This document shows, one piece after another, positions 1-64,000 of a stretch of DNA of 64,000 nucleotides. Location: positions 186,001-250,000 of the forward strand of contig JAQWJE010000043.1 in the NCBI GenBank assembly GCA_029248525.1, in the 5' to 3' direction. This DNA is from Candidatus Binatia bacterium. Lineage in GTDB: Bacteria > Desulfobacterota > Binatia > UBA12015. Each line of letters starts with the position of its first letter. Position 1 is the stretch's first letter. The translations under genes were made by a program, and so were the position numbers. The notes under the pieces were generated by a model that was given only the letters and a program-made list of their open reading frames with translations, was not told the DNA's origin and did not search any database.

Positions 1-1
1 C

Positions 2-391
2 GCCTCTCAACTCGAACGGCAGTATGGCGCCGATGTCGCTGCACGGGGAGGCACAGCTGATAAATGCCAGAAGGCAATCGGTCGAGCGTACGGCGGTCTG
101 CTGCAGCAGGCACTTAAACAGATCTCCAAATGCGAACGCCAGATCGAGAAGGACGAGGAGACCGAATGCCCCAATGCGTCGGCGCTCTCCAGCATCGAAT
201 CTGCCGCCATGCGTTCTCTGAGCCAGGTTTCTCGAGCGTGCAGCGACGAAGACATCGCAAGCCTGTCGCTTCTGGGCACCGGGAGTGACTGTGATACGGC
301 AACCAGCATCTCCGAGATGCATATCTGCCAAACCACAGCGCTGCAGGAGGAATTACAGTCTCTCAGAACACCGATCTCCGACGACTTCTGA
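2..391 (+). CDS. C-terminal fragment of a Cys-rich helical-module protein (5' end outside window)
   Basis: The frame is open from the left edge to a TGA at 389-391 and has no plausible start inside the window, so this is the last ~129 residues of a longer protein. The readable part starts ASQLERQYGADVAARGG and is largely alpha-helical, with cysteines at regular spacing: KCQKAIGRAYGGLLQQALK, then SKCERQ, ETECPN, SRACSDE, SDCDTA and HICQTT. The same arrangement (C-x3-[IL]-G-x-[AG]-Y then KC about 19 residues later) occurs at the N-terminus of the protein at 47712-51680 and the C-terminus of the one at 54600-58781. Those are exported proteins, so this one probably is too. The function of the module is not known to me. 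A strong hairpin at 479-512 lies between this gene and the convergent acyl-CoA dehydrogenase. Confidence 0.7.
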   Translation, partial: ASQLERQYGADVAARGGTADKCQKAIGRAYGGLLQQALKQISKCERQIEKDEETECPNASALSSIESAAMRSLSQVSRACSDEDIASLSLLGTGSDCDTATSISEMHICQTTALQEELQSLRTPISDDF

Positions 392-478
392 GAGAAGGAG
401 AGCAGCGCGGCTCACCTCACTTCGGCTCATCCCCCGCAGCCGAGGTGAGTGGGTCGCGTTGGTCTTCTTTTACCGAAC

Positions 479-512
479 AATGCCGCCGAGACCGTTCCGG
501 TCCGGCGGCATT
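479..512. terminator. Bidirectional hairpin between convergent genes
   Basis: AATGCCGCCG at 479-488 pairs perfectly with CGGCGGCATT at 503-512, and an inner stem GACCG/CGGTC (490-494 with 498-502) closes a TTC loop, with one bulged A. It ends 1 nt before the stop codon of the minus-strand gene that finishes at 514 and lies 88 nt after the plus-strand stop at 391. No clear T tract follows on either strand, so a role as terminator or 3' end stabiliser is inferred from position and stem strength. Confidence 0.65.
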
Positions 513-513
513 T

Positions 514-1683
514 CTACAGGAAGTGCCCCCCACGAGCCCCTTCCGCAAAGAGGTTCCCTGAAAGCATCAGATCGGCCAACAAGCGGCGCTGATGGACGGC
601 GTCGCCGTATTGACTCTCGCCCCAAAGAGCACGCCGCCTGTATAGCTGCGCATCGCATTCGTAGGTGAACCCAAAACCGCCGTGGAACTGAATTGATCGA
701 TCGGCGGCAAAGGCCAATGCCGGCCCCGTCTGTGCCTTTGCCATCCGCACCGCAATCTCGCCCTGCGCACCCTTGCCAAAAGTATGCGCCGCGGCATAGA
801 CGTGCGACCTTGCCTGCTCCATCCGGACATGGGCCTCCACCGTAGGATGCTTCAACCCCTGATAGGAGCCAATCAAACGTCCGAATTGCTTTCGGGTCGT
901 CAAATAGGAAACCGTGTAGGCGACACAGCTCGCTCCGGCGCCACACATATCGGCCGCGGACAGCAGACCGCCTGCCAACTCGACCTCACGCAAGGCGTCC
1001 AGCGTCGCTACCGAATCCAGCAGCGCCGATCCGGGCACCTCCAATCCGTCGAGGCAAAGCCGAAAGGACCGCCGCGTTTCATCAATGACTTTTTCGCGCA
1101 CAGGACCTGCCTGCCGGATTTGATCCGCGTCGAGCAAAACAAGCGCGACAGATCCCTCCAGAGACACCGAAGCGATCAACCAATTTGCTACCGGCGCATC
1201 CAGAACCAGGCATTTCGTGCCCGAGAGTCGCAAAGAGTCGCCGTGACGCTCGGCCCTGCACGAGATCTGTGCCAAATCGAAATCGCCTGCCGGTTCGGCC
1301 AACGCCACGGTCGCAGGCGCGCCGCCTGCGAGAGCCGGTAGAAGCGACTGCTTTTGCGCTTCCGTTCCCGCGCCCAGCAGCAACTGCCCGGCCAGCGTTG
1401 TGGGCACAAAGGGACCGGACATCAAACGACGCCCCATCTGCTCCACCAAAGGGACCACTTCGGCCAGATCAAGTCCCGCGCCGCCGTAGGCTTCCGGGAT
1501 CGCGACCCCCAACCAACCCAGATCGCCCATCTCGGCAAACACTTCGAGGTCGTAGCCGATCTCGTCCTCCAATAATCCGCGCACCTTCGCGATCGGAGAC
1601 TTGTCCTCGCAGAACCTTGTCGCCGACTCGAGAAGGTCGGCTTGCTCGTCGCTGCATCCAATGGGGCCGTGTCGTTCACGCAT
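514..1683 (-). CDS. Acyl-CoA dehydrogenase family protein (second subunit of a pair)
   Basis: Predicted flavoprotein of 389 residues that dehydrogenates an acyl-CoA at the alpha-beta position. The N-terminal helical domain (DEQADLLESATRF), middle beta domain and C-terminal helical domain are visible. The C-terminal motif QFHGGFGFTYECDAQLYRRR is typical of the FAD/CoA site. ATG at 1683 is chosen because it follows a GAGGAG ribosome site and lies 10 nt after the stop of the upstream acyl-CoA dehydrogenase; a longer GTG form from 1773 would overlap that gene deeply. Two dissimilar ACADs in direct tandem resemble the alpha/beta heterotetrameric ACADs of FadE28-FadE29 type. This copy resembles the shorter, more divergent partner. 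The substrate cannot be read from the sequence. Confidence 0.9.
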   Translation of the reverse strand: MRERHGPIGCSDEQADLLESATRFCEDKSPIAKVRGLLEDEIGYDLEVFAEMGDLGWLGVAIPEAYGGAGLDLAEVVPLVEQMGRRLMSGPFVPTTLAGQLLLGAGTEAQKQSLLPALAGGAPATVALAEPAGDFDLAQISCRAERHGDSLRLSGTKCLVLDAPVANWLIASVSLEGSVALVLLDADQIRQAGPVREKVIDETRRSFRLCLDGLEVPGSALLDSVATLDALREVELAGGLLSAADMCGAGASCVAYTVSYLTTRKQFGRLIGSYQGLKHPTVEAHVRMEQARSHVYAAAHTFGKGAQGEIAVRMAKAQTGPALAFAADRSIQFHGGFGFTYECDAQLYRRRALWGESQYGDAVHQRRLLADLMLSGNLFAEGARGGHFL

Positions 1684-1693
1684 CACTGACTCC

Positions 1694-2929
1694 TCAATGT
1701 TTCGGTAATCCGAGCACATGCTCGGCGACGATATTGGTCTGGATCTGACTGGTCCCGCCGCCGATCGTGGCACTGAAGGAATTCAGGTAGGCTCGCTGCC
1801 AGAGGCCTCGATCCAAACCTTCCGGCGAACCAATTCCGTAGGCCCCCGCCTGCCCCTGCAAGGAAATCGCAAACTCGTTGAGACGGCGGTCCAATTCGGT
1901 CGTCATCAACTTTCCGGCCAAGGGCAGCGACATCGGACGCTCAGCTACCAGAGGCGGTATCACGGCACGGCGCGCACAGAGCACGGTGGATTGGTGCTCG
2001 ATCATCAGCTCGACGAGCTTGTCGCGGATCGCGGGATCTTCGATAGCCGGCTTGCCATTGCGCTGCGCCCGTCTGGCCAGATCAATTGCCTCGGTGCGAT
2101 CCGGCGCGACAAAGGCAAGCCCACCGGCCTGACCGCCACGGGCATTTCGTTCGTACTCGAGCGTGCGCATCGCGACTGTCCAGCCCTGCCCCTCCTCTCC
2201 CATCAGCGATTCGCCAGGAATCCGCGCATCCGTGAAAAACGTCTCTGTAAATCCGTATTCACCGGTCAATTTGCGGATGGGGCGTGTTTCGATCCCCGGG
2301 ACGTTCATCGGTGCGAGGTAAAAAGACAAGCCGGCATATTTGTTGTGCGCGTCCGGAATGCTGCGAGCGAGCAGGATCATATACTTGGCGTAGGAGCCGT
2401 GGGTCGTCCAGATCTTCTGACCATTGATCACCCAATCATCGCCGTCACGAACGGCACGCGTCTGTGCGTTACCGAGATCGCTGCCGTGGTCCGGCTCGCT
2501 GAAACCTTGGCACCAGATATCGTCTGCCGAGAGGATCCCCTTGATATAACGCTGGCGCTGTTCGTGGGTTCCCATATCGAGAATCAATGGCCCCGCCCAG
2601 TTCAGACCGATCGTGTTGAGCATGATCGGACTTTGATGCCGGCGCATCTCGTCGGTAGCGATCTCCTGGAAGCGTTGATTCAATCCGCGACCACCGTACT
2701 CCTCCGGCCACGCTGCCCCCAAATAACCGGCCTCGTAGACTTTCCGTTGCCACTCGCAAAGGAATTGGAACTGCTCGTCCGTTCCGACCTCCATAAAGGT
2801 GAGCGGCATTACAAAATCGGGAGGAGAAGGGACGTTTTCGGCGAACCACGCCGAAGCGCCCGCACGAAATTCTTCTAGTTCCTGCTTCGATGGTTTCGAC
2901 ACGAATTTTTCATAACCCGAAAGCGGCAA
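1694..2929 (-). CDS. Acyl-CoA dehydrogenase family protein (first subunit of a pair)
   Basis: Predicted FAD-dependent acyl-CoA dehydrogenase of 411 residues. Family landmarks include WPEEYGGRG near the N-terminus, the flavin-contacting segment WCQGFSEPDHGSDLGN, INGQKIWTTHG and the C-terminal GGTSQIQTNIVAEHVLGLP. GFSEPDHGSD and the length match the larger subunit of heteromeric ACADs (FadE29/FadE17-like). I place the start at TTG 2929 because GGAGGT lies 6 nt upstream; the longer TTG frame from 3010 would overlap the sulfatase gene by 29 nt. No ATG exists in the N-terminal part. It sits 52 nt downstream of the sulfatase-like gene and 10 nt upstream of the second ACAD, so the three are probably one operon. 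Confidence 0.88.
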   Translation of the reverse strand: MPLSGYEKFVSKPSKQELEEFRAGASAWFAENVPSPPDFVMPLTFMEVGTDEQFQFLCEWQRKVYEAGYLGAAWPEEYGGRGLNQRFQEIATDEMRRHQSPIMLNTIGLNWAGPLILDMGTHEQRQRYIKGILSADDIWCQGFSEPDHGSDLGNAQTRAVRDGDDWVINGQKIWTTHGSYAKYMILLARSIPDAHNKYAGLSFYLAPMNVPGIETRPIRKLTGEYGFTETFFTDARIPGESLMGEEGQGWTVAMRTLEYERNARGGQAGGLAFVAPDRTEAIDLARRAQRNGKPAIEDPAIRDKLVELMIEHQSTVLCARRAVIPPLVAERPMSLPLAGKLMTTELDRRLNEFAISLQGQAGAYGIGSPEGLDRGLWQRAYLNSFSATIGGGTSQIQTNIVAEHVLGLPKH

Positions 2930-2981
2930 ATTAGCACCTCCGAACCAGTCCTCGGCAGCCGTCGATTCCGGATGGCCGATC

Positions 2982-4361
2982 TCAGCGCTCGATATAGCCC
3001 AGAGCCTCAAGCTGTTCCCGCAAAGGATCCGAAAGAGTCATCGATGGCGCAACTATCGCGCCATCCTTCTTCCACTCGTTCCATTCAGCTTCCTGCTGAA
3101 TCAACTCGGCCAGGACGGCTATGACTTCGGGGGCCTTCCCGGTTTCCCTCTCTCGCTCCCCAAGTTCAGGGCGCACATTATAAAGCTCGTAGTAGTCCTC
3201 ATTATGGCGAATCAGCTTGCCCTGGTTCATTCGGACTCCCACGCGACCACCACCATAATTCTCCGGGAAGGCCACTAAATCGGGAATGGAACCCGCCAGA
3301 AAGTCGCCGCGCAGCCAGGGACTGAGATCCTTCTCCCGCACAGGCGCCTCCGGCGGCATCCCGAGACGCGAAGACTCGATACCGGCCAGTCCAAGAATCG
3401 TGGGCGCGATGTCCATCAATCGAACCTGCTCTTCCAGAACCAATCCGGCATCAATCGCCGGTGGATAGCGGACGATCAGGGGAACCTGAATCGCTTCATC
3501 GAAAATATGCATCAGGTGCCCGATCTTGCCATGCTCGAAGAACTCTTCCCCGTGGTCTGCGGTCAGAACAACAATCGTATTGTCCCAGAGGCCCCAAGCC
3601 CGCAGTTTTTCAAAAAGAACACCGAGTTCACGATCCGAGAAGCGAATCTCCCCATCGTAAAGCGCGACAACGTGTTCCAAGTCACGCTCGGACATCGACG
3701 ACTTCAGGAATCCGATATTGCGCCCATCAACCTCACCCTCATAGGACGGGTCAAAAAGCGTATCGAAAGGCGGTGGTGGTGCAAAATCGTAGTGGACATC
3801 CCAAATATGCAAAAAAGCAAAAAATGGTTTGGGCTGTTCCGCTTCGCGCTCCCCTGCCAGCCAGCTGCTCAAGTTGGCAACCAGCTGGGGAGAGGTCGTC
3901 CCCCGATGCGATGCTCGACCGTCGGCGACCAGCGATTCATCGTAAAGATCGAAGCCGCGATCATAGCCGTAATCTCGCCGCAAATAGGGGCCTGCGACAA
4001 AACCCGCCGTTGCGTAGCCCTGACCTCGGAGAACCTCGGCCAGCGTCGGGATTTCGTCCGCCAATCGGCGGTCGGTATTATTGACGCCATGTGCGGCCGG
4101 GTGCCGACCGGTCAGCATGGTGATGTGCGAGGGGAGAGTCCAGGGTGCAGGCGCGATCGCGGTGACAAACCGAGCACCCTCACTCGCCAACGCATCGATA
4201 TTCGGGCTTGTATTCCTCGCATAGCCGTAGCTGCCCAGATGATCTGCTCTCAAGCTGTCAATCGAGATCAGAAGGATATTGGGCCGCGGCGAACTGTCCT
4301 GAGTACAAGCTGTACCGAGCATCGCCCCACAGGCAATCAGGATCGCAGAGAGATAGCGCAC
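2982..4361 (-). CDS. Sulfatase-superfamily lipoprotein with Thr at the nucleophile position
   Basis: 459 residues, GTG start. A lipobox LGTAC (Cys19) follows a short hydrophobic stretch, so it is probably membrane anchored outside the cytoplasm. The alkaline-phosphatase/sulfatase fold is shown by NILLISIDSLRADHLGSYGY (metal Asp), TLPSHITMLTGRHP in the active-site position, and VLTADHGEEFFEHGKIGH (metal DHG). In true sulfatases the active-site motif is C/S-x-P-S-R with a formylglycine; here it reads T-L-P-S-H, so Cys/Ser becomes Thr75 and Arg becomes His. Thr is the nucleophile in related phosphotransferases and phosphodiesterases of the superfamily, so a phosphate ester substrate is at least as likely as a sulfate ester. 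First gene of a probable operon with two acyl-CoA dehydrogenases. Confidence 0.88.
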   Translation of the reverse strand: MRYLSAILIACGAMLGTACTQDSSPRPNILLISIDSLRADHLGSYGYARNTSPNIDALASEGARFVTAIAPAPWTLPSHITMLTGRHPAAHGVNNTDRRLADEIPTLAEVLRGQGYATAGFVAGPYLRRDYGYDRGFDLYDESLVADGRASHRGTTSPQLVANLSSWLAGEREAEQPKPFFAFLHIWDVHYDFAPPPPFDTLFDPSYEGEVDGRNIGFLKSSMSERDLEHVVALYDGEIRFSDRELGVLFEKLRAWGLWDNTIVVLTADHGEEFFEHGKIGHLMHIFDEAIQVPLIVRYPPAIDAGLVLEEQVRLMDIAPTILGLAGIESSRLGMPPEAPVREKDLSPWLRGDFLAGSIPDLVAFPENYGGGRVGVRMNQGKLIRHNEDYYELYNVRPELGERERETGKAPEVIAVLAELIQQEAEWNEWKKDGAIVAPSMTLSDPLREQLEALGYIER

Positions 4362-4615
4362 CGCCTTAACTTTGCGGATCGCCGCTGTTTACGCAACGGC
4401 AGCACAACCGGAAATCAGGATCGCCGGGCACAATCGGACAGGCGCCAATCGAGCTCGCCGAAACGGAGAAGGGATTTCTCAGCCGCGGTCCGCCGAAACC
4501 ATTTGACTCAGTTGCGCCATTTGGTGCAGAACACCGCAGGCAGATGGGCCGCTCGTCCGAGGTCGTGCGGTTTCCCATCGAACCCATCACTCCATCACGA
4601 TAAGGATATCTGAGC

Positions 4616-4930
4616 ATGTCTGACGCACCCGCCCTGCTTGTGGCCAATTTCCAAATCCACGACGCTGTGAAATATCGCGAATACGAAAAAGGGTTTTTCC
4701 CGATTTTAAAAAAACATGGCGGGAGCTTCCACACCTACGACGACAACCCGGAGCATCTGGAAGGTCAGGCGCCACGCACCGGACGGATGGTCATTTTCCA
4801 ATTCCCTTCGGAGGAAGCCGCCAAGAACTGGTGGGCCGATCCGGAGTACCAAGCACTATCCGAGCACCGTCGGGCGGGCACCACAATGGAATCGCTGACC
4901 CTGGTTCACGGTCTGCCCCCGCGCGGCTGA
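4616..4930 (+). CDS. DUF1330 family protein
   Basis: 104 residues, small soluble protein of the ferredoxin-like alpha/beta-barrel type. The pattern fits DUF1330: N-terminal strand ALLVANFQIHDAVKYREYEKG, then FPILKKHGGSFHTYDD, then RMVIFQFPSEEAAKNWWADPEYQALSEHR, the last being the family hallmark (x-F-P-s-x-e-x-A-x-x-W-W-x-D-P-x-Y). Members are dimeric and mostly uncharacterised. Divergent from the sulfatase-like gene across a 254-bp gap in which I see no convincing promoter or operator. An AAGGATAT sequence precedes the ATG. Single gene, followed by a small hairpin at 4938-4962. Confidence 0.85.
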   Translation: MSDAPALLVANFQIHDAVKYREYEKGFFPILKKHGGSFHTYDDNPEHLEGQAPRTGRMVIFQFPSEEAAKNWWADPEYQALSEHRRAGTTMESLTLVHGLPPRG

Positions 4931-4937
4931 GAAGCGC

Positions 4938-4962
4938 TCCGTTCAGACAAGACGTGAACGGA
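4938..4962. terminator. Small hairpin after the DUF1330 gene
   Basis: TCCGTTCA (4938-4945) pairs with TGAACGGA (4955-4962) around a 9-nt loop, starting 7 nt after the stop codon at 4930 and between convergent genes. No T tract follows, so termination is inferred from location. Confidence 0.4.
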
Positions 4963-5075
4963 AAGCCGAGGGCAATTCTCCATCAAAACGTCTGCAGGCC
5001 GATTCTGATCGAAGCCCCGATCGCCTGACACCCCGAGACAACCAGCCAGCTGGAACGCAGCGAGACGGAATCTCC

Positions 5076-6017
5076 TCAGCGGTATTCGTTCTCGAGTCGG
5101 CTCAACCAGTAGTCGACATCGAGACGTTCGTCTTCGAGAAGATAGCGCCAGAGCCGAATACGATTCAGGATCTCCAGCCGGCCGGTGTCCAATTCGAACC
5201 AAGGCTCGAGCCGGGTGAGAATCTCATGAATCGGGTCGCGATCCGTACCGTCCCCCGTCCAGAAAATCGGGCGTTGGCGATGATGATCGGGCTCAAGATC
5301 CGAGGTATCCCAAAGTCTCCTCTGGCGCGCTGTCGGCGCGAGACGAAGCTTGAACATCAGCCGCCTCGCGTCTGACTGATTGAGTCCGGCGCCATGCCAG
5401 AGGCCATGATGAAAGAGGAAGACCGTTCCGGGCTCACAGACGACATGCCTCTGCCCCCGCAGATTCTGGTAACGACCAATGCTGCTTTCGCTGACGGTGC
5501 GGAGATGCGACCCCGGGACATAGCGAGTGCCGCCCATTTCCGGGGTGACCGCCTCGGGAAAGTAGAGAATCTGGATATCAAACGCTCGTCGGACATCGAT
5601 CGTCGAATCCTGATGCGTCGCCTGTGACACCGACCGGCGGCGACCATCCAAGGAGGTTTCCTCGGGAAACGTCATATGGAGAAATTGGTGATCGACTACC
5701 GGGTCCCTCCCCACCAGGCTGCCAATCGCGCCGCGCACTTCCGGAACCGACAGCACCTCCGCCAGAGGAGATCCCGGAGAGTAGGCTTCTGCCAGCGGGC
5801 AACCAGGAGAAACGGTCGGAATACTCCCGGATTGCAGTACCTGGCCATAATGGGTCATCCCGGCGTGGGGACCGCCGGCCTCAAAGGGCGGAAGGCTCTG
5901 CACAAAGGCCCGGTTGACCGAGGCAGGCACTGCTCGATCCAGCCGCAGGAAGCCGAGAGCCACGAAAGAAGCCATCTCTCGGGATGTCAGCAGGCGCCCA
6001 TCTTCACTCATCGACAT
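5076..6017 (-). CDS. Phytanoyl-CoA dioxygenase (PhyH) family protein
   Basis: 313 residues; predicted Fe(II)/2-oxoglutarate-dependent oxygenase. The metal triad is visible: His135 and Asp137 in ATHQDSTID, and His208 in HHGLWHGAGLNQSDARR, with Arg219 as the likely 2-oxoglutarate ligand. The segment GGTRYVPGSHLRT is the usual PhyH stretch between them. ATG at 6017 overlaps the end of the upstream small gene by 14 nt; an internal ATG at 6011 (MSEDG) is an equally possible start. It is the last gene of an operon with an N-acyl-D-amino-acid deacylase-like amidohydrolase and a small unknown protein. The substrate is unknown; family members hydroxylate acyl-CoAs, amino acids or secondary metabolites. 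Confidence 0.85.
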   Translation of the reverse strand: MSMSEDGRLLTSREMASFVALGFLRLDRAVPASVNRAFVQSLPPFEAGGPHAGMTHYGQVLQSGSIPTVSPGCPLAEAYSPGSPLAEVLSVPEVRGAIGSLVGRDPVVDHQFLHMTFPEETSLDGRRRSVSQATHQDSTIDVRRAFDIQILYFPEAVTPEMGGTRYVPGSHLRTVSESSIGRYQNLRGQRHVVCEPGTVFLFHHGLWHGAGLNQSDARRLMFKLRLAPTARQRRLWDTSDLEPDHHRQRPIFWTGDGTDRDPIHEILTRLEPWFELDTGRLEILNRIRLWRYLLEDERLDVDYWLSRLENEYR

Positions 6018-6282
6018 CCACTATCTTCTCGAAGAAAAATTCGTACTTCAGATACGAAGTCCGGAACTCGGCTCCCGGGAGCTCGGGGGAGAGCGGGCTT
6101 GCCTGAATCAGTCGCCAGCCATCGCGCAGGGCCGCCACGCCATCAGCATAAGGCGGTTCATCTCCATCTCCCGCCATCGGCGTCGTCTCTCCCGTACCGT
6201 CGTAACGAGCCCATCCCACCACCCCTGAATCCAGAGCCGATGTCTGAAGGTAGAGAACCAGCACCTTCTGGCGCCTCGGCAT
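6004..6282 (-). CDS. Small conserved-looking protein in amidohydrolase-PhyH operon
   Basis: 92 residues, beginning MPRRQKVLVLYLQTSALDSG and ending YLKYEFFFEKIVDVDE. The ATG at 6282 is separated from the upstream amidohydrolase stop (6284-6286) by 1 nt, and its own stop overlaps the start of the PhyH gene, so the three look translationally coupled. A longer in-frame form from 6408 would lie inside the amidohydrolase gene and is less likely. No signal peptide or membrane segment. I see a central VAALRDGWRLIQAS motif and an acidic C-terminus but no family I can name. The tight packing argues that it is real and works with one of its neighbours. Confidence 0.65.
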   Translation of the reverse strand: MPRRQKVLVLYLQTSALDSGVVGWARYDGTGETTPMAGDGDEPPYADGVAALRDGWRLIQASPLSPELPGAEFRTSYLKYEFFFEKIVDVDE

Positions 6283-6283
6283 A

Positions 6284-8068
6284 TCAGGCTTGAGAGCCAC
6301 GCAGAAGGCGTCCCGGACGGGCCCCCGTGTCTTCGTCGTGACGACGGGTAATCGCGCCCCCGAGAACCGTCGCCAGATAGCCGGAAACTGGCTGCAAAAG
6401 TCGGGCACCCCCGGCGGGCAAGTCCTGGTGTACCTCAGGACGGGTCACATCAAGGTTCTCGGGATCGATCACGTTCACATCGGCACGCATCCCGACCTCC
6501 AAAGTACCTCTATCATGGAGTCCGTAGAGCCGAGCGTTCCGACGTGTCTGTTTCTCGACCAGCATTTCCACCGGCAGTCGGTCTCCTCGGTTGCGGCGAT
6601 AGCCCCAATGCTTCAGCTGCGTGGTCGGCATCGTGCCATCGCAGATCAGATTGACGTGAGCGCCACCGTCGGCGAGACCGGTGATCGTCTCGGGATGCGC
6701 CAGCATTTCCCCGACAGCATCGAGATTCCCTTCCGCGTAATTGGTGCCCATCAGAGACAGGAACCACTTCCCGTCATTGGCGGTAAGGTAATCGTACATC
6801 ACCTCGAGAACGTCGCGATTCTCGCTCTCCGCTATTGCGGCGAGAGCCATATCGGGTGTCGGCTCGTAGTCATAGCCATCCGGCATCACGTAAAAAGCGC
6901 CGGCTCCAATCAGAAAACCGGCCGAGAGCATCTCCATCGCACCGGCCTGCTCTGGCATCACATCGGCATCGGTGAGAATTCGCTTCTTCATTTCTGGATC
7001 ACGCATCCGCCGCGCCCGCGCCTCGAGCGGCAACTGAGCCAATTCGTCCCGATAGGTCCGTCGGTGCATGAAGGCATGATAGCCGCAAAGACCGCTCAAA
7101 AGAGCGATCGGACGAGATGCGACCTGCGGGCGCAGGGTGGCTCCCTGCGCATTTTCCCGGGAAGCGAAGTCCAGAATCTCCCGCCACTCCTCAGGGTGAT
7201 CCGGTGTCTGTACGGTCGTGAAGGTGACGGGCAGATTCGCAGCGCGCGACATGGCTGCCAGCAATTGTAATTCGTGTTCGGTATCGAACCGCTCACCTCC
7301 GAGAAAGTCCATATCTCCAATCGAAGACGAGGTGATTGCCTCGATCACAGCCCCACCTCCGCGAGCGACGGCTTCCGCCAGAGCGACCAATTCATGTTCG
7401 GAGGCATAGGTTCCCGGAATCGCCTCACCATCGATATTACGATGAAAGATCGTGCGCGAAGTCGAGAACCCGAGCGCACCATCGCGGGCGGCTTGCTCGG
7501 CCAGGCGACTCATTTCGATGATATCATCTGCGGTCGCATCCTCGTGGCGAAGGGCTCGATCGCGCATCACCTGGAGTCGAAGAGCGCTATGCGGCAATTG
7601 CGCTCCAAAATCGACGGCATAGGGCCTGTCCTGCAGGTAGTCGAGATACTCGCTGAAACTCTCCCAGGCGCCCCAGGGAACACCCTCGGCCAATGCCGCG
7701 CCCGGGATATCCTCGACCCCTTCCATCACCTCGATCAGAGTCTTTTCCTCGCCGCGCGGACATGGTGCGAATCCCACGCCGCAATTGCCCATCATCAGAG
7801 TCGTTGAGCCGTTGCTGAAAGCTGGATCAAGCTTGTCATCCCACGCGACTTGCCCGTCGTAATGCGTGTGCACATCCACCCACCCGGGCGCGACCAACGC
7901 TCCATCGGCATCGATCGATTCGGCGCCGAGAGCATCGATCTTCCCACCGATGGCGGCAATTTTACCATCGGCGATCGCCAGATCACCCCGATAACCGGGG
8001 GCACCTGTTCCATCGACCAATAGACCGCCACGGATCACCAGATCATAACCTGAACTTGCCTTGGACAT
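6284..8068 (-). CDS. N-acyl-D-amino-acid deacylase-like amidohydrolase (AmidoH_3)
   Basis: 594 residues; metal-dependent hydrolase of the D-aminoacylase/urease superfamily. Key stretches: N-terminal composite beta strand DLVIRGGLLVDGTG, metal ligands GWVDVHTHYDGQVAWD, the Cys-containing MGNCGVGFAPC typical of D-aminoacylases, GFSTSRTIFHRNIDGEAIPG, and the C-terminal catalytic Asp in GLADGGAHVN. ATG at 8068 is preceded by AGAGG at good spacing. First gene of an operon with a small unknown protein and a PhyH oxygenase. A paralogue lies nearby at 9124-10803 on the other strand. Exact substrate (N-acyl-D-amino acid, D-hydantoin-like or another amide) cannot be decided from sequence. Confidence 0.88.
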   Translation of the reverse strand: MSKASSGYDLVIRGGLLVDGTGAPGYRGDLAIADGKIAAIGGKIDALGAESIDADGALVAPGWVDVHTHYDGQVAWDDKLDPAFSNGSTTLMMGNCGVGFAPCPRGEEKTLIEVMEGVEDIPGAALAEGVPWGAWESFSEYLDYLQDRPYAVDFGAQLPHSALRLQVMRDRALRHEDATADDIIEMSRLAEQAARDGALGFSTSRTIFHRNIDGEAIPGTYASEHELVALAEAVARGGGAVIEAITSSSIGDMDFLGGERFDTEHELQLLAAMSRAANLPVTFTTVQTPDHPEEWREILDFASRENAQGATLRPQVASRPIALLSGLCGYHAFMHRRTYRDELAQLPLEARARRMRDPEMKKRILTDADVMPEQAGAMEMLSAGFLIGAGAFYVMPDGYDYEPTPDMALAAIAESENRDVLEVMYDYLTANDGKWFLSLMGTNYAEGNLDAVGEMLAHPETITGLADGGAHVNLICDGTMPTTQLKHWGYRRNRGDRLPVEMLVEKQTRRNARLYGLHDRGTLEVGMRADVNVIDPENLDVTRPEVHQDLPAGGARLLQPVSGYLATVLGGAITRRHDEDTGARPGRLLRGSQA

Positions 8069-8316
8069 TGCCGAACCTCTCTTGAAAAAGAAAAACGAGT
8101 TGATGCTGGACCAACGATCTCCTCGTCAGGATACCCTTATTTGCCTCGGAGTCACGGATGCCGTCAAGCCGAACTGTCCGCACGAGGATCCCAGAGATCG
8201 ATCGCACTCCCGCCTTCGCGGAAGAATCCGTCAGTCCCCACAGGGAAAAATCCGGCACCGGAACGTCCCCGAACTATTGGCTGTGCGGGGCCCGCACGCT
8301 TTGATAGGGTTTGGCG

Positions 8317-8973
8317 ATGCCCCCAGCTGCCCCCACCGGCCCAGCACGTGCCCTGCTTATCCTCGTGGCGACCGCTCTGCTGAACCTCCCGACACCCGCT
8401 ATCGCCGAAATCCACTGCACCGCGTGCGACGGCATACCGAATTGCAAACCGCTTTGCTGGCAGTTCGAATCCGCACCGCCCGGCTTCGACCGAGAGTTGG
8501 ACACGGTGGCTCCGGCAAACCCTCTTCACGAAACAGGCGGCCCCTGGCGGGCACCCTTGCGCCAAAAATCCCTGACCGCACCGCCAAGGCTGCAAGCTCT
8601 GATTCAACAAATCGCGACAGCAGGGCGCGTCGATCCGGCGTTGGTCGAAGCCGTGGTCCGTGCGGAATCGGGATTCGACCCCTTTGCCGTATCGCATCGT
8701 GGCGCACAGGGACTGATGCAACTCATGCCGGAAACCGCCCGCGCGGTCGGCGTCGAGAACAGCTTTAGCGCGCAGGAAAATCTGCGCGGCGGGGTCGCGT
8801 ATTTGCGACAAATGCTCGACCTTTTCAAAGGAGATACACGACTCGCCCTGGCGGCCTACAACGCGGGTCCGAACACTGTTCTCGAGTATCGGGGCATCCC
8901 GCCCTACAAGGAAACCCGCGGTTACGTTGACCGCGTCTTCAGGTTCCGCGAACAGATCCGGGCCCGGCGCTGA
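8317..8973 (+). CDS. Exported lytic transglycosylase (SLT domain)
   Basis: 218 residues. N-terminal signal peptide (ARALLILVATALLNLPTPAIA) followed by a short Cys-containing segment (HCTACDGIPNCKPLCW) and then a soluble lytic transglycosylase domain from about residue 95. Catalytic Glu in VEAVVRAESGFDPFAVS; the family motifs GAQGLMQLMPETARAVGV and LALAAYNAGPNTV follow. It cleaves peptidoglycan glycan strands in the periplasm. The ATG at 8317 is preferred over a TTG 6 nt upstream because an AGGG lies upstream. The four N-terminal cysteines are unusual for this family and may form disulfides. Single gene between two amidohydrolase paralogues. Confidence 0.9.
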   Translation: MPPAAPTGPARALLILVATALLNLPTPAIAEIHCTACDGIPNCKPLCWQFESAPPGFDRELDTVAPANPLHETGGPWRAPLRQKSLTAPPRLQALIQQIATAGRVDPALVEAVVRAESGFDPFAVSHRGAQGLMQLMPETARAVGVENSFSAQENLRGGVAYLRQMLDLFKGDTRLALAAYNAGPNTVLEYRGIPPYKETRGYVDRVFRFREQIRARR

Positions 8974-8985
8974 TCAGACCGGGCC
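8961..8985. terminator. Hairpin spanning the stop codon of the transglycosylase gene
   Basis: GGCCCGG (8961-8967) pairs with CCGGGCC (8979-8985); the 11-nt loop holds the TGA at 8971-8973. No T tract follows. A 3' end role is inferred because similar GC-only hairpins follow several genes here. Confidence 0.4.
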
Positions 8986-9123
8986 ACCCAGACACGCAAT
9001 ATGACCGGATGAGGCATTTCTCGTGACACCGAGCCCTGTCAGCGGCTATGAGTCTTCGAGGACTACCGGCACGGTTTCAGGATTCCTGCCGATTACCAGG
9101 TCCAGCAAAGCGGGAGGTTCGAC

Positions 9124-10803
9124 ATGACTCACGATATTATTATACGAGGCGGGGAAATCGTCGATGGCTCGGGAAGCGATGCATGTCGCGGAGACGTCGC
9201 CATTCAGGACGGTCGAATTTCCGCCCTCGGCAAGGTCGAGGGCAGCGCCCATCGGGAAATTGATGCCCGGGGATGTTTGGTGACGCCGGGGTTTATTGAT
9301 GTCCACACGCATCTGGACGCGCAAATCGGCTGGGATCCGATGATGACCCCGATCAGCTGGCATGGTGTGACGACAGCCTTGATGGGAAATTGCGGGGTGA
9401 CTTTCGCTCCCTGCCGCCCGCATGACCGCGAAACACTCGCGGGTATGATGGAGACAGTCGAGGATATCCCCAAAGAAGCAATCCTGAGCGGCTTGCCCTG
9501 GGACTGGGAAGATTACGGCGGCTATCTCGACGCGCTGGAGCGGTTGAATCCGGCGCTGAATGTCGCGGGCCTCGTGGGCCATTCCGCGGTCCGCTATTAT
9601 GTGATGGGCGACCGTGCGGTGAAGGGACAGCCAACGGCCGAAGAGCGCGAACAGATGGCGTCTCTGGTCGCACAATCGATGGACGGCGGCGCCATCGGGT
9701 TTTCCACCAACCGCTTTCGCCCCCATAAAGGGCCCGACGGCGAATCGATCCCGGGGACGTTTGCACGAACCGATGAACTCGAAGCCATCGGAAAAGTTGT
9801 CAGCCAACGCGATGGCCTGTTTCAGGCCGTAGGCGCAGGCGCGGGCATGCTGGGCAAACTCTCCTCGGCAACTGGCGCTCGCATTTTGTTCAGCTCGGCC
9901 GTCCTGGGCCCCACTTCATTTGCGGGGAATTTCTGGAACGGCGTCTTCAATCGCGCCAGCACCGGCGATCGCGACCTGACCATGTGTACACACGTCCGAC
10001 CCTCGGGCTTTGTTTTCGGTATGCAATCCAACTTGCCTCCCGTGCGGGGCGAAAGCTGGGAGCGTCTCAAGAAAATGAACCTCGAAGAGCGGAAAAAGGC
10101 GATTCATGATGGAGCCTTTTGCGCCGCCCTGACCCGCGAAGCCCGAAAAAACCGTCTCAGCGGCCTTCTGGTGCGACGGACTTTCTATATGGGCGACCGG
10201 GAACAGCCCGACTACACACAGCCTCGGGGGGAAAACCTGCTCGCACAGGCACGGCGTGCCGGCGAACATTGGTCCGAGACTTTCTTGAAACTGTCGCGCG
10301 ACACGGAAGGCCGAGCGCTCTTTACCTTGCGCCTGTTCAGCGCCAATCTGCCCGGGCTGAGCAAATTGATCCGGAACGAAAACGTACTCCCCGGCCTGGG
10401 CGATGCGGGAGCACACGTGTCGCAGATCATGGACGCGGGATGGCCGAGCTTCATGCTTTCGCATTGGGTTCGCCAGGAAGAACATTTCACCATGGGCGAG
10501 GCCATTCGGCGGATGACATCAGCCTCCGCCCGCGTGATGGGACTGAACGATCGTGGCCTGCTGGCCTCCGGGATGCGGGCCGATATCAACGTTTTCGACC
10601 CTGCCAAAGTCGCCGAGGAGCAACCGCAGTTGGTGCACGACTTCCCACATGACGCGCCCCGCTTCATCCAACGAGCGCGAGGCTACAAGGCAACTCTGGT
10701 CAACGGAGAGGTCAGCCTGATCGACGGGGAACATACCGGTGCTCGTGCCGGCATGGTCCTGCGCCAAGCTCCGGCATCGCGCGCCCGACAAGCGGGCGCT
10801 TAG
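9124..10803 (+). CDS. N-acyl-D-amino-acid deacylase-like amidohydrolase (second paralogue)
   Basis: 559 residues, same family as the gene at 6284-8068. It has DIIIRGGEIVDGSGSD at the N-terminus, GFIDVHTHLDAQIGWD for metal binding, the Cys motif MGNCGVTFAPC, VGHSAVRYYVMGDRA, GFSTNRFRPHKGPDGESIPG and the catalytic Asp in GLGDAGAHVSQIMD. A GGGAGG ribosome site precedes the ATG. The two genes are clear paralogues but differ in the middle region, so they probably act on different substrates. A hairpin (10781-10799) lies in the last codons, and the next gene is convergent 30 nt away. Confidence 0.88.
   Translation: MTHDIIIRGGEIVDGSGSDACRGDVAIQDGRISALGKVEGSAHREIDARGCLVTPGFIDVHTHLDAQIGWDPMMTPISWHGVTTALMGNCGVTFAPCRPHDRETLAGMMETVEDIPKEAILSGLPWDWEDYGGYLDALERLNPALNVAGLVGHSAVRYYVMGDRAVKGQPTAEEREQMASLVAQSMDGGAIGFSTNRFRPHKGPDGESIPGTFARTDELEAIGKVVSQRDGLFQAVGAGAGMLGKLSSATGARILFSSAVLGPTSFAGNFWNGVFNRASTGDRDLTMCTHVRPSGFVFGMQSNLPPVRGESWERLKKMNLEERKKAIHDGAFCAALTREARKNRLSGLLVRRTFYMGDREQPDYTQPRGENLLAQARRAGEHWSETFLKLSRDTEGRALFTLRLFSANLPGLSKLIRNENVLPGLGDAGAHVSQIMDAGWPSFMLSHWVRQEEHFTMGEAIRRMTSASARVMGLNDRGLLASGMRADINVFDPAKVAEEQPQLVHDFPHDAPRFIQRARGYKATLVNGEVSLIDGEHTGARAGMVLRQAPASRARQAGA
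10781..10799. terminator. Hairpin in the last codons of the second amidohydrolase gene
   Basis: GCGCCCG (10781-10787) and CGGGCGC (10793-10799) enclose ACAAG; the stop codon TAG follows at once, then CTCTCTTGCC. It lies between convergent genes, so it could end transcripts from both sides. Confidence 0.4.
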
Positions 10804-10833
10804 CTCTCTTGCCGGGCGCGGATTCAGGTGGGC

Positions 10834-12486
10834 TCAGAAGGCCCCGATCTGAATAAACTCGGATTCAAAAGAACCTGAAACGGGCCCGCCGATCTCGGTG
10901 CTGGCCTGATCGAGACGGATCGTGCCGACCCCACCGAAGCCGACAATCTGGGGCTGATCCGGGGTGGCCGGATTCACGAGCGCAAGGAAAACACTCGTTT
11001 CAAGTGCGTGCATTTCGGTCACACCTTCGACGAATACCTCTCTTGGGATCTCCAGAGCGATGGCGAAAAACTGGCCATCCGGTCCCGGCCGCAGCATGAA
11101 GAGCTGATAGCCATCTCCTTGGGTACTCAGACCGGCCGCGACCAACAGGCTCTGCCATTGCTGCTCCTCGCCATTCAGGACCACCGACACCGACGATCCA
11201 GGACTCGGGGAAGGACCATTCAGCCAGACTGTCTCGAATTCTCCCGAGATCCGGGTGATTGCCTCGACCCGGCATTCAGGTGCTCCGATCCCGCGGGGGG
11301 CGCGAATCCATTCGGGGAATGCCGCAACTTCACGAGCCAGGGCCACGCGGAGGCCTTCACCCTGCGCGACGATAAACCTCCTCTGTTGCTCCAACGAAGA
11401 CGAGGAAGCATTGGTCAGAGCGCCGATTCGATCCGCTTCGGCCAGCAACACGTCTTCGTCCCACAGCTGTTCGTAGAGAGCGCGCAGCCGGTCCACATAC
11501 ATGGCCCGCACCTCGGGGTGTTCGTAAAGACGATTGGCAACCGCACCCTCCGCCAATACGGCAATATCCGTATTCTCCGGATTGAAAAGGCGAATGCGCT
11601 GGAAGGCGCCATCGGCGCCCCAAGGGATGAAATAAAACTGATCGCTGCTCGGATCGTGGTACATCAAATAATTGTTCCGATTCCCCGAGTAGCTATCCCA
11701 ATGAGAGGTGGTCGCTTCCATCGCCCAAAATGTCATGAAAGCGTCGATATCCAGATGCTCTTCGAGCGCGTCGAGCAACTGATCGTCATCGACCTCAAGG
11801 GCAGCTGCCAAACCTCGCAGATCGCTTCGATCGTTGAGCTCCTCGTTCGTCTTGAGCTGCATGCGATCGATTAAATCCGCGGAGACGTCGGAGCCCTGAC
11901 CCTCGTAAAGGTTGCCGCTATCATCCGAGAAGTGACGTCGGATCATGGGCTTCTTCACACTCTCGACGTGCGTATAGATCCCGAGATCCTCCCCGTTGAC
12001 AACCACCCGCGCGAAATTGCAACGAGGGGCAATGGATCCTGCCTGTCGAAACAGCTCATAAGCCATGCATTGATGGGTATTCGAGGGATCCTGCCGGTTG
12101 TTGTTCAACGTCATGCGCTTCATCCCCGCATGCGTTCGACCCTCGACAAACGTCCCGAAGTTCAGCTTGAGGGAAGGTCGCAGATTGGACAGCGAGCCCA
12201 GGAAACCTTTTTTTCGAATTGCCACGTTGCGGTAACGCTCGCCATCGACTGTGACCGTGGCCCGAAAATTCTGATAGGCAAAGCCGTCCGAACAACCCGA
12301 GAATACGCTCGGAGCCGTTCGCCCATCCTGACAGAGGATGTTCCATTCCGTGGGATCAATCTCGACCTCGACATCAATCACGTGGTCGCGGTCGAAAAGA
12401 GCGACACTCAAATCAGGACCATCACCGGCGTTTGGCGCGCCACCCTGACCCGGGCCACAGGCGGCAAGAACACCCGCGAAAGACAT
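10834..12486 (-). CDS. CotH kinase-like lipoprotein
   Basis: 550 residues. The CotH protein-kinase-like fold is indicated by NVAIRKKGFLGSL, LNNNRQDPSNTHQCMAYELF, YTHVESVKKPMIRRHF and DAFMTFWAMEATTSHWDSYSGNRNNYLMY followed by FYFIPWGADGAF. In CotH proteins these place the ATP and metal ligands; bacterial members are secreted and often linked to surface or spore-coat phosphorylation. A lipobox LAAC appears only ten residues after the first ATG (MSFAGVLAAC), too short for a normal signal peptide. In-frame codons upstream of the ATG read FCRSALIL, which would complete a good lipoprotein signal but offer only CTG or non-standard starts. The last ~130 residues are beta-rich and unassigned. 132 nt downstream of the phosphodiesterase gene. 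Confidence 0.85.
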   Translation of the reverse strand: MSFAGVLAACGPGQGGAPNAGDGPDLSVALFDRDHVIDVEVEIDPTEWNILCQDGRTAPSVFSGCSDGFAYQNFRATVTVDGERYRNVAIRKKGFLGSLSNLRPSLKLNFGTFVEGRTHAGMKRMTLNNNRQDPSNTHQCMAYELFRQAGSIAPRCNFARVVVNGEDLGIYTHVESVKKPMIRRHFSDDSGNLYEGQGSDVSADLIDRMQLKTNEELNDRSDLRGLAAALEVDDDQLLDALEEHLDIDAFMTFWAMEATTSHWDSYSGNRNNYLMYHDPSSDQFYFIPWGADGAFQRIRLFNPENTDIAVLAEGAVANRLYEHPEVRAMYVDRLRALYEQLWDEDVLLAEADRIGALTNASSSSLEQQRRFIVAQGEGLRVALAREVAAFPEWIRAPRGIGAPECRVEAITRISGEFETVWLNGPSPSPGSSVSVVLNGEEQQWQSLLVAAGLSTQGDGYQLFMLRPGPDGQFFAIALEIPREVFVEGVTEMHALETSVFLALVNPATPDQPQIVGFGGVGTIRLDQASTEIGGPVSGSFESEFIQIGAF

Positions 12487-12618
12487 CAGAATCAGGGCTG
12501 AGCGACAGAATTGGGACAGCCTCCCCTACACTTATGACGAATCAAAAACCCGAGCAACAAGGACAGGCCCCCGCCCACTTCCACTTTTTGCTCTGCCGAC
12601 CAACCCACGCGATTTCAA

Positions 12619-13920
12619 TCAAGGCGCTCGAAGCAGGCGTTTGTCCACGACGCCATCGACAGGACTTCCCGGCTCGAGTCCCAAAACCGCAAGCACTGTC
12701 GGATGAATATCGATGGCACGCACGCGATCCACGCCGCGGCCGGATGCGAAGGCATCGCCGCGCACATAGAGAATTCCCTCGACCCCGGGCGTTTCCGGGG
12801 GGTAACCGTGGGTGGCAGAGAGCAAAGCAGACGCCGGCAGAATGTCCGGGCCAACCCAGGCAAGCCACCTTACCCAGACGGGCCAGGCACGCGCGTCTTC
12901 GATGAAGTAAGGCGGACGTGCTGAGAGAATCAGATCGCCGACCCGCGCACCCGTGCCGAGATGCCACTCGGGCGGCTGGTCTCGCGGCCGCACCACATCG
13001 AAGGCATCATATGCCGAGAGCTTCTCGATCGCATCGTCCACGATCGCCTCGCCGGGCTCATCAAAATAGAGAAAGGAGCTGGTCCCCGCAGAAACCGCGC
13101 GTGCCGGAATCTCGTGACGGCGCAGAATTCTCTGGATGTTAACGAGGCTGTCGACCGGCACCATGCCATGATCGGTGGTCACCAGAAGCTGGATTTGATC
13201 GCCATCGGGCTGAGCCTCGATCGAGGACAGGACCTCTCCCACGATCGCATCGGCGGCGATCACCGCCTCGCGCGTCTCGGCGGCATCCAATCCATAGCGA
13301 TGCCCCGTGGAGTCCGGTCCCTTGAAGTAGGCCAGAATCAGATCCGGCCTGTCCTGCGATGGTCGCTCGAGCAGATCGACCAACTGGGCCATTCGCCCCG
13401 GATCATCGGGATAATCCTGATAGGTCTTCTCACCCGGAGGCCCCTCGGAATCCAGAGCCCCTCGCCTGGACGAGTACCGACCGTACCAGCCCAAGGCTGC
13501 GGTGCGCACACCCTGGCGCTCTGCCGCCTCGTGCAGATGCTCACAATCGATGAGCCAATCAGCGTCGCCGCCGTGGTCATATAGACCACGCTCGGGATCG
13601 AGAAAAAGGTTGGAGAGAACACCATGCGTCCCGGGCCAGCAGCCTGTTGAAATCGTCACGCCACCGCTGAGCGATACCGTGGGGAAGGCCTGGTCCATCG
13701 CGCCCGCCCTCACTCCCTGAGTGGCCAGTCGATCCAGCCCGGGCGTGGGGAATTTGTCGACATAGGACGGCGGGAACCCATCGAAGACCATGACCACAAA
13801 AGTACGTTCCGCCAAGGCGACCACAGGAAGCCCGAGAAGGAAAAACATCAGCAACGTCAAGGCTCGGAACCGTAGACCGGCCCGGAGCCCACATAGCCAT
13901 CGGAGGCTGGGGTTCATCAT
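12619..13920 (-). CDS. Type I phosphodiesterase/nucleotide pyrophosphatase (NPP) family protein
   Basis: About 433 residues. N-terminal membrane or signal segment RALTLLMFFLLGLPVVALA, then the alkaline-phosphatase-superfamily NPP domain: FVVMVFDGFPPSYVDKF (metal Asp), AFPTVSLSGGVTISTGCWPG with the nucleophile Thr of FPT, GPDSTGHRYG and TTDHGM for the second metal. Typical members hydrolyse phosphodiester or pyrophosphate bonds outside the cytoplasm. The usual FPTxxxPNH reads FPTVSLSGG here, so the pocket differs from the animal NPPs. ATG-ATG at 13920/13917 chosen as start; an upstream ATG at 13980 is possible but crowds the divergent gene that begins at 13994. Neither has a good ribosome site. 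Confidence 0.83.
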   Translation of the reverse strand: MMNPSLRWLCGLRAGLRFRALTLLMFFLLGLPVVALAERTFVVMVFDGFPPSYVDKFPTPGLDRLATQGVRAGAMDQAFPTVSLSGGVTISTGCWPGTHGVLSNLFLDPERGLYDHGGDADWLIDCEHLHEAAERQGVRTAALGWYGRYSSRRGALDSEGPPGEKTYQDYPDDPGRMAQLVDLLERPSQDRPDLILAYFKGPDSTGHRYGLDAAETREAVIAADAIVGEVLSSIEAQPDGDQIQLLVTTDHGMVPVDSLVNIQRILRRHEIPARAVSAGTSSFLYFDEPGEAIVDDAIEKLSAYDAFDVVRPRDQPPEWHLGTGARVGDLILSARPPYFIEDARAWPVWVRWLAWVGPDILPASALLSATHGYPPETPGVEGILYVRGDAFASGRGVDRVRAIDIHPTVLAVLGLEPGSPVDGVVDKRLLRAP

Positions 13921-13993
13921 CGACGGTGAACCTACATCGGCGGAGCCCAGCGCACCAGTTTGCCATCGCACGTAAGACATGAACGATTGAAGC

Positions 13994-15739
13994 ATGGCCA
14001 AAAATGTATGCGAAAGCCTCCTCGATATTCTCGCCTCCGCGGGCGTGCGCGACATCTTCGGTGTCACCGGAGATGCTCTGAATACTCTGCTTGATGCCAT
14101 TCGAAAAGACGATCGGTTTCGTTGGATCGGCGTCCGACATGAAGAGAATGCTGCCTATGCCGCCTACGCCCAAGCCGAGTTGACCGGCGGGATCGGTGTC
14201 TGTGCCGGCACCGTAGGGCCAGGCGCCCTGCACCTCATCAATGGACTCTATAATGCAAAGAAGGAAGGCGCCGGCGTCGTAGCGCTTACCGGGCAGGTCG
14301 CCCATGCCGAACGTGGCAGCAACTATTTTCAGGAAGTCGACTTGTCCAGAATGTTCGATGATATCTGCGACTTCCAGGCAGTCCTCGCTTCCCCCGCACA
14401 AATGCCTCGCCTGGCCGAAATTGCGGTACAGAAGGCGCTGGCGGAGCGCGTCGTTACGCGCATCGAACTCCCCATCGACGTCATCGACGCAAAGCTCGCC
14501 AAAGCGACACCAGCCCACCCTCTGGTCGTCCTTCCCTCCAGTGTCCTGCCGCCCGACAGCGAGATCGAGAAAGCCGCGAACCTTCTGAGCAAGGGAAGCA
14601 AGGTCGCGATGTTCTGCGGCGTCGGCTGCCGGGGCGCCAAGGAGGAGGTCCTCGAGCTCTCCGAGAAACTCGACGCGCCCATCGTTCATACTCTGCGCGC
14701 CAAGGATATCTTTGATTACGAGGACCCCCGCGTGGTCGGACTGACAGGCCTGATCGGAAACCCTGCCGGCTACCATGCCGTGTGGGATTGCGATGTGCTG
14801 CTGATGGTGGGCACGAACTTTCCGTATGACGGTTTCCTGCCCCCGAATGCCACGATCATCCAGATCGATCGCAAGGTAGAGAATATCGGTCGTCGCGCCC
14901 CCGTGGAACTTGGTCTCGTGGGGACAGTGCGCGAAACATTGCAAAAGCTCAACCCGCAGATTCAATCGGGCAGCTCCGCGAAATTTCTCGGTGGGCTCGA
15001 GAAAATGCGCGACAAATGGCTCAAATCGATGGAGAAGCAGGCTGACCCCAAACGTGTCGACGAGCCCCTCCATCCGCAGATCTTCGCACGCGCCGTCAGT
15101 GATCGAGCCGCCGAAGACGCGATCTTCGCGGTCGATGTCGGCGAATGCACCGTCTGGATCGCGCGCCAGGTTTCGATGCGCAACGAACGCCGCATGCTCG
15201 GGTCGTTCAATCACGGTTCTCTCGGTGCCGCCCTCCCGGTGGCCCTTGGCTCAAGCTCCCTCGATCCCAAACGACAGGTCTGGGCCTTCTGCGGGGATGG
15301 CGGTTTCGGCATGGCCATGCAGGATCTGGTCACGGCTGTCCGCTACGACTGGCCGGTCAAGATTCTCGTGTTCAACAATAGCGAGCTCGGTTTTGTGAAA
15401 ATGGAAACCGAGGTTTCCGGCCTGCCGGTCTATCAGGAAGCCACGGGATTGCTGAACCCCGACTTCGCCGCCTACGCACACGCATGTGGTGCCGGGGGCG
15501 TCCGGGTCGAACATGCCGCGGACATCATCCCGGCGATTGAGCAGGCCATCGCGCACGACGGGCCCTTCCTGATCGATGCCATCGTCAGTCCCGGCGAGCT
15601 TACCATGCCCCCCCACCTCACCATCAGCGAGGCGTGGGGCTTTGGCCTATCCAAAGCCAAGGAAGCGATTCTCGGCCTCAAGGGCGACCATTCGCAGTGG
15701 AAAGGCTGGCGCGACGAGTTCATGGCAAATCTGCGATAG
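13994..15739 (+). CDS. Thiamine-diphosphate enzyme, pyruvate oxidase/dehydrogenase (PoxB)-like
   Basis: 581 residues with the three-domain TPP-enzyme layout. N-terminal PYR domain with catalytic Glu in GVRHEENAAYAAYAQAEL and GTVGPGALHLINGLYNAKKE; middle domain around 190-330; C-terminal PP domain with the TPP-Mg motif GDGGFGMAMQDLVTAVRYD ending VFNNSELGF from about residue 434. The GxGxHLINGL and GSNYFQEVDLSRMF segments match quinone-linked pyruvate dehydrogenases (PoxB), which turn pyruvate into acetate and CO2 at the membrane. Acetolactate synthase-like or other decarboxylase roles cannot be excluded, but no ALS small subunit is adjacent. Divergent from the phosphodiesterase gene; 169 nt upstream of fumC. 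Confidence 0.85.
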   Translation: MAKNVCESLLDILASAGVRDIFGVTGDALNTLLDAIRKDDRFRWIGVRHEENAAYAAYAQAELTGGIGVCAGTVGPGALHLINGLYNAKKEGAGVVALTGQVAHAERGSNYFQEVDLSRMFDDICDFQAVLASPAQMPRLAEIAVQKALAERVVTRIELPIDVIDAKLAKATPAHPLVVLPSSVLPPDSEIEKAANLLSKGSKVAMFCGVGCRGAKEEVLELSEKLDAPIVHTLRAKDIFDYEDPRVVGLTGLIGNPAGYHAVWDCDVLLMVGTNFPYDGFLPPNATIIQIDRKVENIGRRAPVELGLVGTVRETLQKLNPQIQSGSSAKFLGGLEKMRDKWLKSMEKQADPKRVDEPLHPQIFARAVSDRAAEDAIFAVDVGECTVWIARQVSMRNERRMLGSFNHGSLGAALPVALGSSSLDPKRQVWAFCGDGGFGMAMQDLVTAVRYDWPVKILVFNNSELGFVKMETEVSGLPVYQEATGLLNPDFAAYAHACGAGGVRVEHAADIIPAIEQAIAHDGPFLIDAIVSPGELTMPPHLTISEAWGFGLSKAKEAILGLKGDHSQWKGWRDEFMANLR

Positions 15740-15908
15740 GCTGCCCGGCCGAGAGTTCCTGCGCTCACCACAAAGTGGGCCCTGAAAACTCGTCCCTCCA
15801 CGATACGCAGGAACACTCCTCAGGCACACGAAGCAGCTGTGCGCGCGCCCGGCAGACTGGCCGAGGCGGAGGGCGACTGGTAGGTACGGGGCAAGGAGTT
15901 TCCAAGCC

Positions 15909-17345
15909 ATGACCAAGACCAAGACACGAACCGAACACGACTCGATGGGCACCATGACCGTGCCTGCGGATGTCCTCTACGGCGCCAGCACACAGCGTGC
16001 CGTCCTGAACTTCCCCATCTCCGGCCGTGTCGTCGGCCACGAAGTCATTCATGCCTTCGCCCTGCTCAAGCGCGCGGCTGCGGAAACCAATCACGAACTT
16101 GGCCGGCTCACGCAAAAACGCCGTCGCCTCATCGTCAAGGCCTGCAACGAGATCGCCACCGCGCTCGAAGGTGACACCGAAACGCGACAAGCCATGATGC
16201 GCAACTTCCCGGTGGACGTCTTCCAGACGGGCTCGGGCACGTCGAGCAATATGAACGCCAATGAAGTTATCTCGAATATGGCGTGTCTGGCGGCCGGCGC
16301 CAAAATCGGAGCGCAGGATCCCGTACACCCCAACGACCACGTCAATTTGGGGCAATCCTCCAATGATACTTTTCCCACAGCGATGCAGGTTGCCGCCTGC
16401 ATCGAGATTCGCAGCACGCTCCTGCCGGCGCTGAAGAAGCTCGCAAAGGCCCTCCATCGAAAGGCCAAAAGCTTCGACAAGATCGTGAAAATCGGCCGCA
16501 CCCACCTGCAGGACGCGACGCCGATCCGGCTCGGGCAGGAGTTCTCGGGCTTTGCGGCTCAGGCTGACTATGCCATCAAACGCGCGGAGCGCGCAGTCGA
16601 AGCAATGGCCGGCAATCTTCCCATCGGCGGCACCGCGGTCGGGACCGGCATCAACACGCATCCACGATTCGGCAAAAGTGTTTCGGCGCGATTGGCCAAG
16701 GCCACGGGTGTTCGCTTCAAGGAAGCGGCCAATCATTTCGAAGCGCAAGCCACCAGGGACTGCGTTGTCGAAGCCCATGGATTGTTGCGAACCGTCTCGA
16801 TCAGCCTCTCCAAGATCGCCAGCGATATTCGCCTGATGGGCTCCGGCCCTCGGTGCAGTTGGAGCGAACTGGTCCTGCCGGAGCTACAACCGGGATCCTC
16901 GATCATGCCGGGCAAGGTGAACCCCGTTCTGGTCGAAACCGTAATGCAGGTCTGTGCGCAGGTCGAAGGCAACGACGTCACCATCGGCATTGGCGCCATG
17001 GGTGGCGTAGGTTCCATGATGGAGCTCAATGTCTCGATGCCATGTATGGCCGAGCGGATGCTCGAAAGCATCCTCCTGCTGTCGAATGCGAGTGACACCT
17101 TCGCGGACAACTGCGTCGCGGGCCTGAAAGCCGACAAACGTCGGATTGCCGCTTCCGTCGAGCAAAGCCTGATGCTGGGGACCGCTCTGGTTCCCGTGAT
17201 CGGGTACAACAAAGCAGCAGAGATCGCACATCACGCTCACGAGAGTGGCCAGACGATCCGAGAATATTGCCTGGCGCACGATATTCTCGACGCGAAGACT
17301 CTCGATAAGGTTCTCGACATCAGCGGAATGACGAAACCGCAGTAA
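15909..17345 (+). CDS. fumC: Class II fumarate hydratase
   Basis: 478 residues, iron-independent fumarase that interconverts fumarate and malate in the TCA cycle. Diagnostic segments: TGSGTSSNMNANEVISN, GQSSNDTFPTAMQ, GRTHLQDATPIRLGQEFSGF, and the superfamily signature GSSIMPGKVNPV at about 329-340 (mobile loop with the catalytic Ser). Length fits FumC (about 460-470). An AAGGAG ribosome site lies 11 nt before ATG 15909. A strong perfect hairpin follows the TAA, marking the end of the unit. Confidence 0.95.
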   Translation: MTKTKTRTEHDSMGTMTVPADVLYGASTQRAVLNFPISGRVVGHEVIHAFALLKRAAAETNHELGRLTQKRRRLIVKACNEIATALEGDTETRQAMMRNFPVDVFQTGSGTSSNMNANEVISNMACLAAGAKIGAQDPVHPNDHVNLGQSSNDTFPTAMQVAACIEIRSTLLPALKKLAKALHRKAKSFDKIVKIGRTHLQDATPIRLGQEFSGFAAQADYAIKRAERAVEAMAGNLPIGGTAVGTGINTHPRFGKSVSARLAKATGVRFKEAANHFEAQATRDCVVEAHGLLRTVSISLSKIASDIRLMGSGPRCSWSELVLPELQPGSSIMPGKVNPVLVETVMQVCAQVEGNDVTIGIGAMGGVGSMMELNVSMPCMAERMLESILLLSNASDTFADNCVAGLKADKRRIAASVEQSLMLGTALVPVIGYNKAAEIAHHAHESGQTIREYCLAHDILDAKTLDKVLDISGMTKPQ

Positions 17346-17349
17346 GTCT

Positions 17350-17372
17350 GCCTTGCCCCACCGGGGCAAGGC
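17350..17372 (+). terminator. Hairpin terminator after fumC
   Basis: Perfect 10-bp stem GCCTTGCCCC (17350-17359) with GGGGCAAGGC (17363-17372) and a 3-nt loop, 5 nt after the fumC stop. The following bases GTTGTATCGTCTTT are moderately T-rich, the closest to a classical intrinsic terminator in this window. Confidence 0.65.
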
Positions 17373-17398
17373 GTTGTATCGTCTTTGCCGTGGCGAAG

Positions 17399-18400
17399 AT
17401 GGCATCGCAACTGACTGCCGGGCGAGATGGCCCTGTGGACCTCGAGATCATTCTCCCCGTTTTCAACGAGGAGACAGTCCTCGACGCTCTCTTTGGGCGA
17501 CTGGATCTGGTGTTTGACTCACAAGCCCGGCTGGACCACCAGCTCTCATCCGTTCGCTTTCTGATCATCGACGATGGCAGCTCGGATAATACGGCCGCTC
17601 GCATCGCACAACTCATCCGCGAGGGACTTCCGGCGCGTCTGATTCGATTGTCTCGGAATTTTGGTCATCAGGCAGCACTCTCGGCCGGACTCGACCACGC
17701 GAAGGCGGACCTCGTTGCCATCATGGATGCCGACCTGCAAGATCCACCCGAGATCATCCTGGAAATGGTTCAGGCTTGGCGCGGCGGCGCCGATGTCGCT
17801 TTTGGAGTGCGCGAGAATCGCAAGGAAGGGATCATTAAAAAGTTCGCTTACGCAGCTTTTTACCGCGTCTATGCTTTCCTCGCAGAAGTCGACGTCCCAC
17901 TCGATAGCGGTGATTTCTCCCTGCTGGATCGAAAAGTAGTCGAGGCGATGAAGCAGCTCCCTGAGCGACTACGGTTCCCTCGTGGGCTGCGCACATGGGT
18001 TGGATTCAATCACGTTGCCATTCCTTACGAGAGGCTTGCTCGGCAAGAAGGCGAGAGTAAATACGACTGGCGCTCGCTCTATCACCTTGCGACCGACGGG
18101 ATCGCCGCCATGAGTATTCGGCCGCTTCGAATCGTCCAATTTTCCACCTTCTTCTCGTCGCTCTTCACGCTGATTCTCGGCACCGGCCTCGCGGTGCGAG
18201 TGTCCATGGGAAGTAATCTGGACCCTGAAGTGTATTGGTCGCTCATTGTCTGCCTTGCCGTTCTCGCGACGAGCTCGGTAAACCTCGCATGCCTCTATAT
18301 CTTCAGCGCCTATATCGGACGCACCTATCTGGAAATCAAAGGTCGACCGACCTTTGTGGTCATGGAAACAGTCCCGGCCGAGAAAGATCCCTCTGAATGA
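17399..18400 (+). CDS. Family 2 glycosyltransferase, polyprenyl-phosphate sugar transferase type
   Basis: 333 residues (336 if GTG 17390 is used). GT-A catalytic domain: LEIILPVFNEETVLDAL, FLIIDDGSSDNTAARI, SRNFGHQAALSAGLDHAKAD and the metal-binding DADLQDPPE. QEGESKYDWRSL follows, then two C-terminal transmembrane segments (IVQFSTFFSSLFTLILG and WSLIVCLAVLATSSVNLACL). This layout is that of DPM1/ArnC/GtrB-like enzymes that move a sugar from a nucleotide donor to undecaprenyl phosphate at the inner membrane. The next gene overlaps its stop (ATGA), so a methyltransferase is co-translated. Neither start has a convincing ribosome site. Confidence 0.9.
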   Translation: MASQLTAGRDGPVDLEIILPVFNEETVLDALFGRLDLVFDSQARLDHQLSSVRFLIIDDGSSDNTAARIAQLIREGLPARLIRLSRNFGHQAALSAGLDHAKADLVAIMDADLQDPPEIILEMVQAWRGGADVAFGVRENRKEGIIKKFAYAAFYRVYAFLAEVDVPLDSGDFSLLDRKVVEAMKQLPERLRFPRGLRTWVGFNHVAIPYERLARQEGESKYDWRSLYHLATDGIAAMSIRPLRIVQFSTFFSSLFTLILGTGLAVRVSMGSNLDPEVYWSLIVCLAVLATSSVNLACLYIFSAYIGRTYLEIKGRPTFVVMETVPAEKDPSE

Positions 18401-19221
18401 AGGCCTCGGTCCAGGAGAACGTGCCCGCGAGCGCCGCCGCAAACATTGAATGGATCAGCGATGTACCGGGCGACCCCTTTGTCGACGGATGGTTTGAAGT
18501 CGGCTCTGCCGAGCATTTCTGGTTTCGCTGGCGTTTCCGCGCCCTCCAGGGCCTGATCCGAAGTCTCGGCTTACCCATGGAACGCCCCCTTCGCGTTCTG
18601 GATATCGGCGGCGGCCATGGAGTCCTTCGTGCCCAGATCGAAAGCGCTACATCCTGGAAGGTCGACGTCGTCGATCTAGACCGAGCCGCACTCGCACGAT
18701 GCGGTCCCGGGCGAGGTCGAATCCTCTTCTACGATATTCTCGAACAACGAGAGGATTTCCTTGGCTCCTACGACATCATCCTGATGATGGACGTACTCGA
18801 GCATATCGAGGTCACGTCACCTTTTCTGGAAGCAGCATCCGCCCACCTTCGCCCCGGGGGCACCTTGCTCCTGAATGTCCCGGCCCTCCGGATCTGCATG
18901 AGCATCTACGATCGAGCCGCGGGACATTATCGGCGCTACCAAAAAGATACTTTGGCGGCAGAGTTTGACTCGCCGGCTTTCGAAATCCTCGAGCAACGCT
19001 ACTGGGGCGTCTCGCTGATTCCCGCAGTTCTGGCGCGAAAAGCGATTCTCGACTTCCGGGATCGGGAAGCGGATGCGATCAAGGAGGGCTTTCCCGAACC
19101 ACATTGGATCGCCGACGGGCTGCTCCGGACACTTCTGGCAGGAGAGACCTCCCTCTGGAAACGCCCGCCCGCCGGAGCCTCTCTTTTGGCAGGTATTCGC
19201 TACAATAAAAATGGCGCGTGA
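18397..19221 (+). CDS. Class I SAM-dependent methyltransferase
   Basis: 274 residues. Motif I LRVLDIGGGHGVLRAQIE, acidic residue after strand 2 in VDVVDLDRAALAR, then YDIILMMDVLEHIEVTSPFLEAASAHLRPGG, all typical of the methyltransf_11/23 families. Its ATG overlaps the stop of the glycosyltransferase gene (ATGA), indicating translational coupling and a shared pathway, perhaps modification of a lipid-linked glycan or glycolipid. The C-terminal ~80 residues (RRYQKDTLAAEFDSP onward) resemble methyltransferases that sit beside GT2 genes. Its TGA is 1 nt away from the stop of the convergent lipoprotein gene. Confidence 0.85.
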   Translation: MKASVQENVPASAAANIEWISDVPGDPFVDGWFEVGSAEHFWFRWRFRALQGLIRSLGLPMERPLRVLDIGGGHGVLRAQIESATSWKVDVVDLDRAALARCGPGRGRILFYDILEQREDFLGSYDIILMMDVLEHIEVTSPFLEAASAHLRPGGTLLLNVPALRICMSIYDRAAGHYRRYQKDTLAAEFDSPAFEILEQRYWGVSLIPAVLARKAILDFRDREADAIKEGFPEPHWIADGLLRTLLAGETSLWKRPPAGASLLAGIRYNKNGA

Positions 19222-19222
19222 A

Positions 19223-20358
19223 TCATCGAAGCTGCTCGGCTTCTGCCGCCGCCTTCGCAAACGGCCCTGAATCAGCCTGCCTCGCTGCTTCAAGATCATA
19301 CAGCAGCATTCCCTTCGCGTTTCCGTGCTCGCCTCCTTTGATACGGAGACCGAAGACCATCTTTTTCCCATCGGGACTGACCACCGGATTGTTCGCCCCG
19401 AAGCCTGCGTAGTCTGTGAAATTGGTCAGACGAGTGGCGCGGGCGCTGCCGTCCAAAGCCAACTCCCAGATGTCAATATCGCCCACAGGCACCGCCGTAT
19501 AAGTATCTGCTTCCCGCTCGATCGCGATCGTCTTGCCCTCGGGGAAAACACCCTCCGCCTCGTCATAGCCCCAATCCCTGGAATAGTTGGTCAGAGAACC
19601 GGTTTCGAGGTCGACCCCCATCACTTCGCCCCCTTTGTAAGCATAAGCCGTAAAGAGCAGTTCCTGATCGTTGGGCGGGCGGAAATCCTGCGTCTCGAGA
19701 AAGGCCAGATAGTAGAAATCCTCTCTACCTGCGCGTCTCCGTCGGTCCACCAATTGCGCGCGGCCGTCGTCGACCACGATTCGACCTGTCCAGATTTCCG
19801 AGCGAGCAAAAACAAGTTCCTCGGGATAGTCCGACCGGGTCCAGGCGATTTTCATGTCAATTCGCGAGGTAGCGGGACCTTCAAAGCATGGCTCATTCAA
19901 GGACTGGGCCGCGTCCTCGCCCTCGCTCCCGAGAAAGAACAACTCCGTATGCCAACGGTCCCCGGCACCCACGGCACCCTCCTCAGTCGGGGCACTGGGC
20001 CCACAAAGTAGGAAGTCACCGTTGGCCAGATAACGTATGCGGGTAAATCCGTGATGAGGGAAATGGCTTGTCAGGCTTCGACGGACACCTGTTGCCAGTT
20101 CCAATTCGTAAGCGTTTCCCACGAGCGCATCGAGGTAAACCAGACGCCTTCCATCCGCGGACCAATCCGGTCGAACGCCGGAGTCCAGAACCGGACGAAT
20201 CCAGTGCGGCAAATCTTCCAGTGGCGAGCCGTCCCGAAAACCAATCGGACCGGCCCGATCGCAACCGGCGAGCAACGCGCTCAGCAGAAGAAGCGAAACC
20301 CGCCAATGCTCCCGGAGCCAGCCCAGACTCCGGAGACCCTCGACCCCGCGAGGGTGCA

Positions 20359-20359
<1 letters not shown>
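19223..20359 (-). CDS. Beta-propeller lipoprotein (TolB/WD40-like)
   Basis: About 378 residues from ATG 20359. N-terminal LREHWRVSLLLLSALLAGC gives a clean lipobox. The rest has repeated beta-propeller blades resembling the TolB/PD40 type: VRPDWSADGRRLVYLDALVG, FTRIRYLANGDFLLCGP, NNPVVSPDGKKMVFGLRIKG. It is probably attached to a membrane and binds something; no enzyme motif is visible. The ATG overlaps the stop codon of leuA (TGATG arrangement), which implies translation coupled to leucine biosynthesis, an unusual partner. A longer frame to 20464 exists but lies inside leuA. Confidence 0.75.
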
Positions 20360-22143
<1,784 letters not shown>

Positions 22144-22295
22144 TCAGGCCCCTCCAGCATCTCTGCGCGGACCAGCACCTGAGCCGTCTGCAGTGGTGCC
22201 GGGGTACCCACTCTCCATCTTTTTTCTAGCCCAGAGGACGGCGGCAGGGAAGACTCGCCTTCCCACGACTGAGGAAGCGAGGATCGCCGACCGAC

Positions 22296-22748
22296 TCATC
22301 CCAAATCATAGAGAAGGTGCTGGCTGAGATCTCCAATCAGGTCGATGAACATGGTGCGAGTTTCAAAGCACCACTGACCATCGACGAGATGAAATGTATC
22401 GTGATAATGGCCGGAAATAATTGGCTGCAAGGGCAGGTCTTCGGTTCTCTGGAGGACGGTATAATAGCTGCGGGCCTTCGCCGTTTTTTCGTCGTCAGCG
22501 ACCTCGACAATCGCGTTGGTCGTCAAATGGCGCGTCCGGGGAGTCCCGTCCTCGTAAATACGCGTGGAGGACTCATACATCGTAAGCACCTGTGCGGCTC
22601 CCTCAAACGTCGCTTCGCGTGGGGCGTCCGGCGATGGCAGGATCCTGCCGTGCCGGAACAGGTCGGCTACCCCCGGGAGGTCTCCGGCATCAATTCGCTC
22701 GGCGTAGGTATAGAGTAGATTTTCGATGCTCCGGGCGTGATCTCGCAT
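22296..22748 (-). CDS. NTF2-like (SnoaL_4 type) protein
   Basis: 150 residues, one NTF2/SnoaL cone-shaped domain: helical start SIENLLYTYAERIDAGDLPGVADLF, then strands TRHLTTNAIVEVADDEKTAKARSYY and HDTFHLVDGQWCFETRTMF. Family members include dehydratases, isomerases and ring-hydroxylating oxygenase small subunits; no catalytic assignment is possible here. A strong GGAGGAATC ribosome site precedes ATG 22748. It lies 80 nt downstream of the FAD oxidoreductase gene and may be cotranscribed. Confidence 0.85.
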   Translation of the reverse strand: MRDHARSIENLLYTYAERIDAGDLPGVADLFRHGRILPSPDAPREATFEGAAQVLTMYESSTRIYEDGTPRTRHLTTNAIVEVADDEKTAKARSYYTVLQRTEDLPLQPIISGHYHDTFHLVDGQWCFETRTMFIDLIGDLSQHLLYDLG

Positions 22749-22828
22749 GATTCCTCCGCGCTAAGTTCGGCGGGGGTCAATGCCGCCAACAATCCGGACC
22801 ATCAACGATCCGCCCTCCGACGACAACT

Positions 22829-24487
22829 TCACCCTGCGAGGCGCTGGACGGAGATCTCCTCGTCCATTCCGTCGGCACCCGGCAGGATCGCCGGCGCCTC
22901 ATCATCGTTCGAGATTCTCTTTCGCATGTCCCGCGAAACTTCCCAACCGCAATTATATCCGGGCAGAAACGTGACACCCGGCCCCGGATGGCAAGCGGCC
23001 CCGCACATATAGAGACCTTCAATCGGCGTCCGGTGCGCAGACCCCGCTACCAGCATCCGTTCACCCAGCATATTCTCGGGATGAATCAGACCATGGGTAA
23101 AGTCGCCCTCGGTCGCCCCATGCATGGTCGCAAAATGATCCGAAGAGAAAACCGCCTTGTCGATAATCCGCTCGCGGAAATCAGGCATATAAGTGCATAT
23201 CTGATCGATCACACGCTCGGCCGCCTGATCCAGCAGTTCGCCGCGAAGTTCCTTTGCCGCCTTGCATGGGAAACAAAAGCCGTAGGCGCTGGCGATATGT
23301 TGTCCCTCCGGAGCGAGGCTCGGGTCGACGATCGAGGGAATTTGAAAGGCAACGGGAAGCCAGGCCGGCAAGGCCCCCGTATCGCAGGTCTCGAAGCTTT
23401 CCTGCAGGACCTCCGGCGCATTGACCATCGCCCCGCCGAATCGATTATGGATATCGGCATTCAGATGCGCCCACTCACCGCCGTAACTCGGTAAACCCTC
23501 CAGCCGGAACAGCATATGGACGTAGGCGCCTCGATGCTCGGCCTTCGCAACATCCGAGGCCAGGGACGCATCCAGATATTCTTCGCCCACCAGACGCCCG
23601 AAGGTCGCGGGCTTGTCCAGATTGGACAACACGGCCGCAGCTCGTATTTCCCCACCGCCCTTGAGAATAACGCCGACCGCTCGGCCCTCCTCCATCAGGA
23701 TTCGGTCCACAGAAGATTTCAGCCGGACCTCGCCGCCGGCAGCTTCAAGCGATCGGACCAGAGCTTCACTCAATGACCCCATCCCGCCCTTCACGCGGCG
23801 CATCAGACCACCGTCGCCGCTCTGGGCGAAGGTATAAACCAGACAGAGCGCCGAGCCCGGCGTATAAGGGCCTTTGTATGTGGATTGAATCGCCGCGAAG
23901 GCCAGCAGGGAACGGAACGTATGGTGCTTCTCCTTGTCGGGGAAGAACTTGTCGATCAGATCCATCGCCGAACCCTCGAAAGTCAGACGTAACTGCTCGC
24001 GAGCCTGCTCGGTGGGCGCTTCTGCCAGAAGTTGCGCGAGACCCCGTGGGACTCGGCCCGGGGTAAAACGATCCATGACGCTGGCTGGATACTTGAGGAA
24101 CCGGAGCAGTCTGACGAACCCCAACATGGCCGCAAACCCGTGATGGCGAACGATATGCCAAAGCTGTCGACCCTGCTTGCTGTAAAGAACCAGCGGAGGA
24201 TGACCGGAGCCGACGAGATTGATGGCCATCACCGGCAATTCCAGAAATTCGACCCCGTTCTTTTCGAACTCGTAATATTCCAGAATTTCATCGGCGATCG
24301 GAAAGAGACAACTGGCACCAACCTCATTCCGACATCCTTTGAAGATCTCGCGAGTGCCCGCCATCCCACCGACGTAGGCGTTCTTCTCGAGAACCAGGAC
24401 TTTGCTCTTCTGGTTGGCCAGAACCTGTGCTGCTGCCAAGCCATTGTGACCAGCACCGATTACGATCGCATCATATGTTTCAGGCAT
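22829..24487 (-). CDS. FAD-dependent oxidoreductase, phytoene-desaturase/PYROXD2-like
   Basis: 552 residues. N-terminal Rossmann dinucleotide site YDAIVIGAGHNGLAAAQVL with VLVLEKNAYVGGMAGT, an NAD/FAD amino-oxidase/CrtI-type fold through GGMGSLSEALVRSLEAAGG, and the C-terminal flavin segment TPIEGLYMCGAACHPGPGVT. Members closest in layout are PYROXD2-like proteins and carotenoid desaturase relatives; no other carotenoid gene is nearby, so a pigment role is not supported. The start at 24487 is preferred because GGAGGAAAAT precedes it; the longer frame to 24523 lacks such a site. Confidence 0.88.
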   Translation of the reverse strand: MPETYDAIVIGAGHNGLAAAQVLANQKSKVLVLEKNAYVGGMAGTREIFKGCRNEVGASCLFPIADEILEYYEFEKNGVEFLELPVMAINLVGSGHPPLVLYSKQGRQLWHIVRHHGFAAMLGFVRLLRFLKYPASVMDRFTPGRVPRGLAQLLAEAPTEQAREQLRLTFEGSAMDLIDKFFPDKEKHHTFRSLLAFAAIQSTYKGPYTPGSALCLVYTFAQSGDGGLMRRVKGGMGSLSEALVRSLEAAGGEVRLKSSVDRILMEEGRAVGVILKGGGEIRAAAVLSNLDKPATFGRLVGEEYLDASLASDVAKAEHRGAYVHMLFRLEGLPSYGGEWAHLNADIHNRFGGAMVNAPEVLQESFETCDTGALPAWLPVAFQIPSIVDPSLAPEGQHIASAYGFCFPCKAAKELRGELLDQAAERVIDQICTYMPDFRERIIDKAVFSSDHFATMHGATEGDFTHGLIHPENMLGERMLVAGSAHRTPIEGLYMCGAACHPGPGVTFLPGYNCGWEVSRDMRKRISNDDEAPAILPGADGMDEEISVQRLAG

Positions 24488-24645
24488 ATTTTCCTCCGCG
24501 ACGCTGCTCGCATCACGGGGCAAGTCTGCCCCATTTGACGAAAATCTTCTACGCCTTGCAACAAATAACCATCACGGGCTCACCTGCCGCGAAAACGGCG
24601 GGCCCAAACTTGCGCCCTTCGAAAACCAGGGGTTCGCGCGACGTT

Positions 24646-25941
24646 CTACAAATTGTAACCAGACTCCTCGTGCAGAGCGATATCCAGTCCCTCGAGCTCG
24701 TCATTGGCATCGACACGGATCGGCACAAACAGGGCCGTAAACTTGATCAGCACGAACGTGGCTACCGCGGTATAGACACAGGTGATCACCGCCGCGAGCA
24801 GCTGCGTGCCGACCTGACTCCCCATCGCCAGGTCGCCTTCGAGGCCGCCGAAGATTTCGGAGGCAAAAACGCCGACCAAAATTGTTCCGACAAAACCGCC
24901 AACCCCATGCACGCCGAAAACGTCCAGCGAATCGTCGTAGCCAAGCTTGTTCTTCAAGGAAGTCGCGAAAAACCAGCAAGTCCCGCCCGAAATCAGCCCG
25001 ATGGCAAAACCGCCGAATGGTCCGATGTAGCCAGAGGCGGGCGTGACGGCAGCCAGCCCGGCAATGGCGCCGGTCGCCGCGCCAAGGACGCTCGGCTTTC
25101 CGTATTTCACCCACTCGATCGCCATCCAGGCCAACGTCGCGGCGGCAGCTGAGATATGCGTCACGACGACGGCCATCGCCGCGTTGCCATCGGCCGCAAG
25201 CGCGCTTCCGCCATTGAAACCAAACCAGCCCACCCACAGCATCGCTGTGCCCATGAAGGTCATCGTAAGATTATGGGGCGGCATCGGCGTTCGCGGGTAT
25301 CCCTCGCGGGGGCCCAGAACGATGCAGAGAACCAAAGCAGCAATCCCGGCGGTAATATGGACAACGATGCCTCCGGCGAAATCAAAAACGCCCCACTGCG
25401 AGAATAAACCGCCGCCCCAGGTCATATGACAGATCGGCGCGTAGACCAGGAATAGCCAGAGCGACGAAAACAGAAGCATCGCAGAAAACCGCATTCGCTC
25501 GGCAAAGGCTCCGATGATCAGCGCCGGAGTAATCACCGCAAATGTCATCTGGAAGGCGAAGAATACCAACTCCGGAATACTGCCCCACGCTGCATCGGGA
25601 CCAATGCCTCGCAGGAAGAACTTCTCGCTGAAGGATCCGAAAAATGCGTTCCCCTCGGCGAACGAGAGACTATAGGCTCCGCCCAACCAAAGGATGCTCA
25701 TCAGGGCCGTGAGGACGAGGCATTGCATCAGAATCGAGAGAACATTCTTGGTGCGCACCAGTCCGCCATAGAACAGGGCCAATGCGGGTATCGTCATGAA
25801 CAATACCAAGGCCGTCGAGGTCAGTACCCAACTGGTATCTCCGGCGCTGATCCCCTCCTCGGCCAAAGCGACCGTCGGGAACCATAGACTCAAAAAGGCC
25901 CCCCCCAGAATTCCACTCAAACGGTTTGCTGAATTGTTCAT
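24646..25941 (-). CDS. amt: Ammonium transporter (Amt family)
   Basis: 431 residues. A cleavable signal peptide (LSLWFPTVALA) followed by SWVLTSTALVLFMTIPALALFYGG, the first membrane helix of Amt proteins. Eleven membrane helices can be traced. The two pore histidines are in FAGGIVVHITAGIAALV and VFGVHGVGGFVGTI. DPxxxxG-type loop and NPxxA-like segments match bacterial Amt. It imports ammonium or ammonia through the inner membrane. No glnK/P-II gene is adjacent, although amt and glnK are usually linked. An AAGGG site precedes the ATG. 158 nt separate it from the oxidoreductase gene downstream. Confidence 0.93.
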   Translation of the reverse strand: MNNSANRLSGILGGAFLSLWFPTVALAEEGISAGDTSWVLTSTALVLFMTIPALALFYGGLVRTKNVLSILMQCLVLTALMSILWLGGAYSLSFAEGNAFFGSFSEKFFLRGIGPDAAWGSIPELVFFAFQMTFAVITPALIIGAFAERMRFSAMLLFSSLWLFLVYAPICHMTWGGGLFSQWGVFDFAGGIVVHITAGIAALVLCIVLGPREGYPRTPMPPHNLTMTFMGTAMLWVGWFGFNGGSALAADGNAAMAVVVTHISAAAATLAWMAIEWVKYGKPSVLGAATGAIAGLAAVTPASGYIGPFGGFAIGLISGGTCWFFATSLKNKLGYDDSLDVFGVHGVGGFVGTILVGVFASEIFGGLEGDLAMGSQVGTQLLAAVITCVYTAVATFVLIKFTALFVPIRVDANDELEGLDIALHEESGYNL

Positions 25942-26182
25942 GAATCAACCCTTTGCACCTTTCCGAATCTCTGGCCCTCGCGTTCAGAGCCCTCGACTGT
26001 GCAAATAATAAGCACACTGAAAAGAGGAAACAACAGGCCCGTGGTCGGTGCACTAAAATTAAGCAGGTTGATGATCAAAGCCTATATAATTCAATACCTT
26101 TTGGTTCTTCAGAAGAAGCAGCTCCGGGAGAAAATCCAGACAGACCTGCGCGAGTCCTCGCGGAAACCGCCCGCGGGCCCCC

Positions 26183-27565
26183 TCAATCGCCCGCCTTTCG
26201 GACCTCCCGCGGCGCGGGAGGCAGCGGTGCCCAAAGAACGGGGAACAAGACCAAGGCTGAAGCTGCCGCACATACATAAAGACCAATCTGGTAGGAGCCC
26301 AGAATGTCGCGGGAGGCCGCCATCGCTGTTGGTCCGGCAGCACTGCCCCAGACAATGCACATCATCATGGCGCTGTTGATCGCCCCCAAATGCTGCCGTC
26401 CGAAGAAACGAGGGATGGCAACGGTCGAGAGCGGGACGAAGCAACCCCCACTGAATCCCAGACCCGCGACGGTCGCCCAATAAAGGCCTGCATCATCGAG
26501 CCCGGCGGCCGAAGCAAACCCGACCACTTGGGCCACCAGCATCCACGCAAAAAGAGTCTGGATGCGCAGATGGTTGGTCAGCCAGCCAATGCCGATCGAG
26601 GTCAACACGCTCACGACGGCAATGGGAGGAAAGATACCGATGGTGGCTGTTCGCCCGAGACCCGCCTCCGCCCCCAGATCCAGAATATGAAACGTGATCC
26701 CGGTGACGGTCAGCCCCTGCAACGCAAGCGGGACGACAATAGCCCAGAACATCAGGGTTCGCACAGCCTGCGAACGATCGAATTCGGGCTCGCGGTCGGC
26801 GGACCCGGGGAGTTCAGGGTGGAGGCTGGAGACTTCGGATGAACCCGGAAGTCTGTCGGCCGCCGGCTCGGGGGCCCCGTCCATTCGCAACCCGCATTCC
26901 TCCGGAGAATCCCGGAAGACAAGCCAACCCAAGCTACCCATCCCGAGCCCGATCACCAATGCCATTTCCAGCCAGGCGCCCCGCCAACCGGACGCATCAA
27001 TCCATCCAGCAAACAAAATCGGAGTCATTGAAAACCCCAGCGACACAAAAGGACTCGAAGCCCCCGAAACGATCCCGCGCAGACGATCAAACCAACGCCC
27101 GATGAGGGTCCGACCAATCAGCGTGAGCATGCCCTGCCCCGTGAAACGCAGTGCGAAGAAACCGAAAACCATCGCACCAAAGAAGGCTCCCTGCGCATAA
27201 CCGGCGCCGACGATTCCAATGACCGCATCCGCTACGCGGTCCACCGCAGAGAGATACATCAGAGTCACCGAGAGCCCGGCAGACGCCATCAGGGTCGCGG
27301 CACGAGCACCCACCCGGTCGAGCAAGGAACCAGCCCACGGCAGCAAGGCACCAGAGAGCAGCGTCCCGCAAAGGTAGGCGTTGCTGAGACCGATGCGTGA
27401 GAGCCCGGTCACTTCCATCAGGGGCTCGGTAAAGACGCTCACGCCCATCGTCTGACCAGGAATACTCATCAGAACGGCCAATGTGGCGACGACGAGAATC
27501 AGCCACCCGTAGAAGAACGGAAATTGATTCGGACGGAATGGAAAATCAGGCTCAAGAGCGCGCAT
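26183..27565 (-). CDS. MFS transporter
   Basis: 460 residues with about 12 hydrophobic helices. First helix FFYGWLILVVATLAVLMSIPG, then the motif-A region LLDRVGARAATLMASAG after helix 2, and a central cytoplasmic loop around residues 225-255 (PAADRLPGSSEVSSLHPELP). The GWLILVVA start and YLCGTLLSGALLPW fit oxalate/formate antiporter or monocarboxylate-porter type MFS proteins (OFA/MCT group). The substrate is unknown. No ribosome site is seen before ATG 27565. It lies 30 nt downstream of a lipoprotein gene, probably the same transcript. Confidence 0.85.
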   Translation of the reverse strand: MRALEPDFPFRPNQFPFFYGWLILVVATLAVLMSIPGQTMGVSVFTEPLMEVTGLSRIGLSNAYLCGTLLSGALLPWAGSLLDRVGARAATLMASAGLSVTLMYLSAVDRVADAVIGIVGAGYAQGAFFGAMVFGFFALRFTGQGMLTLIGRTLIGRWFDRLRGIVSGASSPFVSLGFSMTPILFAGWIDASGWRGAWLEMALVIGLGMGSLGWLVFRDSPEECGLRMDGAPEPAADRLPGSSEVSSLHPELPGSADREPEFDRSQAVRTLMFWAIVVPLALQGLTVTGITFHILDLGAEAGLGRTATIGIFPPIAVVSVLTSIGIGWLTNHLRIQTLFAWMLVAQVVGFASAAGLDDAGLYWATVAGLGFSGGCFVPLSTVAIPRFFGRQHLGAINSAMMMCIVWGSAAGPTAMAASRDILGSYQIGLYVCAAASALVLFPVLWAPLPPAPREVRKAGD

Positions 27566-27595
27566 AAAGGGAATCGTTCGGGTCGGGCAGGAACG

Positions 27596-28126
27596 CTAGC
27601 GATCCGCCAGCGTCTCGCCGGAAACCGGACCGAGACCGGCTGAGTGCCGCGCAGAGGGCCAACCCCGAGGACCGCGATCGATCCCCGTCACAGCACCGAT
27701 CTGGACAATCGAGCTGTGAAAACCGGGTTCCTGTAATTTCGGATTGGGGTCCGGCTCGACTTGAAGCTGCGACACCACACCGGCCAGCGGAAACGAGACA
27801 TAAAGTTCGCGGACGAGGCCTTCATTCAGGACTTCCCAATATTCGATGGCTGGCTCCGCGGGTCTCACGCGGAAAAACTCGAGCGCGGATTGCCGCATGG
27901 CGCGATAATCCGGATAATCCGAAGCCGCGAGGCCCTCGAGATATCGGTAACGGATAAAGAGGTTTATCGAGCGCCCGAATTGACGCGTCGTTGGATGGTC
28001 CAGAACTGCAAATTGAAACTCCTGAATCACCGGGGGCGCAGCCGGCTTTGACGGCAGCCACGCGGCGCAGCCCGCGAGAAGCCCGGAGGCGAGGATCAGG
28101 GCCCATCCGAGCCCACGTGGGGGCAT
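27596..28126 (-). CDS. Hypothetical lipoprotein
   Basis: About 176 residues from ATG 28126: MPPRGLGWALILASGLLAGC is a good lipoprotein signal with the lipobox Cys at 20. The mature part (IQEFQFAVLDHPTTRQFG, YRYLEGLAASDYPDYRAMRQ, EYWEVLNEGLVRELYVSFPL) alternates strands and helices with no family that I recognise. An in-frame extension to 28315 has no signal-like start and is unlikely. Followed at 30 nt by the MFS carrier gene. The 289-bp gap upstream (28127-28415) is shared with the divergent secreted protein gene. Confidence 0.65.
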   Translation of the reverse strand: MPPRGLGWALILASGLLAGCAAWLPSKPAAPPVIQEFQFAVLDHPTTRQFGRSINLFIRYRYLEGLAASDYPDYRAMRQSALEFFRVRPAEPAIEYWEVLNEGLVRELYVSFPLAGVVSQLQVEPDPNPKLQEPGFHSSIVQIGAVTGIDRGPRGWPSARHSAGLGPVSGETLADR

Positions 28127-28300
28127 CCCGGGGGCAAACAATCGCGGGTAAAATTCCGTGATTGATCGCCTCCCACCCCCACCGAGTTGGTGCCCAGACA
28201 TGCTTCGGGCTACCCGACATGCCGCAGCGAAGCAAAGAAGGCCGGAAACCCATGTGCCGGCTGTACCCTCACGCGGCCCTACCAGTCCTATCGGTGTCTC

Positions 28301-28329
28301 TTGCAAAATTTGCATAAGAGTCCTAAAAC
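28301..28329 (+). promoter_or_regulatory. Possible promoter with overlapping palindromic operator
   Basis: TTGCAA (28301-28306) and TAAAAC (28324-28329) are spaced by 17 nt, each matching 4 of 6 sigma70 positions, about 87 nt before ATG 28416. A perfect 13-bp palindrome TGCAAAATTTGCA (28302-28314) overlaps the -35, where a repressor would block polymerase. No regulator is assigned. Confidence 0.3.
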
Positions 28330-28415
28330 AGCAGCGGGCATCAGGTCGATGCCACCGACAAACCTCATCTTTCCAGCCGCTTTTTCATCTCACCTTTCGC
28401 ACTGGAGTCCTGCAC

Positions 28416-29771
28416 ATGAATAACCTACGCCTCTCCCCACGCGCGACCTGCCTGATTGGAATGGGCCTGATCGCCGCCCTCTGGGCTCCTTCTCCAGCGT
28501 CCAGCGGAAGTTCAAGTCTCGCCTTTGATTGTCATGATATTGCGGAAATCTGTGGCCCCGTTGAAATTCCCGTCATAACCGAAATCGATGGACCCTATAC
28601 TTATTTTGAGGGTCTGGGCGGGGGCGGCAGCTATGAGACCCTGGTTGACGGCAGGATAACCGGTTCAGGCTGCGGCTCGCCTCTTGGTTGTCACTATATG
28701 CGGATCGACCAGAATTTGACCGAAGCGAAATTCCGTTTCGACTTTTCAGCACCTCAGAACATTTACGGAATCGTGATCTGGAATGATCGCAACGAGACCG
28801 GGGACGGCGTCGCCGACCTTGCCGTAGAGCTTTATGACGCCGGTGGTAACCTCCTCAAGACCTTCGCGACGCCGATGGAGGATCTTACAACCGAACATAT
28901 GATCTATTTCGGGGACCCCGCCCTCACGCCCGGCGAGCCGGGTGCTTTGCAAACTACCCCCAACGTGGCTTACGCCATTTGGCAAATCCGCGGCTTCCAC
29001 GGAGACCCCGGGCCAGACAACCTCGCTCATCAACTGCGTGAAGTTGGCTATAACCCGGTGCTGACATCTACGAGCGGCTATACAGTCATTGCCGTCGAAG
29101 AATCCGCGGTCGTGGCAGACACCCCTGTATATGATGTTTGCACGCACCCATGCCCGTCCAAGATCCGGCTACGGCGCGTCCAGAAGGATTTCTTCTACCT
29201 GCGCCTGGGCATGGACCTGCCCGACGGATTCGACCCGGCGACATCGGAATTCAGGGTCACTGTGCAAAGTGACGGGAATCCCGTCTTCGAAGGCACACTA
29301 TTCGCGGGCGACGTGATCCAGCGAGGCCACAAATGGAGCTTCCGCGATCGCACGGCTCGACGCGGTGCCGGGACCAGAGATGGCATCAGCCTGATGTCCA
29401 TGACCACAAACCGCGAAGGGATCTGGCGTTGGCAGATGAAGGGATTCGCGGACCTCGCAGCGGCGACCAGTCCGGATATCCAGGTGGAAATCGAGATCGA
29501 CGGCACGATAAGCTTTGCCCGCACCGCGACCTGGAAGGACCGCTCGGACGGATACGTATTCGATCTCACGCAGGCACCAGCGCCCGTCGACCTTTGCGAA
29601 GGCGTGACTTGTTCGGGCGCCGATCAGTGCAACAACAACGGCACATGTGACCCGATGACCGGCACCTGCGGAGCCCCCATCCCCGTGACCGACGGAACCG
29701 TTTGTGACGACGCCAACGGATCGACCACGGGTGACCAATGCACCAGCGGCATCTGCGCGGGAACACCCTAA
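28416..29771 (+). CDS. Secreted beta-sandwich protein with C-terminal Cys-rich tail
   Basis: 451 residues. Signal peptide ATCLIGMGLIAALWAPSPASS. The first domain (about 25-210) looks like a galactose-binding-like or choice-of-anchor sandwich: YTYFEGLGGGGSYETLVDG, FRFDFSAPQNIYGIVIWNDR, DLAVELYDAGGNLLKTF. A second beta domain (about 240-385) runs KIRLRRVQKDFFYLRLGMDL to FARTATWKDRSDGYVFDL. The tail has CEGVTCSGADQCNNNGTC and DGTVCDDANGSTTGDQC, the same style of Cys-rich motif as in the giant proteins at 39208 and 54600. The ATG follows a weak GGAG; an upstream in-frame extension to 28158 lacks a signal peptide. No enzyme motif is seen. Probably a surface or secreted binding protein. Confidence 0.75.
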   Translation: MNNLRLSPRATCLIGMGLIAALWAPSPASSGSSSLAFDCHDIAEICGPVEIPVITEIDGPYTYFEGLGGGGSYETLVDGRITGSGCGSPLGCHYMRIDQNLTEAKFRFDFSAPQNIYGIVIWNDRNETGDGVADLAVELYDAGGNLLKTFATPMEDLTTEHMIYFGDPALTPGEPGALQTTPNVAYAIWQIRGFHGDPGPDNLAHQLREVGYNPVLTSTSGYTVIAVEESAVVADTPVYDVCTHPCPSKIRLRRVQKDFFYLRLGMDLPDGFDPATSEFRVTVQSDGNPVFEGTLFAGDVIQRGHKWSFRDRTARRGAGTRDGISLMSMTTNREGIWRWQMKGFADLAAATSPDIQVEIEIDGTISFARTATWKDRSDGYVFDLTQAPAPVDLCEGVTCSGADQCNNNGTCDPMTGTCGAPIPVTDGTVCDDANGSTTGDQCTSGICAGTP

Positions 29772-29848
29772 GGCCGACGCCTGAAAAAACCGATCTCGTA
29801 CCGGCATGCAGGCTATCACCGTCGGCCTGCGGCCGGTACCATCGGTGC

Positions 29849-30559
29849 ATGAACTGGAGAAAACTTCTCGGGCCCATTCCGGGAATCATGGTGCTCGCGG
29901 TGGCACTCTCACTAACCGCGACAGCAGTCGCTCGTGAGCCCAAGGCCGCACCAAAGATCCTCGAGACGATTCCCGCGGGCCTGAGGGAGTCCTTCACCAG
30001 CATCGTGCGCGCGGCCCCCAAACTTCCCGAGAAGGTTCTCTCACTGTCGCTGCGGGCTTACGCGGAGGCGAAAAGCAGGGAATTAGTTTCGCGGCCGCGG
30101 CTGGCGATCATCGACTATCGCCTACCCTCATCCGACAAGAGGCTCTGGGTTCTCGACCTCGTGGAGGGAAGCGTTCTTTTCCATGACTGGGTTTCTCACG
30201 GTAAGAACTCGGGCGATGCCTACGCAAAAAACTTCTCCAACACTCCGGAGAGTTTGCAGACGAGCTTGGGCCTGTTTGCGGCAGGAAACACCTACCGCGG
30301 CAAACATGGCTACTCGTTGCGCCTGCACGGACTTGAGCAGGGTATCAACGACAAGGCCTTCGACCGGAGTATCGTCATTCATGGAGCCGACTATGTCAGC
30401 CCGCAATTCCTCCAGCGCCACGGCCGGATGGGGCGGAGCTGGGGCTGCCCCGCTCTGCCCCGGGCAACCTCGAATTCGATCATCGATGCCATCAAGGACG
30501 GCGGGGCCCTGGTCGCATTTGCTCCCGAGTGGGAAGCCCGGAGCCTCTTCCTGCCATGA
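29849..30559 (+). CDS. L,D-transpeptidase catalytic domain protein (YkuD_2 type)
   Basis: 236 residues. N-terminal export segment GIMVLAVALSLTATAVA. The catalytic core matches the murein L,D-transpeptidase catalytic family related to YkuD: LAIIDYRLPSSDKRLWVLDL, FHDWVSHGKNSGD, LGLFAAGNTYRGKHGYSLRL, and the active site SIVIHGADYV with His178 and GRMGRSWGCPALP with Cys200. It probably makes or edits cross-links in periplasmic peptidoglycan. It converges with a second, unrelated-subfamily L,D-transpeptidase gene with only 4 nt between the stops. Confidence 0.88.
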   Translation: MNWRKLLGPIPGIMVLAVALSLTATAVAREPKAAPKILETIPAGLRESFTSIVRAAPKLPEKVLSLSLRAYAEAKSRELVSRPRLAIIDYRLPSSDKRLWVLDLVEGSVLFHDWVSHGKNSGDAYAKNFSNTPESLQTSLGLFAAGNTYRGKHGYSLRLHGLEQGINDKAFDRSIVIHGADYVSPQFLQRHGRMGRSWGCPALPRATSNSIIDAIKDGGALVAFAPEWEARSLFLP

Positions 30560-30563
30560 GGCG

Positions 30564-31289
30564 CTAGAGGCTCTTGTCCAAGGCGGTCGCGGGCTCGAGC
30601 GAGAGCGCATCCGGGGAGACAAGGATCGCAGACCCCAGAGGCACGGTCTGCTCAAACCATTCGGAATCTCCCACCGGAATACGAATACATCCGTGGCTCG
30701 CGGGAAAGACAGGAACCGAAGGCTCACCATGCACGGCGAAGCCGCCCGCGTGAAAGTATACCGGGTTCCAGAGCCGACCGAGATGGCTGCGGTGAATCCC
30801 CTCGATATGGCGAAGGAAACTCATGGAACCGGTGGGGGTGTTGGCGACACTATCTTCTGTGGCATCAGGCGCCCGATAGGTCTTCCCACTGCCGCTGGAG
30901 ACGGGCAAAATCCTCAAGAGTTGATTTCCCTCATAAACGGCAAGCACCTGTCGAGGAATATCGACCTCGGTGTGAATTCCGTCGTGGACCGTATTGGCCT
31001 TCGGAATCGACGATGTCGCCAAAGCACTCAGAGTCTCGGGACCAACGATACCGTCGCGACTCAGGCCATTGACCTTTTGAAAAGCCTCAACCGCGAACCG
31101 CAGTGCCTCGCTGCGCTGCCCATCCACAGGGCCCGTATAATATCGAAGTTCCAGCAACTCCTGTTGGACGGTTGATATTTCTACGGCAGTCGCCCGCGGA
31201 AGCTTTGCGTCAACGACAGAAGGCACCAGACCAAGGGCCAACGCGGCCACCAGAAAACTTGAACCTAAAAATTTCGTGCGATGCGCCAT
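30564..31289 (-). CDS. L,D-transpeptidase with peptidoglycan-binding domain (ErfK/YbiS type)
   Basis: 241 residues. Signal peptide SSFLVAALALGLVPSVVDA; a PG_binding_1 domain (EISTVQQELLELRYYTGPVDG, AFQKVNGLSRDGIVGPETL) at about 38-92; then the YkuD domain with FAVHGEPSVP and the catalytic SHGCIRI (Cys201). It forms 3-3 cross-links or anchors lipoproteins in the periplasm. ATG 31289 has a GGGGGA site. Transcribed convergently with the other transpeptidase gene, so transcripts could overlap. Confidence 0.9.
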   Translation of the reverse strand: MAHRTKFLGSSFLVAALALGLVPSVVDAKLPRATAVEISTVQQELLELRYYTGPVDGQRSEALRFAVEAFQKVNGLSRDGIVGPETLSALATSSIPKANTVHDGIHTEVDIPRQVLAVYEGNQLLRILPVSSGSGKTYRAPDATEDSVANTPTGSMSFLRHIEGIHRSHLGRLWNPVYFHAGGFAVHGEPSVPVFPASHGCIRIPVGDSEWFEQTVPLGSAILVSPDALSLEPATALDKSL

Positions 31290-31452
31290 CAAAATTCCCC
31301 CTCTGAAATCGAGCGATCTGCCGAGGTCAAAGGTACCAAGTTGGACATCAAGGGTCGAGGCTTTCGCAAACCGAGCGCTCTCGCTTCCGGATGGCGATCC
31401 CCGATTCCGCCTCGACTTCGAGGATACGGAAGAAATCTCGCTCAGGACAATT

Positions 31453-31695
31453 TCAAGCGCGGTTGATCATCCCGACGACCCAAAGCAACACGACCGCTCC
31501 AACTGTCGCCGAAACCAGCGCCCCGATGAAACCGATCGCATCCAGCCCGGCCAGGCTGAAGAGAAATCCTCCGACAAAAGCGCCGACAATGCCGACGACC
31601 ATATCGCCAACCAGACCAAATCCGCCGCCGCGGGTAAGAACCCCCGCCAACCAACCCGCCAATGCCCCCAAAATCAAGAATGCAATTAAACTCAT
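31453..31695 (-). CDS. GlsB/YeaQ/YmgE-family stress response membrane protein
   Basis: 80 residues, three hydrophobic helices with Gly-rich packing: SLIAFLILGALAGWLAGVL, GLVGDMVVGIVGAFVGGFLF, FIGALVSATVGAVVLLWVVG. This is the transglycosylase-associated/GlsB pattern, small inner-membrane proteins induced by stress. The start at 31695 has a GGGAGGGG site. A 163-bp gap separates it from the L,D-transpeptidase gene downstream. Confidence 0.88.
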   Translation of the reverse strand: MSLIAFLILGALAGWLAGVLTRGGGFGLVGDMVVGIVGAFVGGFLFSLAGLDAIGFIGALVSATVGAVVLLWVVGMINRA

Positions 31696-31776
31696 GAAGC
31701 CCCTCCCTGTCCGGGTGCAATTGTAAAGCAAGGCCTTCCGGGAACGAAACCATGCCCCTGCGCGACCATCGAGGAG

Positions 31777-32454
31777 CTAGAATTCGTAGCCGAAGTATTC
31801 GATCTCGCGCTGGTAGCGACGGCGAACAACTTCTCGCAATTCCTCGTCGTAGTGTTTTCGATACGAGGGGATAGCCGGATCGAAGTCGGGATCGGTCTTT
31901 CTTCGGACCGCGCGATCCGCGGTTCCGAGCCGAACATCCACGCCCAACCGATCGGTAATCTTGGCAAAGTCCCGGTGCAGTTCTTCAAACCGACCAATGA
32001 AATCGACCGCGAGTGGCCCCTCGACAAAATAGAGATGCCCGAGGTACTCGGGCAGTCGTGAATGGAAAAGACCGCGATTCTTGCGCAGGAGCCATTTCCG
32101 GAAAGAAGGCGTGCGATGGCCGTACATTCGTCGCCGCAGATCGGACCGCACCCGCGTCCAATCCCCGCCCTCGTCGCGCAGCCAGTGGTCCGGGTCCATC
32201 TGCATACAGTAGAGCGAAAAGATTTTATCCCATGGATTCCGCTCGAATGTGAACTTGAAGTAGTTTTGCCAGATGGCATCACCAACGAAATCCCGGATCC
32301 GCTCGGAACCGTCGTGTTTCTGCAGGCCCGATGTCCTCTTCTGGACGACGAGATCGCTATCCCCACAAATTGGCTGCAATTGGTCGGCGATCGCTGTACC
32401 CGCCGTTTTGGGGCCATGGATGAAGATGAATTTATGCTTATGCGATATAATCAT
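31777..32454 (-). CDS. Sulfotransferase family protein
   Basis: 225 residues. The PAPS 5'-phosphosulfate loop is FIFIHGPKTAGTAIADQL and the 3'-phosphate motif is FKFTFERNPWDKIFSLY, matching the sulfotransferase family 2 / Stf0-like group. The Lys in PKTAGT is the usual catalytic residue. It would transfer sulfate from PAPS to a carbohydrate or lipid acceptor. The C-terminal part is highly basic and acidic (RKHYDEELREVVRRRYQREI). Same strand as, and 89 nt after, the esterase lipoprotein gene. A second, longer sulfotransferase gene is at 59633-60880. No PAPS synthesis genes are present here. Confidence 0.85.
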   Translation of the reverse strand: MIISHKHKFIFIHGPKTAGTAIADQLQPICGDSDLVVQKRTSGLQKHDGSERIRDFVGDAIWQNYFKFTFERNPWDKIFSLYCMQMDPDHWLRDEGGDWTRVRSDLRRRMYGHRTPSFRKWLLRKNRGLFHSRLPEYLGHLYFVEGPLAVDFIGRFEELHRDFAKITDRLGVDVRLGTADRAVRRKTDPDFDPAIPSYRKHYDEELREVVRRRYQREIEYFGYEF

Positions 32455-32543
32455 CGGAATGGGCGGGTCCCGGCCTACAGGTTACCCCACGGCCTGTGCC
32501 ACCGGCAGTTTCATCGCCAATCACAGCCTTCGCTCGTCGGGCT

Positions 32544-33605
32544 TCACTCCAGATGGCCAAGGAGGAACGGAACCAACTCCAGCCCTGACGGATCTTCCCG
32601 CGCAAAAGTGCCCTCGACATACGTGACATTCTCAAGCCCCACCGCATCCGCACGATCCATGACGGCAAGCGCGTGCAGGCCCGTATGGAGGAAAACGTTG
32701 AGAAGGTCGTCGAAGCCGGTTGCGTAATTTCGGACAAAAAGCGGCGCGTCTTCGGCATCCATCATGCCCAGCATATCGATACTGGCACGATATTCGGCAT
32801 TCTCTGGAGTATAGATATCCGCCACCTCGGGAACGCCGAGAAACGTCAGCATATAGTTGGTTGCGCCCACGGCCGCAGCGACCGTTGGGATATCCGTCCC
32901 GCCCAAAGCTTCTGCGAATTGCTCCGTGATCGGCATGAGGATCGTGTCCCATTTCATCACGTCATAAGTGGACTGCGTGGCCAACGCGCCCGCAGCCAGG
33001 ATCCGAGTAGACTCCCTCGCGACAGGATTAGCGCTGTCGGCATCGGCCATATCGTCGCGGGTCGCCATCCACAGACTCGCGCCCGCACCAGCCGAAGCAC
33101 CGTACATCGCGACTCGTGTCGGATCGAGGTTCAGGATCGCGAAATTGTAGCGCAAAAATTGCAGCGATTGGGCGGCATCCCGCAAAGATGAAAGCACACC
33201 GCCCTGCGCGGCGATCGAGTCGGTTCCTTCGGCTCGGGACGGAACGTCCAGAAGAAAGTAGTTTATCGTCGCAAAAGCCACGCAATTATCGAGGAACTCG
33301 CGCACATTGCCGGGGTTTCGATGCCCGGCCGACTTGTTGCCACCGGTAAACCCGCCCCCATGGACGTAAATGACCAAAGCCGTCGGCTCCGAGCACTCCG
33401 GTAGGTAGATGTCCAAAAAGTTCCGTTCGCCCTCGCCGTAGCGAAGGTCCGCTACGAACTTCGCAGCTGTCCCCTCCAAATCAATCGGCGGATCCGAAAA
33501 TTCCAAATCCAACGCGGGCCTGGCCTCCTTGCTCGAACTACTGCCCCCGCATGCAACCATCCCGAGGAAAACAAGGGCCAAACATAATTTCGCTGAACTT
33601 CTCAT
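32544..33605 (-). CDS. Alpha/beta-hydrolase lipoprotein (HSL/BD-FAE-like esterase)
   Basis: 353 residues. Lipobox GMVACGG (Cys19) in a good lipoprotein signal. Oxyanion-hole motif YVHGGGFTGG at 81-90, nucleophile Ser171 in AMYGASAGAGASLW, and a late His candidate in FLHTGLHALAV. This is the carboxylesterase/hormone-sensitive-lipase arrangement, so an exported ester hydrolase anchored to a membrane is expected. The start has GGAG at 7 nt. Followed on the same strand by a sulfotransferase; preceded by htpX 120 nt away. Confidence 0.87.
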   Translation of the reverse strand: MRSSAKLCLALVFLGMVACGGSSSSKEARPALDLEFSDPPIDLEGTAAKFVADLRYGEGERNFLDIYLPECSEPTALVIYVHGGGFTGGNKSAGHRNPGNVREFLDNCVAFATINYFLLDVPSRAEGTDSIAAQGGVLSSLRDAAQSLQFLRYNFAILNLDPTRVAMYGASAGAGASLWMATRDDMADADSANPVARESTRILAAGALATQSTYDVMKWDTILMPITEQFAEALGGTDIPTVAAAVGATNYMLTFLGVPEVADIYTPENAEYRASIDMLGMMDAEDAPLFVRNYATGFDDLLNVFLHTGLHALAVMDRADAVGLENVTYVEGTFAREDPSGLELVPFLLGHLE

Positions 33606-33725
33606 CTCTTGTCTCCGGGGCTGTACATTCTATTGGCTTGCAGGGCGAAAGCTTCCGACCTGCGCTCACTTCGATATGATTTCAAGGTTGGCTGCAAGGG
33701 AATCCAGCCTGCACCCCCTCGCTTC

Positions 33726-34610
33726 TCAGGATCCTCGCTGAAGCGCGTCGATCCTTTCGTCCAATGGGGGATGGCTCATGAAAAGAGCTCCGAAACGGGA
33801 CCGATGCCCCGGCGAGATCCCGAAAGCAGAGAACTGTTGCGGCATTTCGACCTCCGTATGGGGGTTCTTCAGCGCCTCGAGGGCGGCAATCATCTTGCCG
33901 CGGCCGGCCAACTGGGCGCCACCGGAGTCAGCCCGGAACTCGCGTTGCCGAGAGAACCACATCACGATGACACTGGCGATCATCCCGAACAGAACTTGCG
34001 CGGCCATAACGCTCACAAAATAACCGATACCAAACCCGCCACGGTCCCGATCGCCGGAAATGGCGCGGTCGATCGCGTATCCGACAACGCGCGCGAGAAA
34101 AAAGACGAAGGTATTGAGCACGCCCTGGATCAAGGTCAAGGTCACCATATCCCCGTTGGCGATATGGCTGATTTCGTGTCCGAGGACGGCTTCGACCTCG
34201 TCGCGCCCCATGCCTCGCAGAAGCCCCGTGCTCACCGCGACGAGTGCCGCATCGCGACGGGCTCCGGTGGCAAAGGCATTCGGTTGAGGGGAATCAAATA
34301 TCGCGACTTCAGGCATCGCGATCCCCGCCACCTGCGCCTGATTGCGCACAGTGTCAAAAAGAAATTGCTCTGCGGGGTTCCGTGGCGATTCGATAACCTG
34401 CGCCCCCATCATACGCTTTGCCATCCACTTCGACATCAACAGCGAAATGAAGGAACCGCCAAATCCGAAGACAGCGGAAATGGCCAGCAGCGATCCCAGG
34501 TTCAGTCCGTTTTGCTGCAAATAGGGCTGAAACCCGAGCAAGCTGACCGCGACGGAAAGTACCAGCATGATGGCGATGTTGGTGGCCACCAAAAGAAAAA
34601 CTCTTTTCAT
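33726..34610 (-). CDS. htpX: Membrane zinc metalloprotease HtpX
   Basis: 294 residues. Two N-terminal membrane helices (FLLVATNIAIMLVLSVAVSL and LLAISAVFGFGGSFISLLM), M48 protease domain with HEISH at 145-149, and the third zinc ligand Glu in SRQREFRADSGGAQLAGR. Two further hydrophobic segments (VLNTFVFFLARVVGYAID, YFVSVMAAQVLFGMIASV) match HtpX of the usual ~290-residue length. It degrades misfolded inner-membrane proteins, often under heat or envelope stress. A GGAGGGGG site precedes the ATG. Confidence 0.95.
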   Translation of the reverse strand: MKRVFLLVATNIAIMLVLSVAVSLLGFQPYLQQNGLNLGSLLAISAVFGFGGSFISLLMSKWMAKRMMGAQVIESPRNPAEQFLFDTVRNQAQVAGIAMPEVAIFDSPQPNAFATGARRDAALVAVSTGLLRGMGRDEVEAVLGHEISHIANGDMVTLTLIQGVLNTFVFFLARVVGYAIDRAISGDRDRGGFGIGYFVSVMAAQVLFGMIASVIVMWFSRQREFRADSGGAQLAGRGKMIAALEALKNPHTEVEMPQQFSAFGISPGHRSRFGALFMSHPPLDERIDALQRGS

Positions 34611-34798
34611 TGTTCCCCCTCCGGGGAGGCGCCTCGCTCCCCCTTGGATGACTCTACCCCCTTGGCCCCGGATCGTGCCAGTCCCACCGGGGAAAATTGC
34701 ACCAACGGCGCACCATTTCAGGGTCGATCAGCCCCCTATCGCGACCGAACGTCCCGTTTTGATAGAGTCGAGAACAAATATGCTGGTAGGGTTCTGTC

Positions 34799-35383
34799 GT
34801 GCTGGATTTCACAAAGACCACAACACTCGCCTTGCTCGCCCTTTTTGCCTTCGCCTGTGGGGGATCAGGCCCACCGCCGGGCCCGGCACCGGTCCCGACA
34901 CCGACGCCGGTACCAACAGATTTCGTCGCGACGGCCGCCGATTTTCGGTGTCTCGCCGAGCAACCACGGGTACGCAACCTCCGGATCGCCAATACCCTCG
35001 GTTTTCTCGATGAGGCAATTGCATTGGCCGAGAAGCTCACCCCCGGAGAGCAATACCCCATTGGAACCATACTCCAGTTGGTTCCCGGAGAGGCCATGGT
35101 CAAACGAGGCCCCGACTTCGATCCTGAGAATAACAACTGGGAGTATTTTGAACTCGCAGTCTCGGAAGCAGGAACAGAAATTCGTGTACGCGGGCGCGAC
35201 GAAGTCATCAATCAATTCGGAGGTGAGTGCTTCGGTTGCCATGTGGATGCGAGGGAAACCGATTTCATCTGCGAAAAAACCAACGGGTGCGTTGACATTC
35301 CGCTCAGCCAGACCCTGATCGACCTGCTTCAGGAGAATGACCCGCGCTGTGGCGATCCGGCAACCGATCCCGACGCTAGCTGA
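34799..35383 (+). CDS. Lipoprotein with CxxCH heme motif, cytochrome P460-like
   Basis: 194 residues, GTG start with AGGG before it. Lipobox FAFAC (Cys20) followed by a Pro-rich linker PPPGPAPVPTPTPVPT. The C-terminal domain has NNNWEYFELAVSEAGTEIRV and GGECFGCHVDARETDFICEK, with the heme motif Cys144-Phe-Gly-Cys147-His148. This resembles cytochrome P460/cytochrome c'-beta domains (WxxFxLxxsxxG... CxxCH...DFxF). Known P460 enzymes oxidise hydroxylamine; related cytochromes bind NO. The cross-linking Lys of true P460 cannot be placed with confidence, so the activity is open. An extra Cys pair (FICEKTNGCVD) follows the heme site. Confidence 0.75.
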   Translation: MLDFTKTTTLALLALFAFACGGSGPPPGPAPVPTPTPVPTDFVATAADFRCLAEQPRVRNLRIANTLGFLDEAIALAEKLTPGEQYPIGTILQLVPGEAMVKRGPDFDPENNNWEYFELAVSEAGTEIRVRGRDEVINQFGGECFGCHVDARETDFICEKTNGCVDIPLSQTLIDLLQENDPRCGDPATDPDAS

Positions 35384-35386
35384 ATT

Positions 35387-35434
35387 GGCAGAGGCCATCT
35401 GCCGAGGCGGACCCGCCCTTGTTGGCGGGTCCGC
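35387..35434. terminator. Two tandem hairpins between convergent genes
   Basis: GGCAGA/TCTGCC (35387-35392 with 35398-35403) is followed by a perfect 11-bp stem GCGGACCCGCC (35407-35417) with GGCGGGTCCGC (35424-35434) and loop CTTGTT. They fill the 66-nt gap between the P460-like gene and the P450 gene, which end toward each other. No T tract on either side. Confidence 0.6.
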
Positions 35435-35449
35435 GGGCAAAGCAAGCGC

Positions 35450-36691
35450 CTATGCGGTCTCGGGCGTGAAAACCAGATCCATCTTCTGGAAACTGCGGAC
35501 CAGAGCCGACGGTGCCATCTCGGGCTCCTCGCCCGCGTATTTCATCCCCGGCGTCCGGCGGAGCAACTCACGGAAAGCCACTCGCATTTCCATCCGCGCG
35601 AGATTCGCACCCAGGCAAAAATGGTTGCCGATGCCGAAAGCCAGATTGGTCTTGTTTCGATCAATGATAAATCGATCCGGATCCTCGAAGACCTCGGCGT
35701 CCCGATTGGCCGACGGGTAGAGCATCAAAACCTTTTCCCCCTTGGCAATCTTCTGCCCTCGGATCTCGGTATCGCAAGTGGCTGTGCGAACAAAGGAAAT
35801 AATCGGGGAGGTCAGACGAAGCATCTCCTCCACAGCAGGTTTGATCAGGTCAGGGTCCGCTGCCAGTTGCTCCGCAATATGGGGGTTTTCGACCAGGAGC
35901 TTCATGCCACCGGACAGACCATTCCGGGTGGTTTCGTTGCCAGCCACGAGCAGAAGTACACAGAACATGATGAGTTCATCGTTGTTAAGTTGGCGCTGCT
36001 CCTCCAGAACGATCACCTCGTCCATCCCGGCGTGATCATGATCGACAAGGACGCCTTCATCTTTCGCCGTTACCAGAATACTCATCAAATCGTCTCGGGG
36101 ATTCGCTCGACGATCCTCGAGGATCCCGGTGCAATATTGGCCGTATTCCACAAACGCATTCGCGGCTGCTTCCACAACTCCGGGCTCGTGCATATTGCCC
36201 TGTGCCAGAATCATGCAATCTGACCATTGGTGAAACTTGGCACGATCGTCGGGTTGAACGCCGATCATGTCCGCAATGATCAAAAGCGGCAGCGGCACAG
36301 CGATATCATGAACAAAATCGCAGCGTCCTGTATGTGCGACCCCATCAAGCGCATCTTTGACGATACCCTCGAAGTCCTCTTCCATCTTGCGCACCATTCG
36401 AGGGGTAAATCCCTTGTTCACCAAACGCCGAAGCTTCTGATGGCGGGGTTCGTCCTCATCGATCAGGCCCAGTTTCGCCGGGTTCGAGGGGAGCACGCCT
36501 TCACCCGAGCAGAAGGTTTCGTTGTTCTTGGATGCGAACATCACGTCCTCGAACCGAGTCAAAATAAAGAGACCGGACTTCTCCGACCAATGGATCGGGT
36601 CGTTCTCCCGAAGCCATTGAAGCTGGTCATACATCGGTTTATCCCAGGTCCAAAAATCGGACTTGCCGTAATCAAAATCAGGGATACTCAT
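35450..36691 (-). CDS. Cytochrome P450
   Basis: 413 residues from ATG 36691, 1 nt after the TetR gene's stop; ATGs at 36706 and 36712 are alternative starts overlapping that gene. Soluble bacterial P450: oxygen-activation helix LLLVAGNETTRNGLSGG, ExxR in VEEMLRLTSP, and heme-binding FGIGNHFCLGANLARME with the proximal Cys at about 359. Features such as DEPRHQKLRRLVNKGFTP fit the CYP125/CYP142/linalool-hydroxylase-like group of bacterial P450s. It hydroxylates an unknown hydrophobic substrate with outside electron donors; no ferredoxin gene is adjacent. Confidence 0.93.
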   Translation of the reverse strand: MSIPDFDYGKSDFWTWDKPMYDQLQWLRENDPIHWSEKSGLFILTRFEDVMFASKNNETFCSGEGVLPSNPAKLGLIDEDEPRHQKLRRLVNKGFTPRMVRKMEEDFEGIVKDALDGVAHTGRCDFVHDIAVPLPLLIIADMIGVQPDDRAKFHQWSDCMILAQGNMHEPGVVEAAANAFVEYGQYCTGILEDRRANPRDDLMSILVTAKDEGVLVDHDHAGMDEVIVLEEQRQLNNDELIMFCVLLLVAGNETTRNGLSGGMKLLVENPHIAEQLAADPDLIKPAVEEMLRLTSPIISFVRTATCDTEIRGQKIAKGEKVLMLYPSANRDAEVFEDPDRFIIDRNKTNLAFGIGNHFCLGANLARMEMRVAFRELLRRTPGMKYAGEEPEMAPSALVRSFQKMDLVFTPETA

Positions 36692-36692
36692 C

Positions 36693-37358
36693 TCAAAAAA
36701 CCTCATGGGCATCGGCCCGGGAATTCGAAACCACACCGACTGGACGGATGGCTTCACAAATAAAAGATGCGGCTCGGGGGAGCCGCTCAACAATGGGATA
36801 GGATTCGTCGGACAGCCATTGGGTCAAGGTCGCGTGCAACGCGCCCAGCACCATCTCGGCCAGAAACTCCGCTTCGAGATCGGCACGAACTTCCTCTCGC
36901 TCCTGACCTCGCTCGAGAAGCAAGGCAATCGGTCGTCCCAGACTGGCCAAATAGGGGGCCGCATCTTCGGGGCGCGAACTCGACCGCAGCATCTCGAGCA
37001 TGACCTCGCGAGCCAGCTTCTGCTGCTCCGAGATCAGCGCAGCCGCATGCCGCGCAAGGCCCTCGAGGTGCGCCGCAACATTGGCATCCTCCTGAAGATG
37101 GGCCTCGATCAGAAGTTCCACTGACGCAACCACTTGTGCGGTGATCTCCCCGAGAAGACCGCCCTTGCTCTGGAAATGATTGAAAAAGGTGGCCGGCGCG
37201 ATATCGGCTGCCTCAGCGATCTCCTCGACGGTCGTGGCATCGAAGCCCTTGTCAGCGACCAACTCCAGCGACACGGCCAGCACCCTCTCGCGCAACTCGC
37301 GACGCCGGCGCTCGCGACGCCCCGGCGTAATATCACTGTCAATATTGGGTAAATTCAT
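36693..37358 (-). CDS. TetR/AcrR-family transcriptional regulator
   Basis: 221 residues. N-terminal HTH: RERVLAVSLELVADKGFDAT followed by TVEEIAEAADIAPATFFNHF, the recognition-helix region, preceded by a very basic stretch (GRRERRRRELRE). The C-terminal ligand domain is helical. Probably represses its own operon with the P450 gene, which starts 1 nt downstream of its stop. A sigma70-like promoter lies just upstream. The divergent neighbour encodes a secreted protein; shared control is possible but not shown. Confidence 0.9.
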   Translation of the reverse strand: MNLPNIDSDITPGRRERRRRELRERVLAVSLELVADKGFDATTVEEIAEAADIAPATFFNHFQSKGGLLGEITAQVVASVELLIEAHLQEDANVAAHLEGLARHAAALISEQQKLAREVMLEMLRSSSRPEDAAPYLASLGRPIALLLERGQEREEVRADLEAEFLAEMVLGALHATLTQWLSDESYPIVERLPRAASFICEAIRPVGVVSNSRADAHEVF

Positions 37359-37383
37359 GGAGAACGGTCCAAACTTGGAGAAA

Positions 37384-37413
37384 GGTATATTATTAGAGTC
37401 CCCTTTAGGTCAA
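37384..37413 (-). promoter_or_regulatory. Sigma70-like promoter for the TetR-P450 operon
   Basis: Reading the minus strand, TTGACC (37413-37408) is followed by 18 nt and TATACC (37389-37384), placing a start site near 37377 and a leader of about 20 nt before ATG 37358. The spacer holds an AT-rich run. No clear palindrome is seen. Confidence 0.45.
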
Positions 37414-37572
37414 CGGTAAATCGCGGCCACAGAGAAAAATCCGCCTCCCTACGCCAACTGCGCTAGCCGATGCCCTGTCAATCGCTATTTTCAGGAGATC
37501 TCCGTTGATAAACTTCCGTACGGACCAGAAAAACCCTACCCGCCGAAAGTCTTCGAGTGATAGTCTGCACCC

Positions 37573-39192
37573 GTGCGACAGCTTAAATTCAGTATGGCGA
37601 TCACCCTTGTGGCCGTGCTCGCGACTCAGGTCTCCTGGGCCGCGGTCTCGGGGCCACGCAACGTCTACCGCAATCTGGCCGGGACGCGAGGCGGTACCGC
37701 CATCGCCGGGCCGATCATCAATCCCGGTAATCAGGGCCAGATCGTGCTTGGGCCCTACTTTGATGCACGCGAGCGCGGGATCGACCCTCAATCGACAAAT
37801 ATCCTGCCACAACACACCAACTTGCAAATCTGGAACCGCAACTCTTCGGATTCGAACCTGCCGGAGTGTACCCGTAAGGACTTCCTCGCAGGACTCGATG
37901 GCCTCCACTGCTACAACCCTCTCGGCGGGATCCTCGCGCGCGTATTCTTCCGAGAAGCCGGAACCAGTCAACTGGCGCTGAGTTTTCCGATCGCCATCGG
38001 CTGCGGACAAACTTGGGCAGGCGTCATCTCCATGGGCGAAAACAACTTGCCGCAGGTCCGAACTCGCTTTCCCGTCGTGACCGCGGATGCAGACGGACTC
38101 TTTAGCGCCCAGATCCCTCTCGATCCACTTCCGTTTGAAAAGGATGTGAACGCAACCGGCTCCATCGAGGATTGGCAGAGAGGATTTTTCGAGATCATCG
38201 GCATCGAGTCCATCCCTTGCGGAGCCACGATTGTTCCGGGCCCGGACGGTGCGCCGGAAAGTCGGACCTGGCAATGGGCGAAACTTCGACCGGGCGGGCA
38301 CGAACCCAGCAACGCCCTGTCGGCAAAAGTCTTTATCATTCAGCCCCAATCCGGCCGCTCCTTTTCTTATCAGGGCACCGCGATCGCTCGTTTCGTGGAG
38401 TATGAAGGCGGACCGATTCCACTTGGCGGAAACCTGCTCGCGACTCCCGAAAAACCTACACTTCACGACTGCATCACGACGGGTTGGGACCACGAGACCC
38501 CCCTCACTCCCGAGGAGTGTATCTCGGCGGTCAATCTGGCAATCTCCTCGGCCGAGACGCTTGGGCAATTTGATATTCAGGACCTGATCGCCGGCCAGAC
38601 TCGGATTGCGACGGCGATGCCGACGCGACGCTACCGCTGCCTGAACGATTATTACGCCGATTCGGAACCGTTCAGCTGCAATCCTCAGGGCGAAGAGATC
38701 AACTGCGAGATATACAGCAGGCTCGGCACACGAATTCAGAACCCACTCGCCCCGCCCCCTTCGATGGATTCAGCTCAACCGGCCCCGTCAACCTGCCGGC
38801 TACCCAAGGATATGTCGATTGTAGCGATTCGCGAGACACAACCGGACCCATCCGCCGACCTGACTCTGTGGACTTGGGAGTTACCACTCGGCGGTTCCGG
38901 CAAATTCACAATCGATCTGGCCAAGAATTCCGAGGATATCGTGATCCATCAGGAAAAATATATCCCCGCACGTAATTCTGCGGCGCGCGACCAGCGCGCC
39001 CTCGCAGAGACCCTTTCTGATTACAGCGGTCCGAAAAACCTCAACGTGCAAGGCGTGGCTGTCGACGGTTATCTCGGACTTCCGGTGGTCTCCGTGGTCA
39101 TTCAGGAATTCACCAATCTTCAAACCGGAGGCAATTACGGCAACACCACGCCGTCAGGATCCTCTCAAACCATTTTACTGCCCTGTGAGTGA
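37573..39192 (+). CDS. Large exported protein, paralogue of the C-terminal half of the next gene
   Basis: 539 residues with a GTG start giving MRQLKFSMAITLVAVLATQV as signal peptide. The mature chain is one long domain that recurs at residues ~532-1035 of the next gene. Shared landmarks: GQIVLGPYFDAR, SNLPECTRKDFLAGLDGLHC, YNPLGGILARVFF, GCGQTWAGVISMG, WQRGFFEIIGIESIPCG, TPEECISAVNLAISSAETLG, and the C-terminal GLPVVSVVIQEF with GGNYGNTTPSGS. Conserved cysteines suggest disulfides. No enzyme motif or named family is recognised. The stop is 9-15 nt before the next start, so both are cotranscribed. The order of motifs suggests a beta-rich extracellular protein. Confidence 0.75.
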   Translation: MRQLKFSMAITLVAVLATQVSWAAVSGPRNVYRNLAGTRGGTAIAGPIINPGNQGQIVLGPYFDARERGIDPQSTNILPQHTNLQIWNRNSSDSNLPECTRKDFLAGLDGLHCYNPLGGILARVFFREAGTSQLALSFPIAIGCGQTWAGVISMGENNLPQVRTRFPVVTADADGLFSAQIPLDPLPFEKDVNATGSIEDWQRGFFEIIGIESIPCGATIVPGPDGAPESRTWQWAKLRPGGHEPSNALSAKVFIIQPQSGRSFSYQGTAIARFVEYEGGPIPLGGNLLATPEKPTLHDCITTGWDHETPLTPEECISAVNLAISSAETLGQFDIQDLIAGQTRIATAMPTRRYRCLNDYYADSEPFSCNPQGEEINCEIYSRLGTRIQNPLAPPPSMDSAQPAPSTCRLPKDMSIVAIRETQPDPSADLTLWTWELPLGGSGKFTIDLAKNSEDIVIHQEKYIPARNSAARDQRALAETLSDYSGPKNLNVQGVAVDGYLGLPVVSVVIQEFTNLQTGGNYGNTTPSGSSQTILLPCE

Positions 39193-39207
39193 GCAGGAGA
39201 TATGACG

Positions 39208-42200
39208 ATGTACACGAATATTTATCGAGCTCTCGCCCTATCTTTGGCACTTCTGATTCAGGCCGCGTTTGGCGCGGATCTGCAGGCGGCCCCCCTCCCT
39301 CAGAGCAATTGGGAAAGTTACGCGGTCATCGCCGAAGAGCAGATTCTGGTCGGACCTAACCGGAACCTGAACGGAAGCTTTCTGGTCCTCGATCCCGACG
39401 GCTATTTCGACCTCGGAACCGACAGCCAGCAAGCGGGTGGGCTGGTCGCGGCCCAGACCACCCGACTCCAGAGACAGTCCTCCGTCGAAAATCTCTACAC
39501 GCAAACCTTGACCGGTTCGGGCACCATCCGAGGACAGCAGTTGTCTACAGACTTCCCGCCAACGAATGTCACCCTGCCGCCGCCGGCCACCCCCACCAGC
39601 GACTGCGTTACCGTTGCATTCGATGTCGATGTGCCACGGAACACAACAGGGGAGCCTATAAGTGGTCGTTGCTACGGCAACGTTACGGTGCGCGACGGCG
39701 CGACCCTGACGCTGCGCGCCGGCAACTATCAGATGCACAGACTCACCATCGGCAAGGGTGCGCGTCTGCAGGCCGAAGGCGCGGTCACGGTACGAGTGCG
39801 GCGGTCGGTGCGCACGCAACCTGAGGCTACGATTCGACCCGACAGCGGCAACCCGAGTGATCTGGTTTTCCAAATCGAAGCCCGGGGCAACAACAATGTG
39901 ATCGGGCGCCTTTCAAACGTCGTGGCCCGCTTCGTATCGCCGAACGACAACAACTTCCGCTTGGAACAATTCACGAATATCACGGGAACTGTTCTCGCCA
40001 ACCGCGTCTATATGGTCGGCTATCACGGTGAAGCACCGCCGACGCCGACCCCACCGACGCCGACCCCGTCCTTCTGCGGCGACGGTGTGATCCGGGGAGA
40101 TGAGACCTGCGATGACGGAGCCGATAACGGAACCGGCAACCCCGGCCCAAACGGGTTGGTCTGTCGCTCCGACTGTACTTTTTGCGGTGACGCGATTCAG
40201 CAGGATGGCGAATTCTGCGACGAGGGGCCGAGCAACGGCAGCTCCAAGAGTTGCTACGCCAACTGTCGTGCCTGCGGTGATGATATTTGTCAGACCGAAC
40301 TCGCAGTACCGTCCTACAGGAATTTCATCTGCTTCGAAACCATGCCTACCCTCACCGCGCAATCAGCCGCGCAATGTGAGACGACTCTCGACCGACGGGA
40401 GGCGGCGGGCTTGGACAACTTCGTCATCCCCGAAAGCTGCGACCTCGGAATCTTCAACGGGACGCTTACAAAAGGCCCGCTCTGTGCCGGTGCGACACCG
40501 CCGATCCCACCGGACCCGAATGGGCTTTACGAATGCAACCAATGCGTACCCGCGTCGAGCAATATTCCCTGCGCGGACGGTGGACTACCGGACCCGGCGC
40601 TGGACGAAACCTGCCGGGCAGGAGAACCCGCCGGATACTGGGATAATATCTGTCGCACCGGAGACCCGGACGTCTGCACCGTTTGTGGCGACGGGATCAT
40701 CCAGCGAGAAGCTGGCGAAGAGTGCGACGATACCGGTCCCAATTGCGGACCGGATTGCCGCCGGGTCCCGGATGAACCCGGAGTCTGTGCACCGGCCCCG
40801 GAGAACATCTTCAAAAACCGTTGGGGCCTCGAGGCGGCCCTGCTCGCCGACATCCGGAACACTGGCAGCCGGCGGGCAGCAACAGCAAACCCCGCACAGA
40901 ATGTCAGCGCCTCTGGGCAGATCTATGCCGGACCCGTCCTGAATATCGGCGGAGAGGGCCAGGTGGCTCTGGGCCCATGGTACGATGTGCGCGCCAATGA
41001 TGGCGATGCGCAGCAGGTCCTGATTCAGATCCGCAACTCCAATACCGGCGATGAAAACCTGCCGGTCTGTAATTCTTCGGACTACCAGCGCGGCACTGAC
41101 GGGACACTTTGCTATAATCCCAATGGAGGAATTCTGGCGCGGGTTCGGTTCAAAGAATCCCTGCAGGGGACTCAGGCCTTCAGCTATTCGATTATTCTCG
41201 GCTGCGGCCAGGTCTGGGCCGGAAACCTCCAGCTGGGCTCGAACGGGCTTCCAGAGCTCCGCTCCGGGTTTCCCGTGGTCGTCGAAGAAGACCTCGGTTC
41301 GTGGCGGACAGCTGACGCCTTCACCACACCCCAGGCCTTCACTCAGGCGGTCCCGGGCGATGTGAAGGATTGGCAGACCGGTTCTTTCGAGATCATCGGG
41401 GTCGAGTCCCTTTCCTGCGACCCGGAAGACCAGCTCGCTCGGCTCGAGGGCAACCGTTGGGCCAAGCCCGACGGATTCTTGCGCGAAGCTGCCACCAATC
41501 ACCTTTCCGCTCAGGTCTTTCTCGTGCGTGTCGGTGCCGGGGTTTCCCATGCCTACCGAACTCCGGCGATCGCTCGATTTGCCGCTCGCGGACTGGGGCC
41601 GATTCTCGTCGAAGGCGGGATTCTGAGCAACCTGGAGGCTCCCACTCTTGCCGATTGCCTTACCTTCCGCACCGATGGCGAAAGGTTGCTGACGCCGACC
41701 CAATGCGTCGCCGCGGTAAACTTGGCGCTGACGTCAGCTCAGCTGTCGGCTCAATTCGACATCAGCCCTCTGGTCGGTGGAGAGACGCGCATTATTGCTT
41801 CCTTGCCGACACTCAATTTGAATTGTGCCGAAGGTGCCCCCTACGGCCCCGGACCTTTCAGTTGCAACCCGAACGGGGAGAAGATGCGCTGCACCGTAGC
41901 CGATCGAGAGGGGAATACACGAGCCGCAACTCTGGCGGCGTCCGGACTCACGACCGTGGATGGGGGTTGTCGACTCACACGCGCTACCACCGAGATCGCC
42001 ATGCGCGCCGAGGTCTCGCGTAGTGAGGTCAGCGAGCCGCCGGCTGACATTTCCCTGTGGACCGACCGCTTGCCGCGGCCGCTCTCCGGTACCGTAAAGA
42101 TGTACTTCGACCGCAACCTCGCGGGCGAACTTCTGCATGGCGAAACTCTGCCGGATGGACTCCTGAACGTATTTGGTCGTCCCGCCACAGGCTACGAGGG

Positions 42201-42315
42201 TCTTCCCGTAATCAGCCTGACGGTTCAGGAGTACCGGAATGGGCGAATTGGCGGGACCTACGGAAATACCACCCCGACGGGATCCTTCGATAAAGTACTC
42301 TATCCGGGCAACTGA
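39208..42315 (+). CDS. Giant exported multidomain protein with Cys-rich repeats and paralogous C-terminal domain
   Basis: 1035 residues from ATG 39208, which lies 8 nt after AGGAG; ATG 39202 is closer to the site (2 nt) and less likely. Signal peptide IYRALALSLALLIQAAFGADL. Residues ~30-270 are beta-rich, with a right-handed-helix-like part (CYGNVTVRDGATLTLRAG, MHRLTIGKGARLQAEGAV). A PTPTPPTPTP linker leads to DUF4215-like Cys-rich repeats (CGDGVIRGDETCDDGADNG, CGDAIQQDGEFCDEG, CGDGIIQREAGEECDD). From about 532 the chain repeats the domain of the preceding gene (GQVALGPWYDVR, YNPNGGILARVRF, GCGQVWAGNL, GGTYGNTTPTGS). Probably a cell-surface or secreted adhesin-like protein. A long palindromic hairpin follows the stop. 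Confidence 0.78.
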   Translation: MYTNIYRALALSLALLIQAAFGADLQAAPLPQSNWESYAVIAEEQILVGPNRNLNGSFLVLDPDGYFDLGTDSQQAGGLVAAQTTRLQRQSSVENLYTQTLTGSGTIRGQQLSTDFPPTNVTLPPPATPTSDCVTVAFDVDVPRNTTGEPISGRCYGNVTVRDGATLTLRAGNYQMHRLTIGKGARLQAEGAVTVRVRRSVRTQPEATIRPDSGNPSDLVFQIEARGNNNVIGRLSNVVARFVSPNDNNFRLEQFTNITGTVLANRVYMVGYHGEAPPTPTPPTPTPSFCGDGVIRGDETCDDGADNGTGNPGPNGLVCRSDCTFCGDAIQQDGEFCDEGPSNGSSKSCYANCRACGDDICQTELAVPSYRNFICFETMPTLTAQSAAQCETTLDRREAAGLDNFVIPESCDLGIFNGTLTKGPLCAGATPPIPPDPNGLYECNQCVPASSNIPCADGGLPDPALDETCRAGEPAGYWDNICRTGDPDVCTVCGDGIIQREAGEECDDTGPNCGPDCRRVPDEPGVCAPAPENIFKNRWGLEAALLADIRNTGSRRAATANPAQNVSASGQIYAGPVLNIGGEGQVALGPWYDVRANDGDAQQVLIQIRNSNTGDENLPVCNSSDYQRGTDGTLCYNPNGGILARVRFKESLQGTQAFSYSIILGCGQVWAGNLQLGSNGLPELRSGFPVVVEEDLGSWRTADAFTTPQAFTQAVPGDVKDWQTGSFEIIGVESLSCDPEDQLARLEGNRWAKPDGFLREAATNHLSAQVFLVRVGAGVSHAYRTPAIARFAARGLGPILVEGGILSNLEAPTLADCLTFRTDGERLLTPTQCVAAVNLALTSAQLSAQFDISPLVGGETRIIASLPTLNLNCAEGAPYGPGPFSCNPNGEKMRCTVADREGNTRAATLAASGLTTVDGGCRLTRATTEIAMRAEVSRSEVSEPPADISLWTDRLPRPLSGTVKMYFDRNLAGELLHGETLPDGLLNVFGRPATGYEGLPVISLTVQEYRNGRIGGTYGNTTPTGSFDKVLYPGN

Positions 42316-42317
42316 TC

Positions 42318-42354
42318 CGACCGCTGCGTGGAATCAGATTCCACGCAGCGGTCG
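42318..42354 (+). terminator. Long perfect palindromic hairpin after the giant exported protein gene
   Basis: An 18-bp inverted repeat centred on A42336: CGACCGCTGCGTGGAATC (42318-42335) and its exact complement at 42337-42354. It begins 3 nt after the stop. It would form a stem of about 16 bp with a small loop; no T tract follows. Confidence 0.65.
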
Positions 42355-42576
42355 CAACGACCAGCAGAAAACGGACGAGGAGTCACCGCCTCGGCAGCGA
42401 GCCCTGCAAGTTGATTGTGAAAGCGGACGCATCCCCCGGGGATACTCCTGCTGCCCGGAGCGACTCCCGCGCTCCCGGCTTTGCGCAAACTAGCAGCTTT
42501 GGGCTAGCGTCCTGCAAATAATCCCGCGGCCGAAATCCTTTGCCAACCGCGAACAGCAACCAAGAAAGCCGATGCC

Positions 42577-42906
42577 ATGAATCACCCTGTAGCGATCCGA
42601 CCCGAGGACCATGCGATCTTCCAACCCTCCAAAATGGGTAAGGCGACACTTTTCGAATCCGAGCGCTTGCTGGTCGGACTCAATAGTTTCGAGCCAGGGC
42701 AAGAGCATGCGCTCCACGCGCATACCGGGATGGACAAAGTCTACCAGGTCGTCGCGGGCGAGGGGGAATTCCTTCTCGAAGGCGAAGAGGTGCCGATGTC
42801 CGCCGGGATGGTCCTGGTGGCCCCGGAAGGCGTACCCCATGGGATTCGCAATACAGGCAAGGAAAGGTTGATCGTGCTGGCCATCCTCGCGCCCGGACCC
42901 CGCTGA
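42577..42906 (+). CDS. Cupin-domain protein
   Basis: 109 residues, single cupin barrel. Motif 1: GQEHALHAHTGMDKVYQVVAGEG; motif 2: PEGVPHGIRNTG. The metal ligands His-x-His, the later residue of motif 1 and His of motif 2 can be placed. Small stand-alone cupins include isomerases, dioxygenases and sugar-binding proteins; the function here is undefined. Start ATG 42577 has AAGAAAG upstream at a usable distance. The 261-bp gap before it contains only the hairpin at 42318-42354. Convergent with yaaA. Confidence 0.85.
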   Translation: MNHPVAIRPEDHAIFQPSKMGKATLFESERLLVGLNSFEPGQEHALHAHTGMDKVYQVVAGEGEFLLEGEEVPMSAGMVLVAPEGVPHGIRNTGKERLIVLAILAPGPR

Positions 42907-42919
42907 GGAGAAGAGAGGC

Positions 42920-43711
42920 CTAACTCTTGCTGCTGTTTTCGCGCACGAAGACCGGCTCCTCCGGCGACGAACGACTGTCGTCAAACCGATAGCCCATCCC
43001 TGTGAAGTCGCTTATGGCCGAGACCGATTTGATCCTCTCTCGGATCAGCCAGCCGGACATCGCACCGCGGGCACGCTTGGCGAAAAAGCTCACGATCTTG
43101 TAGGGGCCGTCATCCTTGGCATCCAGAAATTTGGGCGTGACGATCCGCCCTTCGACCTCATTGGCGCGTACCGAATGGAAATATTCGTTGGACGCCAGAT
43201 TGACCAGAACTTTTGCCCCGGGGCTTTCCGCCAGGTCGGCGTTCAAAGTTCGGGTGATCCGATCGGCCCAAAACGCATACAGATCCTTGCCACGACCATT
43301 GGGCAAGGAGGTGCCCATCTCAAGCCGGTAGGCCTGCATGAGATCAAGAGGCCGCAGCACGCCATATAGACCCGACAGGATGCGCAGAGTCTTTTGCGCA
43401 TGGGTGTAGTCGCGACTCGTGAACGAACCGGGCGCGTCCATCCCGAGATAGACGTCGCCGGTAAAAGCCGTGAGCGCTGGGCGCGAGTTGTCCGGGGTGA
43501 AGGGCGTGTGCCACTGCTGAAAACGCTCGTGGTTCAACTCCCCGAGAGGGGCCGATATGCTCATCAACTTCGAGAGATCCTTCGCCGATTTCTGCGCCAT
43601 GACCGAGACCAGCTCGCGCGAATCTCGCAGCATCCTCGGCGTTGAGGACTTGTCGGTGGCCAGAGGGGACTCGAAATCCAGCGATTTGGCGGGAGAAATA
43701 ACAATCAGCAC
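42920..43711 (-). CDS. yaaA: Peroxide stress protein YaaA (DUF328)
   Basis: 263 residues, GTG start giving MLIVISPAKSLDFESP, the YaaA N-terminal signature. Further matches: GDVYLGMDA, TLRILSGLYGVLRPLDLMQAYRLEMG split over two motifs, LVNLASNEYFHSV, and FAKRARGAMSGWLI. YaaA limits intracellular iron and oxidative DNA damage during hydrogen peroxide stress and binds DNA. Full family length. It is convergent with the cupin gene and divergent from the GST-like gene across a 236-bp gap in which no operator is evident. Confidence 0.93.
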   Translation of the reverse strand: MLIVISPAKSLDFESPLATDKSSTPRMLRDSRELVSVMAQKSAKDLSKLMSISAPLGELNHERFQQWHTPFTPDNSRPALTAFTGDVYLGMDAPGSFTSRDYTHAQKTLRILSGLYGVLRPLDLMQAYRLEMGTSLPNGRGKDLYAFWADRITRTLNADLAESPGAKVLVNLASNEYFHSVRANEVEGRIVTPKFLDAKDDGPYKIVSFFAKRARGAMSGWLIRERIKSVSAISDFTGMGYRFDDSRSSPEEPVFVRENSSKS

Positions 43712-43947
43712 TCTTCGGTTTTACCGGACCAATGCCTGCATGAAAACCCTTGCCCGCCCGCCGGGCAGGCAAACGGCCACCGAGAGCCGCACGCGACCGT
43801 TGCGCCGTCCCCCGAGCACCGGCGATCCACCGCGAGATCCCATCCCCTCTGCCCATCCGGGTTGCGAAAAGAACCCCGATACGCGACGCCTAGTGCTTGC
43901 CCTGCAAAGATGATTGCAGGCTCACCCCAGCCAAGCGAGAGCAGCCA

Positions 43948-45063
43948 ATGTCGGAGAAACATACTCTTTTTGCCATCACGCACTCCTTGTATTCAGGAAG
44001 GGCGCGCTCCTACCTGATCAAGAATCAGATCCCGTTTCAGGAGCTTTCCACGGGCCACGAAAGCTTCAAGAACGATATTCTCCCGCTGGCAAAATTACCG
44101 ACGATTCCGACCCTCAAGACGCCGGACGGCACCGTTATTCGAGACGGAGCCGCAATCATCGAATATTTCGAGCAGGCCACCGGGCATCCCTGCCAACCCT
44201 CTACGGCGCGCCAGAAGGTGGTCAGTTCCCTTTTCGACCTGGTTGGAACCGATGGCCTCCTGCGCCCGGCCATGCATTACCGCTGGAACTTCCCGGACCA
44301 GAACCTCAGCTTTCTCAGGCACCATTTCTACTACTCCCAGCGAGACGTCCCGGCGCGTCCGGAGAAAACGGAACGCATGATGGAGAAAATGCGCTTTGTT
44401 GCGGGGCTCTGGGGGGTTCGTGACGAAACAAAGGATTTGGTCGAGTCACTCTATCTGGAGCTTCTGGCGGCCCTCGATACTCATTTTTCGGCCCACCCTT
44501 ACCTCCTCGGCGGCAAACCCTGTATCGGCGACTTCGGCCTGATCGCGCCCCTCTATGCCCATTTGGGACGCGACCCCTATCCCGCACGAATCATGCAGGA
44601 AAAAGCAGTTCGAGTTTACCGTTGGGTCGAGCGCATGAACCGAGGCGACGCCGATACTCCAGAATTCTTTGAGGCAAGCGAAGACTACCTGCCCAACGAC
44701 GAGATCCCTGCGACCTTGATCGAGACCCTGCGAATTCTTTCCGCCGACCTGCTGCCCGAGACAGAGGCCGCCGCAGAAACCATCAATCAATGGCTTCGGG
44801 CGACCCCGCCGGCACCGGGAGTGCCGGCCGAGCGCTTTCTCGGCAAGGCGCATTTCTCGGTCCGCGGTCAACCGATCGAGTCGGTGGCTCAGCCCTATCG
44901 ATTCTTCCAATTACAGCGCGCACAGGATACCTTCGATTCCCTCACCGAACCTGAGCGCACTTCGGTGCGCTCCCTGCTGACCGACACCGGCCTCGCCGAT
45001 CTCCTGACGATCCGCCTGTCCAGACGCCTGGCCCAGCGCGAGAACCTCGAAGTCTGGCTCTGA
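43948..45063 (+). CDS. Glutathione S-transferase-like protein with long C-terminal extension
   Basis: 371 residues. Thioredoxin-fold GST N-domain: TLFAITHSLYSGRARSYLIK, LPTIPTLKTPDGTVIRDGAA, IIEYFEQATG at about 1-85. Helical C-domain: LELLAALDTHFSAHPYLLGG and PCIGDFGLIAPLYAHLGRDP at about 170-210. A typical GST ends near 220; the extra ~130 residues (TLRILSADLLPETEAAAETI and on) are helical and unassigned. Ser in SLYSGRAR could serve as the catalytic residue that activates glutathione. ATG 43948 preferred; an in-frame upstream extension from 43897 has no ribosome site. Confidence 0.85.
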   Translation: MSEKHTLFAITHSLYSGRARSYLIKNQIPFQELSTGHESFKNDILPLAKLPTIPTLKTPDGTVIRDGAAIIEYFEQATGHPCQPSTARQKVVSSLFDLVGTDGLLRPAMHYRWNFPDQNLSFLRHHFYYSQRDVPARPEKTERMMEKMRFVAGLWGVRDETKDLVESLYLELLAALDTHFSAHPYLLGGKPCIGDFGLIAPLYAHLGRDPYPARIMQEKAVRVYRWVERMNRGDADTPEFFEASEDYLPNDEIPATLIETLRILSADLLPETEAAAETINQWLRATPPAPGVPAERFLGKAHFSVRGQPIESVAQPYRFFQLQRAQDTFDSLTEPERTSVRSLLTDTGLADLLTIRLSRRLAQRENLEVWL

Positions 45064-45123
45064 TCGATCTCCAGAAGACAGAGCCGACAATCGAGGCCTC
45101 GCTTCGCCAGGCTGCCGAAAATT

Positions 45124-47505
45124 TTACGAGAGAGGCTCCGCAACAGCCTCGAGAACGATCTCGGAGACCGTGTCCGCCTCGATATCGTCGGCGCAAAAGG
45201 GCATATCGACCCATTCTTTTGCCGAGTAGACACGCGTCATATCCGCAAAATGCGGGGACGCGGGATTGGTCGACTGCGAGTAGGTCAGAACGCTCGAGGC
45301 ATCGGGACAGCGACTGTCATCCCAGGTCACTACCTGAATATAGCTGTTGCCGTGACGGATATAGCCGCGCCCCTGGTCGCCGACGTAGCGAGACGAAATC
45401 ACGCTGAACATCGAAGCACCTGATCCGCCGGAGATCGGGATACGATCCCCATCGACCTCCTTGTACTGCACCTCGCCCCAAGAACGATTCATGGGCAGTC
45501 CACGCACAATCAATTCATCGACTGCTTCGCCCAAAGCACGCTTCACGCCTTCCACAACATCGAGATTGCTTCGGTTGAGTTCGCGAGGCGTATGAACCGG
45601 ATCTGTCACATCAAAGGGCACCGCCCACACATCCGCAACATCGGTCAACCTCCCCCAGAACTCTTCCCAGATATGAGGTCCCGTGCTGTCGCTATTATAG
45701 CGGGTATCCCATAGCGACAGAACCTCGCAGGCCTCGGCCGCCTGAGCCGGCGCATTGCTGTACGCTGGCCAGTCGTCGACTCCGGAGCAGATCTCGATGA
45801 CGTCATCGAGCACGAGATCGGCCCCGATATTCCGATTAAGGTAGAGCATCTGTTCGAGCAACTCGCGGTCAAAGCCTGGCAGGCCCAATCCATCGGTCCC
45901 CGCAATCCGCTCTTCAGCCTGCATGAACGTCAACCGGGTGCGGAAGGACTGCGCCACGTCTTCCCGCCCGATGACCGGAGAGTAGTCCGTCAAAAGCTGC
46001 GCGGGGTTGGAGAGCCAATAGCTGTCATTCGCATTGGCAACATAGGTCGTGTTCTGAAGAGCCGGTAATTGATCGGCAGCAAAGAGCCCTTCCCGAACTC
46101 CCGGGGAAACGCCCCATTCACAAGCAGAGCGTGATCCGTCGAGAGAGGGGAACCCTTGCGATGTCAGCAACTCCGTCAGCGGCGTCTTTCCGCATTCATC
46201 GAGCTTGGCTACGGAGATATTCGGAATCGCGCCGACATCGCCGTAAAGGGCCTGACCATCTCGATCGGCCGCGATCGTATTCACCCAGGGCACACCCAGC
46301 AGCTCAAGCGCTTCCAGCAGTTCCGCGATGCTATGAGACTGGCCGATCGCCAGCCACTGCGGAAGGGCCGCGGTGTTTTCCAGATTGGCATCCCGAAGAG
46401 CCAGGAGCGTACCAAACGCCGTTGGCCAACCCGCCACGACCGGGCTCAGCACACCCAAATCCACAATCGGGCCGACGTGGCTCATATAGATCGTTTTGGT
46501 GCGTTCCTCCACGCTACCGTCCTCGAGACGGACCTCCACGGTGACGGGGTGCGAGGTGATCTCGCGAACCTCATCGTCATACTGGTAGCGCATGGGATCG
46601 GTGGGGAGGATCCTCAGTTCCACGAAGGCGAATCGACGCGCCGTGGAGACGGTATGCGTCCATGCGAGATCCTCATTGAAACCGATGTTCACCAAAGGGA
46701 CGCCAAACAACGATGCACCCGCAACATTGTAGACGCCGGGAATTTCCAGATGAACATTATAAAACCGCTGTGGACCGTTCCACGGGAAATGAGGATTTCC
46801 GAACAGAAGTCCCTTGCCCGACCGGGAAGCGTCTCTTCCGATGGCATACGCATTGCTGCCGAATTCGCTCGGCGGTATAAACCCGAGATCCTCAGCCTGA
46901 AAGGCAAAGCTCTGGGCCTCGACACGAGGGGCGGCCGCCAGCGATTCGGGCGGTGCAGCCGAGGTGACCGCACGAATCAAAGGATCCATCGACCCCCGCA
47001 AAATCAGCTTGCGGTAGACCTTGGCCAGATCCATCGGCGTCACCTCGCGCACGTAGGCAGCCTCTCGACAGCCGGTCTCACCTTCAGGCAATCCCTCGGC
47101 GCCGGTCTCGCGCAAATAGCGATTCATACCTGCCGCATAACCGACCACCAGATCGTCGAGATCCCGTGGTGCCGCCGCCATGAATTCGTTTTCGATATAT
47201 TCGTCGTTGTTGAAAAAGCTGTAGACTACATCGGCGTCGAAGTTGCCCTCGTCTCCCAGAAAAAGTGCGGAGCGACCGTTGGCACGGACGACTTCCTTCA
47301 TCAATTCGCAATAATTATCCTGCGAGAACGCGTAGCCATAGCCGTAGCCGAGCCCTTTGAAGTTGTCTGCCTTGATATGAGGGATGCCGAAGCTCGTGCG
47401 CACAATTTCCGCGCGCATCGGGGGTTCGTCCGAATTACTGCCGGAACAGCCCGCAAGGACCGTTACCACCGCCCCCAACCACAACAATCCGCTTAGATTT
47501 CTCAT
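45124..47505 (-). CDS. Penicillin acylase/AHL acylase family lipoprotein
   Basis: 793 residues, Ntn-hydrolase. Lipobox VLAGC in the signal SGLLWLGAVVTVLAGC. Alpha-chain region FGIPHIKADNFKGLGYGYGY and AFSQDNYCELMKEVVRANGR; the beta-chain starts at the nucleophile Ser217 in EFGSNAYAIGRDASRSGKG, followed by GNPHFPWNGPQRFYNVHL. Autocleavage would release a linker before Ser217. Family members deacylate beta-lactams, aculeacin or N-acyl-homoserine lactones; the GSNAYAIG start and GNPHFPW fit the acyl-homoserine-lactone/aculeacin acylase side. A lipoprotein form is less common than the soluble periplasmic form. Divergent from the giant protein cluster across a 206-bp gap. Confidence 0.9.
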   Translation of the reverse strand: MRNLSGLLWLGAVVTVLAGCSGSNSDEPPMRAEIVRTSFGIPHIKADNFKGLGYGYGYAFSQDNYCELMKEVVRANGRSALFLGDEGNFDADVVYSFFNNDEYIENEFMAAAPRDLDDLVVGYAAGMNRYLRETGAEGLPEGETGCREAAYVREVTPMDLAKVYRKLILRGSMDPLIRAVTSAAPPESLAAAPRVEAQSFAFQAEDLGFIPPSEFGSNAYAIGRDASRSGKGLLFGNPHFPWNGPQRFYNVHLEIPGVYNVAGASLFGVPLVNIGFNEDLAWTHTVSTARRFAFVELRILPTDPMRYQYDDEVREITSHPVTVEVRLEDGSVEERTKTIYMSHVGPIVDLGVLSPVVAGWPTAFGTLLALRDANLENTAALPQWLAIGQSHSIAELLEALELLGVPWVNTIAADRDGQALYGDVGAIPNISVAKLDECGKTPLTELLTSQGFPSLDGSRSACEWGVSPGVREGLFAADQLPALQNTTYVANANDSYWLSNPAQLLTDYSPVIGREDVAQSFRTRLTFMQAEERIAGTDGLGLPGFDRELLEQMLYLNRNIGADLVLDDVIEICSGVDDWPAYSNAPAQAAEACEVLSLWDTRYNSDSTGPHIWEEFWGRLTDVADVWAVPFDVTDPVHTPRELNRSNLDVVEGVKRALGEAVDELIVRGLPMNRSWGEVQYKEVDGDRIPISGGSGASMFSVISSRYVGDQGRGYIRHGNSYIQVVTWDDSRCPDASSVLTYSQSTNPASPHFADMTRVYSAKEWVDMPFCADDIEADTVSEIVLEAVAEPLS

Positions 47506-47711
47506 CGACAACCTTTCTTCCGTCAGAACCTTGCCCGACAGTTATCCTGCACCTGACTTCCCTTCCTATGTCCGGACGGACCGGAATACAATCCCGTATA
47601 TAGCGCGAGAGACCCCCGTAGATCCGAAAAGCATCGATAATCCAAGCACTTTTGTCGCTCGCGCGGCCGGCAGCGCCGAGGTATGGTCCTGAGGCTTGGT
47701 AAATTCCCGTG

Positions 47712-50700
47712 ATGAAAGAATATAACCCAAACGTTCGACGGATCGATCTACGGTCTTGCCTCGTGGCCGCGGCGCTCTCACTGTCGCTGCTGATCGCCCC
47801 AGATGCTCTCGCCATTGATGTAGATATCAAATGCCGACGGGACCTCGGCAAAGGCTACCGCAAGCTGGCCGTCACCGCTTTCAAGTACCAGGCCAAATGT
47901 CACGAAGACACCATAAGAGGGCGCGACACCCCGGCTGATTGTCGGGATCTCGAGAGCACTGATGTCGCAGCGCTGAAGTCCGTTCGCAAGGCAGAGGAGA
48001 AGCTCGCCAAACTTGCTGCAAAAAGTTGTGCGCAAAGCGAAAGCCCCTTCGCCTCCGGCTTGGGATACTGCCCGGCACCCTGCGGCGACCGACCGAATGA
48101 GAGCTTTGCCGGTGTAGTGAGTTGCATGAGTTGTCTCGCCAAGGCCCGCGCTACAAGCGCGGCCGACGCCGCCTACCCGTCACCTCAGTTCAACCCGGAA
48201 AAAGATGATCTGCGCTGTGCCGCGAGCGTCGGGAAGGCAACTCGCATTCTTCTTGACCGACGCCAGAAGGTCCAGCAACGCTGCCGCTTCCTCGCGGATC
48301 GGACAAGCATCGAAGAGTCCTGCAAGGAGTTCAACAGCTTTGCCGATCCTCGCGACGAAGTCGCCAGGGCCGAGCTCAAACTGCAGGATGCGGCACTCGC
48401 ATGTGCGGCGGAAAGCCCTGCTCGGTTGGGGCTTTGCGCAGCCGATCCCGCCGCTCTCGGCGAATGTCTCACGACAACCATGGACGAAATCGGCGAGGAT
48501 ACCTTCAATGATTTGTACCCCGAACCTTTCCTGAGCCTGCAATCCCCCACTCAGGGAGCGTTCTTCCAGGGCACCTCGATCGAGGCTCACGGTCAATTCG
48601 GGGGGGCAGCGCCCGAAAGATATTCCGTCTACGTCAACAACGAAGTTGCCGCGACCACCAGCACGGGGGGCTTCTCCCACAGCGTGCAGGCCGGCTCGGG
48701 AGTTCTGCAGCCTCTGGTGATTGAGCTGCGCCATACCAGCTCGCAGAACGTCCTGCTTCGTCAACGCCGAACTCTTCACCAAACCTCGGGGATCCCGCTG
48801 GGCTCTACCGAGGCTGCCGGCCTCTCCTTCCGCCTGTCTGATCGAGGGCTCGATCGTCTGGAACCGTCGCTCGCCTCCATGGTCGAGATCGACCTACCCT
48901 CACTTCTCCCACCCGGCACTCTGGTCATCGACGACTTCGAATACCTTTGCGTGATCGGATGTCTCACCACGGACGTCACCATCAACCCCTCCAACGGCAG
49001 CAATGCACCACCGCCCGCAGTGGCCGGGTTCCGACTGGGTGCCGACGCACGCGGCGCCGGTGTGGGCTACGTGGAGGCCGAAATCGTCCTGCAAGCTGTG
49101 TCGTTGAGCGCCCGCGTTGTCGAACTTGGCTGTGACATCAACGTCACCTCGGACGCCGCCGTTCTTCGCGGCAACTTCGACCTCTGGTGGGCCCCCGCCG
49201 ATCGCACCAGAATCGACGTCACACAGCTCGGAGGCATCGACGTCAGCTTCGCCGGCTTCAGCGCCGACACCGATTGCGGCGACGGCTTTGGCAGCGGACT
49301 GCTCGAGAGCCTTGTCGGAAATTTCCTCGGCGATGTGGAGTCGCTTGTGCGCGACGGATTCACCGGATTCCTCGACAATCAATCTCCAGGCGATGACGAT
49401 ACGCCCATTGCTTCGGCAATCGAAATTGCTCTCGCCGGCTTCGCCATTCAGGGCGTACTGGGCGACAGCCTCGGCGTCGGCATCAGCGCGCCAATCGCCG
49501 ATATCCCGATCGACGACGAGGGCATCACCATTCGCAATGACCTGACTCTGGCCGCGAATGTGGGCGGCGGAAGCGGTCAATGCACGCCGCCTGCAGGATC
49601 CGCGGAACCGCTGGGTGTCGTCGTCGCCGCCGGCGACTTGCCGATCTTTGCTGCGGGAACGCCCGTTGCGGGTCGCGCTTACGATGTCGCACTCTCACTC
49701 TCGCGAACCGTCCTGAACCAACTGCTGGCCGAAGAGACCCGATGCGGTCTGCTGGTAAGCAACATCGAGGCTCTGGCCGGTGCCCCGATCACCACCGACC
49801 TGCTGGCGCTCGTCTTTCCCGAAATCGCTACCATCTGGCCCGATACGAGACCCGTCCGCGTCGAGGTTCGTCCCGGACTGGCGCCCTTTCTCACAACCCA
49901 GACAGGTCCGGCCGGCGAGGTCGCCGAGCTAAGGATCGGCCATCTCCAGCTTCGTTTTATCGTCGAGGACGCCGGAGGAGATCTGCAAATCCTGAATGTT
50001 CTCGTCGATCTCCGCACGGGCATTGAAGTGGGCTTCGATAATATTCTCGGCCTTCTCGAGTTTGTACTGGGACCGCTGGCAGCCAATGAGATCGACGTTC
50101 TCGTTCTGGAAAACCCGCTGGAGCTCAACGAAGCGCTCGTGTCCGTGACCCTGCAGCAATTGCTCCCCGCCGCCCTCCCGAACATCAGCTCGACGTTGGG
50201 CAGCTTCCCGATTCCCGAGATTCTCGGGAAGACATTCTATGGACTCGAAGCCTCCGCCCTCGGCGGCAGTCTGGGGGTCTTTGCCGACCTGCTGCCCGCC
50301 GGAACGATCGTGCAACGCGACTTCACGGGAGCCGATTTTCAGACAGCCGATTTTGTCCTCAACGGCAACGCAGTCTGGGTTGAAGACCCCGCACCTTTTT
50401 TCCAGCCGCAACCGAGACGACTACGCCTCACCAGCAACCAGACAAACCAACAGGGTTCAGCCTGGTACGCCGGCACACAAATCGATGCGAGCCAGAACTG
50501 GAAGGCCTTCTATCAGTTCCAGCTCTCTTATCAGGGAGCCGAAGGCGCCGATGGGCTCGGGTTTCATCTGCAATCCGATGGTCTCGACGCGAACCCGGCC
50601 GAGAATGGAACCGGACTTGCCGGCCCGCGGATTTCCGTCGTGGTTGACACCTACAACAACGGGCCGCAAGGAACCGAGGAATCGCTTTATGTTCTGGTCA

Positions 50701-51680
50701 ACGGTGCCGTCCTGTACTTCAACAACCTCCTCGATTTCCCATCGGATCCGAGGCCCGGGTCCTTTCCTCGAGTTTTCCGGATGGAGTTGGAGTACTGGGC
50801 TGCCGCTCAGGAATTAAGGATTGCGCTTTTCGACGAGGGCTCGAACGCTTTTCTCGATGAACGCGTAAGCATCGACCTGCGCAACCTGGGACCATCCCAT
50901 GCGGGCTTCTCGGCGCGTACCGGCAACGCGACGCAGAACCATGACGTGCGTTCCTTTCTCCTCGCCGGGACGGTGCCGGTCCTCGATCTCGCGCCCGGAC
51001 AGTTACGCCGTGCGCGAGATTTCACCGGCGGCGATTTCGAGACCGCCAGCATGGCCCTCGTTGGCGATGCGTTCTGGACCGAAGACGGGGCTCCAATCTT
51101 CTCGCCCTATCCGCGACGACTGCGCCTGACGAACAATGGCTCGGGTCGCAATGGCTCGGCCTGGGATGCGGAGAGTCGCTGGGATGCCTCCGCAAGTTGG
51201 AGCTCGATCAGCCGTTTCCAGATCACCTTTGGCGGTCCCGATGGGGCCGATGGACTTGGTTTCCATCTGCAAACCAACGGCACGACGATCAACCCGAACC
51301 ACCATGGGTTTGGTCTCGGCGGACGCCGACTCTCCGTCGTCATCGACACCTGGAACAACGACGATGGGGCCGACGAATCTCTGCAGGTGTGGCTTTCGGG
51401 CAATCGAATCTACTCGAATAACCTTCAGGATCTGGCCAGCGACCCCCGCCCCGGCTCGAGCCCGCAAGTCTTTCGGCTCGAAGTTCGCCACGTGGCGCCC
51501 TTGAACCAATTGCAGATCCGACTGATTGACGAGTCCGGCGGTGGCTATCTCGAAGAGACCATCGGTCTGAACCTCGATGGCTGGGGGGCCTCCTGGGCCG
51601 GATTCTCGGCCACCACAGGGACAGCTGCGGAGAATCATGATATCCGAACTTGGGAGTTTACCGGAGTACCCATGCCATGA
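47712..51680 (+). CDS. Giant exported protein: Cys-paired helical modules, central beta region, two lectin-like domains
   Basis: 1322 residues. Signal peptide SCLVAAALSLSLLIAPDALA. Residues ~38-265 hold two Cys-paired helical modules (KCRRDLGKGYRKLAVTAFKY ... CRFLADRTSIEESC). An Ig-like segment follows (LSLQSPTQGAFFQGTSIEAH). The long central part (about 370-865) is unassigned and rich in Leu/Ile/Asp (LPSLLPPGTLVIDDFEYLC). From ~870 come two tandem ConA/L-type lectin-like domains, each with DFTGxDFxTAxxxLxG, RRLRLTxN, GADGLGFHLQ, DTxNN and AGFSAxTG. ATG 47712 preferred over GTG 47709. The next gene overlaps the stop (ATGA), so it is translationally coupled. The role is probably glycan binding at the cell surface or in the medium. 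Confidence 0.78.
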   Translation: MKEYNPNVRRIDLRSCLVAAALSLSLLIAPDALAIDVDIKCRRDLGKGYRKLAVTAFKYQAKCHEDTIRGRDTPADCRDLESTDVAALKSVRKAEEKLAKLAAKSCAQSESPFASGLGYCPAPCGDRPNESFAGVVSCMSCLAKARATSAADAAYPSPQFNPEKDDLRCAASVGKATRILLDRRQKVQQRCRFLADRTSIEESCKEFNSFADPRDEVARAELKLQDAALACAAESPARLGLCAADPAALGECLTTTMDEIGEDTFNDLYPEPFLSLQSPTQGAFFQGTSIEAHGQFGGAAPERYSVYVNNEVAATTSTGGFSHSVQAGSGVLQPLVIELRHTSSQNVLLRQRRTLHQTSGIPLGSTEAAGLSFRLSDRGLDRLEPSLASMVEIDLPSLLPPGTLVIDDFEYLCVIGCLTTDVTINPSNGSNAPPPAVAGFRLGADARGAGVGYVEAEIVLQAVSLSARVVELGCDINVTSDAAVLRGNFDLWWAPADRTRIDVTQLGGIDVSFAGFSADTDCGDGFGSGLLESLVGNFLGDVESLVRDGFTGFLDNQSPGDDDTPIASAIEIALAGFAIQGVLGDSLGVGISAPIADIPIDDEGITIRNDLTLAANVGGGSGQCTPPAGSAEPLGVVVAAGDLPIFAAGTPVAGRAYDVALSLSRTVLNQLLAEETRCGLLVSNIEALAGAPITTDLLALVFPEIATIWPDTRPVRVEVRPGLAPFLTTQTGPAGEVAELRIGHLQLRFIVEDAGGDLQILNVLVDLRTGIEVGFDNILGLLEFVLGPLAANEIDVLVLENPLELNEALVSVTLQQLLPAALPNISSTLGSFPIPEILGKTFYGLEASALGGSLGVFADLLPAGTIVQRDFTGADFQTADFVLNGNAVWVEDPAPFFQPQPRRLRLTSNQTNQQGSAWYAGTQIDASQNWKAFYQFQLSYQGAEGADGLGFHLQSDGLDANPAENGTGLAGPRISVVVDTYNNGPQGTEESLYVLVNGAVLYFNNLLDFPSDPRPGSFPRVFRMELEYWAAAQELRIALFDEGSNAFLDERVSIDLRNLGPSHAGFSARTGNATQNHDVRSFLLAGTVPVLDLAPGQLRRARDFTGGDFETASMALVGDAFWTEDGAPIFSPYPRRLRLTNNGSGRNGSAWDAESRWDASASWSSISRFQITFGGPDGADGLGFHLQTNGTTINPNHHGFGLGGRRLSVVIDTWNNDDGADESLQVWLSGNRIYSNNLQDLASDPRPGSSPQVFRLEVRHVAPLNQLQIRLIDESGGGYLEETIGLNLDGWGASWAGFSATTGTAAENHDIRTWEFTGVPMP

Positions 51681-54472
51681 ACCTGAACGACAACAAGCGC
51701 AACAGCGCTCACCTCTGCGGCCTTCTTTTGGTCATCCTCAGTTTGGCGGCTCCCGCGGAGGCCATCACCGATGTTTCCATCGCCGCCCGGAAACTCGTGA
51801 TCCGGGACAAGTCGGCGATCGGTGCCAAATCAAGCGTAGTTTTCGTCGCGCGCGACAAGGAAGGCCTGGTCGAGGTTGGGACCGGCACCGATCCCGGTTC
51901 CGTGGAAGCAGAGCTGCAGGTATTCTACCCGGACGGGCAACCCGTCGCTCAGTTCCGCGTCCCCGTGGGCTCGGCACCCGGAGTCCGTGGCTGGCGGAAG
52001 CTGACCGGCGGATTTTCCTTCACCAACAAGGCGACGGACCCCGAATCGCTCGACACGCTCACGACTGTCAAATCGCTGCTCGCTCGGTCGGGGAAGGTAT
52101 TGAAGGTCGTGGCGCGCAGCGCCGGCGATCTCGACAGCAATCTCCGCGCACTTGGAGCTCCCACAGGTCCGGTCGACACTGTTCTGACCATACGTAATGC
52201 AGGCGAAGAGGTCCGCCATTGCTCGCGCTTCGAATCGTGTCGATTCAAGTCTTCCGGTGGCGGTCTGCTGGCCAATCTGGTCTGCAAGAATGCCGCGCCA
52301 GGGCCATGCCCAAGCAGCGCGTCGCGGACACGGATCGAAAAAGCCCGCGAGCCACTCCACCTCTACGTCGTTCGCACAAGCGAACTGACCTCAGGCGAGC
52401 AGGTCATGGTCGCGGGGCTCCAAGGTCTTGTGGCCAGAACCAGCCCCGCGCAAATCTATCTTGACCCTGGTGCCGGCGGCTATCGCACCTGGCTGGAAGA
52501 TCTCGCCGCAACTCGCGGCGTCACTTACGAGGAGGTCTCGGACGCGTGGTGGCTTGTGGACCGATTCCGCGACCTGTTGCGCGGACACCTTGTTTGGCAA
52601 GCTGGCGATCACTCGATCAGTGTGGCCAACTCTCTGGCCGGTATCGAAAACGCCTTATTGGTGGATGCTTCCATGGAAGGGCGCGCGCTGGCGCGCGGCC
52701 TCGAGCGGATCGCCGACCTGCGCAGCATGAACGAAGGGTTGATCCTTGATAACTACGCAAGCCGGCTGAACCCGGTTGTCGCCTTTGAGCAACGCGAAGA
52801 ATTCACCCAACAGCTACGCGACTACGCCGTGCTCTCTCGCGCCATGGTCTTCTTCGACGGCAACTCGGAGTTTCGCAACAACCTTGTGGAAACGTTGGCC
52901 CCCGATGCCGCAATCTACGGCTGGGGAGACGCGAGTATTGGCGAAGATGTCTTCGTGGGCGCGAGCTCCGACCGAGGGGCGTTCACCATCGCCGCTGACC
53001 ATGCCCATAATATCGCACCTCTCAGCGGGATCCCGGCACACCAACAAACCCAACCAAACCAACCCGCTGCCAGCGCATCCCCCGGCAAACACTACGCTTC
53101 CTTCCTCATGACCGATGGCGATAATATCCAATGGCTGCTCGGCACCTTCGCCACCGACGCGCGCTGGTACGGTAGTCCGCTCCGCGGGAGTTTCGATATG
53201 GGCTACGGAATGGCACCTGCCCTCGCCGAACTCGCTCCCTCGGTTCTGCATTGGTACTACGCGAACGCGGCCACCGGCAGCGGCGAGGACTATTTTGTCG
53301 TCGGCCCTTCCGGGGGCGGCTATCTCTACCCGAGCCGCTATCCCACCGCAGCGCTGGACACCCATATCGAGCGTCTGGCGGGATGGATGTCCCTGGCGGA
53401 CCTCAGCCTGATCCAGATTCTCGACGCCGAAGCCAGAGAGCGACTCGATCTTTGGGATCGCTTTACCGCACGAGAGGAGATCGAGGGTCTCTTCTATCTG
53501 GAATACGCAGACTATGCGGATGGTCGTGGCCGGGTGAACTGGTCCAATGGAAAGCCCATCATTGCACCGCGCGGCAAGCTGTGGACCGGCCTTGCCAACT
53601 CGGATGCCGCCTCGATCATTTCCCTGCTGAACAATGCTCGCCGCGACTCGAGCAGCGTAGCCGGCTACAGCCTGATCAATGTCGCGGCCTGGGATCAGTC
53701 CTTTGGTCTGGTCCAGAGCGTCGTGGCGAGCCTCTCACCCGACGTCGAAATCGTGACACCCGGTGAATTGGTCCAACTGATGCAGGATAACGTTCCCCAT
53801 CAGATCGCCTTTCACCATGATTTTACCGGTGCCTCTTTTGAAACCTCCGATCTCACACTGGTCGGATCCACCTTCTGGGTTCGCGACGAGGACGCTCTCT
53901 TCCAGCCCAACCCGCAACGGCTGCGCCTGACCAACAATGGCGGTGGTCAGGTGGGTTCGGCCTGGTTGTCCCAGCCCATCGATGCTTCAGAAAGCTGGTC
54001 GACAGCCTTCCGGCTGCAGATCAGCCATCTGGTCAACGGCGGCGCCGATGGAATGTCTTTCTACCTGCAACCAGATGGGCTGGCCGCGAACCCGGGCATC
54101 CGCGGTTCCTTTACCGGGTCGGCACTGACCGTCGCCGTCGACACCTGGGATAATGGCGAAGGTACCAGCGAATCCCTCGAAGTTCTGCTCGGGGACAACC
54201 GAATCTTCTTCAACGACCTGCTTGACTTCACCGCTGACCCGACGCCTGGCTCCACCGGTCATGTATATCGGCTGGAACTGGACTACCTGAGCGCACTGCG
54301 TCAACTGCGAATCCGCCTGATCGACGAAGGCAGCGCCGCGGCACTGGAGAACTGGGTGGAGGTGGACCTCGCGAGTTTCGGTTCCATGTACGCCGGTTTT
54401 TCTGCCCAGACGGGGGGATCCGCGCAGAATCACGACCTGCGGACCTGGACTCTCTCCGCAGCCGCACCCTAG
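51677..54472 (+). CDS. GxGYxYP putative glycoside hydrolase fused to a lectin-like domain
   Basis: 931 residues. Signal peptide HLCGLLLVILSLAAPAEA. Residues ~20-180 are a beta-rich N-domain (ITDVSIAARKLVIRDKSAIG). From ~230 (REPLHLYVVRTSELTSGEQV, MVAGLQGLVARTSPAQIYLD) comes the N-part of the GxGYxYP family, then FLMTDGDNIQWLLGTFAT, GSFDMGYGMAPALAEL and the signature GPSGGGYLYPSRYP. The C-terminal 220 residues are the same lectin-like domain found twice in the preceding protein (DFTGASFETSDLTLVG, GADGMSFYLQPDG, AGFSAQTGGSAQNHD). GxGYxYP proteins are predicted glycoside hydrolases with no proven substrate that I know. Start ATG 51677 overlaps the upstream stop codon. Confidence 0.85.
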   Translation: MNLNDNKRNSAHLCGLLLVILSLAAPAEAITDVSIAARKLVIRDKSAIGAKSSVVFVARDKEGLVEVGTGTDPGSVEAELQVFYPDGQPVAQFRVPVGSAPGVRGWRKLTGGFSFTNKATDPESLDTLTTVKSLLARSGKVLKVVARSAGDLDSNLRALGAPTGPVDTVLTIRNAGEEVRHCSRFESCRFKSSGGGLLANLVCKNAAPGPCPSSASRTRIEKAREPLHLYVVRTSELTSGEQVMVAGLQGLVARTSPAQIYLDPGAGGYRTWLEDLAATRGVTYEEVSDAWWLVDRFRDLLRGHLVWQAGDHSISVANSLAGIENALLVDASMEGRALARGLERIADLRSMNEGLILDNYASRLNPVVAFEQREEFTQQLRDYAVLSRAMVFFDGNSEFRNNLVETLAPDAAIYGWGDASIGEDVFVGASSDRGAFTIAADHAHNIAPLSGIPAHQQTQPNQPAASASPGKHYASFLMTDGDNIQWLLGTFATDARWYGSPLRGSFDMGYGMAPALAELAPSVLHWYYANAATGSGEDYFVVGPSGGGYLYPSRYPTAALDTHIERLAGWMSLADLSLIQILDAEARERLDLWDRFTAREEIEGLFYLEYADYADGRGRVNWSNGKPIIAPRGKLWTGLANSDAASIISLLNNARRDSSSVAGYSLINVAAWDQSFGLVQSVVASLSPDVEIVTPGELVQLMQDNVPHQIAFHHDFTGASFETSDLTLVGSTFWVRDEDALFQPNPQRLRLTNNGGGQVGSAWLSQPIDASESWSTAFRLQISHLVNGGADGMSFYLQPDGLAANPGIRGSFTGSALTVAVDTWDNGEGTSESLEVLLGDNRIFFNDLLDFTADPTPGSTGHVYRLELDYLSALRQLRIRLIDEGSAAALENWVEVDLASFGSMYAGFSAQTGGSAQNHDLRTWTLSAAAP

Positions 54473-54599
54473 CGCGGCGCGTCACGGCCGGGCGGTGCTC
54501 GGGGCAATTTCCACAATTGGGACACGATTATATTGACCTGCGACCTCCCGGGGCGATATGACCAGAAACGTCCCGCACAGCCCACAGGAGTCGCACCCG

Positions 54600-57500
54600 A
54601 TGAAAACCTGCCCCGTTCGTTTATCAAGCTGTTTCGCTCGCCTGCAATTCGGCCTCGCTTTGCTCCTTCTGGCCACCGCGCAACTCGCGACGCCACTGGA
54701 GTCACGCGCAGGCAGTTTCGCCTCCAGCTGGAACTCGGGGAGCGGCTCACGAGCAACATTGAGTGGAAATGCCGAGGCCGTCAGCGCCAAGATCGTCCTG
54801 ACGAGCAACTCGGGATCTGAATATGGCCGGGTTGTGATCGATGACCTCGATCCGGGCCGAGCGGTAGATTCCTTCCACGGATGCACCACTCTATTTATCG
54901 GTTCTGGTCCTTCGGGAGCCGATGGCTTCTCGTTCAACTTCGGGGACCCCAACAGCATTGTCAGCGACCCGGAAGGCGTGACCAATGGTCTCGCAGTCTC
55001 GCTTGACACTTATGATAACGGCAGCGGTGATGTCGCGGGTAAAATCGCGGCCTACTACGACGGCAGCTTGGTCGTCGAGGGCCCCTCCAAGAATTTGCGC
55101 ACCGGAAACTTTGTTTCGCTATGCGTGGTGGTGCGCTCGAACGGCGAAATTAAAATCTGGCACGATGGCGCCGGTATTGTCGGCATCATCGGCTCGTGGA
55201 CGCCGGTTGCCGGGAGGCGCTTCATCCTCGCCGCCTCCACGGGTGGTCTCGCCGACGAACATACCATCGAGGATACCTCGATCGTCACCCACGTCGTCGG
55301 GGCCCCCCCCGAGCAATTCAATTCGACCGCGCCTCAATCCGGTTGGAGTTACTTCGGTAATGCCCGACAAGACGATTTTTACCTCCGACTGACCGATAAC
55401 GCGGGCAGCCAACAAGGCTCGGCAATCCTGGAAGATCAGAACCCAGGGCAGGCCATCGACAGCTTTGCCGCCTATTTTACCAAATATGCATGGAATGGCG
55501 GCGGTGCTGACGGGATCGGCTTTCGCTTCGGAGACCTCAGTGACGCGAGTTTCAACCAAAATGTCGGCCCCAGCGGCCTGACGATCGTCTGGTCGACCTA
55601 CAACAACGATCGGATCCGGGCGTACTACGACGGGAACCTGATCGCCGAGTCCAGTCCCCGACAGCTTCGAGGACAGTGGACATATGCGCAGGTCGCGGTC
55701 GATCGCAACGGGCAGCTCGTCGTCGCCGATACCGCCGACAACACGGCCGGGGCCCTGATCGAAGTGCAGATACCCGGCTGGGCACCGCAGGCTGGCTGGC
55801 GCTTCGGTTTCGGCGGAAGCACCGGAGGCATCAGCGACGATCAGGCCATCGCACAGATCTCGATCCAGACCGGCAGCTGCGGCGACGGACTGCTCGATAT
55901 CGGCGAGCAATGTGACGACTCCGGCAATTCCTGCTGCTCCGCTACCTGCGGATTCGAATCGACAGAAGCGACTTGCGGCGGGAGCGGCACAGAATGCACC
56001 CTTCAGGACACCTGTGACGGTGCCGGCAGTTGCGTCGACAATGGGCATGAGGTTGTCGGAGCCAACTGCGGGGACGCCGGCGACGAGTGCACCATTCAGG
56101 ACTCCTGCGACGGCAGCGGAACCTGCATCGACAATGGCTACCAAAACGTGGGCACGAACTGCGGCGATGACGGCAGCGAGTGTGTGATTCAGGATACCTG
56201 CGACGGCACGGGCTCCTGCACCGACAACGGAGTCGCCTCCCCGGGGACGGCCTGCGGTGTCGGCGGCAGCGAATGCATCCTTCAGGATACCTGCGACGCT
56301 TCGGGAATTTGTATCACCAACGGTTTCGAGGCCTCGGGGACTTCATGCGGAGATGCCTCGGATACCCAGTGCGACAACCCGGACACCTGTGACGGCAGCG
56401 GAACCTGCCAAGTTAATAACGCGGACACCGCAACCGCCTGCGGTGACCCCGGCAGCGCCTGCGTGATTCAGGACACCTGCAACGGCGCGGGCGGCTGCGC
56501 CGACAACGGCTATGTCTCGGGCGGCACCGCGTGTGGAGACCCCAGCGACACGGAATGTACGAATCCCGACACCTGCGATGGTCTCGGAACCTGTCAGGAT
56601 CGACATGCACTTGTGGGCGCCAGCTGCGGCGACGCCGGCACAGAATGTACGTTCCAGGATACCTGCGACAGTTCGGGAAGCTGCACCGATGGCGGGCATG
56701 CAATTATCGGAACCGCCTGCGGCGACAATGCTGACACCGAGTGCACGGATGCCGACACCTGCAACGGCTCCGGCAGCTGCGAGGCTAACCACGCTCCGCC
56801 TGCGACCAGTTGTGGCGACAGCGCAGACAACGAATGCACAGATCCTGACACCTGCAACGGCTCCGGCAGCTGCGAGGCTAACCACGCTCTGGCTACGACC
56901 AGTTGTGGCGACAGCGCGGATGACGAGTGCACCGATCCTGATACCTGCGACGGGTCCGGTAGTTGCGAGGACAACCACGCCGCGGCCGCTACCAGTTGTG
57001 GCGACAGCGCCGATGACGAATGTACCGATCCGGACACCTGCGACGGGGCCGGTAGCTGCGAAGACAACCACGCCGCGGCCGCTACCAGTTGTGGCGACAG
57101 CGCCGACAACGAGTGCACCGATCCCGACACCTGCGACGGCTCCGGTAGTTGCGAGGAGAATCACGCAGCGGCCGCCACCAGTTGTGGCGACAGCGCCGAC
57201 GACGAGTGCACCGATCCCGATACCTGCGACGGCTCCGGTAGTTGCGAGGCAAACCACGCGGCGGCCGCCACCAGTTGTGGCGATAGCGCCGACGATGAAT
57301 GTACCGACCCGGACACCTGCGACGGCTCCGGTAGTTGTGAAGCAAACCACGCAGCTGCAGCGACCAGTTGTGGGGAGGCCGCCGGAGATTGCGATCTTGC
57401 CGACACCTGTGACGGCTCTGGCGCCTGTGCGGATAATGGCTTCGCGACGGCCGGGAGCAGCTGCGGGAACTCTGCGGACACTGCCTGCAGCAATCCCGAT

Positions 57501-58781
57501 ACCTGTGATGATAGCGGCAATTGCGAAGCGAACCACGAGTCGGACGGAACGACTTGCCGAGGACCCAGTGGTAGCTGCGATGCGACTGAGGTTTGCGCTG
57601 GCGGCGCCTGCCCTGCCGACGAGGACCTGCCCGACGCGACGGCATGCGACGACGCAAATCCATTGACCAGCGGCGAGAGCTGTGACGTCGGTATTTGCTC
57701 ATGCGCTCCGGGCGCCTGTGATTTCAACTGCGGCGACGGACTCCAGGATGCAACGGAAGAATGCGATGACGGCGGCAATATCGACGGCGACGGCTGTTCG
57801 GCGGTTTGCACAAATGAAGCCGGTTGCGGCAATGGGGTGACCGACAGCGGCGAGACCTGCGATGATGGCGACACCAACAACGGGGATGGCTGCTCCAGTC
57901 GCTGTCAGATCGAAGCCACGCAGTCCAAAGACCAGCAGAAATGCATCAATATCGTCAACGGATTGACAGTCAAGATCGCTCAGGCGCAGGGCAAGGAAAA
58001 TTTGATCTGCATAAAGAATGGTGGACGCGGAAAACTTCCCGAGAACCAGACCATCACTGCATGCCTGACCGCGGATGTGAAAGGAAAGGTCGCGAAAGCA
58101 GCCAATAAGCTCAAGGTGGCTCAAGAAGGAGAGATCGACGATCCTTCCAAGACCAAATGCCCCGAAGAACCCAACTTCGCCTACGTGGATGACGCCACCA
58201 TTTCCACCGAAGTTACGGCGTCAGCCCGGGATTTCCTCAGCGATATCCTGGGGCCTGATGCTGATGCCACGGCGGTCGACTTGACCGACAAGACCCTGAA
58301 GAAGGCCGGCGTCTGTCAGCAGACCCTGATCAAAACAGCCGACAAAGTGCTGCTTTTCCAGATGAAGGAATTCACAGCCTGCAAAAAAGCGCAGCTGAAA
58401 TCTTCCGAGAATCCGATTATCTCCGCCGAATCGCTGGAAGGCTGCTTCGCTGATGTTGCGGCGGATGCAAAGGGCAAAGTCGAGAAAGCGCGTCTCAAGA
58501 TCGTCGATCTCTTCGGGAAAAAATGTACTCCCTTCACCGTCGGGCTGACGGATGTTCTGGACGGCCCATGTGCTCAAAATGCTGTCGATATCGATGGCTT
58601 CTCGAGCTGTGTGGTCGCGACCGGGCGATGTCGCACCTGCCAGATCTTCAACGCTGCTGACAATCTGGAGTATGATTGCGACACCTTCGACGACGGCTCG
58701 AGCAATAACAGCTGCATCGCTTCCGTTGCGGGATCACCGTCGGGTGCATTTCTCGATGGAGTGCACGCGATTCACTTCTAA
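54600..58781 (+). CDS. Giant exported protein: two ConA-like domains, 17 Cys-rich repeats, DUF4215 repeats, Cys-paired helical modules
   Basis: 1393 residues from ATG 54600 (AGGAG 9 nt upstream); ATG 54558 would add 14 residues with no signal-like sequence. Signal peptide RLQFGLALLLLATAQLATPL. Residues ~38-235 and ~245-430 are two ConA-like lectin domains (GADGFSFNFGDPNS, LDTYDNGSGD; GADGIGFRFGD, STYNND). About 458-985: 17 repeats of CGDxxDxECxxxDTCxGxGxC. DUF4215 repeats CGDGLQDATEECDDGGN and CGNGVTDSGETCDDGDTNNG follow near 1042-1108. The C-terminal ~280 residues carry Cys-paired helical modules (QKCINIVNGLTVKIAQAQGK; GVCQQTLIKTADKVLLFQMK). Likely a long, disulfide-rich, extracellular glycan-binding stalk protein. 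A hairpin follows at 58795-58825. Confidence 0.8.
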   Translation: MKTCPVRLSSCFARLQFGLALLLLATAQLATPLESRAGSFASSWNSGSGSRATLSGNAEAVSAKIVLTSNSGSEYGRVVIDDLDPGRAVDSFHGCTTLFIGSGPSGADGFSFNFGDPNSIVSDPEGVTNGLAVSLDTYDNGSGDVAGKIAAYYDGSLVVEGPSKNLRTGNFVSLCVVVRSNGEIKIWHDGAGIVGIIGSWTPVAGRRFILAASTGGLADEHTIEDTSIVTHVVGAPPEQFNSTAPQSGWSYFGNARQDDFYLRLTDNAGSQQGSAILEDQNPGQAIDSFAAYFTKYAWNGGGADGIGFRFGDLSDASFNQNVGPSGLTIVWSTYNNDRIRAYYDGNLIAESSPRQLRGQWTYAQVAVDRNGQLVVADTADNTAGALIEVQIPGWAPQAGWRFGFGGSTGGISDDQAIAQISIQTGSCGDGLLDIGEQCDDSGNSCCSATCGFESTEATCGGSGTECTLQDTCDGAGSCVDNGHEVVGANCGDAGDECTIQDSCDGSGTCIDNGYQNVGTNCGDDGSECVIQDTCDGTGSCTDNGVASPGTACGVGGSECILQDTCDASGICITNGFEASGTSCGDASDTQCDNPDTCDGSGTCQVNNADTATACGDPGSACVIQDTCNGAGGCADNGYVSGGTACGDPSDTECTNPDTCDGLGTCQDRHALVGASCGDAGTECTFQDTCDSSGSCTDGGHAIIGTACGDNADTECTDADTCNGSGSCEANHAPPATSCGDSADNECTDPDTCNGSGSCEANHALATTSCGDSADDECTDPDTCDGSGSCEDNHAAAATSCGDSADDECTDPDTCDGAGSCEDNHAAAATSCGDSADNECTDPDTCDGSGSCEENHAAAATSCGDSADDECTDPDTCDGSGSCEANHAAAATSCGDSADDECTDPDTCDGSGSCEANHAAAATSCGEAAGDCDLADTCDGSGACADNGFATAGSSCGNSADTACSNPDTCDDSGNCEANHESDGTTCRGPSGSCDATEVCAGGACPADEDLPDATACDDANPLTSGESCDVGICSCAPGACDFNCGDGLQDATEECDDGGNIDGDGCSAVCTNEAGCGNGVTDSGETCDDGDTNNGDGCSSRCQIEATQSKDQQKCINIVNGLTVKIAQAQGKENLICIKNGGRGKLPENQTITACLTADVKGKVAKAANKLKVAQEGEIDDPSKTKCPEEPNFAYVDDATISTEVTASARDFLSDILGPDADATAVDLTDKTLKKAGVCQQTLIKTADKVLLFQMKEFTACKKAQLKSSENPIISAESLEGCFADVAADAKGKVEKARLKIVDLFGKKCTPFTVGLTDVLDGPCAQNAVDIDGFSSCVVATGRCRTCQIFNAADNLEYDCDTFDDGSSNNSCIASVAGSPSGAFLDGVHAIHF
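55974..57554 (+). repeat. Cys-rich coding repeat array (17 units of 30-31 codons)
   Basis: Seventeen tandem units of consensus C-G-D-x-x-D-x-E-C-T-x-x-D-T-C-D-G-S-G-S-C-x-x-N encode six cysteines per unit with fixed spacing. Two subtypes are visible: 30-residue units with ECxxQDTC near the start (units 1-4, 6, 8) and 31-residue units with ECTDPDTC in the middle. Unit 16 (GDCDLADTC) departs from both, unit 17 is diverged, and two degenerate copies follow. Confidence 0.9.
56805..57362 (+). repeat. Perfectly periodic 93-bp tandem repeats (6 units)
   Basis: Units begin with ACCAGTTGTGGCGA at 56805, 56898, 56991, 57084, 57177 and 57270, exactly 93 bp apart, with a seventh, diverging unit from 57363. 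The near-identity at DNA level, compared with the diverged flanking units, points to recent amplification or gene conversion. The period is in frame (31 codons), so copy-number changes keep the gene open. Confidence 0.9.
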
Positions 58782-58794
58782 TACCAAACACCGA

Positions 58795-58825
58795 CGCCCC
58801 GCCTCCCCGGAGTGCTGGCGGGGCG
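58795..58825 (+). terminator. Hairpin after the giant Cys-rich repeat gene
   Basis: CGCCCCGCC (58795-58803) pairs with GGCGGGGCG (58817-58825) around a 13-nt loop, 13 nt after the stop. No T tract follows. Confidence 0.5.
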
Positions 58826-58864
58826 CTTGCGAATCCCGGCCTCGATCATGCTAAGGGAAGTCGT

Positions 58865-59473
58865 ATGAAATCCAAGTACACTTTGATTCGAGATGATCTT
58901 CTTCGCGTGCTTCTAGTGGTGACCTGCGCCGTTTCACTGGCCGCTTGCGCAGCCGCACGGCACCCCGACAGCTCTGGCGTTGTGCAATCCGGCACGCTTG
59001 AGGAAGCCACAGTCGAGGCCGTGGCCACGGTCGAAAAGGTCGATACTTCGACCCGCGATATCACCGTCAAAATGACGGATGGCAGCAGCAACGTGATCCA
59101 TGCCGGCCCCGATGTCGTCAACTTCGACCAGATCGATTCCGGTGATCAGATCCGGGTCGTCTACTACGAATCCGTTGCCTATGACGTAAAGGTTCCCGGG
59201 GCAGCAACGCCCGGAGTGACGATGACCGGTGGCGCCGAAAGAGCCGCCGCGGGACAAAAGCCCGGGACGATGGGCGCGCGCGTGATCACGGTGACCGCAA
59301 CCATTGACAAGATTGATCGGGATCCCGACTCGGTGACCTTGCGGGGCGCGGATGGCAAGACAAGAACCGTGCAGGTGCGGAACCCCAAGAACCTCGAGAA
59401 CCTCAAGGTCGGCGACCTTGTAGAAATCACTCTCAGCCAGGCTATGGCTGTCGTTGTCGAAGAAACCAAATAG
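58865..59473 (+). CDS. Lipoprotein with duplicated beta domain
   Basis: 202 residues. Lipoprotein signal LLRVLLVVTCAVSLAACAAA with lipobox LAAC. Two copies of a small beta domain follow: VEAVATVEKVDTSTRDITVK ... GDQIRVVYYESVAYDVKV (about 50-105) and VITVTATIDKIDRDPDSVTL ... GDLVEITLSQAMAVVVEE (about 140-200), joined by a Gly/Ala-rich linker with GMTMTGG-like composition. The pattern T-x-T-V-x-K-[IV]-D followed by V-G-D-x-[VI] resembles periplasmic OB-like domains of unknown function. AAGGGAAG precedes the ATG. It may be cotranscribed with the giant gene upstream only if the hairpin at 58795 does not terminate. Confidence 0.75.
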   Translation: MKSKYTLIRDDLLRVLLVVTCAVSLAACAAARHPDSSGVVQSGTLEEATVEAVATVEKVDTSTRDITVKMTDGSSNVIHAGPDVVNFDQIDSGDQIRVVYYESVAYDVKVPGAATPGVTMTGGAERAAAGQKPGTMGARVITVTATIDKIDRDPDSVTLRGADGKTRTVQVRNPKNLENLKVGDLVEITLSQAMAVVVEETK

Positions 59474-59632
59474 ACGCAGGAAATCGCAGCGCCTCTCGAC
59501 ACCCCGTTGGGCGGCGCTGCATCCAGCGCCGACCGCCGTGGCTGTGCGGCCCGAATTATCTTCGCTCAGGACTTTGGATTCCGGGTCTATCGGAAGACGC
59601 TCGCCGCGGGTTCATCCGGTAGTCCACCGTCT

Positions 59633-60880
59633 TCAGATCTCCGACGCCACCCCAAAGCGCTCCTGATATCCGAGGTATTTGGCTCTTTCGGTCCCCAGCT
59701 CAAGCCCGGTATCGGCAAAGCCGTATTGGTGGAGACCATGCTTGTCCTGCGGCCGCTTCGCCAGAAAACTCTCGATCCCGTCGAGCACGCTCGCGTGCAG
59801 ATCGATGCCCAGCCAGGCGTACAAACGCGAAATCGAACCGGAGGGATCGGCGAGCAGCTCGGGATAGCGGATATCAAAGATCTGATCTTCCGGAAGCAAT
59901 CCGGCCGACCGCTGCTCTACAACACGCTGCACCAGCATTTCGTACCCCAGCGACATCTGCCAGACCACCGAGGCATAGTCGACGGATCGACTCCGCATTC
60001 CGCGCAGCGTCGCCATGAGATTTGTCAGAGAGCCCAAAACCTGGAGCGGGTCTCGATGCGTGATGACAACGCGCGCATCCGGGTAGACCGCAAAGAGCTC
60101 GGGCAACTGAGAAAGATGTGACGGCGCCTTCAACACCCAACGGTCCAAACGGTGGCGCGATTGCAACAACTGCAGCAATCGTCGATGCGCCTGATAGGAG
60201 GCCAACTTGTCGGTGGTGGACATCCATGCCGAATAACTCGGGATTTCGAAAGCACCCGAGAACAAATCGGTCGCGAATTCCTGTGCCAGCAGAAAAATAC
60301 ACTCGGTAGGCAGGTTGCCGGCATTTTCATGCATCGCGGGAAACGACGGCACGATCTCGTCCATGATACGAATCTCGCGGTCCGCCTTCTCGATGCGCGG
60401 ATCGGTCAAAAAACTCGCTGTCTCCGGTGGTGGCGCGGGATACATCGTCTCCCAGAGCATCGGAACACGGTTGCGGGGATCCTGGGTCAAGAGTTCGTGC
60501 AGAAATGTCGTTCCCGTGCGCGCCAACCCGGTAATGAAAACCGGCGCCTCGACAGGTTCCTCGAGGATCTCGGGCTGCGCACGCAAGGTATCCCGGATCT
60601 GCAATCGCGTCTGGAGGATGCGCTGAATTTCCTGCCGCGCCAACAGGCGTCCGAGAAAGCTCAGCTCGGCCTCGGCTTCGAGAGCTTGCAGCAGGCGCCC
60701 TAACCCGTCGCGGAACCCCTCGTCCCCGAAGTCCGAAAAGCCGGTGGCATTTTCTGCGGCAGCGAGGACCTCGGACTCTTGCAGCGAAATCATCTCGGCC
60801 ATGGCGGCATTGCCCAGATTATCCCCCAGGGCATTAAAACTCTCGACCCATGAGGCCTGCGGTGTCGGCGTCCATCCCAT
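59633..60880 (-). CDS. Sulfotransferase family protein (Sulfotransfer_3 type)
   Basis: 415 residues from ATG 60880, which follows GGGAG 9 nt upstream; longer starts at 60955 or 60976 are possible. An N-terminal helical region (FNALGDNLGNAAMAEMISLQ, FRDGLGRLLQALEAEAELSF) precedes the catalytic domain. The PAPS loop is VFITGLARTGTTFLHELL; the 3'-phosphate motif is RVVITHRDPLQVLGSLTN. DRWVLKAPSHLSQLPELFA is also typical. A large family in soil bacteria with mostly unknown acceptors. The start region is divergent from the DUF1214 gene. Confidence 0.88.
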   Translation of the reverse strand: MGWTPTPQASWVESFNALGDNLGNAAMAEMISLQESEVLAAAENATGFSDFGDEGFRDGLGRLLQALEAEAELSFLGRLLARQEIQRILQTRLQIRDTLRAQPEILEEPVEAPVFITGLARTGTTFLHELLTQDPRNRVPMLWETMYPAPPPETASFLTDPRIEKADREIRIMDEIVPSFPAMHENAGNLPTECIFLLAQEFATDLFSGAFEIPSYSAWMSTTDKLASYQAHRRLLQLLQSRHRLDRWVLKAPSHLSQLPELFAVYPDARVVITHRDPLQVLGSLTNLMATLRGMRSRSVDYASVVWQMSLGYEMLVQRVVEQRSAGLLPEDQIFDIRYPELLADPSGSISRLYAWLGIDLHASVLDGIESFLAKRPQDKHGLHQYGFADTGLELGTERAKYLGYQERFGVASEI

Positions 60881-60974
60881 GCCACGTTTCTCCCAGAGTG
60901 CCGCGCCCGCGACAAGAGATTCGGGCCCGCATGCTCGATTTGGCAGCGGACTCATCCAGTGATTTAAAGGCGCC

Positions 60975-62108
60975 ATGCACGACCGCATCGAAGCAGTCCA
61001 TAAAAAATGGCTCGCGGCTCAGGAAAAAGTCGTGAACATCATGCAAACGACGGCCCCGGCAGACTCGCCCGTGGATCTCGCCGAGGGCATCCGCTGGGCC
61101 GGGCGCCTCACCAGTATCGCGCAGGACTGGATTCTGGAAAAAAACGACCCACTCCATCCCGTGCTTTTTCTGCAGCAGGGCCCCTACCGTAAGTTCATCG
61201 TCGACAACCCGGACGTGAACTACCATTTCTGCGTCCTCGACGATGATCAGATCTACCGACTGTCGGGATCGCGCGGAGACGCACCTTATATCGGCCTGAC
61301 CCTGGGGACAGACGTGTATCATTGGGGTTCGCCGGGCGGCGGCGCGATGGGGACTCTGGAGCAATCTCATATCGACGCCTTTACTCTGGACGCCGGCGGG
61401 AATTTTTCCATCACGATCGGAGGGCCGCCACTGGCAGAAAACTGGATGCCCCTGCCAGCCACCACACAGCATTTGGCCATCCGGGAGACCTTCACCAACC
61501 GCGACACCCAACAGCCCGCCGATCTGGAAATCGAACGTCTCGGCGAGCCTCTACCAGCGCCCCGACTGGAACTCGACGCATTTCTGGAAAAGATGGAGAC
61601 CGCATCCAACTTCATGCCTTTTGTCGCCGATGTCTGCGTCGGCATGTATGCGGGCACCGCTGCGAATCTCAACCAGATCGGTGGCGGCACCGGGGCCGAG
61701 CACGTCGAGGAACAGGACGACGAAGTCGAAAGCCACTGCAACACCGAGATGGCCTATATGGGCGGTCGGTGGAAACTGAATCCGGGCGAAGCTCTCGAGG
61801 TCGTCATTCACCCGCCGCGACGCCCTTTTGTCTATTGGGGCCTGACCTTGGTAAACCCGTGGTGCGAATCCTACGACTATCGGTACGCGCGCACCTGCAC
61901 CAACAACGGCACCGCCACCTGCGAAGCAAACGGCGATTGGCGGTTGGTGATTGCAGCCGAAGACCCGGGCGTTGCGAATTGGCTCGACACCGGCGGACGG
62001 CTCGAGGGGAAAGCCCTACTTCGGTGGTGCCTGGCCCCGGGCGCGCCACAGCCGACATGCACACTTACCACCCTCGACGCCATCCGGCGCGGAAACAATC
62101 ACGCTTGA
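60975..62108 (+). CDS. DUF1214 domain protein
   Basis: 377 residues, no signal peptide. The C-terminal part carries the DUF1214 pattern: GGRWKLNPGEALEVVIHPPR, FVYWGLTLVNPWCESYDYRY, GDWRLVIAAEDPGVANWLDT, GRLEGKALLRWCLAPG. The N-terminal ~170 residues (WAGRLTSIAQDWILEKNDPL, DVNYHFCVLDDDQIYRLSGS) are the usual partner region. The function of the family is unknown; it recurs near sulfotransferase and acyl-CoA genes in bacterial genomes. AAAGG lies 5 nt before ATG 60975. That ATG sits in a CATG whose other strand is an alternative start of the sulfotransferase. Confidence 0.83.
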   Translation: MHDRIEAVHKKWLAAQEKVVNIMQTTAPADSPVDLAEGIRWAGRLTSIAQDWILEKNDPLHPVLFLQQGPYRKFIVDNPDVNYHFCVLDDDQIYRLSGSRGDAPYIGLTLGTDVYHWGSPGGGAMGTLEQSHIDAFTLDAGGNFSITIGGPPLAENWMPLPATTQHLAIRETFTNRDTQQPADLEIERLGEPLPAPRLELDAFLEKMETASNFMPFVADVCVGMYAGTAANLNQIGGGTGAEHVEEQDDEVESHCNTEMAYMGGRWKLNPGEALEVVIHPPRRPFVYWGLTLVNPWCESYDYRYARTCTNNGTATCEANGDWRLVIAAEDPGVANWLDTGGRLEGKALLRWCLAPGAPQPTCTLTTLDAIRRGNNHA

Positions 62109-62258
62109 GCCCGCTTGCCCCCGGAACAGCTCCCGGGGACACAACTACACGGAACGTGCAGGCCCAGCGTGCGGCGGCTTCCGGGCAAACCCGCCGCGGT
62201 TCAAGATCGGCTCGGTGAAGCTCGCCTCGGTGCAATCTCAGGGAGGGAAAAGCCCGGC

Positions 62259-63254
62259 TCAGGAGACGCCTCCTGAAGTATCGGCGGACGTTTTATGCAA
62301 TTCGGCCACCACCATAAAGGGACCCTTGGGGCTATCGCTTCCGAGGAAATGGCTGGTCGCACAGTGCCAGCCGTCCGCGACCAGAAACTGCTCGAGAACC
62401 GATTCCCAGTCTTCGGCAAACGGGAGAGAAAAGCCCAGATTTTCGTCCGTAGCTTTCAGAAGCTCTTTCGCTGGACCCTTTTTCCCCAACTGCACCATGC
62501 GATCGCTGTAGAGATCACAAGCAATCACACTGCCGGCGCCTGCATGCGCGCGGATGTCGGCAAGTGTTCTGCGGACATCGGACTCGGCAAGATACAGGGT
62601 CACTCCCTCCCATAAAAACAGGGTGGGCTGCTGCGGATCATACCCGGCGGCCGCCAGCTGCTCGAAGAGATTGTCGCTCTCGAAGTCGGTGGTCACAAAC
62701 GTGACGTGATCGCGGGAAAGCCCGGCTTGGTCTAGACACGCAATCTTCAACGCCTGCGTCACAGGCAAATCGACTTCGAAGAATCGTAACTCTTCCCGGC
62801 GCATCGGCCCGTAAGCGCGCGTGTCATAGCCTGCCCCCAGAAAGACGACCTGGCGCATCTCGAGCGCAGCCCTTTCCAGAATCTCATCGAGAAAGCTGGT
62901 CCTTGCGGTGATCATCTGTCCCAGAGTTTCCTTCCCCGGCGCGACCACCGTGGGGTAGAGGATCGACCGCCCGGCAAGCCAATAGTAGACGGTCTGAGGC
63001 CACAGCATGAATCGAGTCAGCCGGAGCGAAAAGTTGGGCAGCACACGCGACAAGGCCAAGGTGGCTTCATCCTGGCGAAGACCGAAGAGGTGCATATGAA
63101 CACGCCCTCCCAGTACCTCGATGCCCGTCTGGGAAACCCCGACCCGACGACTGACCATGATCTGATAATAAGAAAAAATCAGAGCGGCCACGATCAACAG
63201 AGGCAGGAGCACAATCTGGATTGGCAGGTAGACCAAAAATGCAAGGACTCGCAT
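62259..63254 (-). CDS. SAM-dependent methyltransferase, LCM/TIGR00027 family
   Basis: 331 residues. An N-terminal hydrophobic helix (VLAFLVYLPIQIVLLPLLIVAALIFS, two segments) would tether it to the membrane, which is unusual for this family. The methyltransferase domain shows MRQVVFLGAGYDTRAYG as the SAM loop, RFFEVDLPVTQALK, and TLFLWEGVTLYLAESDVRRT, the hallmark of leucine-carboxyl-methyltransferase-like proteins of TIGR00027. Known relatives methylate carboxyl groups or are involved in secondary metabolism. Convergent with the DUF1214 gene over a 150-bp gap in which I see only a weak CCCCGG/CCGGGG hairpin. The acetoacetyl-CoA synthetase gene lies upstream on the same strand, 62 nt away. 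Confidence 0.87.
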   Translation of the reverse strand: MRVLAFLVYLPIQIVLLPLLIVAALIFSYYQIMVSRRVGVSQTGIEVLGGRVHMHLFGLRQDEATLALSRVLPNFSLRLTRFMLWPQTVYYWLAGRSILYPTVVAPGKETLGQMITARTSFLDEILERAALEMRQVVFLGAGYDTRAYGPMRREELRFFEVDLPVTQALKIACLDQAGLSRDHVTFVTTDFESDNLFEQLAAAGYDPQQPTLFLWEGVTLYLAESDVRRTLADIRAHAGAGSVIACDLYSDRMVQLGKKGPAKELLKATDENLGFSLPFAEDWESVLEQFLVADGWHCATSHFLGSDSPKGPFMVVAELHKTSADTSGGVS

Positions 63255-63316
63255 AGCCCAGATGTAGCGCGGCGACCATGTTTTTCAAACCCGGCGCGCC
63301 GTCTCGAACGCGCGAT

Positions 63317-64000
63317 TTATTGCAACTCCGGCCGGTTGCGAAAATGCAACAAAGCGGCCGGATTGGCGAGCGCTTCCTCGTTGGCCGGATCCCCGCCAGC
63401 AAGAACTTCTCGCACGGCCAATTCCACTTTCTTTCCCGATAGCGTGTAGGGAACCTCGGGCGTCTCCAGGACGAAGGCCGGGACGTGTCTAGGTGATGCT
63501 TGCTGGCGGATCAGCGATCGCACTTCGGCCACACGCGCCTCGGTAAGGCTCTCGCCGCTTCTGGCCTGAACAAAGAGAACGATCCGGACATCACCGGCAT
63601 GGGGCTGTCCGACGACAATGCTGTCCTGTACCCACGGCAGGGTCTCGACAAGGCTGTAAATCTCGGCGGTACCGATCCGGACACCCGCGGGGTTCAGGGT
63701 TGCGTCCGAGCGCCCGAATACCACCACGCCGCCACAATCCCCGTGGGTCCGCGTCAGTTCGATATAGTCACCATGGTACCAGACGTCGTTTTCTTTCCTG
63801 AAGTAAGCGCCGCGATACTTCTCTTCTCCCGGATCATCCCAGAACGAGACCGGCATCGAGGGAAACGGACGGCGGCAAACCAATTCCCCGCGTTTCTGGA
63901 ACACCGACTGATCGCGATCATCGAAGGCAGCGATATCCATGCCGAGACCGGCTGCCTGGATCTCACCGCGGAGCACCGGCAACAAGGGATTGCCCAACAT
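63317..64000 (-). CDS. Acetoacetyl-CoA synthetase, C-terminal part (5' end outside window)
   Basis: The frame is open to the right edge; 227 residues of the C-terminal half are present. Family signatures: RGELVCRRPFPSMPVSFWDD, VWYHGDYIELT, VVFGRSDATLNPAGVRIGTA with the adenylation-domain GRSD hinge, ASPRHVPAFVLETP and VPYTLSGKKVELAVRE with the catalytic Lys region. GKKVELAV and RIGTAEIY are specific to acetoacetate-CoA ligases rather than acetyl-CoA synthetases. It activates acetoacetate with ATP and CoA, linking to ketone-body or polyhydroxybutyrate turnover. The Met at 63998-64000 is internal, not the start. Confidence 0.88.
   Translation of the reverse strand: MLGNPLLPVLRGEIQAAGLGMDIAAFDDRDQSVFQKRGELVCRRPFPSMPVSFWDDPGEEKYRGAYFRKENDVWYHGDYIELTRTHGDCGGVVVFGRSDATLNPAGVRIGTAEIYSLVETLPWVQDSIVVGQPHAGDVRIVLFVQARSGESLTEARVAEVRSLIRQQASPRHVPAFVLETPEVPYTLSGKKVELAVREVLAGGDPANEEALANPAALLHFRNRPELQ

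Follow-up and report, generated by a model that had tools for sequence, protein, structure and literature searches.

Three adjacent genes of a Candidatus Binatia bacterium encode giant proteins with signal-like N-termini and lectin-like domains, and the question they raise is whether the three proteins work as one system that binds and processes surface glycans, as had been proposed from a sequence-only reading of this DNA. We analysed the window (the whole stretch of 64,000 nucleotides, from an assembly of 4.27 Mb) and compared it with related genomes and solved structures. The reading that we favour, though we put it somewhat below an even chance, is that the proteins of the locus are secreted or located at the surface and have a glycan-bearing lipid as their ligand, i.e., glycolipid capture and trimming.

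Gene organization

The locus consists of the following genes (window coordinates).

47712..51680, + strand: gene 1, 1322 aa; signal-like N-terminus, Cys-rich region, Ig-like domain, BPI-like two-domain TULIP module, two L-type lectins
51677..54472, + strand: gene 2, 931 aa; signal-like N-terminus, N2, GxGYxYP putative glycoside hydrolase, one L-type lectin
54600..58781, + strand: gene 3, 1393 aa; signal-like N-terminus, two divergent L-type lectin-like domains, 17 Cys-rich repeats, DUF4215-like segment, Cys-rich helical module
51677..51680, + strand: overlap of the gene 1 stop and the gene 2 start (ATGA), read from the sequence

The earlier description of three adjacent giant exported-looking proteins was borne out by the open reading frames (ORFs) and the signal-like N-termini, and the ATGA overlap of genes 1 and 2 lay where it had been placed. 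The best 15-residue hydrophobicity means of the N-termini were 2.33, 2.44 and 1.86 for proteins 1, 2 and 3, respectively, and the internal 19-residue maxima were 1.72, 1.16 and 1.18, the peak of protein 1 falling within the BPI-like module. Genes 2 and 3 are separated by a 127-base gap, and gene 3 has a second possible ATG start at 54558. Neither a tRNA nor an Rfam match at the gathering threshold was found in the window, an NCBIfam search gave a single match that was judged to be due to chance, and counts of promoter- and terminator-like sites in the window were at most 2 standard deviations from those in shuffles.

L-type lectin domains of proteins 1 and 2

The lectins of the first two proteins are located as follows.

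50310..50981, + strand: L-type lectin, copy 1 of protein 1 (Pfam, PDB profile matches)
51000..51677, + strand: L-type lectin, copy 2 of protein 1 (Pfam, PDB profile matches)
53786..54469, + strand: L-type lectin of protein 2, of the same family as the protein 1 lectins (Pfam, PDB profile matches)

The lectin-like domain had been assigned twice to the first gene and once to the second, and this arrangement held. The two lectin stretches of protein 1 matched PF00139 (44.5 bits) and PF03388 (39.9 bits), both above cut-off, and PF18483 with 77.4 bits against a cut-off of 78.3. The single stretch of protein 2 matched PF00139 (39.3 bits) and PF03388 (25.6 bits) above cut-off and PF18483 (55.2 bits) below it, and the lectins of the two proteins were 46-48% identical. 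When a profile of five lectin copies was compared with the PDB, 14 distinct solved sequences were matched (E 9.9e-10 to 8e-4, over about 155-195 profile positions), the best being the bacterial legume lectin 7elv (E 9.9e-10) and ERGIC-53 (1.1e-8), followed by VIP36 and plant lectins. The ADG and DTxxN columns were invariant in all five copies of the protein 1 and 2 type and aligned with ERGIC-53; we take these positions to be the sugar-contacting Asp and the metal-binding Asp/Asn of L-type lectins. The earlier reading had allowed that the shared domain might prove unrelated to lectins, and the PF00139, PF03388 and solved-lectin sequence matches speak for the relation.

At E<=1e-8, members of this lectin family turned up in 3 of 148 class genomes, exclusively in proteins of the gene 1 type and the enzyme type. 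Note that a search at this threshold is too strict to reach the distant lectins of protein 3. The window's genome has three copies (two in protein 1 and one in protein 2), and each of the other two genomes has one copy, located in the enzyme. In a small tree with the distant protein 3 lectins as outgroup, the window's protein 1 and protein 2 lectins clustered (96/99) to the exclusion of those of the enzymes in the other two genomes, and the two protein 1 copies were sisters (88/91), all on long branches. A plausible reading of this grouping is that the lectins of protein 1 came from its neighbour within this lineage.

GxGYxYP enzyme and N2 domain of protein 2

Two further parts of protein 2 precede its lectin.

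51764..52318, + strand: N2 domain; in several family genomes it lies within or next to BPI-like genes
52358..53782, + strand: GxGYxYP putative glycoside hydrolase (Pfam; 3sgg, E 1.1e-65; alignment of E423, D480, D482 and N483)

The GxGYxYP domain that had been recognized in the second gene is complete, with PF16216, PF20957, PF20958 and PF14323 all above cut-off (C model E 1.9e-57). Its motif reads GGGYLYP, and E423, D480, D482 and N483 align with Glu272, Asp331, Asp333 and Asn334 of BT2193 (3sgg), with the chain and protein numbering assumed, from the SDGDN segment, to differ by 21 throughout. For BT2193, Glu272, Asp331 and Asp333 are described as putative catalytic acids and Asn334 as a neighbouring residue, and the activity of GxGYxYP proteins, BT2193 included, is described as only predicted (PMC4071793). 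We regard protein 2 as a putative GxGYxYP glycoside hydrolase that has kept all three putative catalytic acids. Enzymes 57% identical to protein 2 are present in two other family genomes, G002 and G003, both with the same kind of lectin at the C-terminus; N2 is present in the G003 enzyme, and the G002 contig begins within the enzyme gene. The L-type lectin families, the matches to solved lectins and the enzyme with all its putative catalytic acids together support glycan binding by proteins 1 and 2.

These features could also reflect plain polysaccharide scavenging, where the lectins and the enzyme would bind and cut an external polysaccharide in a PUL-like manner and the barrel of protein 1 would have an unrelated job. 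Lectin-type domains, the ConA-like Laminin_G_3 among them, have been described on GxGYxYP proteins, and these proteins also occur in polysaccharide utilisation loci (PMC4071793); the putative catalytic triad is intact in protein 2. On the other hand, the BPI-like protein itself bears two lectins that belong to the same family as that of the enzyme, its gene overlaps that of the enzyme, and the 15 neighbouring ORFs scanned included no SusC/D-type family and a single MFS transporter, at a distance of 20 kb. We consider scavenging a possible explanation but a doubtful one.

Predicted BPI-like module of protein 1

The favoured reading, capture and trimming of a glycolipid, involves the barrel of protein 1, which lies in the following context.

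47820..48524, + strand: Cys-rich stretch near the N-terminus of protein 1 (residues 37-271), judged helical by eye only, with single-sequence matches in related genomes
48531..48788, + strand: Ig-like domain (model residues 1-86) of the predicted structure, Glucodextran_B-like in relatives; 1ug9 Z 10.8, rmsd 1.9 over 76
48810..50297, + strand: BPI/LBP/CETP-like pseudodimeric TULIP module (model residues 94-589), from predicted structure, Foldseek and VIA-align

Protein 1 residues 274-862 alone matched no Pfam family. The window's copy was aligned with 18 copies from named genome records and used as folding input, and the resulting model (pLDDT 83.4, pTM 0.79) comprised an Ig-like domain and a two-domain TULIP barrel. 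Neither this region of about 590 residues nor the Cys-rich N-terminal region was mentioned in the sequence-only reading. A Cys-helical module common to proteins 1 and 3 was suspected and then dropped, as sequence comparison gave no match.

In a Foldseek search with the module model, the five top matches were BPI, BPI, LBP, LBP and CETP (E 1.6e-20 to 2.5e-16), with human BPI 1ewf first (E 1.6e-20) and 1bp1 second. P47/OrfX proteins were among the fold matches but far under BPI/LBP/CETP, at about 1e-9, and a P47/OrfX-like module was not retained as a candidate. For 1ewf and the module model, the Foldseek TM-scores were only 0.50/0.62, and VIA-align gave Z 18.7 and rmsd 5.9 with 426 residues aligned, covering model residues 95-589; the full-length rmsd of the model to BPI was 5.9-7.2 Å. 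The next unrelated rows after the BPI-like folds in VIA-align were single Ig-type domains with Z of at most 10.8. Two TULIP barrels in one chain with BPI topology were found on the predicted model only.

Searches with BPI families at the sequence level gave a different picture from the fold. PF01273 and PF02886 were over cut-off in none of the 14 family genomes. At E<=10, PF02886 (the C-terminal BPI family) gave four sub-threshold matches across these genomes, the best three of which (E 0.0027-0.014) fell on C-terminal halves of the BPI-like module and none of these in the window's genome; as a control for this loose search, matches were also obtained in 2 of 14 control genomes. PF01273 had one match in the 14 family genomes, off the module. 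Two of 16 aligned module members matched PF02886 (best E 0.0043), Pfam gave no BPI match at E<=1 for 19 aligned members, and the window's own copy had no Pfam BPI match in any of the searches. A PDB sequence search with the module profile did not return BPI, giving two CheY matches only, which were judged to be due to chance. Since the sequence support is weak and partial, the barrel assignment rests on the predicted structure, where it is strong. Protein 1 is thus predicted to carry the BPI/LBP/CETP-type two-barrel TULIP fold, and its barrel may bind lipid.

Distribution and context of the module

Some part of protein 1 was matched in 12 of 14 family genomes, and the BPI-like module in 30 of 148 class genomes, belonging to 16 of 72 genera (E<=1e-20). 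A scan of named genomes yielded 19 module loci, which by title were 7 Deltaproteobacteria, 4 Acidimicrobiales, 4 Actinomycetota and one each of Candidatus Binatia, 'bacterium', Myxococcales and Proteobacteria. In a 297-genome phylum sample, 8 genomes matched the module profile at E<=1e-5, four of them over most of the profile and all four from the window's class; in the other four the matches ended at profile positions 77-166, thus covering mainly the Ig-like part, and these genomes were not counted as BPI-like.

In the class, proteins that carry the BPI-like module often begin with a Cys-rich helical module and end with the BPI-like one, as seen in 8 of the 19 named loci and in 11 of 18 module stretches taken by place, a set that overlaps with the named loci. 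Protein 1 is unlike those relatives in having two lectins at its C-terminal end. An analogous fusion is present at locus L117, where the BPI-like module is followed by two C-terminal Laminin_G_3 domains, and at locus L122 PhoD and GH2 genes are followed on one strand by a BPI-like lipoprotein-like gene. Note that in high-GC relatives the neighbours of BPI-like genes were mostly unreadable from raw ORF calls.

Among the nearest solved folds are BPI and LBP, which bind LPS, and the N-terminus of protein 1 is signal-like with no lipobox by eye, as would be expected if protein 1 were antibacterial or predatory, i.e., a lectin-guided barrel that binds LPS or lipid A of other bacteria as vertebrate BPI does. 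However, a ligand is not transferable from the fold, as CETP, which has the same fold, moves neutral lipids, and the Myxococcales and Acidimicrobiales relatives (L116 and L118) have lipoprotein-looking N-termini by eye, suggesting an own-surface role there. We judge an antibacterial function to be very improbable.

Protein 3

The following features were located in protein 3.

54711..55919, + strand: two divergent L-type lectin-like domains (Pfam below cut-off; sequence comparison)
56013..57524, + strand: 17 Cys-rich repeats of about 31 residues each (motif count, DNA period)
57705..57917, + strand: DUF4215-like segment, sub-threshold (E 0.0087)
57918..58778, + strand: Cys-rich helical module, predicted all-helical; in many relatives a module of this family stands ahead of the BPI-like module on one polypeptide

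The two lectin-like stretches matched PF18483 (E 2.5e-8, 34.5 bits) under cut-off and were 33-38% identical to the lectins of proteins 1 and 2 over only 80-85 residues. Matches this short and of such low identity indicate relatives rather than the same domain, and a single lectin domain in all three genes was ruled out. The earlier claim that the three proteins share lectin-like domains therefore stands for proteins 1 and 2, and for protein 3 only in the sense of distant relatives below cut-off. As to the third gene itself, the 17 Cys-rich repeats and the Cys-rich helical module (predicted) were recovered as described, whereas its two lectin-like domains were recovered below cut-off. One motif counted 17 repeats; a looser motif counted 19, two of which lie past the array, and the repeat DNA has a period of 93 bases in 6.8 copies. 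DUF4215 (PF13948) reached 16.8 bits against a curated cut-off of 27, so that among the domain assignments proposed for HMM search, the L-type lectin (proteins 1 and 2) and PF14323 were upheld but DUF4215 was not. A fold search of the helical module against the PDB gave no match at E<=0.001.

Protein 3 matched 28 places in the window's genome (itself counted) and at least one place in each of the 14 family genomes. Relatives of protein 3 (51% and 45%), in genomes G009 and G012, have as neighbours giants that carry B_lectin domains, and in one of these giants PI-PLC-X matched below threshold; the relatives are not next to BPI-like genes.

Gene coupling and synteny

The three-gene block was absent outside its own species among the 148 class genomes searched. 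A same-species contig (G007:C534, 4418 bases) ends within gene 1 and is uninformative on the block. The two other genomes with the lectin have it in the enzyme only, and the readable neighbour is a different gene; the contigs are short, at 4.2 and 5.0 kb for G002 and G003, and only one neighbour of the enzyme is readable on each. In G003, the gene upstream of the enzyme encodes a Cys-rich protein whose C-terminal domain recurs in B-lectin giants, and the ORF that follows the enzyme in G002 lies on the opposite strand and is SulP-like by eye. Genes 1 and 2 were adjacent in no other genome searched. Given that the lectin was found in 3 of 148 genomes, the block looks lineage-specific. Synteny thus does not support the proposal that the three genes form one system, with the block not found elsewhere and the relatives of protein 3 beside B-lectin giants; as far as the searched genomes show, the three homologues are never found together elsewhere.

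N2 was at most 2.1 kb from a BPI-like module in 8 of 15 N2 matches of other family genomes, where 0.07 would be expected if the matches were scattered. Note that the 15 exclude the window's own copy and three matches outside the family, and that the 8 co-located matches are on 5 contigs and not independent, so that a tail probability computed from them is not to be read literally. Outside the family, none of the three N2 matches was near a BPI-like module (at least 169 kb off, or on another contig). Coupling of genes 1 and 2 receives partial support, because they overlap by ATGA, have a rare lectin in common, and N2 occurs near BPI-like modules in the family.

The same data bear on the idea of mosaic surface proteins, namely that Cys-rich, lectin and other modules have been shuffled among the exported proteins of this family and share no pathway. 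The many matches of protein 3 in its own and all family genomes, the differing neighbours of its relatives and the absence of the block outside the species in the class genomes searched would all be expected from such shuffling. The lectin of proteins 1 and 2 behaves otherwise, being rare (3 of 148 class genomes) and confined to two protein types, and the overlap of genes 1 and 2 also counts against shuffling. Shuffling of this kind seems to us unlikely.

Proposed function

We return to the favoured reading of glycolipid capture and trimming, for which the computed starting points are the domains, the predicted barrel fold, the conserved putative catalytic acids and the gene overlap. Proteins 1 and 2 would be exported. 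The lectins of protein 1 would then dock on the sugar part of a glycolipid while the barrel would shield or extract the acyl part, and the lectin of protein 2, being of the same family, would bring the GxGYxYP glycoside hydrolase to the same glycan, which the enzyme would then trim. From secretion through lipid and sugar binding to a common substrate and joint action, these are steps that we infer. Protein 3 would be a surface scaffold or receptor, rich in Cys and bearing lectins, that may act outside this pathway, and it is probably dispensable to the gene 1/2 pair. In its most specific form, a secreted pair acting on a lipid-linked glycan, with a BPI/LBP-type barrel bearing two L-type lectins and a coupled GxGYxYP enzyme bearing a lectin of the same family, the proposal is a tentative one, and we would not call it likely.

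Comparison with known systems

Two-barrel BPI-like proteins are best known from animals. The published bacterial relatives that we encountered have either been solved and are distant (P47/OrfX, YceB) or are known as fold predictions (DUF4403, an AlphaFold DB cluster). BPI-like bacterial folds are thus already published; no description of a lectin-fused BPI-like protein, and no literature on lectins in Binatia, was found in open-licence PubMed Central.

The solved bacterial TULIP protein P47/OrfX is similar in that both parts of the module align (P47 6ekt, Z 9.7 over 349 residues). DUF4403 (PF14356) is described as a predicted bacterial full-length BPI-like pseudodimer (PMC6791001) and so shares with the module a predicted two-TULIP arrangement in bacteria. 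Identity with DUF4403 was ruled out by sequence, with no PF14356 match at E<=1 among 16 and 19 members and an hhalign probability of 0.5% for the module profile against four DUF4403 sequences; PF14356 was absent from the window's genome and present in 4 of 198 phylum genomes, none of the four in the class. In a clustering of AlphaFold DB, bacterial structures are reported to cluster with human BPI, A0A2D5ZNG0 with a TM-score of 0.81, and a figure legend common to three examples names Deltaproteobacteria and Actinomycetia (PMC10584675). The module here may belong to that cluster family. The parts of that paper that deal with the cluster report a fold match, and neither a lectin fusion nor the gene context or distribution of the family comes up in them.

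Protein 2 resembles the GxGYxYP family (BT2193, 3sgg) in its four domains, aligned putative catalytic residues and GGGYLYP motif. It differs in that a C-terminal L-type lectin replaces the CBM6, CBM32, Ricin-type or Laminin_G_3 domains described for this family (PMC4071793), and in having an N-terminal N2 domain and adjoining a BPI-like gene. The lectins resemble L-type lectins (ERGIC-53, VIP36, legume lectins and 7elv) in their profile matches and in keeping ADG and DTxxN, but here tandem or single copies are fused to a predicted lipid-binding barrel or to an enzyme. As the lectin is common to both proteins and could be screened on glycan arrays, it offers a route to the substrate of GxGYxYP enzymes. 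For the bacterial BPI-like family, the locus adds a distribution and a domain context, together with the hypothesis that the ligand is a glycan-bearing lipid.

BPI and LBP bind LPS, and CETP transfers lipids between lipoproteins (PMC5507252). The module resembles vertebrate BPI/LBP/CETP in predicted fold over nearly its whole length, both barrels included, and protein 1 has a signal-like N-terminus. It differs in being bacterial, with 12-14% identity and no Pfam BPI family above cut-off, and in that protein 1 adds a Cys-rich region and an Ig-like domain before the module and two lectins after it. If the proposed function is true, the pair would be a bacterial counterpart of the vertebrate LPS-binding proteins, with sugar recognition built in and an enzyme attached.

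Distribution of the Cys-rich stretches of protein 3

Stretches resembling either the Cys-rich repeats of protein 3 or its Cys-rich helical module were found in all of the family genomes (14 of 14), and the window's own genome gave 28 matches to such stretches, protein 3 itself included. For the helical module of protein 3 (window 57918-58778), Pfam gave no match, and a fold search of the PDB found nothing at E<=0.001.

Relatives of protein 3 also adjoin two giant, apparently secreted proteins with 50% mutual identity, encoded on the genome stretches L107 (2155-5886) and L108 (3414-7301). B_lectin matched four stretches in the L107 giant, which also had a sub-threshold PI-PLC-X match, and two in the L108 giant, which also had a near-threshold C-type lectin match.

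Genes neighboring the three genes in the window

A penicillin-amidase family acylase (E 7.1e-130) is encoded at 45124-47511 and is transcribed divergently from gene 1; on L105, a contig of the same species, an ORF has the same length, start and place. Further away, two adjoining genes (37573-39192 and 39202-42315) encode apparently exported products that by eye have a long C-terminal region in common, and neither product had a Pfam match at E<=0.001.

BPI-like modules elsewhere

The window's own genome has a second BPI-like module (L089:9758-11485, contig C13), and it lies shortly downstream of a gene for a stand-alone Cys-rich helical protein (6769-7794) with 47% identity to the C-terminus of protein 3. 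On the Acidimicrobiales stretch L122 (830-8031), genes of the PhoD-type phosphatase and GH2 beta-galactosidase types are followed directly by a gene for a BPI-like, lipoprotein-like product, all on one common strand. In L117:3496-6753, a BPI-like module is followed by two Laminin_G_3 (ConA-like) domains, so that this fusion joins the same two kinds of domain as protein 1.
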